From Branchiostoma floridae (Eukaryota; Chordata; Leptocardii; Amphioxiformes; Branchiostomatidae): 64,000 bases of DNA. The stretch lies in NCBI RefSeq assembly GCF_000003815.2, contig NC_049982.1:33075746-33139745 (forward strand), in the 5' to 3' direction. Positions 1 to 64,000 of the stretch are shown here, one piece after another. The position numbers were made by a program, and so were the translations under genes. The stretch's first letter is position 1. Every line of letters starts with the position of its first letter. The notes beneath the pieces were generated by a model. The model did no database searches and was not told the origin of the DNA. It saw only the letters and a program-made list of their open reading frames with translations.

Positions 1-77
1 AGGAGGCATGACCCTGATGCCGACGAAAAAATGGCAGAATTTCCCCCAGTCCCGTCAGGGCTAGGGTCATGCCTCCT
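1..77. repeat. Short foldback element at the window edge
   Basis: Positions 1-15 (AGGAGGCATGACCCT) are the exact reverse complement of 63-77. The 47-bp loop is not repeated elsewhere that I could see. It is typical of a small inverted-repeat transposon; the true ends may lie outside the window. Confidence 0.55.
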
Positions 78-409
78 CGTAATTTATAGCTCGCAGACTC
101 GTCGTCCCATCGAATCGCGCCTAATGTGAGGGAGGTATTACGACACATTCCGAAGTGACCGATCTCAAAAGTAAGGCCTAGAAAAAAGTTACCCGACCGA
201 CGGCTGGATACCAGGCTACCGACCCTATCCCTTTTTGGGGTCGACCATCATCTTTTATATCTGACCCTCTGAGTTATAAGATTCAAAGGAGACTTCCTGT
301 GATTCACAATCATTTTAACAGTTGGTGGAAGAATGCGTAGTTAGCATTGTTCTTCTTTGCATGGTTTATCAACGTATGTGTGCTTGTATAATGTAGAGTC
401 TGTATTATT

Positions 410-500
410 ACTATACTATACAATACTATACAATACTATACTATACTATACTATACTATACTATACTATACTACACTATACTATACTATACTATACTATA
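410..500. repeat. (CTATA)n microsatellite
   Basis: About 90 bp of near-perfect tandem ACTAT units with a few substitutions (CAATA, CTACA). Confidence 0.9.
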
Positions 501-2936
501 TGATATCAAAAATACCAGTACCTGATACATTTCAGTCTTACGTGTGTATTGTTCTACAGTATCTGTAGGATCACTTGGGCTGAAATCTTAAACAAAAACG
601 TTCTGAGTCCTCATGCCTCCATGAAAAACTTGGACCATTAGTACATTTCTTCCGTCAATTGTTGTCGCATTTATCATGCAAGTCAAGATGTAATCAGCAT
701 AATATATTCTACTTATGTCGGTCATCTCAAGCAAAAGTACATGTATTGTATATGGTGTTATATAGTCGTTTCGTTTGGCAAAATTCCATGTTAACATTTT
801 ATCATAAATTATGGAAAATTGCACGTTTGTGTAGTCTGTACATAGTGGTGTAAACATTTAAATAGCGTACACATGTCACAAGTGGGTGATTTTCACGCTG
901 TCGTGTTCAGAACTTCAAGAGAAGACGCCCCCTTACGCGTGGGTGGCAGGTCGGTCTGGATGGAAGGCAGAATGGACGGAAGGGAAACTAATTACTCGTG
1001 TCCTAACGAATTACACGTTATTTCTCCTCAAAATAAAAGATGACGTTGGGTCAAAATGACACAAAGCAAAAATATCAATCACAAAATAAGAGAAGGTAAG
1101 GGGAATGGGACAACGAGAATAAAAAGATTGAATATTGTCCATAAAATATGGTCCAGATGAAAATGAGAAGAATGATAAACCTAAAAATCCTTACCGTCAT
1201 TATTCAAAAGAGAGATGAGAACTTTCACAGTGTTGGAGTATTGAATTACTAGTCGATAAAGATTTGTGACTTTTCCAAGGTTTTTTAAAACCTCCTTGCA
1301 TTGGTTATCCTAAAAACATAATAATATGCTAACGACGCCAATAGTATCCACGGGGATGTAACTAGCATCCATTTGCTCCTTTATTAATGTTGTTGCTAAG
1401 CAACCGACCAAAACCACGGAGCATCTTGGCTCAGCACAAGGGGCGGTTCACTCGTACGGGGGTGGAGAAGCGAGCGCCATCTTCCTTCATGGTTCTTGTT
1501 TCTGGGATGCTGTACATGTTTTGAAGGGACTTCTCCGAAATACTTTATCGACACGGCAGCTTTTCAATCATCGCACCTCATTATTAATAAAAAAGTCAAA
1601 ATACCGGTAAAACTGAAGGGAGTGATAAGAATAGAAGTGCAAGCTTCATTGCGCCATCATACTTGCAGAGCGTATCCATTGCCCACCATCTTTACTACTA
1701 AGTATAAAGTCGAGATGATGAGATAGAAACCAATAAGAGATTTGATACCATAGTACTAAATGCTTCAACCATCTGCTATTACCAAGGACATTTGGAAGGA
1801 ACACTGTGTGCTACTTATTCCATGTAAACCGATTTCCCATTTCATGTGTGTCATGAATATAAGAATATAAGTGCTCTCATATTAAATGTAGATTTAGAGA
1901 ATGCCCAAGTCACGTCAATACCAGGCAAATTACAAAAAAAAATATTTATTCTTTTTTTGCGCTGTCAAACCCATGGCAGAAAACACCGGATACTTTATGA
2001 GATATCTAATTTGACAGAACTAGGGCATCCAATTACTAATACACACATGATTGGGCAGGTCGTGTGGTCAGATGTTCGAGACAAGAAAACCAACATTTGG
2101 GGACAAATGCAAGATGTTCGTAGACGTTTTCTAAAACGAGGGAGCCGCCGTACAAAAGGTATCATATTGAAGAAAAAAAACGCCAACAAACAGCACCTGT
2201 AACGTTACATGTTGGATGGTGCTTTGTTTTACTTTATGTGACAACTTGATTAAACAGCGGTATATGTAACTAACATGCACTGATGACTAAAATTCCACTT
2301 TCTACACTTACGGTTGTCCCTACAGCTCAGTAAGTAGAAGCTTCACAATACAGCCCCTGCTTCAAATTGGCTGAGAAAACCCGGTTTGTATCTGGGGAAG
2401 GTCTCCTTGCAGAGGGCATACGAAATGGGGGTCCGTGCCCACGTTACAACAGCCCCATTACTCTGAGGGGTACCTACTGGCTGGAGTAACACAACAGGAA
2501 GCTGAGTGATTTCAAAAGCTTCCATGGCCTTATGCTGTCATTTACTATAAATAGCAAATGACTGGAACACTTTCCATTAAAGCACCCAGTCTTTATTATG
2601 AAATGACTTTTAAGAATGAAAGTCAATCCACTTCCTCCATATATTCTAACGTTCTAGCCCATTTCTATAATCAGATGTTCCTGTGATTCAGCGTCTTCCC
2701 CGAAACGTATCAGCCCCGGATATTCTACCTTCCCTACATTTGCTGTACCTTCCCTTCACCCTGTGACAGATGAGCAATCAAGCTTGGGTTATGAATACAA
2801 GCTTTCTGCTCCAATGCCTGTCAGTGCTAATTTTGGTCTCATACATACCAGGTTTTCTCATACATTCAGACATATAAACATCTTGTCTGTACACTCGACA
2901 CCTATCTTTGGTGTAAGAACGATATCTTTATTTATT

Positions 2937-3130
2937 GTGGGCAGACTACTCTCTCTTCGCAGCCAGGGGCTGAACTGCAAGGAGCTTACAATAGGTGGGG
3001 ATAAATCACAAGTGTCTGGAGCGAGCTGCCATTCAGCAACACTCAGTGACCTCAATACGACAGTCATTTCCCCAGGTGCAGCCATGGGACTGCAGGTTTT
3101 GAACCACTCACACCGGGAAGGACCCCTGCT
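2937..3130. repeat. Interspersed repeat shared with 32380-32480
   Basis: Both places share GGGC(A/T)GACTACTCTCTCTT, GCAGCCAGGGGCTGAA, GGAGCTTACAATAGG and TCTGGAGC(G/A)A(G/A)CTGCCATT in the same order and spacing. This is a dispersed repeat of unknown class. Confidence 0.6.
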
Positions 3131-3183
3131 CTTTTTGAGAAGTCTTGTGGGCTCTTAATTCAACAGGCTCGACTTGTCTCAAA

Positions 3184-3385
3184 CACAGCACTCCATTTAA
3201 CGTCCTATCCGAGGGATGGCTCTAACTGAAGCTAGGTTTACATTTTCACCTGAGTGAAGTGGGTAAAGTCGTGTTAAGTGCCATCCCCAAGGGCACAACA
3301 TCAGGACAAATCAGCGGTTTCGAACCAGTTACCTTTGGGGTCTGGGTCAAACACCTTACCAATTGCACTACAAGTTAGTAACCAC
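3184..3385 (-). mobile_element. tRNA-derived SINE fragment (reverse orientation)
   Basis: Read on the minus strand it has an internal promoter B-box-like GGTTCGAAACC, then GTGCCCTTGGG, GGCACTTAACAC and CCCTCGGATAGGACGTTAAA. These match, in order, the body of the SINE at 44545-45050. Confidence 0.6.
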
Positions 3386-3439
3386 ATTACCAATAGTGCC
3401 GGGGATAATACTAGTATGATCTGGTATAACAAAGTGCTT

Positions 3440-3615
3440 TATTCACAACCAACCCACACGTGCGATGGTGCGGTGTGCGTTGGTGCAAATCCTTGGTGAT
3501 CACCCGGATGGAGGCCTGGCGAACCTCTGTCTCGTATCAGCCACATGGTGAATTACATCACTCACCCGGACGGGAGACCTGGCGCATCCCCGTCTTGTAA
3601 TTAGCCATACGAAAG
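3440..3615 (+). mobile_element. SINE 3'-body fragment
   Basis: Shares CACACGTGCGATGGTGCGGTGTG, ATCACCCGG(A/G)(T/C)GGAGGCCTGGC and TCGTATCAGCCACA(T/C)GGTGA with the 3' part of the SINE at 44545-45050. It has a local duplication of the CACCCGGA block. Confidence 0.55.
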
Positions 3616-4012
3616 GGTATGTCGACCCGTAAGGGGCGGTATAACCCCGTCGTGTGTAAACATGTGCGAACATGTTTGATCACGTCGACCGATGATGATG
3701 ATTCACAACCACGTTTTTTAAGTGGACATATCAATGACGATCTGTTATCTTCTTCAGGGCAAAACCCATGCGGTGGTAAAAATATGCTTCACTATTGCAG
3801 TTAAAGGGGTATTCTACTCCAGAAGGGCATATCAATATTAATTTTGCAAAGTAATAAATGCATACTACTTCACAATATACCATTATAAGTACCCATTAGC
3901 CCCACGCGCATCAAAAAGGATTCAGTCTTCTACTAACTCTACTTACTGTACTTTTTATTGAGTCCATAGTTTCTTTGATAGCTTCAGATTCTCCTGTTTC
4001 TGGTCCAAGGAT

Positions 4013-4105
4013 CTAGCCCGGTATCCAGCCATATTATAGCTCCCAAGTCTCTTCTGTCCTCTCTGCAAATATGGAGCTATAATACGATTGGATACCAGGC
4101 TATGA
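4013..4105. repeat. Foldback with GGTATCCAGCC / GGATACCAGGC ends
   Basis: AGCCCGGTATCCAGCCATAT and TATAGCTCC on the left face GGAGCTATAATACGATTGG and ATACCAGGCT on the right. The same end motif recurs at about 205-218, in the palindrome at 40074-40226 and near 51700, so this is a small MITE family. Confidence 0.5.
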
Positions 4106-4679
4106 AGGATCCTGTTGGAATCTGCATCGTATTGTAACAGCTGATCTGGAAACCTCTTCTCTACAATTCCAGATCACATCCTCCCAACACTTCATTCACA
4201 ACTTGTGATGGTCAGGAGGAACAGGTCCATTCATACTAACCATTTTCTTTCTTTGGACCAAGTGTTGCTGTAAGATAACCTGGTACCATCCGGGTAGTAG
4301 TTTGCTCCTGGTACCTGTCTGGAGACCTGCACATTAAAACCGTTTCGTGCTAACGTCGGTTAATTAAGGAATAGGTTCTAGAGCACTCGTTCGATGACAA
4401 CAGTCCCTCCCACGAGCAGATGGAGGGCTTTTCAGGTGTTGGAATGCCTGTTCGAACGAGCGCTTGAACCCATTCCTAATACGCTCATGTGTAGGGACCA
4501 ATCAGCACCCTCGTACAAAAATTTGGACGATTCCAGACGTTATCGTGGCCAATGATTCCAGACGGAATAGCACAAAAGCGACTGTATATAGTTTATGATA
4601 AATGTCAGAGCAAGAAGCAACTGTACTATAATTACTGCCGGAGCGAACTACTTTCCAGATGGTACCCAGGCTAGCTGTG

Positions 4680-5231
4680 TCATGACAGCCAGTTAGCCTG
4701 GATGTTTGTCTGCTCTTCTCTACAGCCAGATGTTTCCAGATTCTCTGCTGCTTCATCTCTGGGCTCACAGTGAAAGAATGTCGGAGGTGGTAGAGGCAAG
4801 GACCTCGGACATGGGAGGTGTTGGGTTTTGGATGCATATTTGCCATCATCCTTGATGTTGGGAAGGATATGCTGAAACTGTTCCATGTTTCTGTTGTACT
4901 TTGCTGCTTTTCTGTCTTGTATGGAAGTTTGGCTTTGTTCGGGTTTCCCTTCAGTATAAGGTTGTTCCTCAAACTTGCTGCTCCTTGTCACGTCATTATT
5001 ACTGCTGGGCCTTACTTTCAAAGCATATAAATGTGATTCTGAAGTTTCTATACATTCCATTCTTTCCAGTATTGATCTGCTGGGCTTTGCAATGCACATA
5101 CTTTGCTGAGCTGCTATCATCAGGCTTGCGATGGTGGGTTTGCTATGTAATTGTTCTTTGTTGTTGTAACTCTTACATGACGTTGTGACTGTGTGTTGAC
5201 CAGTATTAGCACCAACACCTTTAAACAACAT
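4680..5231 (-). other. Unassigned 183-codon open frame
   Basis: Open minus-strand frame, polar and Ser/Thr/Lys/Gln rich, with no motif I recognise and no transmembrane segment. It lies 670 bp beyond the stop codon of the MIF4G gene on the same strand, so it is not part of that coding sequence as modelled. It could be an exon of another gene, a decayed transposon ORF, or chance. Confidence 0.2.
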
Positions 5232-5898
5232 AAGAAGTCAGGCTTCAGTACAATAGGAACAGTTGAAAGGTATTTTCGAAAAATCATTATCGACTTTCTT
5301 GTCATGCAAACTCACAAACACTTAAAGGAGTCAAGGAGGAGGGTCAAAGGAACCCAAGAATGATAGTTGCAGGAAAGCATAAAGCATACAAGCGCACCAT
5401 AAAGTAGTAAAAAATGTTTAATAATCTGAGAGAAACTGAAGCTTGGCATAAAATACATGAGCAAAAGTAAAGTCCCTGTCACACATTGATGACCTTCCTT
5501 ACCACTCCTCAGCCAAACTCGACACTGGCCTGGAATCCATCCTACTCTAGATTCTCTTTTCACATACAAACAAAAGATGATGTTTCCAACTTTGATTTTT
5601 CATAATTCATAGTCGTCTGATGCAAATGACTTTTGAAGACAACCTCGTCAATCAACTCCCAACATAATTGGTCTTGCTCACGACCACCTCCCAACCATGG
5701 TCTGGAGAAGGACGGAAGGACATGATTGGCCACATGTATGTGTGACAGGGGCTTTAGACTTCCTAGTCAAGGGTTCTAAATATGAAAAACTTGCAACTTC
5801 AGACAAAGATAAACATGCATTACTCCATCTGGTCCTTTCTGGAGAGCTTATTTACTACAAGCTTGTTCGCAACAAGTCCAAGAAGGCTGGCTGCAGGA

Positions 5899-8800
5899 CT
5901 ACCAACCATGAGTGTCGAGGTACAACATGACTTCCAGTATGGTGCCAGGCATAAATCCACTCTCCTTTAGAACTGTTTTCAGTTCGCTCCTGTTAGCCTG
6001 CAAAGTTGTATCCTGGAGGTACAAGAGGGTACAGGTATCAACAGGGGCAATCACACAAGAGTAAGAGGCTTAGAGCAGTAAACCTCCCCAATGTACATAA
6101 TGTTTGATTGAAATAACAAACTCTGTAAACTGTCCTGGTATTTAATGGTAGCCTTTATGTACTGATGAAAGTGCTAGTACCATCTATACAAGCAGAAGCA
6201 ATGACAACTCACTCTGATGCCATTCTCCTGGAACTTGGGGAGGAACTCTTCCAGGCTCAGATCTGTCAGCATTGCTCGCACTGCCTTGTAATGGTCCTTC
6301 TCTTCATCCTGAGGTGAGCTGGCTTTGGAGATGTCTCCATTTGCTGTTGTAGGAGGCTGTTTGCTGTCAGTCTCCGTCCTGTTTTCTCCTGTGGTGTTAC
6401 TTCTCAGCACTGCCTCAGCTGGGAAATACAACAATTCTTCATTTCTTTGGAAACTGAAACTACTTTCAGTCTCAGCGTTGTAGCCAGCACCCGTCCTCCC
6501 GTACTTTGACGGAATTTTGCAGCTGGGGACAAAAAAAAACTTTGCCCATTCTGTCGTCTGTCACAGACAAAAATCAAGATGCAAAGGTATATAAAAACCC
6601 TTGTATCCCTTGTGTAATTTTGCACCAAAACAGATGCCAATAAACAGCTTATTCTACGCATATTTACAACTAAAAATGCAGGAAATAGCTTTTCAACGGG
6701 TCTGGATTTCAAAGTTTTCATGCATGTGTCCCGACCCCCCTAGGAACGTCGCACCTGTGACATCTCGCACCTTCGGCGCTCAAAACGATGCAATATCGAG
6801 GGGACGGAAAATTATTTCAGGCTGGCTACAACCCTGCCATATTCCTTACTCAGGTGAACAAGAAATTTTGCTACCTTCTTCTACAACTGAGCCCTCTGAG
6901 TCGTCCTGGCTGCCATTTTCCTGAGATGAACTCTGCTCGACCCAGCCACTGGCACGCAGCAGAGCAAGTTCTAGCAGGCTGCTCCGAACCACCCTGATCA
7001 ACACAAACATGCAGTCAAGTCACCCTTCATCCACACCATCCTCCCATGCAGGGACATCCAACGACAAAACCGTCTGTCTGGATGTACCCTGCTTTTTCAA
7101 CTATCACTCTTAGTTCCTGTGGCCGTCCTCTCCAAACCAGCTGTCAGCCAATCAGAGAATAGGCCTTTCAGTTTTCAAAAGGGCTTGCATATATATGGGT
7201 AACCTCATTCATATTTATAAGCAGGGCGGTCAGGAACTAAGGGTGACGGTTGAGAAAGCAGGGTTTCGCTGTTGGATGTCCCTGCATAAGAGGATGCATC
7301 CACATGTGCATGGCTCTATATATATTATTTGGTAAAGTTGATACAGTCAACTGATAGATAGGTTATAAAACATGCTGTTCAACAAGATGCTGTGTCACTG
7401 ACGAAAGATAGTGGATGCTATCTGAAACGTCTGGCTGTTTCAAAAATCATATCCAGTTACTTGAATAACTCCTTTTTGCCAATTTTGGCGTTTCGTACCT
7501 CATACATAAATTGAGACACATTTCTCTGTGAACATTTTGTTTGGAAGCAATTCAAACAGAACTAGGCAAAGCTTGATGAGTGTAGTACCAGTACTGACCT
7601 GGGAAGAGTCTCATCAAGGATCTTGTTGTTGATGGTGCCAAAGTGCAGCTGCATCAGTTCCCTAGGTTTACACATCATGGTTAGTTGTCATCCATGAAAT
7701 GCATTTCATATATCCCCTGAGGCCATGTATATACCATTATATGTATCTGCATGCATACGTCCATTTCAAAATTAAAAAAAAAAAAGATTTTCCCACCATA
7801 CTGTTAGTATAAGCCATACAAAGCAGCTGAAAAAGGAGCAAATATGTGCCATTAATTGCACAAAAATAATATCTGAAAACAGATACTAATGTTGTTGACT
7901 ATCAAAGTTAATTTGGATTCCTAAGTCAAAAAGAAGATGTGCAGAACGGAAATGAAGAATATGATATACAGTCTACCATGTTCTGTGCATTCAGTTATAT
8001 GTTCAACCTTCCAAACATCTTTCTTTCTGCAAGCTTGCATCAGTTAAGCCTGGGGCACAACCCGCCGTACGTGCAATTTGTCCGTACGTTTTTTGTGGAG
8101 GCCACGTCCGCCACGTATTCCTGAAAATGTTCAGGCTGTACAGGGCAGGTGCGTCGCCCGTACTGGCACGTACGGAGGGTGAATCCACAGCCCGAACGCA
8201 GAGAAAGTTCTGCATGCAATTAAATTTCTACGGCGCGTCTGCGTGCTCCCAAATCCGTGGGATTCGCCACGTGTTCGTACGGAAACGGTACTTACCACTT
8301 ACGGATACCAAAAGATTGCCCACGTTTTGGCACGTAGACAGTACGCACTTGCAAGTACGGCGGGTTGTGCCCCTAGCTTAATGGGGCTTCAAGAGGATGC
8401 CATCCATACAATCTCATGAACATGGCCCAAGAAGTTAGAGCCAAAATACTACTCTGGAATTAATATTCAATGATAGGGCTGATCACCAAATTCAATAACT
8501 GCTAGTGACAATACGAGTGACATTTCCAAGGGAATTGTCTAGGCTTTCTACATTGTTAATGTGAGCAGGCTAACCATAGCTATTCCAAAATGAACCGTAT
8601 GATATAAAAACACTATTTTCTGATCAGGATTGCAATTTTTTTATCATACGAACGCTTTGGACTGCACCATTTCATTGTGATGATAGATTTCTCATTGCAG
8701 TTTAACCTTAGACCTAGGAAAAATGTTGCGTTTATCCAACTGACCCTAGTATGAGCAAAAACCTGTCGACCAGAGCAGTTGTACTGGTAAAGATACAATT

Positions 8801-11800
8801 TTTGATCTGAGCAATGAAATTCAAAATAGAATCTCAAGCAGTCTTGCAAATTTCCTTGCAGACTTCTGTATTTGACCCTATGCTAACAGATGAAGGTTTT
8901 GAACTGGCAACACAACAATGATTTTCGTTGGCCTTTGTTTGTTTGTAATATATTCCCAGTATGGTGCCCCATAGCAGAACACACCAGGTTTGTACAGAAG
9001 AGTACAAGCTGGATATCCTAAGTGGTTGAGATTTTGTGACCAAGCAGTCTGTCTGAAATATTTCTGCACGAAGTATACCCCAACTGACCTGCCAGTGGAG
9101 TCCAGCTCTGATCCCACCACTCTCAGCAGAGAACACAGACAGTTGGTGCACACCTCCACCACTTCCTCAACCTGCCATGGAAGATAGCACCACAGTCATG
9201 GTGCATGTTGTAAGAACTCAACACACTTATGAAGAAGAGTAGGGATGACATCGTGTGCATGGCCAAATACAGGAGCTGTGGTTAAGTCTCAGTGCACTAC
9301 TAGCTGTCGGGAAAGTGTCTGAGGTTACCATTAACCACTTCACCTTACGCAACAACAATCTGGATTATGTTATATAACATGTGCATATTGTCAGGTAACA
9401 TAGTGACTCCAAATGTGGGTCCAGAGAGGGTTGTAGCCAGCACCCGTCCTTCCGTCCTTTGACGGAATTTTGCTGCTGGGGATTAAAAAAAAATTTGCCC
9501 ATTCCGTCCACTGTTGCTGACAAAAATGCTGATGTAAAGATATTGTGTACTTTTGTCACCAAAACAGATACTGTTGAACAGCTTAGTCTACCAGCAAAAT
9601 TTACATCTCAAAAATAGCATTTCAGAGGGTCTAGATTTCAAAATTTTCCAGGGGAGCAGGTCTCAAGCCCCCCCCCCCCCCCCCTGGGAAGATCAAGCCT
9701 TAGGTGCTAGATAGGATTCAAAATTGAAAGGAAGGAAAATGATTTCAGGCTGGCTAAAACGCTGGTCCAGAGATTTCTGAGAACCTCCAAAAAAGGTGTG
9801 ATACTAGATAGTAATACTAGAGAAGAGAGTAGGATATGATATTAGCACTAAAATACTAAGTACCTATATTTTCCTGTCAATCTTAAAAGTAATGTTGAAC
9901 GAGACTTTCAAACAACCCATCAACTCTTGGTGAACTTCTGGGGAAAACTGGAGTCAACTCTTTGTTATAGATGAAAGAATTTTCCTACCTGGGTGTTGAT
10001 ATGGAGCCACTTCTCCAGGGCCTTCAACATCATGCCACAGACACAGTCTTGGAACTCTTGCCTGTAATCATGACAGTATAGCACACAATGAGTACTTATA
10101 CACCCTTTGTCAGAGTTAGGGACTGCACAATATTCAGTGGGGTGAGGGCCAGTCATCAGAAGGTTGGGTTAAAATGTTTCCATGGCCCTTCTCCTGGTCA
10201 AAAAAATGTCCATGGCACTTCCCTTATGAGGACAAAATTTTCCTTGGCCCTCCTCCTCCTATCAACTCTTGCAAAATACTCAAGATGGCAAGAAAATCTT
10301 CCATCCAAAAGCGTGCTTTGTGTCCTATGTTGACAAGATTTCATCTCAAAGCAGATCTTTCCAAATGTCTTAGTCAACCCTAGCAAAAAAAAAAACAGCT
10401 CAGAGCTGATGGTAATATGCTTATACATATGCGATACTATAAGCTTGGAGGCTAGTACATCCTTTCTATATATGGTGTCACCTCTCTGAGAATGAACTGA
10501 ACTGAACTTTCTGAGAAGTTCAGAGCCCATTCTTAGACATCTACATATTTGTTTGAAGGTTCGCGGCCCTCCCCATGCCAACTTTTTTCCATGGCCTTCC
10601 CCCTAGCGAAAATTTTTTCCCTTGGTCCGTTTTTCTACTAAATATCATTCAGTTTAAACATCGTCCAGTTCCTTAGCTGTATGAAATTGTGGACATATTC
10701 AAAAGCTGTACATGTATTAGTAGAGCAGTAAATTTCATCACCAAGAAGCTAAGAAAATTCAGCACTCCAGTCACCTATACAGGCTTTTCATTGACGTCAT
10801 ACTGATTATAATTTGAATCCTCCGACGACCATGTTGGTGGGTAATTGAATTAAGCAGTACTGCCAGTAGCATCTTCGTGTGGTTAACAGACGTACGCTGT
10901 CATCCAACATGGCACAGATGACGTCAAATGTAAAGCCTGTATAGAAAATAAGTTAGAAAGTGACATTTGTGGAGCATGGAATGGTAGATCAGGGCTCAAA
11001 ATACCACCTGCATATGCAGGTTAGTGCATTAAAATTGGAGCTGTGCAGGTATCTCTGGTGACTAACCTGAACCTAACCTACACTGGTCCATGTACTGGGT
11101 TTTATACCTAAATATCCTATGGTGTAGGTCCATGTGGATGGTTATTAGCTGCATTGACTGTTACCACCTATTAAGTGTAATATAATGAATCCTGAACAAT
11201 TTCAGTATGATCCATACTTCCTAAATTCAGAGTGGTGCAGGTAAAATTTGTCTGGTGCAGGTAATTTTCAATGCCACCTGCACCAGTGCTGGTATGCAGA
11301 AAAAAGTATTTTGAGCCCTGTTGATGATCTATCTACTATGACCAACCCTCACCCTGATGAGTTGTTTCTTGCCTGAAGATAAAGATTGCCTAGGGTCTTA
11401 CTGTAACCTTCATACAGGCGTTTGGCATTGGTGGCCCCGGACACCTGAAGCAAGAAGCATGGTTAAGTTAAAACTGTGTAAGTCACACTATACAGCCTAG
11501 TCTTAAAAAGAGGCAAATTTCAGTTTTAGAAGCACAATATGAATGTTTGTTTACTTGTTGTTAAGCCACAACTGATGAGAAATTATCATACAGTTTACAA
11601 AATGTAGGTCAATTCCAAATGCCCAGATTGTCTCTGCCTGTGTAAAAGTCCTCACCTTGCAGTAGGATGCCTGTTTCTCCAACAAGACACTGCTCAGGAC
11701 ATCCATGCTTTTTTGATACAGGTCTGAGGAAAAATGCAATCAGACATTTTTTACTTCCTCAACAGAGAAATGATGCACATATGCATTGGATATCTAATTA

Positions 11801-14800
11801 CTAGCTACAACTTACTTGTTTGCAAGGCTATTGTTGGAACTTGGAAGGAAGCTGCAATGTTTTACAAATGAATCATTTGTTTCTGATGGGATGTTCCTGT
11901 AGCTCAACGGGTGCTAGTAGCAGCTTCATAGTTCCTAGTTCAAATTAGTTGGGAACTTGGTGATGCCAGTTCAGACCCTACAGTTTAAAAAAGGCATCTT
12001 TTTGGGCTGCACAAGCCTTTAAGAAGGGATGTAAAATGAGGGTCCAAGGTGATGGCTAATGTACCTAAATTGCTTCATGTCAAATGATTGAAATCTCAAT
12101 ATGAAATGTCTTGTACTAATAAAGAGAAAAGGAGGTTATGGGGAAAGTCCTGTGTAATCCTGTTAGTATCAGACTTGTCTTTTGAGATTCCAGAATGCAA
12201 TAGCCAGTTTTAACTTGAATAAAGGAAGTGTTATGTTTGGATAACAAGAAAGAAAATTGGTCCTTTTGCAAAGTAGAGAACAAATGGTTACTTACTACAG
12301 AAAACTGTGATCAGTTTTACTGTGGCAAGTCTGGTGTCGTCCTTCTCTACTGCAAGAGTTAGCAACAAGTCTACCAGCACCACCTCCGCACCTGGCATGG
12401 GGAACTCTGCCAGCCTGCCTCCATCTGCAACAATCAAAAACCAACCAACCAATTTCTCCATTTCCAATTCTGAGTTTTCATTGGCTAAATTCAGAAGAAA
12501 ACTTCTGGGTTTTGATTGGCTAAATTCACAAGAAACATTGGAACCCGGTGGAACCTGGCTACAAAGAAAAAAAAATGTTTACCTTTGGAAACATAATTAC
12601 ACTTACAAGACAACAAACTCAATATTAATCATATCCAGGGACTCAAATTTCTGTCGTCTCTCTATTGCCAACTTCAATGCCCTTTGCTAAAAAGCAGTTA
12701 CTATTCCAAAATCCAGTTGCTTGAGTAACTGCTTTTTGGCGTATCTTATTACCTGGATGTCTAACCTTCATCAAGGTACAGGGCTCGAAATTCATTTTTG
12801 GAATTAGGTGCACTGGTGCACCCAGCTTTAATAACAAAACTTAGTTACAAGCTATCAAATTCTTAAACAAGTAACATGACATTTTTATTATCTTTCTAAC
12901 ACTTAGATGTCAAGAATATAATGTATACTAGTAGGGTTGGGTATCGATACAGCGTACCGGTACAAAATCGTTTTTTCTTATTGGACCGGTCCAGAAAAAC
13001 TGGACCTGAAAAAATTAGTTGTACCAGATGTTGGACCGATTAGAAAATTAACAGATTATTTTATCAGGCATTCACACGTTTTGACGCTTGCAGGTGGAAG
13101 AAAATAACAAGAGTGAAGTAGAGTAGAGTTTATAGTAATTTCTACCAAGTTTTACAGCCAATCGCACAGGTGCAGTTAGCGTTGTAGGATTTTAAAACGC
13201 CAGTGCAGGTCTAATACTCCACCAAACAGATTTCTTTGTAGTGAAATGGACCATTGGTATGAGTCATACTGCATCAGGTTCAGGTTCAGGTCCGGACCTG
13301 GACCTGATCCTTTGGACCTGAACCGGACCTGGACCTGAATTTTCTGTACCGGTACCCAGCCCTATATACTAGTATACTTGATATCTTTCCATACATAAAC
13401 CTAAGAAAATATTTGGGTGCACTCTGTGAAAAAAATTGGGTGCGCAGTTCCAATTTTGGGTGCACCTGGGTGCACATACACCCAGTATTTCGAGCCCTGA
13501 GGTATCAACGTCATTTGTTTGTGATGGTACTTGGATGTATGAATACAGTAACTGTAGAATGCTATCGTTATGTAGACAGTACCTGACTTCATAATGGTCC
13601 AAAGGTCCTTAGCAGCCACTTGTTCTTCTCTCTCCTTCTGTGCATCCAATACCTTATAAGATAAAGCAAACATCTGATCATATTTCCTCTTCTCAGTCAA
13701 AATCTCACTAGCAATAAGACCACTGTTGCAAATTGTCCAACAAGACAAGTTCAACATAGTTAAATATGTTTCTTTCTCATCTAGAGGCACTAGAAGCTTT
13801 AGGGCCAACATGGCAACACCTTTTAGAACTAAAACTCAACAGTTTGCAACCTCATACATCCCAAGACTCATTAGTATTTGGAATGGGCTAGATGGAAACC
13901 TTAGAGCCATGGGCCGCTATGTCTCTCAGTCCTCACACATATCTACCTACAAACGACAGTTGTTAAAACACCTACACAACGGATTCACACACCACTACGA
14001 TACAGACACCCCATGTACCTGGACCTCGTTCTGCTCCTGTTTGACGTGCTTTGCAACAAGTCGTTTCATTTTGTATTTATTCATTGTGCATTTTGTATAT
14101 AAGTTATATTTTGTTTCCGATTATCACTGTATATACCATTTTGATTCTTATCATTTACTTGAATGTGTATTTTGTTTGTTTCTGGAGACAACTTGCAGAG
14201 GTGGCATGTCACCTGTTTTGTCCATTTTATATGGAAAGTGCAATAAATAAATAAAGATGATATGGCAATACTAATTCTATATGTTTTTTTCTTGAAATCA
14301 GCGCTCCTAGTTTTCCCAATGAAAAAAAAAAATTGGCCACACCTCACATTCACAAATTTTCACTTCCTTTCAGCTCCCAAATGAACGTAAACTTAACGTA
14401 CCAGCACATTTCTTTTTTCTAGGCACATACTTATTTGACAGTACAGTTGACAATTGACTTGTCATTCATGTATTTTGAACCATGATTTTCTTCTTCTTTC
14501 CTACCTTTTTAAACTTGCGCTCGAGCTGGAACCTCCGCCAATCATACTCAGCCTTGACCACCTCAGGGCTAGCCTGCGCTGCTCGGACTTCAGACATGCT
14601 ATTTCTCCTACTACCAGGTTTACTGGACACATTGTCTTTGTGTGGACCAAGCTGGGCCTGCTCTGCCGGCCCATTTTCAGCACCAGTAAGGGTTCCTTTG
14701 GAAGGAGTCTGTCTCCATTGTCTGCTGCCTTGTCTATTCATGTCTAAGCTTTGTCTCCCTCTGTTCCCTGCTATCTCCTTGGATACACACTTACCCCCCT

Positions 14801-16560
14801 GGCTAGTTCCATCTTGTTTGAAGCCATGTTGTTCCTCCCTTGTGTCTCTTCTGCTGACTGGGCTAGCTGCAGATTTGGGCACATGGTCTGCATTGCTTTT
14901 AATCTCTTTCCATGGGATCTTCTTCACTTTCTTTGGTTCCTCCTCAACTTTCTTTTCAACATAAGTCTGGTATGATTCCATTCCCAGTATCTTGACACCC
15001 AGTCTATCTTGTTGCATTTTTTCCGGAGTTTTCGAATTGTCCTTCGTCAGTCCATTGTTTTGCTCTGGTGGGGTCTGTGCAAGCTTATTGCCTCTATCTT
15101 TGGAGCCATGACGGGGTTTTGGTGGTGTATCATTGAGTGGATATGCATAGCCACCTGCTGCTGCAAGCCCACCATACATGCCCTCCACATATGCTGCATA
15201 GATATTGCTGTAGAAAACACAACTTGGGTTTAAGCACTCTCAAGCAATACGAGCAATCGCTGTTGTTTATATCCAGGGTATTCCACGGCTGCTGCCTACC
15301 AGGATGTCAGTAGATTGGATCAAAAATTCATATCCAAAGTAGCAGGTTAAATTACTGGTTAATATGTAAATCAATATTTTGTAAAACACCTGCTTTTTGC
15401 CTACCACTGCATCACGGTGACATAATCGCAATATAGAACACAAGCATAGTTTACAAAAGTTACAACATGATAAAGTTGGCCCAGGCTTGACATACATAGG
15501 GACACAGTAATAACTGTCTTATTGTTTGACGATGGCAATACGGTATCATGTATGTACGTTGCATGAAGGAAGGAAAATGTCTTGACCAATTCAGATACTA
15601 CATAGAATTAGATGCTTGTAATGAGGATGATACTTTCTACATCCCAGTCAGCCAGTGTGGGGACACTTGTGTGTTCAGGTGCATGAGAGGCCTGTCCACT
15701 CACATGAGACTGTCGGACCTGTGCCGGTACATGAGACTGCCAGGCTTGTACAGGTACATGAGACTGTCTAGCCTGTTCAGGCACATGGGACTGCCAGGCC
15801 TGTCCATTCCAGGCCTGTCCATTCAAATGAGACTGCCAGGCCTGTACAGGTACATGAGACTGCCAGGCCTGTACAGGATGTGTTGTGGGGGCCACAGGAC
15901 CACCAGGAATGGAAACTGAAGGTTTTTTCAAGCTTCCTCTTCCAATACCTAGACTTGCAAATGAAAGAAAATATTACAGTTTGGCTATTGCAAACACAGA
16001 AATACATATACACATCCTGATATCAGTATTAATAGGCAACAACTGAGTTCTGCTATATCATGTATGTATGACATTTTAACATCCTTTTCATGCTTGCAAT
16101 ATTTGTCACTTGAAGTTGCTGGCAGATGGAATTCTCTATGCCATAACTCATGATTCATGCAGTATGCCTATCAGCACATTGTTGTACCCACCTAGCTGCT
16201 GTAAAATGTGCTCCCTTGCTGCCAGCATCCCCTTCATGTGGGCAGGTGGAGCATCTGTCTCTGCAGCTGCTGGATTGTGAATGTTGAGAGATGCAGCAGG
16301 TGGTGAGCTCATTGTGTCCTTTAGCCACAGGAGCTGGGAGTCTGTCAGGCCCAGTTTGGGGGTGCCTGCATCCCTCACCCCCTCTGATGTAGGCTTCCTG
16401 AGATCTGACTCACCAGTGTAATGGTTCTGGTTCAATGTTGATGATGATGATGGGGCAAGGATGATGAAGCAATACACTCTGGCATGTATGGACTGGACTT
16501 TTGGGGCTGGCACCACCAGTTCTCCCCTTCTCCGTTCATTGAAGGATCCATCTTCTTAGT
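5899..16560 (-). CDS. MIF4G-domain protein (CTIF/PAIP1-like) with C-terminal SAM-like segment, multi-exon
   Basis: Exons in transcript order, with GT/AG and phases checked by eye: 16192 up to about 16560 (5' limit uncertain), about 15630-15948, 14505-15207, 13583-13652, 12296-12424, 11656-11723, 11353-11444, 9989-10061, 9089-9171, 7599-7661, 6875-6993, 6213-6418, 5899-6012 (stop TAG 5899-5901). From 14505-15207 onward every junction keeps one reading frame. The segment across 11444-6875 (VSGATNAKRLYEG, LRVVGSELDSTG, SSLLELALLRASGW) aligns with the helical repeats of the MIF4G domain in CTIF and PAIP1, which bind translation or mRNA-decay factors. The last two exons encode LTDLSLEEFLPKFQENGI then SGFMPGTILEVML, a SAM-like five-helix pattern. 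The N-terminal part is low-complexity, basic and Ser/Gln rich. Known of the family: cytoplasmic translation initiation adaptors. Inferred: RNA-linked translational regulator. The junction between 15630 and 15207 does not match in phase, so an exon may be missing there; the start codon is unresolved. Confidence 0.72.
6478..6835. mobile_element. MITE with GTTGTAGCCAGC ends, copy 1
   Basis: The left end GTTGTAGCCAGCACCCGTCC and right end GGCTGGCTACAAC are inverted. Internal blocks (TTTGACGGAATTTTGC, TTTGCCCATTC, CAAAAATC) are repeated in the same order at 9431-9765. It interrupts an intron of the MIF4G gene. Confidence 0.6.
7048..7290. mobile_element. Foldback MITE with CAGGGACATCCAAC ends
   Basis: The left arm (CAGGGACATCCAACGACAAA, GCTTTTTCAAC, TTAGTTCCTG) is inverted on the right (CAGGAACTAAGGGTGA, GAGAAAGCAGGGTTT, GTTGGATGTCCCTG). 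The loop is about 95 bp. CAGGG termini suggest a hAT-like origin, but no clear 8-bp duplication is visible. Confidence 0.55.
7394..7435 (+). ncRNA. Hammerhead-ribozyme-like motif
   Basis: CTGACGA (7398-7404) is followed by a perfect 6-bp stem (7406-7411 with 7418-7423, loop of 6), then GAAAC and GTC (7424-7431). Stem I can form between GTCA (7394-7397) and TGGC (7432-7435). This is the order of the hammerhead core, with a very short stem III (ACGT) that would require pairing in trans. An extra A at 7405 departs from the canonical core. Such motifs are known from Penelope-like retroelements; the following about 60 bp recur at 12700-12778, which supports a repeat origin. Confidence 0.4.
8048..8377. 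mobile_element. 330-bp MITE with TTAA target-site duplication
   Basis: TTAA flanks both sides (8044-8047, 8378-8381). Ends are GCCTGGGGCACAACCCGCC and, inverted, GCTAGGGGCACAACCCGCC. The interior is dense in CACGTAC / GTACG words. TTAA duplications are used by piggyBac- and Kolobok-type transposases; which one mobilised it is not decidable here. Confidence 0.75.
9431..9765. mobile_element. MITE with GTTGTAGCCAGC ends, copy 2
   Basis: Same order of blocks as 6478-6835, ending in GGCTGGCTAAAAC. Contains a run of 18 C near 9671. Located in the intron between exons 9989-10061 and 9089-9171 of the MIF4G gene. Confidence 0.6.
10119..10640. mobile_element. Harbinger-like non-autonomous element (degraded)
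   Basis: Starts GGGACTGCACAATATT after TTA and carries subterminal CCATGGC / CCTTGGCCCTCCTCC blocks. Inverted counterparts lie at 10560-10640. It is related to the elements at 19810 and 36416; the right terminus is not clear. Confidence 0.45.
10990..11320. mobile_element. MITE with CAGGGCTCAAAATAC ends, copy 1
   Basis: Terminal inverted repeats CAGGGCTCAAAATAC / GTATTTTGAGCCCTG. Flanks TAGAT and TTGAT differ at one of five bases. The interior has CACCTGCATATGCAGG and matches 33125-33463. Confidence 0.7.
12779..13499. mobile_element. MITE with CAGGGCTCGAAAT ends, containing a nested hAT-like MITE
   Basis: Inverted termini CAGGGCTCGAAAT / ATTTCGAGCCCTG are flanked by the perfect 5-bp duplication AGGTA (12774-12778, 13500-13504). 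The interior has GGTGCACTGGTGCACCC and is split by the insertion at 12933-13365. Confidence 0.75.
12933..13365. mobile_element. Nested hAT-like MITE with 8-bp duplication ATACTAGT
   Basis: ATACTAGT lies on both sides (12925-12932, 13366-13373). Ends AGGGTTGGGTATCG and GTACCCAGCCCTAT. The interior is rich in GGACCTGGACCTG and GGTACCGGTAC palindromes. An 8-bp duplication is typical of hAT elements. Confidence 0.75.
13726..14256 (+). mobile_element. 3' end of a non-LTR retrotransposon (reverse-transcriptase ORF tail)
   Basis: The open frame reads FRTKTQQFATSYIPRLISIW, then NGLDG and a Cys-rich end, the pattern found after the RT domain of CR1/L2-type ORF2 proteins (arginine-rich, R-x-IS/KxWNxLP-like). 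After the stop a short 3' UTR ends in a tandem AATA tail at 14242-14256. It is 5'-truncated and sits sense-opposite in an intron of the MIF4G gene. Confidence 0.6.
15630..15948 (-). CDS. Exon with nine-residue tandem repeats (QAWQSHVP type) of the MIF4G gene
   Basis: The open frame reads GIGRGSLKKPSVSIPGG and then about seven imperfect copies of a nine-residue unit (VQAWQSHVP, VQAWQSHLN, EQARQSHVP, AQVRQSHVS), encoded by 27-bp DNA repeats at about 15685-15885. The acceptor at 15948 joins in phase to the donor at 16192 (GGT codon split 1/2). The 3' donor is not settled: the best GT, after TGGGAT, leaves phase 0 while the next exon at 15207 needs two bases. The repeat is probably disordered and length-variable between alleles. 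Confidence 0.5.
16192..16560 (-). CDS. Probable 5' coding exon of the MIF4G gene
   Basis: One frame reads ERRRGELVVPAPKVQ and continues through GESDLRKPTSEGV to HILQQLG at the donor 16192 (G|GTGGGT), which splices in phase to 15948. Upstream in this frame a TAA closes the ORF near 16559. A second frame, open from an ATG in the sequence AAGATGGATCC, gives MDPSMNGEGENWWC and stops after a His run at about 16432. Either the true start lies in an upstream exon, or a frameshift or short intron lies between 16430 and 16520. Confidence 0.4.
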
Positions 16561-16760
16561 TTCACCACAGTTTCTCACAGGAAATCTTGTCCTCTCCACC
16601 TTCTTGGCTAAACTAGGCCAACACAATCAGTAATTTCATAACTAAAAAAAAGTTGATCATTAAGTAAGCTACCAGCTTCTGATAAACACTGTAACACTGA
16701 TTTTTAATAATCTCTCTTTCAATCTTTGTTTTTTTTTATTTCAAACGGGTTGTAAAGACA

Positions 16761-17215
16761 TTGTGTCATATTTGTTTTATGCCTAATAAGGGATCTATCA
16801 ACATAACAGCCTTTGCAAATGTATGCAAATTCTGCTGCACTGGAAGGAACACAGTGATGGTAAATCATCAATTTGTCTTTGATAAGGTCTTTTTACATTT
16901 CAAAGACCTCATAAAAGATGTACTTGATTACCCAGTGCTTGAGAAGGATGAAAGGTGTCCACTGGCAAGACTTTACATCCAATGAAACAATTCGCTGTAG
17001 AACAAAACAACCATCATTCGGCATCAATCAGTTCTAGAATTGCCAAGCAAAGGATGACCTTCCTAGGACAGGCGTCAAGAGCAGTTCTCACTCAGGACGT
17101 GATAAAACTGACAACCTCGGACCCTAACCCTGCTTGGGGAGATGGGAAGACCAGATCTTTAACACTCTCAAAGAGCTGGGTGTTTCCAGATTATGATGTC
17201 TGCGAATGATTGCTG
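16761..17215 (+). pseudogene. Possible decayed upstream part of the 17.4-kb ORF
   Basis: Two overlapping open frames (16761-16985 and 16955-17209) look coding in composition (VFDKVFLHFKDLIKDVLDY; QRMTFLGQASRAVLTQDVI) and lie just upstream and on the same strand as the Tudor-like ORF, each closed by a stop. A frameshifted 5' portion of the same gene would explain the arrangement; this is inference. Confidence 0.3.
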
Positions 17216-17399
17216 ATTGACTGATAAAAGATGTACATCGATGAGAATGACCACAGTGTCACTGACATAGCCCTCCTCCCTGATAACCAATTTGGTGATG
17301 TGGCACAGGATGGGCAGGGACTTTACCACGTATCATCAGCAGTTTAATTCTTCTCCCAGAAATCTTCAAAAACTAGAAAGCAAGAGTACAAGAGGTGAC

Positions 17400-18647
17400 C
17401 TGTCAAAAGATAACATGCACAAGACAACCAACTTCACTAGAGAGAAGTTGTGAGAAAGTGTGGCAACACTAAGAAGATGTATTCTTCAAACTTTGAGTGA
17501 GGATGAGGAGCTGGATTTGCTGACCCAGCAAGCACTGGAAGTGGTGTGTGCTGCCATCCTGATATTGCTGGAGCGTCAGGCAGAGGAGCAGCTACCTGGT
17601 GGCAAATACTGGCAGCCAAGTGAAGCTGAGCAGCAGAAGTCGCAGCATGTGCCAACCACAAATGTTGTGTCTGAAAGGGACTTTGCTGTGCTCAATAACT
17701 TAGTAAGATCCAAGCCCAATGCAAGCTCCTTGTCGTGTGAGGCATACATCATGTGGCTGAACAATCAGACCAGCATGTGGCTCGACAACCTGGATGCTGA
17801 AGAAAAAGAACGCCACATGGCATACGCCAGAACGCATGCAGCGAGTATTCATGCAAAGTTCCTGGAAAAAAAGCAAAAAATCAAGGAGCAACGTCTTGAG
17901 GCGTTGCTAAAGAAGCAGAAAGAAAAAGAAGACAAGAAACAAAAGGCTCGACAGAGGAAGGTGGCACTGACAGAGAAGGTTCTCAAAATGGGCGGAGTGT
18001 GGAAAACTGCCGAAGAGGTGGACGAGAGGGTGGGTTCTCTGAACAGAGAACAAGAAAAGCTGGAGGCAGTGAAGAACCAGCTCCAGTTCCACAAAAAAGT
18101 GCTCAACTCTGAGGGCAACAAGGAACTGTTCCAGATGACAATCACCAGGCCGGGAAGAGGAAGGCATGTCTTCTCCTGTAGTGAAAAAATCTCCCATCTA
18201 AAAGAAGTCATCTCTAAAAACGTCACACACAGTACAGACATCAACAGCGAGTCTGAAGAAGAGGATGAAGAGAGGGAGTACGTGACGCTGAAAGAGCCTG
18301 AAGCCCGTACAGTACAGGGCATACATGAAACACAGAACAAAAAACTTCAAGCCGAAACAGAAAAAAGAGAAGTGAATAGGCAGAAGTTGTCTTTACCGGA
18401 CTACCTCAAAGACCCGTCCAAACTGGTCGGCTGCAAGATCAGGCAGAAGTTCAATACTAAAGATCAAGACGGTAACAAGGTCCAGACTTGGTACACAGGG
18501 ACAGTTACCGAGATGATGGACGGGGCACAAGACCCAAAGGACACTGAGTACCTCATAGTATACGACGACGAAAATGAGAAGGATGAGGTGTACAACCTCC
18601 TGTCTGACTTAGAAAAGGGAGAGCTTATTGTACTTAACAGTGACTAA
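17400..18647 (+). CDS. Uncharacterised protein: coiled coil plus C-terminal Tudor-like segment
   Basis: An uninterrupted frame runs from after a TGA (17451-17453) to the TAA at 18645-18647, about 397 codons, with no intron signs. Residues about 100-210 are Lys/Glu/Gln rich and should form a long coiled coil (AEEKERHMAYARTHAASIHA onward). An acidic patch follows (SESEEEDEEREY). The last 75 residues (VGCKIRQKFN, WYTGTVTEM, EYLIVYDDENE, DLEKGELIVL) have the strand order and aromatic spacing of a Tudor or chromo-barrel fold. No ATG sits near the start; coding-looking sequence continues upstream in the same frame (RNLQKLESKSTRGDL, HKTTNFTREKL) past the TGA. It could be a multicopy retrogene or transposon-borne ORF, perhaps decayed at the 5' end. 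I do not recognise the family by name. Confidence 0.55.
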
Positions 18648-19806
18648 ATGAGGATGTATTAGTATATATGTACAGTAACTGATACAATTTGTGATATGGT
18701 TGACCTGTTGAGACCTTTATTGTCTCGCCTTTTTTCTTTATTGTTGGCTATACTATACTACAGTACTCCCTTGAAGCACCTTGGGCCTTCCAACTTAGTA
18801 GACATAGGTGCAATTTCCCTTGTGTGTTGAGCATTCAAAAGACTTTCTGTTCGTGACATGGCTGTAAGTTTTTACGAGTACAGTTTAAGTTCATGTAGTT
18901 TCATAGAACTGGTCTGGTATGTTAGTGGACGAAGAAGTATCTGTGTCACATGCTTGAGAAATCTGAAAGAAAGGAAAAGAAAGATTAGTATGTTTTAAAA
19001 GGAAAAGTTCAAGTGCATAGATTTGTAAGTTTGTACATTAGTTAACCTGTTACGAGGAAATATCATTCTGTATGATCAATATGTTGTCGTGGACCAAACT
19101 TGTGATACACTGTTTCGCAGCCGACTAGTCTAATGATGATGATGTTGTAATATATCTATGTACATGGAAATTGTATGCTGTTTTCTCATTTATTGACTTG
19201 ATTAACTTAAGATATCGTATTAGTAAAGGTACAGGCAATTTTCTGGAGTCAAAACTAGTCAGAACTGTCCAAGAAACAGGAAAACTGGTTCCCAGCATAA
19301 ATTATGCAAATGACCTAATTAATTATGCAAACCATACATTAATTATGCAAATTAATGTAGATATGCTTGATGTTAACATGTATACCAACTTTGAAGATCA
19401 TAGGCCCTACCATTCTTAAGATACGTTAGCCCAAGTAATGTCTTAAATTTCTTGTAATTTTTACCATTGCAAACAATAGGACAGTGGTGCCATCTTCATA
19501 CTCATTGACCCCATGGTTAAAGCCTTTGTTTTTGGTGACCCAAATCCCTGATTTCCAAGAAATGAAATTTTTGTAACTCCCCAACCATACATCATAGAAA
19601 GATGAAATAAAAACCATTTTAATTGTCACAATTTGCACTACAATTTGATATAAGAATCAATATCCTAGGACAAAGTATAATTTTTGACCTGAACACCCTA
19701 TTCAAAGAACTCGGAAAGGCTTCTGACGAAATAGGCACATTCTGTCATAACTAAGAGCTCCATGTCTGTAAGTTTACACAACTGCCCTTGGAACATCCAT
19801 TTCCTG
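18648..19806. other. Intergenic, no recognised feature
   Basis: AT-rich sequence with a short triplicated AATTATGCAAA motif near 19310-19350. No coding or RNA gene signal seen. Confidence 0.5.
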
Positions 19807-19809
19807 TAA

Positions 19810-21376
19810 GGGACCGTACGATATTTATCGGGGGGGGAGGGCTGGTGCATTGGAAGTCGGATCAAAAAATTTTTTGATGGCCCTCCCCCCCATCTCAAAA
19901 AAATCTAACGTGACCCTCCCCCTCCACCTCAAAAAAATCAACATGGCCCTCCCCCCCGACAGGCATAATCAAACGGGTAGAAAAACAACCGATAAAATAA
20001 TCTTAATATAGTTAGACGTCAGGGCACAAGGGCGCCAGTGTTCTCGCCAGGATTTTTTCACAGCGTCGGGGCAGGGGTCCGGGGGCATGCTCCCCCGGGA
20101 AAATTTGGATTTTCAAACCCTTTAAAACAGAATTTCCTCCAATTTGAGAGGAAAATTATGCCCTTGAGATTGGATGCCGGTTGCCTTTTTTACTCCCGTT
20201 TTTCAGTAATCGACGTCCGCCCTCCCCCAAAAATATGTTATAACTATAAGCTCGGGGAATCAACAGTTCGTGATCTGGCCCGGGTATTATGTGTCCAGTC
20301 ATGTCTATATGAAAATTTTGGGTTTTTGATGCTTCCAAACAGGGATCTAGCCAGTGAGTTCGTCAGCCCATGGAAAAATTTTTTTCCGACATTGAATAAA
20401 GAATGCCTACCTCGTGCGATCGATGTTGCGCCCTCCCGCATCAAATGCTAGTAGTTTTTCCAGAGGATAAAATAACGGCGCCATCACACCTTGTGTTTTT
20501 TTTTCTATTTTGCCCGATGATTTTACTAGAATTTATCATTTATCGAATCGGTCGGGTTTTACAAGGCCGCGCCGTCATTTTCCACGAGCGTGCGTTTGTT
20601 TCGTGCGACCTCAGGTTACCCCGTTTTCGGCGTGAAATCTTTGGCTCACCGCTGGATTTCTTTTTACATAGAGACCAAGAACGTTAAACATTATACGAAG
20701 GACGGTGATCTGCTGCGTCTTTGGCAGTGATCAGTGCCGGTGTAGCCTTGAAGGAGTAGCCAGAAAAGACGTCCTAACGTGCTGGGCGCTGCGATCGACA
20801 GTCCGTCTGGGGAGGGGGGCGTGCCGCGCCATGTGCCACAGACGACAATGCCAGTGCACAGCCGACTTGATCGACGCTTAAAAACAATATTGCGGCCCCT
20901 TTTCTGCCGCAAATTTTGTCCTTTTGAAACAAAAGAAATGTTGTAAATAAAAAATAAAGTGTAAAGTTTTGGATTCTTCACATATTTACCGCGCACCGCT
21001 TTTGTAACTTAAATATTTGGGGAAACTCAGCCGAGTGCGTCTTTCCAGAAAAAAATAAGTCCGGAGACGGAATGACGTATGCCTGGCGGGAACGCTGGTC
21101 CAGGGCAGCGCCACTTTGGGGGACCTAGGGGGGCGAAGCCCCCCGGAAGCTCTTGCATTTTAGGCTATTCAGAAGGCTTATTTTATCAGTTTTAGGGCCA
21201 TGTCAAGATATTAAAACAACAAATAGTATAAACAATTCTTTCAAAAAAATTAACATGGCCCTCCCCCTATCTCAAAAAAAATTAACATGGCCCTCCCCCC
21301 AGCTCAAAAAAAATTAACATGGCCCTCCCCCCCTAACGCACCAGCCCTCCCCCCCTGAAAAATATCGTACAGTCCC
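19810..21376. mobile_element. 1.57-kb PIF/Harbinger-like non-autonomous transposon
   Basis: TAA flanks both ends (19807-19809, 21377-21379). Termini GGGACCGTACGATATTT and, inverted, GGGACTGTACGATATTT. Both subterminal regions carry tandem copies of CCATGGCCCTCCCCCC-type units separated by A or T runs. No long transposase ORF is present. A 3-bp TAA/TTA duplication with GGG ends is the Harbinger pattern. Confidence 0.7.
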
Positions 21377-21973
21377 TAACTAGTGTAAGTCTGTCAGATG
21401 GCATACCTTGTAGCGACATTACAAATCTCCTAATATTACGGTTTGCCTTGAAACCTAACTATTTGTCAGTATCCTTGGAATGATTTGGAATGGTTCCTCT
21501 TTCCTCATCCCCAAACTATACAATGTGGCAGCTTGTGTGAATAGGACTCTTGTATAATGCCATCCATTTGTAGACAACTTACACCTGGTGAAGTCAGCAG
21601 TTCCCACATGTAAGTAACACTTGTTTTTCTCTGTAATTGGTATCACAAAAGCATGGATACCCTGGGCAGTTTCTCATTTAACAGCTAACAGTTCACACCT
21701 AGTAAGCAAGGGTACTCATAGGAAGTACACGGACAATCTGGCCAGCCTCATTCAACTTCATCCAAATTTAGGGCAAAATACATATCATAAAATCAATTCA
21801 GAAAGGAAATCTCATTCTTTGCTTCTGACACTGGTGAAAACTAGAGAGAATTGATAGGTTAAGAATGAATATATCATTGTGTAAGCTACGGCAGCTTTTA
21901 GGGAAGAAGACACAGTAGAATGAAAGGAAGAAAGACTGATTACAGCCAGAAGATGTTGTAACTACCGTATACG

Positions 21974-22266
21974 TACTGATCTGCAGAATAAAGTGGATTA
22001 TCATCGTCAATATTGTACATGTCACACCAAGGACTGAGATAGATGAGCTGGGACACTGGATCAGGAAGACTGCACATGGCGGAGCTCTGACCAGGGATGC
22101 AGACAGGCTGTTGTAGATGGGGAATCAACTGGCAAACAAATGACCATGACTCCAGGTCTTCAGCTGAGTGCCATTTTGCCTGCATTGGCATGTTTTGCAA
22201 TGAAGAGCTCTGCTCAACCACTGAGTAACTGCTCGCTTGATTCAATTCATCACTTGCTCCAAACAA
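21974..22266 (-). other. Unassigned open segment of about 95 codons, exon-like
   Basis: The minus frame reads FGASDELNQASSYSVVEQSS, WHSAEDLESWSFVCQL and YLSPWCDMYNIDDDNPLYSA before a GT (Y|GTATAC) near 21974. Composition looks coding, but the acceptor side lacks a pyrimidine tract and I cannot link it to a neighbouring exon. Confidence 0.22.
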
Positions 22267-22599
22267 GGGATACTGCTATCAGTACTGTGTCTTTCTCATT
22301 TCTACGTAAGGATCACACCAGAGACAACATTAGAGTTTTTTTACCACAGTATGGCAGAGAGTATTGAGGTACAACTTTAAGTTGAAGAAACTGATATATA
22401 TCTGAGGGTCCCCAAGAGAAAGAAGTGCAAGATCGGCAAGAAAGAGCAGTGCCGTGGGTGTGTGCAAAAGGAAGGGGTTCCAAATTTCTGTATGTGAGCA
22501 TTCTGGGATCTGGACCCTGGTATGCGGTGAAAATGTACCATATTCTGTTGCAGCTGAACTTGAGTGCACTACGTTCACGCTAGCATGAAGACGATAGAT

Positions 22600-22910
22600 G
22601 ATAGATGAGTGATTGTTTGTCAACAAGGAGCTCCAGTGGCCCCCTCTCCAGTAGAGGCGAAGAAGCGAAGACTGATTACATTCTACAAGTACCACAACAG
22701 CTCACTCATCATCAACTCAAGGAGCAAGCCCACTCCTAGTGAGCCGCCCAGGAGTACTCGGAGCACTCACTCAGCCTACTACCAGATGCCCCCATGCCGA
22801 ACCAACTACAGGTAGTAGCCTTCTTCCCCAGAACTGTGAAGGACTGGAACGGTCTCCCAGCACAGGTAGCCCTCAGCGCCACTCTAGACAGTTTCAAATT
22901 ACAAATATAG
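22600..22910 (+). mobile_element. Remnant of a non-LTR retrotransposon ORF2 C-terminus
   Basis: The frame before the TAG at 22908-22910 reads VAFFPRTVKDWNGLPAQVAL and SATLDSFKLQI, the canonical R-x-x-x-x-W-N-x-L-P ending of CR1/L2/RTE-like reverse transcriptase ORFs. Upstream sequence continues in related frames with stops, so the copy is dead. Confidence 0.6.
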
Positions 22911-22941
22911 CTCCCTCCCCTCCCGTTCTCCCTCCCCGTTA

Positions 22942-24005
22942 GGGACCTGACGTTATTTACTGGGCTGGAGGGGGGTGGGGGGAGGGCTGGTGCAAAGTGG
23001 GTCTGGTAAAAAAAAAAGAGCGAGGCTATTGACACACCCAGTGTGTCAATAGCCTAACAGGCTATCGACACACTGAGTGTGTCGATAGCCTGTTTAGGCT
23101 ATTGACACACCCAGTGATAGAAACCACTAAAATGAGGAAATCTTACGACTATATTTGACAATCAACACTCTGAAAAATACAAATGGCATCCTGTGTCCAT
23201 TATCAACCCAAAATACGATCTTTTTCACGTGTTTACGGCACAATTTTAAACATCGGAATCTGCTATATCATATAGGGTGCTAGTTTTACTGTCACCGCAT
23301 GTGATCATGGCAGCCATGTTGGGTCGGTTAGGAACACGTTTTCAGCTGTGTTTACCGACGAATTCCTGCCATATTGGAGAATTTTCGGCCTCAAAACTTA
23401 TATCACTAAGGAAGCGAAGTTATAGTTGTTGTTTTACCTCCATTATTTTTAATGTGAAAGAAATATTCTTCCGAGTCGCTGCCGATAGCGCCGGAACCAC
23501 ACGGCCGAAAATTATGACATGTTTTGTGGTCAGTGTTATTTTTGGTTTATATTGTTAACAGAAACTTTAAAAGTTGTTTATATATAAAATATTCTTATAT
23601 CAAATGGATGTTTAAAAAGGGACAAGAAAAATTGAAAAAAAAAAAAAATTTAAAAAACTCCGGCGCAGACTCGAACCGGGTCGGAGCTGGTATCATGAAT
23701 TCCCGGGTCAACGCTCTATCCACTACCCTACGTCAAACATACACGATGAAGGCTGTATTATTAGGTATCCAAATGTAGGGCATAACTTGAATACGTCCGT
23801 TCATTCCAAGATTCAAAGATTCCAATGTCTAATCTTCCAAACAATGTCTAATTAATTATTGCTTGTGTAAAATATTGCCGGAAAGGCATGTTACAAGCTC
23901 TGATTGGCTGACTGGCATCTCGGTGTGTCAATAGCCTGTTTGGCTATTGGCACACTGAGTGTGTCAATAGCCACAGCGAAAAAAAAATTTCCATGGCCTC
24001 CTAGT
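22942..24005. mobile_element. Palindrome-rich DNA element with Harbinger-like left end
   Basis: The left end is TTA then GGGACCTGACGTTATTT and a G-rich block, like 19810 and 36416. Inside, hairpins built from GGCTATTGACACAC and GTGTGTCAATAGCC occur at 23024-23054, 23060-23090 and 23942-23972, and single arms at 23097-23110 and 23923-23936 act as ends of an inner 840-bp unit. The right side has a CCATGGCC block but no clean terminus. Confidence 0.55.
23650..23735 (-). repeat. tRNA-like sequence (SINE head or tRNA pseudogene)
   Basis: On the minus strand TAGTGGATAGAGCG resembles a pol III A box and GGTTCGAGTCTGC a B box about 35 bp later, followed by CGCCGGAG and a T run. The 5' side does not pair with the 3' acceptor arm, so it is not a functional tRNA gene. 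Confidence 0.4.
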
Positions 24006-24009
24006 CCTA

Positions 24010-24960
24010 GGTATTATTAATCTCAAATAATGTGATGCCATTGATTTGGACAATGAATGATCTGTCACCTGAAACAATTTCAAGCCCTTCGCAGTCTTCT
24101 TCTTATCTATTAACAGGAAACTACGTAAACATAGGTTATGAAGTTGGTACATGTATTCTTGCTGTGAAGCATCTCACTTGACAAGATAAAAGCCCCTTGG
24201 TTAAATATAGTAAGTAAGAGTTATCTTGTCTTTCGTAGCCAGCAAACAGTTCTATTGATAATTGAATAATGTTCTGTTCCAACAAAAAATAAACCAATTA
24301 ACTTTGGTAACAGGCAGCATATCTATGCAATTCCTTCAAAATTCGTTGTTGTTGTTGTTGATGTCTCATGATACTGAACAACAGTAAACTTTTTAAAGAC
24401 CATGAAAGTTTATAGAAATTCATGTTGAGTGATAACATGTGACAATGGACAGCGATAAAAATTGTAAAAGAAACAACAACAAGACACTTATAGTTGGCTA
24501 TATCTAGACAGGATGGGTTAAACTTCCTTTTTGGAAGCAGAGGAAAGTCGCACTTTTCCTACAATTTGAGAAAATTATAAACAAACCTACTAGACAAACC
24601 TTCACTTCAGAGTTCAGACAGGCCGCGCTGAGAACTTTTTTACCCCGGTACCCAATGGAGCACTCTACCCATCATCCAATTCTACCGCACGCGTGTACAG
24701 ATAATGCCGCAGTGCACGCCGGGAGCTTTAAATTTAGTCAATATTATTTTGTGGTAAACAATTCACCCAAACACGTGTAGTATTACTACACGCTTTCTGA
24801 AACCAATCATCGGAGTATTATGAAATAAACAAATTTTCAGTCAAATCCATGCATCTTATGACTTTCCGATAACTTGAAGTGACTAAAGGTAGTGCAAATC
24901 ATTTATCGCAAATTACTAAGGCCAAGTCAATATAGCCAAATGAAGAAAATAGTTCCGACG
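24010..24960. other. Intergenic, KANSL3 upstream region
   Basis: No coding signal. AT-rich with a (GTT)n run near 24345. Sequence becomes G+C richer towards the KANSL3 first exon. Confidence 0.5.
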
Positions 24961-24974
24961 GAGGCACAAATTTT

Positions 24975-27900
24975 CTGCCTGGCGTTAAGCTACCAAGATG
25001 GCGGACGCGGGAAGACTAATGTAGCGAAAATGGAAAATATTTAACATTTTGAAGACATTTTCGACCGTTCACAGAGGTAGGCTTACAATGGTAGATTGCA
25101 GTGACATATAAGTACACCGTACGTCTGTTTCTTTAATATCTGTTGGCTTTGGCCACTGAATATCACCAAATGTTTTTGGTTTGGAACGAAAAAAAGACAT
25201 CACCACGCGTTTCTGGCGATATTCGTTCTAACAGCAACAACAGTCTCCAAATGTGATTTTCGGTTCATGGTATTCGCATCATGTTTTATTTCATCATCTT
25301 TTTAGCTTGTAAGGTACTTACTTGCTAACGATCACCATACATATTCTGTCCCTCATTAATGCAACAATGCAGTTACAAAGTTAGTCGCAAGGTGACGTGC
25401 TTGACCTAGTGTGGAAAGACCAAATGACGTGAATGCAAGGTGTGTGACCTAAGCTTTGTTGAGTAGACAGAGACCATAGTTTCTACATCTGTACAGTATG
25501 GCCAGTCTGATGACATCACCTAGTACCAAGGAGGGGACCTTCCTGTACCACAGCCGGCTGGGCAGCTCCCTGCTGTACCAGCTGTCAGCTCGGGAGAGAG
25601 AGCTGGATCTGGTGCTGTTGGACCACTGTTATGCCAAACCGTGGAGTCAGCATCCCGATGCCAGCCATGCACGCCCCGCCCGAACCCTGTTTGTGCCAAA
25701 GAATATCCGACACCAGCAGAACGACCCAATCAATACGTAAATCAATCATTTTTCCATGTTCTTATTTTTACACATTATAGTAGAAGCCAGTTAATTGCAC
25801 AATAGATTAATGCACACTTCTGTTAACTGCACACAATCCCCAAATTCCAAACCGGTGCGGTCCAGCTGGATAACTTCGCATAATTGCACAAGCCGGATAA
25901 TTGCACCAAATTCACTGGCAAATAGGCTGTGCAATAAGCGGCTTCTACTGTATATCCTGAAATAGCTGCTATAGACTTACAGGAAAGCTAACAGGAACAT
26001 GCGTTTACAATTAACAATATGGGAATGTTGCAAGCTACAAGAATTTTAGAGAATTAGGAAAATATGCATAAATTTTTTTTCCTTTTATTATTAATCTTTG
26101 TAAATTCATATATGTCATATATGAATACAGTGTCATGAAGTAAAAAAAAAAGGAAACAATTTTATGTGATTTCAAAAGAATGCGTTATATAAGTTTTCAA
26201 CTAGTATCTACTGAGTGTCAGATTGTCTACCATGTTAAGTTGACCCTCTTTTCCTCTTATTTTTCCCCACAGAAAAGCAGAGATTCCTGTAGATGTGGTG
26301 GGAGCGCCCAAGCCCGTGGCTGTCCCGTACGACGGCGTGAAGGCACGGTCTGTGATGAATGAGTGCGAGCGTCACGTGAACTTTGCGAGAACAGACTCGG
26401 TGGAACCACCAAATGATGACGACTGGGAGGAGAGACTGACCAGGTACAAATGTGTCCCTTGTCTGTACTTCCTTATACTGTAAATGCAGAAACTTTCGCG
26501 GTGGATTAATGTTCGCGGTTTTCGTGGTGGCCGCTTCACCGCAAACTTAAAACCATCGCGAAAATTTTTCCATGACAGTAAGAGAAATTAAAACCAACGC
26601 GAAAAGTCCCTTTTCCTGCTACCGCGAAATTAAATCCCCGCGAACTTAAATACATTTACAGTAGTTAAGTTAAGTTTTGTGATAACTATTCTTATTGTAT
26701 TGATCAACATACCTATTTGCACTAAAGATGGCCGAATTTGCACCACTTTTCCTCTTGAGTTCTCTGAGCCCCAAAATTGAAACATCTCACTGTCCAGAAT
26801 CAAACTTCCAGTTTGGGATTAATGAGAAAAAAAAAAATTGCTTCCAGCTCGGCAATCATCTGACCCCAGGCTGACCTTGTGACTTTTTGTCCTCCTGATG
26901 ACCCAAATGGGGTATTTACGACCCAGTGTAATTTAGTGGTATTAATGGCAAGCCTTGTTAATTAGCAGGAGCCAAAAATGGTAAGCTGCATTCCACACCC
27001 TATAAGGATAATGAGCTCGTTGAAAGGTTATTACAATTTGCCAGTCGACTGAGTTCCCAAGCCACATGCCAGGCCTTCCAATGATAAGTTCCATAAAAAC
27101 TGGGATCATTTCATGAAATTTTCCATCACCAGAAAAAGCCAGGCATGTGTCCTAGCCTTGACAGGACTTGTAGTAGTTGTACATCCTTTTATTTACATGT
27201 CGTATGAATAGCAAGGACCATCTTTGTGATTTTGTGGAGGAAATTGATGAGACTTCAGCAGAAGGAAGAATGTGATGAGCTGGGCATGATCAGATTAAAC
27301 ATTAATTACAGTAAATAATAACCTAAGTAACCCCATGGTGACCCCTACTTGGGACTGTACCCAGGTTGTTGTTACCATCCTGACATTTTGGTTGAAAAGA
27401 AGTTTTTAAGATTGAAATACAGGATTATTAAGATTGAAATACAGGGTTATTACTTTCATAAAACATGGTTTCAGTGTATTTTGACATGCTTTCCTATGTC
27501 CAGCCCTAACTACGTAATGTTCTCTCTGTGATGTTTCCCTTGTTGAATTGAAGTAACCAAATGACTTGAATTATTAAACCTATATAGTAAAAGGGGAAAA
27601 AACAACAATTGACTGCATCAAACTACACAATAAAAGTAGTGTCTGTATCAGAAAAATGCAGAAAGAACAGAGATAAAATTATAGAAGCTATGGTTGGTCT
27701 CGGTGTTTGAGCTGCAAAAAAAAAGCGTCTGGGTAGTAGGAGGAAAGCTTTCCAAATGCTTGAGAAATTGAAAATTAAGTTTTTACGAACATCTTGTTTT
27801 TGTTGTTTTGTTTTTAGAACTGGCTGGACTCCAGCCCAGAACAAACTGTTCAACAAAGTGCTGAAGGCTCTACAGGCAGACAGACTGGCCAGGCTCACAT

Positions 27901-30900
27901 ATGAAGGGGTAAGACACTGGCAGTAGTACTGGAATCACACCTACATCTTACAGAAGGCTCAAAACATTGTACACCCAAAATTGGAGCTGTGCGCTTTAAT
28001 CTTACATATTTGTGTGGGAATAGGCGTAGGAAAAAATGTTGTGTTTTCTTACTTGCACTAGAATACAGAATACTCTTGACATTTAAGTGTCAGAAAAGTT
28101 CATAGAATCTTTGATGCATTATTTGTTTCAACTCTACAGAGGCAGTAAGATTTATAATAAGGCTTTGCTGACATTAATGTATGTTGTGACATGTTTTCTG
28201 TGCATATGAATGCTTAGGTGAGGTGTAGTAGTGAACCTATTCTCAATAATGAATCTCAGGCCACATTTTAGAATGAATGTCATTCATTCAAAGCATAAAA
28301 GTAGTCCATGTGATATTGTAACCAATGTCTGCCATTGTTTTCCATTGTAATGTGTGTAGGCTGTTAACGAGCCTGTGATGAGGAGGATCCATGTGGACAA
28401 GTGTGCCAGAAGGGTGCGGCAGGCACTGGGCAGTGTGTCATGGGTCAGTCCACCAATCCTCATACTCCTACAACTAGTAATAAACTTTTCCATCCAACGC
28501 ACACAAAAATATTTTTGCATCCAAACTGAAGAGGTACCACTGACAGTTCAGTAAACTGCCGTTTTCATGCGTTATGAATGTAAAGTGTGAAGTGAAAGTA
28601 AATACATGTACCTGGGAAATTTCTCTAGCTCTTCTGAACAAGCACAATCGGTGGACCACGGCTTAACGTCCAATTCTTGCGTTCAGTCCAGTATTTTTGT
28701 TATTTGTACAGTTAGAAGTATAAGGCTGAGTCCCTTTCCCCTGCAGGACCCCAAGTTGACCCAGTGGCTGCACCAGACCCTGGTGGACAGTCTGAGCAGG
28801 CCGTTACTAGCAGCATACCTGGACGTCCTGCAAACCCTCAAGTCGAAGGTTGGTGAAACGTGCCTGTTTCATGTGTGTGAATACTCATGATAACAACATT
28901 ACATTGTTGTGGACAGTTGTGTAGTCAAGATAATTTTGTGGTTACCCCTTTCATCATCATCATACCCCTTTGGAATAAGTGTTTCCCGTTTACCGTAGAA
29001 AAATCTCCCAACCCTAGCCTTTTTTGGGTGGGCAGTAGAGTCGTACAATTTCTAATTAGAATTTTTATTCAGCCTGTTTCCTATTGAAGTAAAAACCGCT
29101 TGTCCTATCTAATGAAGGATAAACATGTCCACGGGTTTGCAGCCATTATGTACAAAATTAAAATTTGACATTGAAAAAAATCTATAAGAAAAAAATAATC
29201 TCTACCTTCTGACCCTATTATATTTTCAGGAAACACGAAATTTTTTTCCGTAGGCCTTATCATGTTCCATGTGCTCACATGTGTAAAATAAGTGGAATCA
29301 TATAAATCCTTTCAGTTAACTTAGATGTCTGTATGATGAATAATTTCAAGAAACATAAGTCTGTATAAGACATGTCCAGTGTCTCACCCTGCTGTTTGCC
29401 CCTGTAGGTTCCAGGCTTGGTAGATAAGATGTCCAGTGTCTCACCCTGCTGTTTGCCCCTGTAGGTTCCAGGCTTGGTAGATAAGATGTCCAGTGTCTCA
29501 CCCTGCTGTTTGCTCCTGTAGGTTCCAGGCTTGGGTGATAAGATGTCCAGTGTCTCACCCTGCTGTTTGCTGCTGTAGGTTCCAGGCTTGGTAGATAAGA
29601 TGTCCAGTGTCTCACCCTGCTGTTTGCTCCTGTAGGTTCCAGGCTTGGTAGATAAGATGTCCAGTGTCTCACCCTGCTGTTTGCTCCTGTAGGTTCCAGG
29701 CTTGGGTGATAAGATGTCCAGTGTCTCACCCTGCTGTTTGCTGCTGTAGGTTCCAGGCTTGGTAGATAAGATGTCCAGTGTCTCACCCTGCTGTTTGCTC
29801 CTGTAGGTTCCAGGCTTGGGTGATAAGATGTCCAGTGTCTCACCCTGCTGTTTGCTCCTGTAGGTTCCAGGCTTGGTAGATAAGATGTCCAGTGTCTCAC
29901 CCTGCTGTTTGCTCCTGTAGGTTCCAGGCTTGGTAGACAAGATGATCAGTTTGTCTACCTCACAAGGAGCGACAAGCGCCGAGGCTCTGAGCCTCCTACT
30001 GAAGCGTCCCTGGGACCCTGCCGTCAGCGTCTTTACCACCCACAAACCGGTATGCAGCTTGTATGGCGAGACAACCACAAGCTCCGCCCATGTAAGGAGG
30101 TGAACATGGCCGACCTTGCTTATCTGAAAGTGGCTCTACATGCAAATTGTTGAATGAAATGAATTGTGACCTTAGTACAATTTTCATGTGATGGAGGGCC
30201 GTAGTTTTCAGATAAGCAAGGTTGGGCTGTATGGTGAAGGTGTAGAAATCAGAGAAAGATGTCTTTGAAATTTTGTTACCTGTACTGTATGGACTGAAAA
30301 CTTTTGATGTAGTAAATCATGAATGTAAACTATATACTAGTATAAGGAATGTTTGAATTCTACCAGGTGGTTGCGAGCATACTTCAGTTGTTCTACAGTT
30401 AGGCTATGTTGATTTGATTATATGGTAACATCCTCTGGGAACCCCAAAACTGATGTGAGCATGCTAATAAAAAAACGTTGCATTCCTTATGTTATGAAAT
30501 CTAATTGGTCAGAAAGGTTGAACAAATGTCTGAGCACACAGTGTTTTATATTATACCAAACAATAGGTCCTTCATTTTTGTTCTTTCACATTTCCTATCT
30601 TGACCATGGAATTGACATGGGTATGACATCAGTATACATTATTCTAGCAATGCATGTATCTGCTCATTTTGCAGCTCCTTTTTGCAATTTACTATATGGT
30701 TGAAAACTTTTTTTGGAAATGACCAAAAATTGATGCAGGCGTGGATGTCATTAATGTGGCCTTTCTTGTGGAAAATGAGAAGAAATGTGTAATCCTACAT
30801 AAATGTCCCAAGAGTGAAATCTTGTCATGTTGAAACTCTCACAGCGGAAGTTGCCGGGGTCGCCCATCTTGCTGATCGCGCCCTGCGGCCCCACCCACCC

Positions 30901-33900
30901 GTCGGTGCACCACTCCCGCCGCATGCGCCTGTGGAACAACCACCTGTCCAACCTGGGCAAGGTCATCCCCGTAACCATGCACACGGTCAACGGGGGGTCA
31001 GGGGTCACCGTGTCCCAGCTGCTGGAACACATGGTCAGTGCTGTCAAGAACAAAGTGGGAGAGGTGAGCGGTCAACTCTACACATTTTTTTTCAACCTTT
31101 GACCTGAGCCGGTTTTCAAGGGTTCAAGGTTTGGAGCAGGCTAAGACGTCTACCATTACGTTATTTACAATATTACAAACATTTGCTATTCCATAATCGT
31201 ATTCCCTTAGTCAGTCCATAGTTACTCGTTTGTGTTTCGTAACATGTTCTTCAAAGTTACTCCTGAGTTTGCCTCTCGTACCTTTGGTCTTAAACTGTTC
31301 CATCGCACTGCACCTGAGTAGGGTATTGATCTTGTAAACACTTCCCTACGAACCATTGGTACATACAACAAGTTTGACTCGCTTTGTCATGTTGTTCTAG
31401 CTGCCCTGTCAAGGGCACATAAGTTCAAGTCTAGGTAACAGGTACAATTTACCTGTTACCAAAGACTGTGCCTGTAGTTACAACTACAATCTATACTTAG
31501 GTTCTTAGCTATATGGACACAGTTAAGTGTTGTGTGTCTGCTAAACGGGCACATACATTTGTATGTCAATACTCTAAGTTGCTATTTTACTGTCCCTTTT
31601 TTGTATGGAGGGATAGATATGTTTTGCAATGAGGTATTAATGTATTTTGCATGGAGGTATAAATGTATTGGTCTACATGTATAGAAATTTTAATCAATGA
31701 CTGAAAATCTTTATTTAGTGTGCTATGTTCTGTGAGCCAAGAAATTTGATTGGTGTGACAGTCATGGATCAATAATTGTTTTCCCTCAGCTCCGAGGCCA
31801 TTTCCCAAACAGACCCATTGTGCTGATTGGATGGTCAGTGGGCGGTCTCATCGCTCTTCATGTAAGTACAAAAACCATATTTTGCAGGGTTCTAGTTAGC
31901 TTATGTATTTGTATTTGTGACTACCAAGCTTATTTGAGGATCATGTTTGCTAGTGTTTACTTGTGTAATACTGTCAAGTCAAATGTGAAAAATGTTGATA
32001 TGACCCTCCAACTTGACAAAATATTCTTCTTATTACTTGTGGATAAGTACGAAATAACTCCCCCATGGATACTCTCAGAATGCAAAATTTTACCTTGCAT
32101 TTTCACAGTCTCCTCACTGTGAAAGGGCCAAGACTTCCATTCTACCCCATCCCCCTACTTGATTCCTTCTCTACCTCACTATTTACCAGTATGCTATTTA
32201 CCATCTGAACCAAGTAGCACAAGCTGTGTTGTTGGTTTGTCTTACCTCTGTGTTGTTGTTCACTATTTGTACCTGCAGGCTGCTGTGTCCGAGTCCGTAA
32301 ATGCAGTCGTGTGTCTGGGGTTTCCCTTTGTTGGAATGGAAGGAGGGCGTGGGGTGAGTGTCTCATTTCCTCGGTTATTGGGTGGGCTGACTACTCTCTC
32401 TTGGCAGCCAGGGGCTGAATTAAAAGGAGCTTACAATAGGCAGGGCTGAATCGCAAGGGTCTGGAGCAAACTGCCATTAAATTACTCAAGCGAATGATGA
32501 ATCCGGATCACCCCCTACATGATCACCCCCTACATGATATAGTCTCTCCGGTCAGGGCAGGGGTCACTGGGAGGTCACTGCAGTTCAGGTAGCATCTCTG
32601 TTCACAACTCCTTCCTACACTATATAACAAATCATTGACTGATGCTCAAGTGTTTTTTTGTCTATGTACTATGTACTTTTGTCTATGTCTACTATGTACT
32701 TTTGTCTATGTCTAGTTATCGTATAAGATCAACAGTATTCAGAGGTACTACTGCTAAGGGGTAACTCTGCAATGTTGATGTAGTGATTAAAGATTGATTG
32801 AAAGGTTGTGTTCAGGACATAGACGACCCTCTCCTGGAGCTGAAGACACCAGCCCTGTTTGTGGTTGGTCAGGACTCGCCCATCTGTTCGGTGGACGACA
32901 TGGAGGATTTCCGGGAGAAGATCAAGGCGGATAATCAGCTGGTGGTGGTGGGCGGGGCCGACGAGATGTTACGCCTTACCCGCGGGAAGAAGAAACAAGA
33001 GGGTGTGACCCAGACTATGGTGGACAGGTGTATACAGGTGACAATGATTGACAGCTTTCTGATGGAATGCAGATTTTTGGGGTCTATACTTAAACAAACA
33101 ACGTGCTATCCCCATTATCAATGTCAGGGCTCGAAATACCACCTGCATATGCAGGTTAGTGCAGGTAAAATTGGAGCTGTGCAGGTATTTCTGATATCTA
33201 CCTGCACCTAACCTGCACTGGGCCATGTACTGGGTTATATACATTAATGTCCTATGATGTAGGTGTATGTGGATTGTTATTAGCTGCATTGACTGTTACC
33301 ACCTAATAGGTATAAAAAAAAAATAGCAATAGTTCCTCAACAATTTAGTATGATCCATACTTTCTGAAGTCAGAGTGGTGCATGTAAAATTTGTCTGGTG
33401 CAGGTTATTTTCAATGTTACCGGCACCAGTGCAGGTATGCAGAAAAAAGTATTTCGAGTCCTGAATGTGAATAGCAATCTCCATAAACGTCAGCCAAATA
33501 GTTAGAATTTATCCAGTTGAGAATGTTTTTGTTTTCTAGTATATGTGCAAGATAGAGTGTCCATCGTAACACATTGCTTATTATGTGTGACTCCTTCTGT
33601 AACCACAATGAGTGAGTTGTTCCATCTCTGCCCCAGGATGAGATCAGTGAGTACCTGGGGGGTATCCTGTCTGCCCAGGTCAGCTCCGGCACCCTCACCC
33701 CACACTCGGACCCCCCTGCCGACACGGAGGGGGAAGTGCAGAAGAAACAGAGGCGGCGCAAGGTCCAGCGCGACCTGAGTACAGAGCTGGGCACCACATC
33801 CTCCCCTGTAGCCAAGCAGAGACCTCAGACACCTAGTAACAGTAGTGAGGTGAGTACAGAGCTGGGCACCACATCCTCCCCTGTAGCCAAGCAGAGACCT

Positions 33901-36900
33901 CAGACACCTAGTAACAGTAGTGAGGTGAGTACAGAGCTGGGCACCACATCCTCCCCTGTAGCCAAGCAGAGACCTCAGACACCTAGTAACAGTAGTGAGG
34001 TGAGTACAGAGCTGGGCACCACATCCTCCCCTGTAGCCAAGCAGAGACCTCAGACACCTAGTAACAGTAGTGAGGTGAGTACAGAGCTGGGCACCACATC
34101 CTCCCCTGTAGCCAAGCAGAGACCTCAGACACCAATGCCAACCACACTTGAAGTGAGGATGACTGCTTTACCATGTACTTTTGTACATTGTCCTTTTCCA
34201 GGGCGTGGCATCCCTTCCCAGCACCCCTGGCACCCCCGGGTCCAAGGGTGAGAAGCCCTCCCCACAGAAAGTGTCGACGGGAACATCCACTACCATCAGT
34301 GGCTCCCTGTATGCAGCACAGTATGCAGCTTTCCTTAAACAACAGGCCAACAAAGCATCACTCACCACGCAGAAGGCACCAGGTTGGTCCTGCCTTGTAC
34401 CTTGTTCAAACAGAGCTGTAGAAATGGTATTACATTGTGCTCACCTCTAGGATTGTGTATTTTTCTACATTGTTTAGGAAGAGTCAGGAAAATTTCGTAC
34501 TCGTAGCTTTTAAGGCTTAGCAGCATCACTCTTCCAGTCAGCATTGTCTGTGTGAAAATTCTTGAATTAATGTCTTACTGTCTTACTCTGCAAGACAGTG
34601 GTCCACTTTGCTACAAGGGAACACTGTATTTGGTCGATCTGGTCCAATACAGTACTGGCACGGTAAAATCCGATTTTAAACAATGCTAAATGCCAAATTT
34701 ACCCTGATTTCTGTCTTGTCAAGTTTGAATGTCCACTGTAAATTTACATGGTAAAAGAGGACCAGTGGTGTCCTATGGACATGGTTGAAACATTTACTGT
34801 AATTCACTTTGTCTTCTCGGTACCAAACTTTCACGATCTGAGAAAATTTAACTTGTTCTCGGAACTAAATGTTCACTGTTGCGGCAAGTGCACATAAAAA
34901 AAGTCTGTGAATTATTTCTTATCAGTAATGATAAATTCACGTTACAGTCATCACCGTGAAAACCGTGAACATAACAGTACATTGAAAAACAGGAATTACA
35001 GTATGTAGTACAGTAGCAATTACTTTGGAAAGTGTACAATATTTGCAGTGTCATGCATTCGTGGCGGAGTGGCACCTCTGTCCTGGGATGGAAATGAACT
35101 TTTGGATATTTCTCCCCATCTGTTTATTAGGGCATGAAAAGGCTTTTATAATATCAAAATGAGGGATTTAACAGCAACGATAATAACACAGGCTTTAAAA
35201 TTCCAATTGAATTGAATTGTGCCTTTTCCTTACTTCCTTACCAATTTCCAAGGCTAAGGATAACTAGTAAGTGGTAAAAAGGGTACTGATCCATTCTATA
35301 ACATGATTGTTGGCAGACATATCTGTAGAAGAGTTATGTATGTCAGCTCTATCAGTTTATGAAGTTTTGGTGCCAATCTGTTTCCTTATAAGTCAGAAAC
35401 TTGAAAGGATTGGTCTCTTAAAAAGTATGTTGTTCTTGGCAGTCGGTCCTACTGCTTGCTGATTGGTCCTCTGGACAGGTCTCTGGAGTGCCAAAGGTCA
35501 CAGAGAGTTCATGACCAGACAATTGCCCCCACCCTTCCTGATACAAACATGTTCTGTAAACAATCTTCTTTATGGGCATTCCAGGCTATATATCCTACCA
35601 GCTTCCCAGATTGTATCTTTGGTATCAGGTTTTATTGACAACATCTGAATCCACAACTGCTGCTAAATTCAGACCAATCCAATCCTGAGTTGACCCCTGG
35701 AAACCCCACTTCTAAGACTGTTTACTGTATGGATACAAGTCTTGCAGTTAGTTTGAAGTAACACAATAAGATGTGGGAGCAAGGATGAACATGGATGTCC
35801 AGGCAGCTAAGATCATGAGAACTTCATTTTGAGAAGTGTAGTGCAGAAGAAAAGTGAGTTCAAAGAAAAGAAGTTTGTATCAGACCTGAGTCAGCTTACA
35901 AATGTGCCCTATGTTAGTACGTAGCAGAGATTCTCATAGATATTTTACCATGATCAATATTTCTGGAAGGAGGCCATATATTATTTATCGTTTGAGGACC
36001 AAGTCTTCCAGCCTTGGTCACCTCTGGTATGACCTCACCCCAGCCCTGTAATCTGTAGCACCACTCAGGCCAGTGTGAAAAGCTTGAAGTAAAAGGTCCA
36101 GATACTGTAAATGCAGAAAGCTTTGCGATGGTTTAATGTTTGCAGTTTTTGCAGTGACCACTTCACCATGAACTTAAAACCACCGCGAACACTTCTCCAT
36201 GGCAGTAAGAGACTACAGTACAGTGCATGCTGCTACCTCGAACATGCAACCACCGCAAAAAGTCCTTTTTCCGGAACCGAAAAATTAAATCCCCACGAAA
36301 TTAAATGCATTTACAGTACTGCAGATGTCTGGGACCATGGAAGAACCCCATGGAGCAGGTCATCCTTGGGGTGGTGTTTTCCCCTCCTGTCTAGATGTAC
36401 TGTTGGAACTGATAAGGGACTGGTCGATATTTAGCGGGGGGGGAGGGCCGGTCGTCAGAGGGTCGGGTCAAAATTTTTTTCCTAGGCCCTCCCCCCCGGT
36501 CAAATTTTTTTTCCTAGGCCCTCCCCCCAAGTCAAAATATTTTTCCTAGGCCCTCCCCCCTCCTATCAAATTTGAAAAATATTCAAGACGCAATTAAATC
36601 ACCGCGCTCCCGCTTGGAAATATCCTTTACGCCATACTGATGATACTGGTTTTCCGTTTTTAGGCGAAGCAGATCTCTTACCCCTAGCAAAAAAGGGAAA
36701 TTGAATGGCTCGGAGCCCATAAATATATTCTTTATGGAGGTTACTTTATTCTTTTGATATTCATAAATGATGCCACTGACTCTACGTACCCACTGAACAA
36801 CACCGCAAAAGTATTTTGTACCTGGATTTCTAGTAGATTTGCGCCGCTTCGCGGCGCGCGCCCCGCCCCTTTACTAAAACGCATTGCAAGCTCGTGGGGT

Positions 36901-39900
36901 CTGGAGCAGCTTGTCGGAGACTATTTTCAATGTACATACCTTTGGGACTTGATGGTTCTGTGGTGGTAATAACTGACTGTGACTCGGGGGGAAATGCCAA
37001 CAAAAACGTCAGAACGATGCGACTAACCAAAACTGTAGTGGGGAGGGGGGCGCCGAAGCGTACTGAGGACGATTTTCCCACGGCGAGCCGGGGTCGACCG
37101 GTCGCCTTCAGTCTCTACCTCTCCCGGCGGGCGTTAGAACGCAGACTTCTACTCGGGAGATCTTTTAAAAATGCCACGCTTTTTGTATATCCATTTTGTC
37201 GGTCAAAAATGACGGAATGGGCCTGCACATAGAAGGAATATTGCGATGATTTGAAAAAAAATATTTACGTTTTGCCCGCACGATGTTGCAGCAACATGTT
37301 ATCTTTATGTCTGTATTGTGTCACTATTATTGATGAAGGCGCGTAAGAAAAGTTCTAAATCAAAAGGCCATTTGTACTGGTGTTCTAGGTGTACTGGCAC
37401 ATGAACAAGCATGACAAAGGATTATGATACTATTTATTCGGTAACATTCACTTTTATTCACGATTCTAATTTGCAATGCCTGCAAACTCCGATCGGAATC
37501 ACCCGGATCCTGTACGATTTAAAAAGCATTTTGACTGGAATTTATGTATTTTTTGACACGTTAGTTCAGATTCTTTTCTCAGTAGCTGTGTCTGTATCAC
37601 AGGCCTCGTGAACTGTCAAGCTTCCGATTTTCATAGTTTTAAAACTATCGACAAAGGAATCGTTTAAGGATGTTTTCCTCCTGGTGCAAACTGTAAACAC
37701 ACGTCACACACCACTCGTCTCCGGTGTGACAAATGCACTGCCGCCTCTTGCGCCATTTTTCTTGGATTTGAGAGGCTCGAGCCGTCCTCCGCGGCTCCGA
37801 CATCATTTCCTCGCGATCTTTGCCAGCCCTGACTCCACCGCTGCCCCTTCTCCCTGTTCCTCAACACTTGTAGTAGAAGCAATAGTTTCCGCGTCGTCCA
37901 CTTCTTCTTGACAAGTCGACGCCTTGGCGAGATACTTGTGTATGTTGTCCAGTGCCAAACATTGCAGTTTCCCGGGTTATTCCCATAGTTTCGCGCCTTT
38001 TTGGCGCCGCTGTGGGCTGTGATTGGTCGCAAGTTAATTCGATTTACGCATAAAGTGGTACGCCCTGTCCAATCGGTACATCTGAAGACTGCAGCCAAGG
38101 CTGTTGCCATGGTAACGACACGTACAACATGGGAATCGGCTTGCACACGTCTTGTACTGCGTGCGGTTGATAATTATGATAGTTCCCAAGCCGAGCACTC
38201 GCTGCTAGCTGTACAGGTTATAACAAGGACGTTGTGTAAGATTTTATAATATAGTAGTGGGGAAAGAGATGTCCTGTCTGCAAAATTTCAGGTTGCGCAG
38301 TGGGTTTAAAATCACGTTGCGCCAAGCAAAATATTCCAAGCCCTCACGATGTGCCAAGCCCTGTGACAGTCGTCTTTTTTTCCTTCTAAGCAAATTGAAC
38401 ATTGTCGACAAAGATTTTGATCTCCAAACACACCTATTTGCTGACGATGTACAGCGAGAGAAAGCGAACATGAAACGAGGAAAGCCGAATTCACAAGTCT
38501 CACCGGCCGTTTCACAGACGGCACTTTGTCACAGGTCATCTTCCAGAGCGGAGCGTTCCAAATTATGAAAGAAAATAGAAAATACGCATTTTCACGTAAT
38601 TTTTTTGCGGTAAAATATGAGGAAAAATACCGACACGTGTTGGTGCGCAGATGTTGACTAGACATGCAAGTACGCTAAATTTTGTCACCGTGACTGAATG
38701 GTAGCATTGCAAACCGGAAGCAACGTTACATTTTACGTCGCATTTTGATAACTTTATCGGCTTCATGCCTTTGCCGCGCCAGCTTCATAAGAAAGGAAAA
38801 CAAATTTGACTGATATTTTCTCCGCCCACCTCTATTAATACAAGCGTTAAAACGGAAAATGAACACTGTAACATCAATATTTTCACAACGTTGTAGCGGT
38901 GTTAAACAGAGATAGAGTCAAAGGCGCGGCAGTGAAATATTACTGAGCGAATTTTCAGCATGTGGAGCGGGGAGCCACCGGCCTTTTTTTTTACCATGCC
39001 GAGCGCCGAACTCGGGCGCGAGGCGTCTCAAGCTTGTGGAGACCCGGGGAAATTTTGAAATCTTGACCCTCTGAAACGCCAATTTCCGGCATTTTGAGGG
39101 ACAAATTATGCTGGTAGTCCGATCAAAAATTTTTCCTAGGCCCTCCCCCCAGCTCAAAATTTTTTTCCTAGGCCCTCCCCCCGGCTCAAATATTTTTTCC
39201 TAGGCCCTCCCCCCTCTGACGACCGGCCCTCCCCCCCCGCTAAATATCGACCAGTCCCTAAGGGCAGGGCTAGGGAGGACCACACCGTTTTATGGGCCAT
39301 CTGGGGAGGCCTACTCCAGCAGTTCATACAGAGGTCACGGGTGGCAGGGTAGTTCATAGCCACTTTCTATAATCTGTACCTTTTCCTGGTATACAACTGA
39401 CAACAAGCGTAAGCTCTTCAAAACAAGTCAGCTGATTAAGGTAATGACATTGGGAGAATGTCTGCCTGGCTGTGTGAGTGAGTGAAATGGGTCCAAAGAA
39501 CACCATGCTGACTTGATTAAGTGGCCAGATTTGCTGGCTGTGAGGTACACATTCGTCTTTCCCAGTGTGTTTACATCCCATGGTCTGTGCTGGCTGGGCC
39601 AGGATGCCCTGGCTACCACCCCAGGAAATTGATGTTGTGCCAACATGGAACATTACAGCATGTCATGTACCACATTAATCAGGGCTGGGATGCCATGCCT
39701 TCACACTACCACTGGTTTTAGGTTACTATTTAGAGGAAGCTGGCAATCAAGTGAAGGGTTATCAACAGTGATACCATGCATGCACCCAGTCCCAGTTTGA
39801 CATGTTGGTATTAGATTGACCCAGACCTGACAGTTTACCCCTTGGCTCACATATCTTGCTCAGTGAGGAGTAGATTAGGGTCCAGGCATGAAATAGTTAT

Positions 39901-42900
39901 CAGCAATGTGGTCTGACTTGATCCAAGGACCCAACAACTTGAACAAGGCCAGAATTCTTTTTTACTGTGCCGAGTTTTATAGATTTTGGAGCAGCCACCA
40001 AAACAGCAAGGCAATTTTGTAGATCAGCATCTGTCTTTATAATTGCTGTAATCTGTGGCTATTCTCACTGAAAAACTGAAAATCCCTATTTTGCACATTT
40101 CAGTGAAGCCTGGTATCCAAACCCCAGCCCGATCTCAAGTATCTATCGTGCCACGCGAAAGATATTTGAGGTTGGGGTATGGTATCCAGGCTTCACTGAA
40201 ATGTGCAAAATAGGGATTTTCAGTTGAAAAATAATACAGCTCTAATTGCTTTAGAAAGCCAAAAATGATTGGCTTTGTATTGCAGACAGGTAACAATTAT
40301 GTTACCTTTGACTTCAAGTGACTTTATTCAGATCCACTTTTAGCTATTACCAATAATATTTCTCACAACTAAACAGGACACTTTACTCTTTTTTCTTCAA
40401 AATGGGTTACAGTGTTGTCTCCATCATTTAGGTATAAAAGGTTGTACCCAGGAACATTTAAAAGATGGACAGCTTTTTTGGCACAAGGGTTAAATAGATG
40501 ATGAATCAAGCGTCCAACATAGCAACGTTTGTTATAGTAATTTTTGTACGTTTTTTTGTCAAGCAATGTGGGCTACAAGTAGCAGTCAACAATCCTTTCT
40601 TGTCTCTTGAGAAAGCCAGAAAAACTCAAAAGCATCACAAAAACGGCAATTTCTAGTCATATACGTGGTAGGTAATATAACCAATGCAGGTTGTAACCGT
40701 CTTTATACCCGTGTACAATGAGTTGTTTCATTGTCAAGAAAGAAAGAAAAGAAAGGAAGAAAGACAGTATTTTGCACAAGGACAGCTTGGCAGGCTGTGT
40801 ACCAGTACTCCCAGGTTGGTTGTACCAAGTATGTGCCAATAGCGCTCAAAACAGAAAATGCCAGGATTTTGAGTGTTTTAAACTGTTACTGCCAACCCAT
40901 CCACCGAGTTGATGGGAGAGACATGTCCAGACTGCATGTACAGGGGCGGCTGAGTGTGAAAAAGACAAAATACATAGCTGAGACCCTGTCCCCATCTTCT
41001 GTCTTGGAATATTACTTTATATAGTGGCATGAGTCCCGATCTCTGGCTGGGATGTTCATTTAGCTGGAGTTAAATGACAAGGAAATCCATGCTGCCCTGG
41101 GTCTGAACCATGTCCAGCCCACATTCTCCTGCTGTTCAAAGCATACCTCTCCCTGTGTGTGTCCACATGTGCAGCCTCCATAGCCATTTGTTATGTTTTA
41201 TTGCAGGACAGTGACAGGGCATTCAGAACGCTCACAAAGATGACTGTAGGAAATACAACTTAGTTACATGCTAATGTTTCATGGGGTGTACTCTTTCTTG
41301 TTGTGAATTATAATGTAGAAATACTGTATATTAGCAATATGAAGAAATACAGTCTGTTTGTACCATAGATGGTTTTGGCCACGTAGCAGGGTCTGCACGC
41401 CATTTTCCATTAAGTGTTATGATCCATTTTAATTCCTTGTTAATCATTGCCTGTCCTTCAACATTAAGTATTATCGGGATGTTATTCGTGAAGTGTTATT
41501 TGCCGTTTTAATTCTATGTTAAGCGTTATTTGCTGGTCCGATGTCACCCTTAAGTGTTAACAAGAAATTCTTCATAACCTGTCACACTCACAAAGTCAAA
41601 TGCCAGATAGAGCCCCTGAAATTGCAGGAAATGGGGGTCCAGATTTCAAATTTCTCAAAACCTCCCGGCATATGTTACGGAAACGTCACCCTCAAAAACC
41701 TTTTCACATTTCAGTGTCTTAGTTTCAGGCAAAATGTGCTTCTTGAATGTAGTAAATGATGTTTCAGATGGTCAAGACTTCCTCGGACCTACCTTGCAAC
41801 GGCTTACGTCTTTGGCACTCCCTACTACATGACAAAAATATGTTGGTGCCACGGGTCGCCCTTACAAAACTTTTTTCTCTAATAGAATATCATTTTGATA
41901 TAGCTTAGTCTGCAAGCAGCATTTTTTCCTCAAAGTGCATAAATGACATTTCAGAGGGTCCAGCTTTCAAAATTTCTTTGGACTTTTTAGCTTTTAATTA
42001 AACCATGTATAATTTCAATGGAAAAGTGTAGTACTTAAGCAAAATTTACTGGCAGACCCCCTATGATTGTTGCACCTTCCGCGCTCCACATTCTGAAAAT
42101 TTTGTCAACAATACTTTGCTACTTATGTCTGATACTCTAATTGCATTTAAGTTTGCGGGAATTTACGTTTGCGGGAATTGGATTTTGCGGTGGCAGGAAA
42201 AAGAACTTTTCGCTGTGTTTTCAAGTTCGCTGTAGCACCATGCACTGTAGTCTCTTACTGCCTTGGAAAAATGTTCGCGGTGGTTTTAAGTTTGCTGTGA
42301 AGCGGCGGAAACCGCTAACATTTAACCACCGTGACAGTTTCTGCATTTACAGTAATCCACTTCCTTTGCTGGTGATGATTCCAGGCCCTCCACCCGTTAG
42401 CATGAAAAGTGATTAGGAGAGTCATGATGTCAAGGTTTGGAAAGAAAAACTACGGTATGTTGTGATTGCCTTTAAAAGTGCAGGAACATATAAAACATTT
42501 CTTTTCATGCATACAAAGGATTATCCACTGATATCTGTATTTTGTTGTGTGTACAGGAAAGGGACGAGCCCAGGCACCAAAGCGCAAGCGGGCAGCCAGT
42601 TCAGCCACCATCGAAGATGGCTCCAGTGCAAACAAGAAACGTGCCCGGCAATCCTCTGCATCGGAGAAGATTTCATCCAAAGCCAGAGTTCCAGATGAGT
42701 CTCGAAATGTGCCCCCCTCCCCCTCTGCTCCCTTCCCCACCCCATCCACTCACAGTACACTGACTAGTCTGCTGCAGTCCCCTCCAACCAGCCCAACGGT
42801 GTCAGCTGCTGCAGGTGTCACAGCACCTGCGGGGCCAGGTCTGGTCTCCGCACCCTCCGCTACCAAGTCTCTGTCTCAACTACAGCAGCAGTCTCTGTCA

Positions 42901-44104
42901 CAAATGGGTCTTCCCAAAAATGCCTCTCACAGCAGCATCTTACAGGGACTTAGTTTACAGGCCCAGCAGCACATGGGTGGGGCTGGGGCTGCTGCAGCAT
43001 CAGCACTGTCCCTCAGTGGGCTGACCTCCCCTCTCAGCCACAGTGAGCACAGTCCAACAGCACAAGGGATGCTGCTCACCACAAACCAGCTGTCACTGTC
43101 AAAGGGAGATGTATCCCAGGAAGGATCACAACCCACCGTTTCCACTTCCACCTGCTCATTTTCAGTGTCCACTGTCTCTGGTACAATGCCACCAGTCGTT
43201 AGCACAGCAGTGGACAATCACCCCGTCGCAACCTCGTCTGCAACCATAGCCAGCATGTCACAGATCCAGCAGCTGCTGTCTGGCATGCAGAAAGCCCCAC
43301 AGAAGGCAGGTGCCCTCACCCTAGCACTCTCCTCCACTTCTACAACTTCATCTTCCATAGCCAGTCTGCTGACTGCTCCGAAAGGCACTGTAGCCGCCCT
43401 GAGTCAACAGAGCACCCCCCAGGCTGCCGGCACCCTACGCCAGAGCCCCAAATCAGCCTTTGTGGCCATGCAGCAGCGAGCAGGCATGGATGTGGACGTC
43501 AGCGACCCCACCAAAATCGAGGTGATTCAGAAGCTCCAGTTCCACGACTTCCCCCTGACCACCGGCAGCCTGACCTCCGCAACAAGCTCCGTCACACAGG
43601 CCAAGATTCTGAAGAGTCTGGACCTGGGAAAGCTGCCTATTCTGTCCGAATTCACCAAATCGTCTGAGAANNNNNNNNNNNNNNNNNNNNNNNNNNNNNN
43701 NNNNNNNNNNNNNNNNNNNNNNNNNNNNNNNNNNNNNNNNNNNNNNNNNNNNNNNNNNNNNNNNNNNNNNAGCAACGTACTCTCTTGGTCGGCTTGGGGC
43801 AGTGTCGTCGACGTCGTATAGTCAAGAGGCGGCGGTGCAGGGTTCGGACAGACCTCATCCCAGCGTGGCAGACTCCGCTGCCGAGTGCGATATTGCAGAC
43901 ACTGCCCGCAGCATCGCCCTGGGTAGGATCCCTACAGTGGACCCCTCTGATGGTCAGCAGCCCTGCCCTTCCCCTGTAGCTACAGCAGCACCAGACAGCA
44001 GCAGTCTATCCACTCACATGTACACCATGGACACGGCAGGAACAGGTATGGTACAGGGCAACGGCAGAGGACGCAGGGGGAAAAATGGCAAAAGCTTTCA
44101 ATAG
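24975..44104 (+). CDS. KANSL3: KANSL3: NSL histone-acetyltransferase complex subunit 3
   Basis: Exons: non-coding about 24975-25076, then 25497-25736 (ATG 25498), 26273-26443, 27818-27908, 28360-28443, 28747-28848, 29921-30049, 30845-31063, 31790-31861, 32279-32353, 32816-33037, 33637-34152, 34202-34382, 42557-44104. All junctions are GT/AG and phases agree. Conserved blocks match vertebrate KANSL3 closely: [104 protein letters not shown]3 is a nuclear scaffold of the KAT8/NSL complex that acetylates H4 at promoters. Residues about 265-465 form an alpha/beta-hydrolase-like fold with G-W-S-V-G at 359-363. A repeat of 25 residues occupies 515-634. The last exon is interrupted by a 100-N gap (43671-43770), so total length (at least about 1,180 residues) is unknown. 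Confidence 0.95.
24990..25076 (+). promoter_or_regulatory. KANSL3 first (non-coding) exon with YY1-type AAGATGGCGG motif and short uORF
   Basis: CCAAGATGGCGGACGC at 24993-25008 is the YY1-type motif found just downstream of start sites of many housekeeping genes. The ATG in it opens an eight-codon uORF ending at TAG 25022-25024. The exon ends ACAGAG|GTAGGC at 25076. The assignment as exon 1 rests on this donor, the motif and the acceptor before the coding ATG. Confidence 0.5.
25778..25950. mobile_element. Pogo/Tigger-like MITE with TA duplication
   Basis: Ends TAGTAGAAGCC and, inverted, CAGTAGAAGCC, bordered by TA on both sides. The interior repeats AATTGCAC words. Lies in intron 2 of KANSL3. 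Confidence 0.65.
26478..26661. mobile_element. MITE with CTGTAAATG ends and TA duplication, copy 1
   Basis: TA-CTGTAAATGCAGAAAC at left, CATTTACAG-TA at right. The interior alternates TTCGCGG, CCGCGAA and AACCACCGCGAA-like words. Other copies at 36105-36316 and 42135-42352. Confidence 0.75.
29372..29920 (+). repeat. 57-bp minisatellite containing the exon-7 splice acceptor
   Basis: Nine head-to-tail 57-bp units begin at 29408 and end at the real exon boundary 29920/29921, preceded by a partial unit. Each unit holds the first 24 bases of the exon (V-P-G-L-V/G-D-K-M) and a pyrimidine tract ending CTGTAG. Units differ only at a few sites (GGTAGAT/GGGTGAT, CCCCTG/CTCCTG/CTGCTG). In plus-strand frame the unit ends with TAG, so only the last acceptor keeps the protein open; the minus strand stays open by accident. 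Confidence 0.95.
31180..31440 (+). pseudogene. Possible retrotransposon ORF remnant
   Basis: The frame reads [17 protein letters not shown], one stop, then [20 protein letters not shown] and [15 protein letters not shown]. The look is that of a decayed reverse-transcriptase ORF tail in a KANSL3 intron; the class is not certain. Confidence 0.3.
32380..32490. repeat. Interspersed repeat shared with 2937-3130
   Basis: Same ordered blocks as at 2937 (GACTACTCTCTCTTGGCAGC, GGAGCTTACAATAGGC), just after the donor of KANSL3 exon 32279-32353. Confidence 0.55.
33125..33463. mobile_element. MITE with CAGGGCTCGAAATAC ends, copy 2
   Basis: Inverted termini CAGGGCTCGAAATAC / GTATTTCGAGTCCTG, perfect 5-bp duplication AATGT on both sides (33120-33124, 33464-33468). 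Interior matches 10990-11320. Lies in a KANSL3 intron. Confidence 0.75.
33775..34132 (+). repeat. 75-bp coding minisatellite carrying splice donors
   Basis: Four full 75-bp units and a 57-bp fifth encode the 25-residue unit [20 protein letters not shown] followed by NSSEV. Units two to five start with a perfect donor context GAG|GTGAGT (GT at 33850, 33925, 34000, 34075), always in phase 0; a further donor GAA|GTGAGG follows at 34153. Unit copies are nearly identical, so the expansion is recent. Confidence 0.92.
36105..36316. mobile_element. MITE with CTGTAAATG ends and TA duplication, copy 2
   Basis: TA on both sides, ends CTGTAAATGCAGAAAG and GCATTTACAG, interior as in copy 1. Confidence 0.75.
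36416..39258. mobile_element. 2.84-kb PIF/Harbinger-like non-autonomous transposon
   Basis: TAA on both sides (36413-36415, 39259-39261). Termini GGGACTGGTCGATATTTAGC perfectly inverted, followed on both sides by GGGCCGGTCGTCAGAGG and three to four tandem TTTCCTAGGCCCTCCCCCC units. The interior is about 2.5 kb and has no transposase ORF; its longest frame (37664-38146, minus) has no motif I can name. Confidence 0.75.
40074..40226. repeat. Long near-perfect palindrome
   Basis: The arms 40074-40119 and 40181-40226 include AACTGAAAATCCCTATTTTG, CACATTTCAGTGAAGCC and TGGTATCC and are inverted almost without mismatch. The 60-bp centre is also partly self-complementary. Confidence 0.8.
42135..42352. 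mobile_element. MITE with CTGTAAATG ends, copy 3 (inverted)
   Basis: Ends CTCTAATTGCATTTAAG and CTGCATTTACAG with TA on both sides; interior complementary to copies 1 and 2. Confidence 0.7.
43671..43770. other. Assembly gap (100 N) inside the KANSL3 last exon
   Basis: One hundred N, a conventional unknown-size gap. The reading frame before it (…[12 protein letters not shown]) and the one after it ([15 protein letters not shown] to the TAG-free end at TAG/TAA 44102-44104) are both KANSL3-like in composition but differ in phase, so the missing length is not 100. Confidence 0.9.
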
Positions 44105-44544
44105 ACGTAGACTTCAGATGAAGGCAGAGGTTGGTGTGGCATGGCATCAGGACAACTATTCCTTTGCTTTGAAATGCTTAACACTGCAAGAAAGACAAAA
44201 TACCTTCTGTTGAAGCAATTTAAGAGAGTAAGGGCAGTCTAGGTACTTCAGTAAAGGTGTCAATCATCTCACAAGGACTGAGCAAAAGAAGAACTGTCAT
44301 TACTCAAAGAGCCTCTCCCGCAGCAAATAGTACTAGTAGTGGACAACCTCAAGCCAACCATACACACTTTATATGCCACATCTTCAGAAAAGACTCGGCT
44401 GCATAGTGTGTTTTTTCCATGGTCAGAGTTTAGATGACCCAAAATGTAATATTTTCTGGCTTTTATATGCCAGGGTCAAACTGCCCTAGGTGGCTTAACC
44501 ACATCTATCTGCAAGCATTCTTTAAAACTATCCAGAGAAGTTGT

Positions 44545-45050
44545 TGTGGTGACCGCGTGGCGCAGTGGTAGCATGTTTGGATTTGCACCGAGAGGTTGCG
44601 GGTTCGAATCCGCCTACCGTGCCACCGATCTTGTGCCCTTGGGAAAGGCACTTTACACTACTTTCCTCACTTTACAGTTTACTCAAGTGAAAAATGAGTC
44701 GTCCCTCGGATAGGACGTTAAATGGAGGTCCCGTGTATGGGGAGAGTCATACCCCATGCACGTTAAAGAACCCCCACACGTGCGATGGTGCGGTGTGGAT
44801 GGAGCAAACCATTCTGTCTGGAGTTGGTGATTCACTACAAATCACCCGGGCGGAGGCCTGGCTAACCTTCGTGTCGTATCAGCCACACGGTGATTTACAT
44901 CATTCACCATGCCCCCGAGAGGAGATAGGCGCCGCCAGGGGACTAAAATGCCTATTGATACAGCACAACACTGATGTTGTGCTGCCCCTATGGCTGATTA
45001 ATCAACCTACGGCTGATTAAAAAGGCTATGGGACGAAAGAAAGAAGAGAA
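44545..45050 (+). mobile_element. tRNA-derived SINE, near full length
   Basis: Pol III A box TGGCGCAGTGG (44558-44568) and B box GGTTCGAATCC (44601-44611) are 33 bp apart, as in a tRNA gene. The body has GTGCCCTTGGGAAAGGCAC, CCCTCGGATAGGACGTTAAA, ACACGTGCGATGGTGCGGTG and ATCACCCGG blocks that recur at 3184, 3440 and 45775. It ends in GGCTATGGGACGAAAGAAAG. Confidence 0.8.
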
Positions 45051-45284
45051 GTTGTCCCTACTGTACTTGGTGATAGCATGTACTTGGTGATAACATATGC
45101 AGACTTTCATGTAGTTTACTGCAGCTGTACTAAAAATGATGTCCTAAAACTGTGATGTGAAAATGAAACACTCCCTATCCATTGATATCTTGTGACATTG
45201 TTAGCCAGGACATGTGGTATTGTGTAAAATGTATATACATGTACATATATGTGCACTGGTATATAGGTAGTGCTATGAAAAGTC

Positions 45285-45384
45285 NNNNNNNNNNNNNNNN
45301 NNNNNNNNNNNNNNNNNNNNNNNNNNNNNNNNNNNNNNNNNNNNNNNNNNNNNNNNNNNNNNNNNNNNNNNNNNNNNNNNNNNN
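45285..45384. other. Assembly gap (100 N)
   Basis: Run of 100 N of unknown true size. Confidence 0.95.
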
Positions 45385-45774
45385 CTGCAGTGTCTGAGTC
45401 AGCAAAGTGTTTATACTTCTGATCACTGAGGGAAGTGATATTTTTAAAGATATTTCAGGCAACAGTTATTCATTCAAACCCCTCCCAACCACCTCTATAA
45501 ATAGGCACAGTGCCCATCACTGTTTCTATCACCCATGGACCACACAGTAAGGTGCTAGTCCGCTGATGGTAGGGTGTGTTCAACTGCTATAGAAAACAGT
45601 ATGGATGGATCATCTGAACTGTTGAACCAGGGCAGGTAGAGAGAATTGCTCTTTTTTGCATATTATTATAAGTAAACCAAGATGTTTGTGCACTTTTTCA
45701 AAGTAACCGAAGACAAGTATGTGGTATGATGCTGTGTGTGTAGGGTGTGTAATTTTTATTTTCAGATTGTTAAA

Positions 45775-46015
45775 AGATGGGATGGTGTGGAGAAACTGCA
45801 AGGTGTTTGGACCAGAAGCCAGAGGTCTTGGGTTCATATCCTGTCATGCTACCGATCTTGTGCCCTTGGGAAAGACACATTGCACAACCTTCCTCACTTC
45901 AGCCAGGTGTAAAAATGTGTACCTCACTTCTGTTGGTTAAAGGTGGTGGGTTGGGCTCTCTCAATACCGTGCCCAAGACATGCCATCCCTGCGACCTTTA
46001 AAAGGCTATGGGACT
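45775..46015 (+). mobile_element. Diverged SINE copy
   Basis: GTTTGGACCAGAAGCC, GGTCTTGGGTTCATATCC (decayed B box), CTACCGATCTTGTGCCCTTG, GGAAAGACACATTGCAC and AAAAGGCTATGGGACTACC follow the order of the 44545 SINE. Confidence 0.6.
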
Positions 46016-46249
46016 ACCCTTAGTAGAATGTTAACATTGCCGCAAAATTCATAGGAGAAGTACCTAAAGTGCAAAACGTGTGCCATTCCAGTGTCTTCAG
46101 ATGCAATTTGGCAACAGGAAGATGCTTTTCAAAGCGGTTAGAAATGCCCATATTTTCCAGGGGAGCTTGCCCCCTGACCACCTTGCTTCTTTGACTCCCC
46201 GCCCCAGGATGAATGCCTTCTACAGTCTAGCCCCATGGGTATGATGTTC

Positions 46250-46349
46250 NNNNNNNNNNNNNNNNNNNNNNNNNNNNNNNNNNNNNNNNNNNNNNNNNNN
46301 NNNNNNNNNNNNNNNNNNNNNNNNNNNNNNNNNNNNNNNNNNNNNNNNN
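46250..46349. other. Assembly gap (100 N) next to a palindrome
   Basis: Run of 100 N directly abutting the left arm of the foldback at 46350. Confidence 0.95.
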
Positions 46350-46662
46350 CAACAAAAATTGGACTCACCCAAATTTTCGACTGAACAGCACCAGTCTTTG
46401 TCAAGGAATGAACGATCCACTGCTGTCTTGATGCCACATTATGCAGATAGAACACGTGACTCAGTGAGCAGTGGATCATAAGTTGCAGGAACAGAGATGG
46501 TGGGCGCCATAGACTTCCTGCAACATATGATTCACTGCTTACTGAGTCACGTGTTCTATCTGCATAACAACGTGACTTCAGGACAGCAGTGGTTTGTTCA
46601 TTCCTTGACAAAGACTGGTGCTGTTTGGTTGAAAATTTGGGAGAGGCTAATTTTTGTGTTGG
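46350..46662. mobile_element. Foldback element of about 310 bp
   Basis: Left arm CAACAAAAATTGGACTC, CAGTCTTTGTCAAGGAATGA, TGCAGATAGAACACGTGACT and the right arm AGTCACGTGTTCTATCTGCA, TCATTCCTTGACAAAGACTG, CTAATTTTTGTGTTGG are inverted copies around a 30-bp loop. Confidence 0.8.
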
Positions 46663-47215
46663 AAATAACAGTTTAACTAGTCCAATAATGACTTCTACCA
46701 ACACAGATGAACTTTCAAGTAAGTGGTCACAAACTTGTGTCTGATAGATTGATAACTTTATTATAGCATTATATAGCCATATAACGTATGATTGTCGTAA
46801 AAATAGACAGTGCTCCACAACTAAACGTATAAAAATGATCCATATAAATAAGTGGTGTAATAAAATAAATAGTTCTGTGCTGTATATAATAAATAAATAT
46901 CAGCATGCAACTATATACTGGGTATTTAATTAAGTCCCACCTTTTAATGACATACATCAAGTTTTAAACAAGCATTGGTCTTAGTGGGGTAGTGATTGTC
47001 ATCATTGCTAGACCACAAGCACAATCCCATATTCACAAGTTGTACATGTACCATAGATGCTTGCATATAGATGAAGTAATCAAACCTGATAACGTAACAG
47101 CACAGACATAAGGTCATATTTACAAGGTTTGGCAAGTTGACCACAAGCCATGCGTCCTTTCAACAGTTTCATGTTTCGCTTCAAAGTTTTCTGATTACAC
47201 ACAACTCTGGGTGTT

Positions 47216-47345
47216 GGTGCGTGTGTGTGTGTATGTGTGTGTGAAGGTACGCGCATTTGTGCGTGTACATGTAGGTGGGTGCGTGCGTGCATGTGTGTGT
47301 GTGCATATGGGTGGTTGCGTGTGTACATGTGTGGGTGTGTTTGTC
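47216..47345. repeat. GT/CA-rich microsatellite
   Basis: Irregular TGTGTG runs; on the minus strand it would lie in the CYP26 3' UTR as CA-rich sequence. Confidence 0.8.
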
Positions 47346-47415
47346 AATATGCATAAGTTGATAGACAGCTAGCTTACTAATTACTACAATCGACTGGCTT
47401 TTTTTCCAGTTCCAT

Positions 47416-50400
47416 TTAGACAATGTTGGACAAGTCCGGTCCAACCACCGTCACAGTGTCCGGGGAGTTTTGCTCGCTGGTCGGATACAAGTTCCCGTTT
47501 TTGTCCAAGGTCAAACAGGGGTCACTTCTCGTGACCAGGTCGGTGTTCATCAACGGAGCATGCGCGGGAGCAGCAAGTCCGTCTGCATCCTCACGTTTGA
47601 CGGTGACGTCATCCAAAGAGACAAGGTTTACCGGAAGTCCATTGGCGGGATGAAGAACAGGGACTGATTTCATCTCTGGCACCTTGCCGTCCGCCAGCTC
47701 CCAGCGGCAGCTTCTCACCAGCTCCACGCACAGCAACTTCAGCTGCAGCTTGGCGAACTCCTTCCCGGCACAAGCGCGAGGTCCGGCACCGAAGGGTAAG
47801 AAGTCGTACCTGATGGCCGTGCTGTCGGCAGCCGCCCACCTGTCCGGGTCGAACTGCTGCGGCGACGAGAAGAGCTGTGACGCGCTGTGCGTGTCTCTGA
47901 TGCTGTACATGACGGCCCAACCTTCCGGAACCTGGAAGCCCTGTGTACGACAGATGAATCGGACATGAGCCATGACTCAAACACTTGTATTCAAACTGGT
48001 GTTCAAACCTACTCTCCAAGCAGAGGTTAGGCTCCGGCTGTTTTTAACGTTTTTTGGTCGTTTCTATCTAGTTCAAAACCTAGTTTTTGCAAGGTACAAT
48101 ACAAAATAGAAAGCCCTATAAAAACGACTAAAAAACAGCCGTCTAACCNNNNNNNNNNNNNNNNNNNNNNNNNNNNNNNNNNNNNNNNNNNNNNNNNNNN
48201 NNNNNNNNNNNNNNNNNNNNNNNNNNNNNNNNNNNNNNNNNNNNNNNNCTTGGAGAGTAGTTCAAGACAGCAATTGTTACTGTTCCTTTTATTGGGTTTA
48301 ACTCCGACCTCCGGACAAATAAATTTCCGACCTTCTCACAAGCCCTCGTTCAGACCGTGGCTGAGTTGTGAGAAAAGCCGTATTTGGTTGGGGTTTGTCG
48401 ACAAGGTTGGCTATTAGTCTTCAAATGTACTGGTAACCTGCGCAGCGGTATTTGTTGAAACATCAGGTAACCAGTCTGGTGGTATAAATGATTGTGAAAT
48501 ATTTTGATCTAAACATACCCGAAGAAATCCACCAGTGCAATATATCGACGAGCGCCATCTATCGACGTAGACGCAGGACGCAGCTGAACCTAGCTGACCA
48601 ATTACATTGCTCGCTACTCATTTCTAACAATGTCAACTTTGGTCTGGACTCTGGATAAAGTCGGGAGGCCATGACTGACCTATGTGTGACCTACAGTGTA
48701 TAAGCCTGGTCAAGCACATCGAACTCGAAACATGATGATTTCGATAATTATTAGTGCATGTAAGTAACATGCGGCGTCGCCAGGCCTTTTCTATCAGCCT
48801 TGCTAGTCGGTGTTCTCTGTTGAAATGTTTAATAGTCGTCTCCGGCTGACTTGGCAGAAATCATACCCAAACAAGTCTTTAGCACCCCGCATGTAACAAA
48901 AGCGATTGCCTGTTTAGCTTCTTCAAGCCACATCACATGTAGATGCTTTCCCAACGTTACCCCAAACTTCACTTGCGGGAAGCCAGACTTCTCAAGAGAA
49001 ATTCATTATGGGAAGTCATGGCGCTATGATCGAATATGCCATGAATGTTTTTTTGTTTTTTGTTTTTTGTATTAGGTCTACGATTCGAAGCCTCAAAAGT
49101 TATCACATACAAAAATACAATAGCATTGACTGTCAATGGGTATGCTAGATGCAAAACTTCAGAATTGTTCTCATTTACTACATGTATGTCCGAAACGTTT
49201 AGATCGAACCTTTTCTACAGGTAATTTGCTTTATTTGTAGACTTACGCCAATCGCGAATGTCTTGAGAGCCTTCCTGAAGCCTCCCCCTATAGGTGGACT
49301 GATCCTGAGCACCTCCTTGACGACCTGCCCCACGTACGTCAGCCTGCCGACCTGCTCCAGACTCAGAGGCTGGTCCGGCTGCAGCAGCCCGTGCTTCTCC
49401 AGGTCCTCCTGCACCTTCTGAACCACCTGTGGCTGCAGCGCCAGGTGCATGATGAGGGAGGTGGCGGCGCTGGACGTGGTCTCGTGCCCGGCAAACAGCA
49501 GCTCCACGGCCGTGTCCAGCAGCTGCTGTTGGTCCACAGCCTTCCCTTCCTCCTTCGCGCTGCTGATGATGAAGGACAGCACGTCATCCGGGACCTCTCC
49601 GCTCCAGATCTGCGCATGCTTCTCGTGGATGTGACGTTTCAGCCATTCGTCGATTTCCTGGCGACACTGCAGAGCCTAGAGGAGATGAGGTACGAGACAT
49701 GAGCTTAGATACAGTTGTGGTTATGAAAAAGAACTGCTAGGGGGGCTCGAGATGTAACCCCTTCTTTTTGTCTACCTATAAAGAGTGCGTTAGTCCTCTA
49801 TTCTGTACAATGAGAACAGTCATTCACAACTTCGTTACCGAAAAGTTAACTTCTTCCTCATATAAAATCACCAAGGGCAACTAGCAGTCGCCTAAATTGA
49901 AAATTGTGTTGTTAACTACAATAGAAGAAATGAACGGTATAAACCGCTACAGTTCTAGTGTCTTCTAGAGAAATCTACAAGGATACCCAAAATCGAATGA
50001 GAATGAACTCACTTTTCTGAGTGCGCTTCCTGGCACGTTCAATGGTAAGGAGAAGATGTTCTTCACAGCGGTCCTGAAAAGTGACCCAACTCTCCTGGCC
50101 TCTTCCTCATCTTGATGGAATCCGACCAGAACAGCTATGGCGAGTCGGAACATCATCTCTCGAGCGGCGGGGTAGACTGCCAGCGGCTGGGGCCCCCTGC
50201 ACCAGCCCCGCAAGGTGTCCGCGATCATGGCCTGCATGCTGTCCGTGTAGATCTCCAGTGCATCATGGCGGAAGGCACGCATGACGATCTTCTTCCTCTG
50301 CCTGTGGAGTGGCCCGCTGCCGCACATGGCCAGGTTCTCCGTCCCCAGCACCATGCGGAAGTTGTCCGGCCACATGGTGCCCACGATGTCGTTCTCTCCG

Positions 50401-53400
50401 CGGAGAATCTTGCGCACGTTGTCGGCGCCTCGGACGCGGATGGTCGGGCGGCCCAGGATGTGGGTTTTGAAGATGTCTCCGTACAGGGCATGCCGTTTCC
50501 TGGAGAAATCTGCCCCCTGTGAAAACGGAACGGTCGGTCTCGTTAATAATACATCTACTAACAACAGTAGTAACGCATTCACTTCAGGTGGTTTCAACTG
50601 AAACCTTATGATATTTGTTATTGTCGCTAAGCTAGGTAAAACGAAGGACAATTTTGACCCTGTGCCACATAGCGGCTTTTATTGGTAGTACAATAGAATT
50701 TCCAGGTCTTGCATCTTATTTTCTGAACTGTTTATGCGTGAGTGATGGGTTGTCATACGCGGTTTTTGCCGTCAATTGCACGTCACCTGAGCAATCAATG
50801 AGGAAAGTAGCTTACTTTCGACTGACTATCTTTCATGTGATATATCTAACTTGGATCTAGGTGAACAGCATGGTCAGTCACAAATGGATATTAATGTGTA
50901 AATTAGGACATTATTTGCATAATCATGAGGAAATACTGTTGTAAATGATGGGAATTCCTAACAAAGACTGCGGTCAGAAAAAAGGACGGTTCTAAGAAGT
51001 GGGTCCCCATAACCCATAACAAGTGAACGCTAGGTCAGGTGCTAATGGCCCTTCCCGCACCACATTCCGAGTAGAAAAGGCAGCATCTAGACTTGCTTTT
51101 CGCCCTCATGTCAGTTTATTTACACACCAGGTTATATATAACCTCCTTGAACTCGAAGGGCTTGAAGGAAGGTAAGTCTGCGCGGGCTCTGTACAATCTT
51201 CGTGACTCAACAATAAAGAATCAAAGTCAACGTTATAAGACCACCAGGTGTGTTTCCTCTTATTATACCAAAATGAAATTCTCGGTAGCAGGCGGTGAAA
51301 CTCCACTGAGGAGTGACGTGTGTTCAGGGGAATCGTGCCGAGGACAGGGTCGGGCATTACACCGGGAAACCAACAGTGCTGACAAAAAACTACCGCTGTG
51401 TATTCTTTATATCCATGGGATTGTAGTTTAGTCAGCATATGCCAATAGAGACTTCCGACAGCAGTGTAGTTAGTAGCGCCTGCCAGAGAAGGCCCACGTG
51501 CATGATGATCGTGACATGGAACAGTAGCCTGTAGAAAACTAGAGTTCCACGACCTCGTACCTTCGCCAAATGACGGCAACCTTTTCAAGTGACATTTTGC
51601 AAATGATCACAAATGTTTCGAACTTATTATGCAAATAATGTTCTTGCGTGCTCATGCCCTCGTCAATATAATTTTCTCTGTTTAATAGCTTTTATGGTGG
51701 ATACCAGGCACCTCCAACAGTACACCATTGGATTTGGGCCAGCGAAGAGGCGGGAAAGCTACTCCAACGCTTTTACCAGGATCCGCGGATCGTTGGACAA
51801 ATAGTAGATAAATAAATAGTAGAAATAGTAGAAATTGGCCGCAACTACTAAGAATGAATAGAATGCTAGGGGGACCGGCCTATCGGACCCTATAACTCTA
51901 TTTCAGTATTTGGCCACTTTCTACTGAAATTCTAGCTTTATCCAGCGATCCTGGTAGGGCCTGGGTAGAGGCTATCTTGAAATATCACGGTGTCCGTGTG
52001 AAGATCTCATGACACAGTCGGGGTGTGGGTCGGTGCACGGGCGGCCTGTCATTCCGATGTTTAGGGTCCCCCGGGGACCAGCGCTATCTCTGTCCGGCCG
52101 CGCCCGCACGCGGGAACGGCGCTCTGGAGGAGCTGCAGGGGGCAAAGTGTCTCCAGTGTGCCGCCGGGTGCAGGTTTTACGGTCTCATTGATGAGTTTTT
52201 TCTTCCCATTACGTACTTCCCATAGACTTCTATGTTATAATACGTGTTTTACATGGGCGCGTTCATAATAGAGCTGCTTGAAATATATTGATATTATTCA
52301 TTCTTTGTTGAGCACATTCACCCTTAATCATGTAAAAAAAATCCCAATAACCTCTAGACATTTAGTGTTTTTTTTTTTTAATGACAATTACAAAATGCAG
52401 TTCCAAGCATCGCAACAGGCACTTTTGCGCTGCCACCAGTCAACCGCACCACTCAGAACCCACGACTGTGTACCTCCGACCTAGCGCGTGGCTGCCAAAC
52501 TTTACCTGCTATTAAACTTCCTGATCATGAGTTCGGCTGGCTAAAAGGGAATTTCTCACCGCTAAAAATATGCGTCCATGCAGCCGTTTAGTTTTTGGCT
52601 CGGATCTATTTTCATATAATATGTAATACATCACTGAGACCTTACTTTCCAAGCAGAGGTTGGTGGGGAAGACTGTGACCTTCTTATACCATATGCTCCG
52701 TTTTTTCCGCCCTCCCAGCAGGCGACAAAAGAGATCACAATTTTACTTTCGACAAAGACAAATCCAAAGTAAGTCTTTCCCTTCTTTCTTTCAATTTAAT
52801 GATACTGCACTTCAAACATGTAGGATATCAATGCCGAAAGATTCGTTTTATTTTGTGATGCACAGTACTTAACAATGTGATCATGTAAATCATGTCTTGT
52901 AAGTTTCAGAGAGCCTCTACCAGGCTCCGTGGATCGCTGGACAAATAGAAGAATTGGCCAAATCAAAGAGTATTTAGTTAGGGGAGTCGGTCGGGCATCG
53001 GGTCCAATGGCGAACAGCGGCGGAGGCTATGTTTCAGATATATTTGAGACACAGCAACAGTACACAGACTGCAGCATCTGTCCTGAGGACCCAGTCAAAT
53101 ATTCCGGTGTTCTGGTAAGCCCTATGAGAGCCTCAGCTCGGTTGACCTGTCATTCACCCCACCTGCCGGTGTCAACTTTCCCGTTTACACGGTCGGGGCG
53201 GCAGGCTGTCACTCAGGGCTCTGGCAGAGAACGACAATTACATGGTCCCGCTCTCAAACTGTGTATGGTTTCCTGACTAATCGCACTTGTCGGAGTAAAT
53301 CAGACTCACTGTGGAACAACCTATTAGTGGTGCGGGAATAAATAACTCTCAGCTGTCGTGTAGCGGCACGTTCGGCAAACCTGGCCCGGAAACGGTGAGC

Positions 53401-55082
53401 GCTCAGGCATCGACAGGCCTGCTACAGCCGCACAGTCGCGCAGAAGGAGAAAAGTCTCAACAATGTCAAAATTCACAATCTGTCTTGCTCCTCCATCCAG
53501 CAGGTATGGCAAGGAACTGAAAACTGCAGTACATCATGAACTTAACTATGAAATTTGTGGTCAGTACGATTAGGTGGCCGACAGGTTGCTGTACGTTACC
53601 ACCGCATGTTTCCCGTAGAATAAAAAGAATGGAAATCGGGAACTCATTAACGATTGGCAGAACACATGGTCAAGGCCGCCACCCTTCCAGCGAGTCGGCA
53701 GCAGCAAGACTTCCACACTCATGAAAAAAGGAACGTGGGCTCACTTGGCGCCACCGACTTTACGAGACCGGTTGTGAAGAAGACAAGAGGAGCCACGGAA
53801 AACTAATGGGCAAACTAAGTGCTTTAGTTAGGACCTACACTTCTGCTCTTTGCGGTGTTCACTAGATTGTAGGCAATATTTTTTGCACAGAAGCTTCACC
53901 TCACGGAGTTATGTTAGGCTTATTATAAAAGGAGTCAGAGTAGGAGTTGAAGAACAGTGTGTGGTACAGTTGTCATACTCCGACGCCCCCTGCTACAGGC
54001 ACGGGTTAAAGTACGGAAAGTGGCGCCGAGCACGGGTCATGCTGCAGATAGATATGCCAACAATGCTGCAGTAATTAGGACCGCTATCTGTACAATTAGA
54101 AGTTCCCATAAAACAGCGCTCTGTATGAGTGATCCAGATGGGGAAGTCTGCCTGGAACAGTGCCGCAGGCCAGGCAGGACGGGACCCATGGTCGGGCCCG
54201 CGCGCTGGGAGGCAGGGCGCCGCGCCACGACTGTGGGTACCCACAGTTCGCATCCACCGACCACACATTCACAAAAAAATCGATTTGGTCTGTACACGGT
54301 GAAACATACAATGAACACCTAAATCACTGACATACATTGATTTGATGTAGGCACTAATAGTCTGTCAAACCAATAGCGCTCATCAGCGAAAGATGGTCAA
54401 ACATGAAACTTAAACAATGACGGATAACTACATTAAAATACAGAATATCGTTGATAAATAGAGACTTCTTTTTTACTAATGCCCTCATCGTATGATGTAT
54501 TTGTAGTTATTCTGGGGGATTTCCCAGTTTTAATGTCTTTTAACAATACTAACGATGTGAACACTGCTTCCTTGTAGCGACGCATGCTTTACCATCAACC
54601 AGCCTGTCATTTTCCGGAAAAAAAATACCACAAATATCTAGCCAAAAATCTGGGGTCGATGGCGTTTTCTTCTTTTGATTTTGTTTTTGCCGAAGCCTTG
54701 CAACAAGTGAAGAAGTAACGAATGTGAATCACCTGAAGATGACACGTCGAAAGTTTGCCGTTCATTTCACAACTCTGCGCCTAGCTTTAGTAGTCTTGTT
54801 GCGCGTTTCACAGTCTACTTGGCAAAATTATTTCTTGCGGTATATTAAAGATGTTGTGATGCAGACACTTGAGTTATACAAAAGAGTCAAACAGGGGAAA
54901 GATTCTCTTACCTCCAATATGAAGGACAAAGTTTCGCCGATGATCGGAAAGCCCGTGGTCCCCGCGGGTAGAGGCAGGGCGCAGGCCGGGTCCGACGGAG
55001 TGGCGTAGCGCCCCCAGAGTTTCCAGGAAAGGACCATTAGAAAGGCAGGGAAGACAAGATACCCTACAACTTCCTCCAGCAT
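47416..55082 (-). CDS. CYP26: CYP26 retinoic-acid 4-hydroxylase
   Basis: Four exons, all introns phase 0: 54912-55082 (ATG 55080-55082), 50013-50516, 49247-49675, 47416-47940; product 542 residues counted with the tail, against about 500 for vertebrate CYP26. Membrane anchor at 5-22, then proline hinge ALPLPAGTTGFPIIGETL. I-helix A-G-H-E-T-T (287-292), E-V-L-R (346-349), F-D-P-D-R-W, and heme loop FLPFGAGPRACAGKEF with the thiolate Cys425. Family-specific marks GRPTIRVRGADNVRKIL and HRQRKKIVMRAF place it in CYP26, an ER enzyme that inactivates retinoic acid. Which amphioxus paralogue it is cannot be told here. A tail of about 60 residues follows the normal end. Intron 1 (4.4 kb) holds foldback elements; intron 3 holds a gap. 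DR5 sites nearby suggest retinoic-acid induction. Confidence 0.96.
47508..47524. promoter_or_regulatory. DR5 motif inside the CYP26 last exon
   Basis: AGGTCA-AACAG-GGGTCA on the plus strand, within codons of the C-terminal extension. It matches the RAR/RXR DR5 consensus (PuGG/TTCA, spacer 5). A coding location makes function less sure. Confidence 0.35.
48009..48260. repeat. Foldback interrupted by an assembly gap
   Basis: CTACTCTCCAAG (48009-48020) and CTTGGAGAGTAG (48249-48260) are exact inverted ends; the inner part GGTCGTTTCTATC… and …AAACGACTAAAAAACAGCC is also inverted. A related CCAAGCAGAGGTT end occurs at about 52652. Confidence 0.65.
48149..48248. other. Assembly gap (100 N) in CYP26 intron 3
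   Basis: Run of 100 N within the foldback 48009-48260. Confidence 0.95.
48676..48692 (-). promoter_or_regulatory. Perfect consensus DR5 in CYP26 intron 3
   Basis: TGACCT-ATGTG-TGACCT on the plus strand, that is AGGTCA-CACAT-AGGTCA on the gene strand: both half-sites are the ideal nuclear-receptor hexamer and the spacer is 5. Confidence 0.55.
51760..51974. mobile_element. Foldback MITE of the TAGTCTCTACCAG family in CYP26 intron 1
   Basis: The left ACCAGGATCCGCGGATCGTT and right CCAGCGATCCTGGTAGGGCC are inverted. Related to 59303-59501 and 63702-63801; a solo left arm is at about 52913-52960. The target duplication is not clear. Confidence 0.55.
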
Positions 55083-55224
55083 TTTGCCGACCGACGAGAG
55101 AGTCTTGTGGCGTGGTTACAAGCTGTGATATGACGGGAGCCTGGTCCGGGGTCGGGCGGGAGCAGGAGAGTCTCCTCTGCGTGTAGGACAGAGGCTGGGC
55201 AAGAATGGGCTGCTCGAGAACCAC

Positions 55225-55410
55225 TCACTCGTATTTATTCCCCCGTCAAGCACGCAAATGTCATTAATAAGTGGTTCATTCAGAGTTCAGCTCGTTTGGA
55301 TCGACGACACGGGGCTGCCCGATTACGTCATCAGTCGTACCTCCCACAAGGCCACGCCCCTTGTCGTCTGAAGAACCGCCTGTAATGACCACGCCGATTG
55401 GCTGACAGAG
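55225..55410 (-). promoter_or_regulatory. CYP26 proximal promoter
   Basis: Reading upstream of the ATG: an A/T-rich TATA-like GAATAAATAC (55231-55240), a DR5 element (55273-55289), a CRE-like TGACGTAA (about 55325), a GC box GGGGCGTGGCC (about 55353-55363) and an inverted CCAAT near 55397. The start site is expected near 55200-55210. Vertebrate Cyp26a1 promoters also pair a DR5 with GC-rich sites. Confidence 0.5.
55273..55289 (+). promoter_or_regulatory. Proximal DR5 retinoic-acid response element
   Basis: GGTTCA-TTCAG-AGTTCA, two PuG(G/T)TCA half-sites separated by five bases, about 190 bp upstream of the CYP26 start codon and about 35 bp upstream of the TATA-like box. Confidence 0.6.
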
Positions 55411-58400
55411 GTCCAATTGGACCGCGGCTAATAAAATAAGTGCAATGCCCGCGCCGAGGGACTAATGAATATTGACAGGTGGAGTGAACGGACATGTTAC
55501 GTTATTTGCTGGCTCCTGAGTGCAAGCCTCCCGACTGACAGACAAGAGACAAGCCAACGCCCTGCCTGACCTCCCGGCCCATCGCTCACAACACGGACTT
55601 TAATTGTAGTGGCCTGTCAATTATCTGCCAGGGCGCTGTCACGACTAGTCATCTTTGCTAGATTCCCAGAATAACGAGAGAAGCAAATAAACCTTGGATG
55701 TGTTGCTGAGTGCCAGGGGTCAAACCCGGGTCTCTGTCATCACTCCGGTACCCAACACGTAGGTCGGGGTACTCTGAAGGGTTCTGTCGGGGTCAGTAGA
55801 CAGTAGTGCGCGTAGTTTTTAACTCCGACGTCTGTCTCTCTGTGGACCACAACAGAACCCCCCCCCCCCCCCGTGGGTATACCTAACGTCTTGAAAAGAA
55901 ATATATCGTGAAAGTCATTGGCAATAAAAACATAAAAACACAATGTTTGATACACTGCAAAAGTTAATCTCTTTCTGCTAGGGGTACCTGGTGTTGCGAA
56001 CGTTCGAACTTTACGGCTTACTGTACTATTGGTATATCAAAGGTCTTCTGAGAAGATGAAATAATCAATGTAATACTGGTATTAACATGATTGGCGTTCT
56101 TTGTATCAATATGGCTTGCCGTGTAACCTTCCGCTGGAATGCTAATTGGGTTTTTATAAGGGAAAATAATGTTCTTCTCTTTACTCTCTTTTTTTTCGAA
56201 AGTTACTAGATACCCTAATCAGCCATACGGCATTACTTAAGGTAAGTTGAAGTCCTTCCCGTACCAGATGGTGCATAGGACGGCACCCATCTCCGTTTCT
56301 GTAGCCCCGGGCCACACAACTTTTGTAATCACTACAGCAGGGGGCTAGTCCACTGGTAGTGGTGTGTGTTCAACTACCATGCTCCTTCTCAAATTCTTCC
56401 TCACATGCTGCTTTCTCTAAGCAGAGAAAGCAGAAAGTACCATATCTGAAGTCTCTTTGACATAGCGCATGATTTGGCCAGGGATCCACCAACCGAATGC
56501 AAGGCGAACATCATTGCAGTGGCGTTTAATAGTGCAGCTGAAACGCACTCAGCGCCGCGGATCATACATAGACATCAAGCAGAAACTGTGGTTCCGTAAC
56601 CGCTGAGCAATGTTCTCCTGTCTATTCTATTTGCAGAGATCGGGATAGACATCTCCTGAGAGAGTCCTCGTGTGAAGTGGGTGGGGGTTATTGACCTCGA
56701 GCCTACTGACAATTTCTGATAACCCTCCTCAAGTGCCACGCCACTTTACAGCACTTATCAAAAAGAGGGCCCTTAACCGGAAGTAACCCCTGTCTGTACG
56801 TTCTCTTTTATAGGTACATGTTTGAGGGGAAAACGTCGTCGCTATCTTTGTTCACTCTAAAAATGAATCCTATGCCTTCTTCGAAACAGATAACGTTAAA
56901 GTTGTGCGGAGAACAGCGAAGTTAGTGAGACTGAAAGGTTGTGAACAAACTCTGTCCGCGTTTGTCGTGCTAGACTTTGAGCTTTCTAGATCATCAATAG
57001 ACATAATTTTATGACATGTATGTAACAGCTTCAGTATCGTATGGGGGGGGGGGGGGTCCTCTTGCTATAACAACTGGGATGTCGACTACCCGCTGCTCAG
57101 CAAAATGTCGTATGATAAAGTAGAAGAAGTTCTTCAACACTTTGTACAAAGTCTTTTTCCTCTGCATCTGACTCAATATCCGTAGAACTTCTTGGAACAC
57201 GGTTGCAGCCACCTTTCTACAACGGTCTCACAGCTAATTAGTAAAGGTCACAGGTCAACATCTGGGCTGTTTGAGCTGCACCTAACAATCATAGTAACAT
57301 GGCCACTTGCCGTCTGCAGCTTTGAGGTCTCTTCAGATTGTTACCTCCATGAAAAATGGAGGCATAGTTTTTGGTGTGTCTGTGTGTGTGTCTATGCGTG
57401 TGTGTCTGTTTGTGTTTCCGGATATTTGTGGTCACCATAACTCTGGTTGGGTTATAATGATATTTGATATGTGGGTAGGTATTGCAAAGACGAAGGTCAG
57501 GGTGATTTTGGGCCCCCTGGTGTGTGACCTTGGTACTGCAGCAGAACGACTTTTTGTATCTTTTGACCTGGACATGCTATGGTCTTGATTTTTTGGTGGC
57601 ATATAGCTTGTAATGTATCATAAGAAGTGACTGGACGTCAGGTCGTGGTTTGATTGAGTATGCTGAAACAGTGTATGTTAAAACACCATGTGAGACACAA
57701 CAAAAAATTAAATATGTTAGAATATCTACCAGACTACTGACTGAATATTGACAGGGCAGGGGACTTTGGATAAGCTTGAAATAAAAGCCTAGTTAAGTGG
57801 TAGTAAGAGTTATAGATAGCTCAACAGACTGCAAAAGACTTACTGGAAATCCCATGACAATTTACTGGTCCCTATTTGACCAGACTGTTCTCTGTTTTCA
57901 TCCACCTGACACGTCTGCCTGGAGACTATAGACACAAGTGTCTACTTAAAGTCTACCACCCACTGTCGTCAAAATCTTGGAAATACGTCTTAGTCGTATC
58001 AACGGTAATGTATTGCATAACGTATAATATATACTTTTGGTACTTATTGCCATTGTCAAGATCCTATTTCTGAACAAGAGCGATGTATCCTTGTTAGAAA
58101 TAGATATTACAGAAGTCCTTTGACGGTACGCACGAATCTCACCATTGGTCCTCAAAAGCTCATACTTACTTTGGAGAGATGTTGTCAAAACATGTTCATT
58201 TGTTTCATTTCTTAAACAACGTGTATGTAAGAAGAAAAATACGCTTGTCTATATTACATGTTCATTCTCTTTGTACTACGAGAAAAATGAGAACAGTACT
58301 ACAGAAACATTGGCACTTTATAGTCCTATTTTAAGATTTGACATAGAAATACAGTCATAGAAATACAGTCTACTCTGGTGCCATCCACCCCCTAAACGTA

Positions 58401-59290
58401 TCACACCATTTGGTACTTGATTACTTTAACGAATTTTTTACTACGCCGCCTGGCCGGCTATAACGGGAAACACTTGACCTAGCTGGGCCGACAGACAGCC
58501 GGGAGATATTTCTGGCCTCGGACAGAGGCACTTCTCTGGAAAGGATTATGTGTGTGTTCTCCACACATGTTATCGTTCACTCCACTGATGATAAATCGAG
58601 GAGGAGGGGCAAGATTTGGGTGGACAACCATCGGACGACAAGTTGAGTACTCATTGAGAGCTATTCCCCTGAAAGTTCGACTGGACAAAGTATTACCATG
58701 GGGTGGCAAAACGGAAAGAAAACGTTCTGAAGTAGGGAAGTATTATTAGTGGCAGTTGGTGGCTTTCTCGGTCATCGTTTTACAGAAAACTGAACCTTTC
58801 TTATTCCCAACATTCCCGTGTATCATTTACAGTTGATGTGGAAAAGACAGACTTCCTAATTAAATAATTCTATTGGATACGAGCATCGATGAGCGAATCA
58901 TGCCTGTTGTCTGACATACCAGGCGCCTTTGCCTTTGGCCCTATTGTTTCTCGTCTCTCGCGTTTGGGCGAGTGAGCGACGCGAAAATAAGTCAATAAGT
59001 CAAAATTGTGTGTCAAACAACTTCCCTTCAGTCTAGTCCTATTGAATGAATGAATGTATAAACGAACGAACGAATGAACTAACGAACTACTAGTGAATGA
59101 ATGAATGAATAAATGAATGAGTGAATAAATGAATGAGTGAAAGAATGAAGGAAGGAAGGAAGGAAGGAAAAATGAATGAAAAATGAATGAATGTAACCGA
59201 GTCAGACTATACTATACCTCATATCAGTAAAACATAAATGCTGAGAGAAATTTCATCTGCTAGACAAACTTTCCCTACTTTGATGTAAGC
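55411..59290. other. Upstream non-coding region, part 1
   Basis: No exon supported. Contains GGGTCA-AACCC-GGGTCT near 55717 (DR5 with one mismatch), a repeat with GTTACCTCCATGAAAAATGG at about 57342 followed by a TG-rich run, a DR1 at 57245-57257 and the GAAT microsatellite at 59043. Confidence 0.5.
59043..59194. repeat. (GAAT)n / (GAAG)n microsatellite
   Basis: Imperfect tetranucleotide array, GAAT units grading into AAGG units. Confidence 0.9.
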
Positions 59291-59302
59291 GTACCGTTCG
59301 AC

Positions 59303-59501
59303 TAGTCTCTACCAGACTCCGGATCGCTGGAAAAATTGTAGAAATGGAACAAAAAATAGAGGAGTAAGCCGGCCAGAGGAATATAACCGGCCAGGGAACA
59401 GCACGCACCGTAGATCGCGAGCTGTTCCCTGGCCGGCTATATTCCTCTCTATTTGTTCCATTTCTACGATTTTCCAGCGATCCGGAGTCTGGTAGAGACT
59501 A
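59303..59501. mobile_element. 199-bp foldback MITE with 9-bp target duplication
   Basis: CCGTTCGAC on both sides (59294-59302, 59502-59510). The arms TAGTCTCTACCAGACTCCGG and CCGGAGTCTGGTAGAGACTA continue inverted almost to the centre (GGAATATA…TATATTCC). A 9-bp duplication and long inverted arms fit a Mutator-like element. Confidence 0.8.
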
Positions 59502-60896
59502 CCGTTCGACCTCAAGCCTGGGTGCGCCATCCTCTGCAGTAACCGCTGGTTAAATCCAAAGTTTTGCTTGCTAACAACAAGGTGTCCAGTATGAAAGTCG
59601 TATCTTATTATTTGTGCAGAAGAGGTCCTGATTTGCTTGAGTTTATCTAATGGTGCTTGATAAACTTCTTAAGTATGAAATCCCCGTCAGAGACCTTTAG
59701 AGTAAGATTATAGTATTTCGGACTGATTGTGCATATACGATCTTGATTTGCGTGTTTGATATCTAAGGATGTGCCTCTCTTTTACAGTTACATTTGTCAC
59801 ATGTTTCAGAGATAAATCATTGACAGCAGCGGATTTACTAAATAAAAAGAGTAGGTTATGCAAATTTTCTCCTGATTTGCATAATTTACATATGATTTGA
59901 AAGTCATGACGCTTCTAGTCGCCACCGTGTCTCTGATACGCTCCCGTATGAAGACATGGGTCTGTCTCGGCGCACGCCTGACCCGGTCATAGCTCTGAGA
60001 ATTACAGCGAGAACTTTGGGTGAACTCGGGACGACTCCGGACCGCACGCTTGGAGTCATGACCTAATCCACAGGAACATTGTAAACACTGCCTGTCCTCC
60101 CCGCCCATGGACTTTTTATTGTTAGTGACCTCCCCATGACTCGTAAACCAGCTGCTTACGACTTTCAGCTGTGCGAGTCAAGGCCGGACTATTTGGAGCC
60201 CGGAGCTGACGGGGTTTACGGAGTCACTTGGCGCAAGGACTGAGAGGGGTCTGTATTACAATGGAACCGTATTTAATGCCTGGAAGATATCCTGCTCACT
60301 GTAAATGACATTACCTCGTGGTCTAGCTTTTAATACGGGTCTGCACGCAACCCACCGCGTCCCTCCGGTCTGTAACGTCTTGCAACTTTTATTTTCTTCA
60401 TCTGGTCGGTTTACGTGCGAGCGATTCTGGCACGCTAGCTTGTGTCGTTCCAGAGAATCGGGTATCCCTTCTAGCCCATTTCGCAACACCCACCCGGCAA
60501 ACTTAACTCCGTGCGACAAAAAAAAAGGAAAAACCGTCTCCCAAGCCTTGTAACGTTAAACAGTGGCTATGGTGAAAAACAGCTTCTTTGTTTACTCGGA
60601 CAGGACGTCTTGGCTGTGGGGTGGTTAGGACATGTCGGTTGAGTCCTTGCCACATCATGACGTTTTTAAACATACTGAACTTAATTTGTATCGTAGTGAA
60701 AGTTTGGGGGCAAAATTGTCGAGTACCTCACTACGAAGACGCGCGCACTTATTACGTCATAATCGCCGGTGTCTTTATACCCCCGGCGACGCATCTGATC
60801 ATTGGCAGGCATCCATAACACAAACAGTAGTATCGTTCATTTTTATTTGCTTTCAATGCCGCGTTGGACAAGTAAGATGCCCAAACACTTAGATAT

Positions 60897-60957
60897 GGGT
60901 CAAGGGGGTCATGGATCGGAAGGTCAGGGAGAGTTCAGGAGGGTCATTTAGAGTTCA
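60897..60957 (+). promoter_or_regulatory. Cluster of six nuclear-receptor half-sites (two DR5, two DR3)
   Basis: In one orientation: GGGTCA (60897), 3-bp gap, GGGTCA (60906), 9-bp gap, AGGTCA (60921), 5-bp gap, AGTTCA (60932), 3-bp gap, GGGTCA (60941), 5-bp gap, AGTTCA (60952). Positions are 5.8 kb upstream of the CYP26 ATG. DR5 is the preferred RAR/RXR spacing; DR3 is bound by VDR/RXR-like dimers. Confidence 0.6.
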
Positions 60958-61339
60958 CCATACCCTTGAGCCGGCAGTTTACGTCGACAATTTACTACAA
61001 TGTGTGAACTGGAAAAAACACAACCTCTTCCTGAACAAACTTCCCTTCACACGAGAACGGAGGCATGCTTTACGTACAGGCGGGCCTGGTGCACGGCGAG
61101 ACGACAGGTTGTACCGCAACATGCCTCCTGCCATGGGCTGCGCCGTAGGTGAACATAGAGTAGAGTAGACTTTTCTTCGGCCAGGTAGGAAACGGATGAT
61201 TCCATTTTAGGGCGCTCTTCGCTTCTATGTCACAGTCATTTCCAATGTTGTGGGGGGTACAACCGACTCAGACATGAAGATTACAGAATTAGAAACATGG
61301 ATCATTTCTATGGGTGAAACATTCTTCCTAACCTAGAGA

Positions 61340-61580
61340 TCAATGAATGAATGAATGAATGAAGACCTTTATTGTACATTTTTGCCCAACCGAGCTATAT
61401 ATTAAAGTAGTGCAGGTTACGACAAAGACAAATCATGCATATAGAAGTACCACAGATCTTAAATCTAACACAGAAGTTAGGCTTTTCAATGAAAATGACT
61501 TCCGGATCTTTCATCAAGGGAACCGTATCTGTCATTCCGTCTCCAGAACACAATTAAAACATCTATCTAGGTAACACTTG
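61340..61580 (-). mobile_element. Possible retroelement 3' tail
   Basis: On the minus strand GTACAATAAAGGTCTTC is followed by a (ATTC)n run ending at about 61341, the arrangement seen at LINE/SINE 3' ends with tetranucleotide tails. No ORF supports the class. Confidence 0.3.
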
Positions 61581-62212
61581 GTGAATTTGAAAACTCGCAG
61601 AAATCTGAACACGACAGGTACGATTTGCGTTATAAGTTAACTTTAACTTTATTTGAATTGTAACGAGACAAGTTAGAAGAAACGCAGAAACAGATCTGTG
61701 TGACCCATGTGCTAACGTACAAAACGTAGGGTCATGTGCCACCATGTGACTCAGCACTGCAGGTATATACAGATTACATGTACATTCGCCAACCACTTCT
61801 TGTCTCTGGAAATGTGCGAGGTTATTGTTGAACATTTGTCTGTACTGCTGTACTACTCGTTCTTGTCACCATTATAACATTCTACGTGATTTTAAAGCAT
61901 GTCTTTCTTTCTATCACTATCGTATAATGTACAATCTGCCACCAAGGATGTGTTAATCGCCTCTCATTGACAGATCGTGCTGGGCTGGCAGTCCGACACG
62001 GATGTTGTGATGAGGGTGTGACTGCCGTGACAGAGGAAACAGCTACTGATGCGTGTTCACTTGTCATGCCTGCTCCGTCATTCCATCTGCCCGCTCTGCC
62101 AGCTGCAGCTGCCCCTATCCTCCGTTGCAGTCTTCGAACGGGGCTGGTTTTTATTTTAGGGGAGGAGGGGCGTTGGTTCGCGATTTTCAACGTTGGCTAG
62201 GTTCTCTTGTGC

Positions 62213-62278
62213 CGGGAAAGGGAGTTTGCCGTGGAAGGGAGTTTGCTGGGGAAGGGAGTTTGCCGTGGAAGGGAGTGT
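62213..62278. repeat. 17-18-bp tandem repeat
   Basis: Four copies of GGAAGGGAGTTTGCCGT with small variation. Confidence 0.8.
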
Positions 62279-62936
62279 TGCCCCGTCCTCGAGACGAGCT
62301 ATTAAAGCTGCCCCGTTCTAGACTGTACAGCCATAACAGAGCTACACTGCCCTGGCCCTTTCCCAAGCAAAATGATATTGGAAACCGCTGTAGATGAAGA
62401 TAGACTTTAGAGCCTCAATGATATCCTTTGAGACGTAACTGTTCATGGAAATAAGAAGTCCTTATTGCCACAACAAAATGACAGCGACTTTCGTAAGGTC
62501 TACAACTATTTACAGTGCATATAGAAAGACATAATGAATATCTATAGATAGGAATAAGTCAACATATTGATTCTAGCGTGTCATTTTGACTATTAGTTAA
62601 ACGGTATGAACATTCTTTGATATATTTGAATTATAAATATTTGCATATCTATACAAAGTAAGGGTTGTGGCCTCCCATAATGTAGTTGCTATCGAACGGA
62701 AAGTAAAATATACTTGAGAGCAAGCGGAAAGAAATGTGAACAGATTTGTGCGCTTATCGTGAACAATCCATAAGAAGGTGACGTTCATCTTCGATCTCAT
62801 TTGCGATGACTTGGGCAGAAAAGACAAATATGGAGGTTGGGAAGACTTGTGTGGATTGTAATGCTGCCCCACCGGCCGGTGAGGCTTTAGTTTGGGTCCA
62901 GTGAGGTGAGATGAGGTGAGGTCAGGGAAGGGTTCC

Positions 62937-63177
62937 TAGCCTCCTTCACCGGCCTTTCTGGGGGCAGTGAAGGAAATATGCCGCGAAAGGAAATATGCCG
63001 GGAAAGGAATATATGCCGGGAAGCTTGTACTCGCCCCGGCATATATTCCTTTCAAGGCATATTTCCTTCACGGCGTATTCTCTCAGTTGTAAATCGACCT
63101 AAAAATCAACCCCCCCGCCCCTCCCCCCCAACATATTCCGCCAATGCCCCCAGAAATGCCGGTGAAGGAGGCTATTA
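62937..63177. mobile_element. 241-bp foldback MITE with 9-bp target duplication
   Basis: AAGGGTTCC on both sides (62928-62936, 63178-63186). The ends TAGCCTCCTTCACCGGC and GCCGGTGAAGGAGGCTA are inverted (right end carries an extra TTA). The interior has tandem GGAAATATGCCG units, also inverted. Confidence 0.75.
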
Positions 63178-63701
63178 AAGGGTTCCGCTCTCCACCCCCA
63201 CCCCCTCACGAGAAACCCCAAGCGGACAGGGAGACCAAATGTCGTGCCTGTTTGTGATGAACCCCAGTCCTTTGTCATTATTCCTTTTGCTGTGACATTT
63301 GCGACAGCGCGGTCCCCTTCATCAGACAATTTACGACACCACTTTGTTTTGAGGACTGGTGCACAACTCCCCCCCCCCCTCCAACCCCCCGTCAGCCATG
63401 TGCTGACCAGCCCCCGTCACTTGCACGGCAATTTCCCACGATGAGAACATAGAGGACACAAACAAATCACCGTGGAAGAAGGCCCCGCACGCTGACTGAT
63501 GTGGTCAAAGTGCATCTCTCTCAACTGTCTGTCAGGCAACAATAGGTTGATCTCTCCTCGTGTGGTTTAAACACATTGGGGTTAATTGCTGCCGTCTCGT
63601 GTCAGGTTGTCCAAAGGTTAACCAGACTGGATAGGGTCATCTGTAGGGCACGTCGCCTGGGAACGATTCACGGCCGCGACTCAAGGCGCGAGCACACCGC
63701 G

Positions 63702-63801
63702 TAGTCTGTACCAGGCTCCCCAGGTCGCTGGAATAGTAGTAAAAATTGACCAGAGGAATTGGTTGGAACAGTTTGCGACCTGGGGAGCCTGGTAGAGGCT
63801 A
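63702..63801. mobile_element. 100-bp foldback MITE of the TAGTCT family
   Basis: Arms TAGTCTGTACCAGGCTCCCC and GGGGAGCCTGGTAGAGGCTA. Flanks CACACCGCG and CAAAACGCG match at seven of nine bases, an aged 9-bp duplication. Confidence 0.65.
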
Positions 63802-64000
63802 CAAAACGCGCGCAACGGCAATACTGCCAACCAACTCAGTACAGCAAAATGTTTTGATAAGCAGTATTACAATTGAGTTGTTTGTTTAAATTGGCATGAC
63901 ATATTATGGTAAGATGACTATTAAATGGGTAAAATTTAATCAAGAAGGTAGTATCCAGAGTCGACCCACAGAAACGTGTCTCTGACGCTTTAATAGCCCG

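Follow-up and report, generated by a model that had tools for sequence, protein, structure and literature searches.

A candidate distal retinoic acid response module of a CYP26 gene, putatively CYP26-3, in Branchiostoma floridae

Limits on retinoic acid (RA) are needed for body axis formation, and the amphioxus CYP26 locus shows how the gene of an RA-degrading enzyme is wired to RA in a close invertebrate relative of the vertebrates. A 64,000-nucleotide stretch of the Branchiostoma floridae genome (contig NC_049982.1, positions 33,075,746 to 33,139,745) – the window in what follows – contains a CYP26 gene and, upstream of it, a 61-bp run of half-sites that a sequence-only reading had proposed as the distal RA response cluster of that gene. 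This raises the questions of whether the run exceeds what chance or duplication would produce, which receptors would read it, and which gene it would serve. We find that the cluster is genuine and that its RAREs very probably function at an amphioxus CYP26 gene, and consider it probable that it is a distal RA response module driving CYP26-3, together with a promoter-proximal DR5, in a feedback loop. That it works as an enhancer, that CYP26-3 is its target, that both of its DR5 are occupied together and that they cooperate with the proximal DR5 are put forward as predictions.

The half-site cluster and the adjacent CYP26 gene

The six hexamers reported to share one orientation within 61 bp are all present on the plus strand, where they form two DR5 and two DR3 pairs.

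60897..60957, plus strand (minus orientation relative to CYP26-3): distal cluster of six PuG(G/T)TCA half-sites (motif scan)
60897..60911, plus strand: DR3, GGGTCAaggGGGTCA (motif scan)
60921..60937, plus strand: DR5, AGGTCAgggagAGTTCA, with the published amphioxus DR5 signature (motif scan and spacer check)
60932..60946, plus strand: DR3, AGTTCAggaGGGTCA, with one half-site in common with each flanking DR5 (motif scan)
60941..60957, plus strand: DR5, GGGTCAtttagAGTTCA, with the published signature (motif scan and spacer check)

The hexamers are GGGTCA (60897), GGGTCA (60906), AGGTCA (60921), AGTTCA (60932), GGGTCA (60941) and AGTTCA (60952), and the successive pairs are DR3 (60897-60911), DR9 (60906-60926), DR5 (60921-60937), DR3 (60932-60946) and DR5 (60941-60957); the two DR5 thus share 37 bp (60921-60957), as had been claimed. 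Both obey the half-site rule of DR5-type RAREs (same strand, 5-bp spacer), and both spacers (gggag and tttag) fit the amphioxus signature NNN(A/G)(A/C/G), the spacers of validated amphioxus DR5 ending in (A/G)(A/C/G) according to the survey of Carvalho et al. 2017 (PMC5247814).

The gene next to the cluster is read from the minus strand; its four exons, joined at canonical splice sites, encode 542 residues.

54912..55082, minus strand: CYP26-3 exon 1, with the start codon (gene model, protein match, tblastn)
50013..50516, minus strand: CYP26-3 exon 2 (gene model, protein match, tblastn)
49247..49675, minus strand: CYP26-3 exon 3 (gene model, protein match, tblastn)
47416..47940, minus strand: CYP26-3 exon 4, with the haem signature FGAGPRACAG and the stop codon (ORF, gene model, protein match, tblastn)

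Its identification as a CYP26 gene stands on the match of the product to the P450 family (PF00067, E 3e-64) and on protein matches: the product shares 100% identity with the B. floridae protein 'cytochrome P450 26B1-like' and 89% with a B. lanceolatum protein, and the best 18 matches comprise 14 named cytochrome P450 26 and four unnamed or hypothetical. The closest PDB chain by sequence is a P450 120, which we take to be cyanobacterial. The upstream position of the cluster is likewise confirmed; it starts 5.8 kb 5′ of the ATG (at 55082), occupying 5814-5875 bp, and the gene is transcribed away from it.

As to which CYP26 gene this is, CYP26-1 was rejected at only 64% identity over 88% to the B. 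lanceolatum entry labelled family 26 member 1. CYP26-2 was rejected too, its marker DR5-6 – reported 6405 bp upstream of the start codon in B. floridae (PMC5247814) – being absent from both strands of the window, which extends 8.9 kb upstream of the gene. We therefore take the gene to be CYP26-3, an assignment reached by elimination rather than from a tree.

Six CYP26 proteins (of 120) used in tblastn match the four exons only, such that the window contains one CYP26 gene. Published amphioxus CYP26 clusters comprise three CYP26 genes, and shared RAREs have been proposed as hubs (PMC5247814). Both points would suit a module serving mainly another gene of the cluster – CYP26-2, presumably beyond the 64 kb – or a shared hub. 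We hold this to be unlikely: CYP26-3 is the nearest recognised gene, 5.8 kb away, and all 16 of the ORFs of at least 90 amino acids (stop to stop) from 55.7 kb on are without a Pfam family above the curated cut-off, a search that short exons would escape. One ORF beyond 55.7 kb falls just below the cut-off with a 'Mating-type protein beta 1' model, which is taken for chance, and Rfam at the gathering threshold gives no RNA matches over the window. CYP26-3 is our preferred target gene.

DR5 enrichment and the question of duplication

The background was set by 200 dinucleotide-preserving shuffles of the window, with same-strand spacings of 0-200 counted. The earlier expectation of about 0.12 DR5 per 64 kb is correct for equal base frequencies, and the shuffles give 0.185. 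The densest 61 bp of a shuffle contains four same-strand half-sites in two of the 200, three in 46 and two in 152, compared with six observed; a Poisson calculation from the half-site density of the window puts at least six in 61 bp at about 2e-6 per window.

The half-site total is ordinary (156 in the window versus a shuffle mean of 161), and it is their pairing that is unusual. The window contains nine strict DR5, versus a shuffle maximum of two; every other same-strand spacing up to 200 occurs at most three times (mean 0.28 for spacings 11-200). Because these other spacings are built from the very half-sites that make up the DR5, they serve as a control, and the excess speaks for a factor that reads DR5, classically RAR/RXR. 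Strict DR3 pairs number two, both inside the cluster; at spacings 0-20, everted pairs occur in the window as singles only, at 8, 13, 15 and 18, and inverted pairs do not occur. Seven of the nine DR5 lie outside the cluster, which is therefore not the only signal: the DR5 signal is both wider and stronger than the cluster itself.

55273..55289, plus strand: proximal DR5, GGTTCAttcagAGTTCA, 190 bp 5′ of the ATG and 33 bp 5′ of a TATA-like box (motif scan)
55232..55239, minus strand: the TATA-like box, AATAAATA, of the CYP26-3 promoter (sequence match only)
48676..48692, minus strand: DR5, AGGTCAcacatAGGTCA, in the intron between exons 3 and 4; lacks the published spacer signature (motif scan)
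47508..47524, plus strand: DR5 in the last CYP26-3 coding exon (motif scan)
39321..39337, plus strand: DR5, AGTTCAtacagAGGTCA, downstream of CYP26-3 (motif scan)
35495..35511, plus strand: DR5, AGGTCAcagagAGTTCA, downstream of CYP26-3 (motif scan)
32561..32587, plus strand: three half-sites, DR5 then DR4, GGGTCActgggAGGTCActgcAGTTCA (motif scan)
26861..26877, minus strand: DR5, AGGTCAgcctgGGGTCA, lacks the spacer signature and is probably a chance occurrence (motif scan)

Eight of the nine DR5 fall between 32 and 64 kb, in that half of the window which contains the CYP26 gene, and half-sites are more evenly divided between the halves (72 and 84); taken by itself, the regional contrast is a modest one (binomial 0.02). 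Spacer letters played no part in choosing the pairs, and the published signature (A/G)(A/C/G) nevertheless closes the spacer in seven of nine DR5, versus 57 of the 147 half-sites without an upstream DR5 partner (Fisher 0.025); the two that fail are the two on the minus strand. AG precedes the second half-site in six of nine DR5 versus eight of the 147 other half-sites (Fisher 1.2e-5, a contrast noticed post hoc). A scan with the looser published consensus returns the same seven DR5 plus two minus-strand matches, at 53159 and 26904.

It speaks against the cluster as the responsible module that other DR5 are closer to CYP26-3 or within it. Not every strict DR5 need be functional, though. At the 47508 site the encoded protein reads SDPCLTL here versus SDAYLDM in two other records, one of B. 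floridae x B. belcheri and one of B. belcheri, and an alanine codon (GCN) in place of proline would break the second half-site. Judged from these proteins, the site is probably not conserved in B. belcheri, and with at least one strict DR5 probably not conserved, the DR5 count overstates function.

The DR5 at 32561, 35495 and 39321, which are 8-15 kb downstream of CYP26-3, fall in the region occupied by a neighbouring plus-strand gene (about 28-44 kb) that presumably resembles KANSL3; two ORFs from this gene are without a Pfam family and one exon is without a PDB match. A plus-strand ORF at 33616-34167 encodes five near-identical protein repeats and represents a minisatellite that either belongs to the neighbouring gene or flanks it, and the roughly ten near-identical repeats of a minus-strand ORF at 29278-30135 are probably a minisatellite rather than a gene. 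On the other side of CYP26-3, arrays with related 17-bp units are located at 62210-62282 (TGCCGGGGAAGGGAGTT) and 62970-63022 (AAGGAAATATGCCGGGA); the second array has an inverted relative just beyond it, at 63038-63079.

Within the cluster, the two DR5 units form a 20-bp near-repeat with 14 of 20 positions identical, so the six half-sites need not be six independent events, and part of the improbability of the cluster may come from one short duplication. The cluster is not explained by a tandem-repeat array: Tandem Repeats Finder (55000-64000) returns 18 rows scoring at least 30, none of them over 60897-60957, and the 13 families of direct repeats of at least 14 nt in 59000-64000 have no copy inside the cluster. 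That the whole cluster is a non-functional run of half-sites from local tandem duplication is very improbable. The 20-bp period and 14/20 identity are what such an origin has to offer, but the likeness is concentrated in the hexamers (11 of 12 letters alike between units) and the AG, with the remaining letters alike at one position of six, and both units keep the published spacer signature. Moreover, the DR5 excess remains when the cluster is removed (seven sites), and blastn of 60600-61200 (601 bp) against the window gives the self-match only, with no second copy. We retain the reading of the two DR5 as probably functional elements.

Candidate receptors at the cluster and a proposed mode of action

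Carvalho et al. 2017 scanned the CYP26 locus of three amphioxus species, over an interval that begins 20 kb upstream of CYP26-1 and ends 20 kb downstream of CYP26-3, with the motif (A/G)G(G/T)TCA(N)0-9(A/G)G(G/T)TCA, and obtained 38 candidates in B. floridae, of which 16 – 13 DR5, one DR2 and two DR3 – are conserved in all three (PMC5247814). In vitro competition for B. lanceolatum RAR/RXR was positive for 12 of the 13 conserved DR5 and for the DR2; the conserved DR3s were also assayed, and are not named among the bound elements (PMC5247814). The DR3 pairs of our cluster should accordingly not be counted as RA elements, and are probably not RAR/RXR sites at all, being either by-products of tandem half-sites or sites of another receptor. 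The sequence-only proposal of a distal RA response cluster is upheld as to the CYP26 gene, the upstream position and the DR5 excess, and loses the DR3 pairs as RA elements.

Several nuclear receptors other than RAR bind direct repeats, TR2/4 or COUP-TF at several spacings, and the cluster could be mainly a site of such receptors (VDR/RXR on the DR3s; TR2/4 or COUP-TF), which would modulate or compete with RAR/RXR and make the DR5-DR3-DR5 arrangement a switch. The geometry permits this, because the central DR3 has one half-site in common with each DR5, and a dimer bound to it would exclude both RAR/RXR dimers. The same central DR3 nonetheless follows simply from the abutment of the two DR5, and the window-wide excess is of DR5 only, both strict DR3 pairs being in the cluster. 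Extra receptors were suggested by the 2017 authors from two conserved DR3 located close to one validated DR5 (PMC5247814), and TR2/4 are reported to bind RAREs and to damp RA signalling in the amphioxus anterior (PMC8387019). On balance we regard a primary role for other receptors as quite unlikely, and favour RAR/RXR acting through the DR5.

Direct RAR/RXR control of CYP26-3 is well supported in B. lanceolatum, where the gene is up-regulated about 5.9-fold by RA with protein synthesis blocked and down-regulated about 2.9-fold by an RAR antagonist (PMC5247814). For B. floridae we propose that two RXR/RAR heterodimers would sit side by side on the two cluster DR5, whose starts are 20 bp apart – about two helical turns – and which would therefore place the dimers on roughly the same face of the DNA. 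The RA-bound dimers would recruit coactivators and, jointly with the DR5 that lies 190 bp from the ATG, would raise CYP26-3 transcription, and the CYP26-3 enzyme would oxidise RA, closing a negative feedback loop. The cluster would then be the distal RA response module of B. floridae CYP26-3.

Comparison with known RA-responsive systems

The closest known set is that of the 2017 survey, which covers the same locus, includes B. floridae and uses the same half-site rule, with a spacer signature that fits both cluster DR5 (PMC5247814). The cluster lies within the scanned range, 5.8 kb upstream of the gene taken as CYP26-3, and, like a place described there, has two DR3 close to a DR5; since the window has no strict DR3 pairs other than the two in the cluster, the cluster most likely is that place. 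In all likelihood it is already catalogued, and presumably it is also among the sites tested; and, the locus having been scanned with the same rule, it is hardly new. The difference is that the published assay used single elements and B. lanceolatum receptors, and here the whole 61-bp array is considered; its interlocked DR5-DR3-DR5 is potentially still of note. No second paper on amphioxus CYP26 elements was recognised by title or abstract among the matches listed, and the literature examined yielded neither an in vivo enhancer test of the cluster nor chromatin, ChIP or reporter data on it. The amphioxus Hox1 and Hox3 RAREs resemble the cluster in being DR5-type and in mediating RA-dependent regulation; they belong to different genes, however, and their activity is reported in vertebrate embryos (PMC3227721).

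In vertebrate Cyp26a1, one site near the transcription start cooperates with further sites 2 kb more distal (review, PMC7151129). CYP26-3 similarly has one proximal DR5 and a distal group of sites, but the latter is 5.8 kb from the ATG and so does not correspond in position to the vertebrate distal RARE, whose distance from the transcription start is about 2 kb. The proximal DR5 is identical to the vertebrate R1 element at 15 of 17 positions in fugu and 13 of 17 in human and, like R1, is in minus orientation relative to the gene and near its start. Among the vertebrates that the 2017 survey lists in its Table 1, R1 and the start codon are 103-166 bp apart; in amphioxus that survey matches R1, via AGTTCA(N)5AGTTCA, to a site found 4-7 kb upstream of CYP26-2, a distance the authors remark on (PMC5247814). 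In place, the CYP26-3 proximal DR5 suits R1 better than the CYP26-2 upstream site does. Short sites resemble each other easily, though, and the DR5 at 35495, 39321 and 48692 are also 14/17 identical to zebrafish R1 (39321 to fugu R1 as well), so sequence alone is weak evidence for R1 homology, which is conjectural.

Were an R1-like site next to the promoter indeed paired with a distal module, this would bear on the age of the vertebrate arrangement. If the proximal DR5 is a true R1 counterpart, the position of R1 has been kept since the chordate (or deuterostome) ancestor. A bolder and rather doubtful reading is that CYP26-3 carries the complete two-tier control of vertebrate Cyp26a1, with the TATA-adjacent proximal DR5 as the R1 counterpart in position, orientation and sequence, and with a distal multi-site module; were it true, the interlocked DR5-DR3-DR5 would in addition let that module switch between occupancy by two RAR/RXR dimers and by a single dimer of some other receptor.
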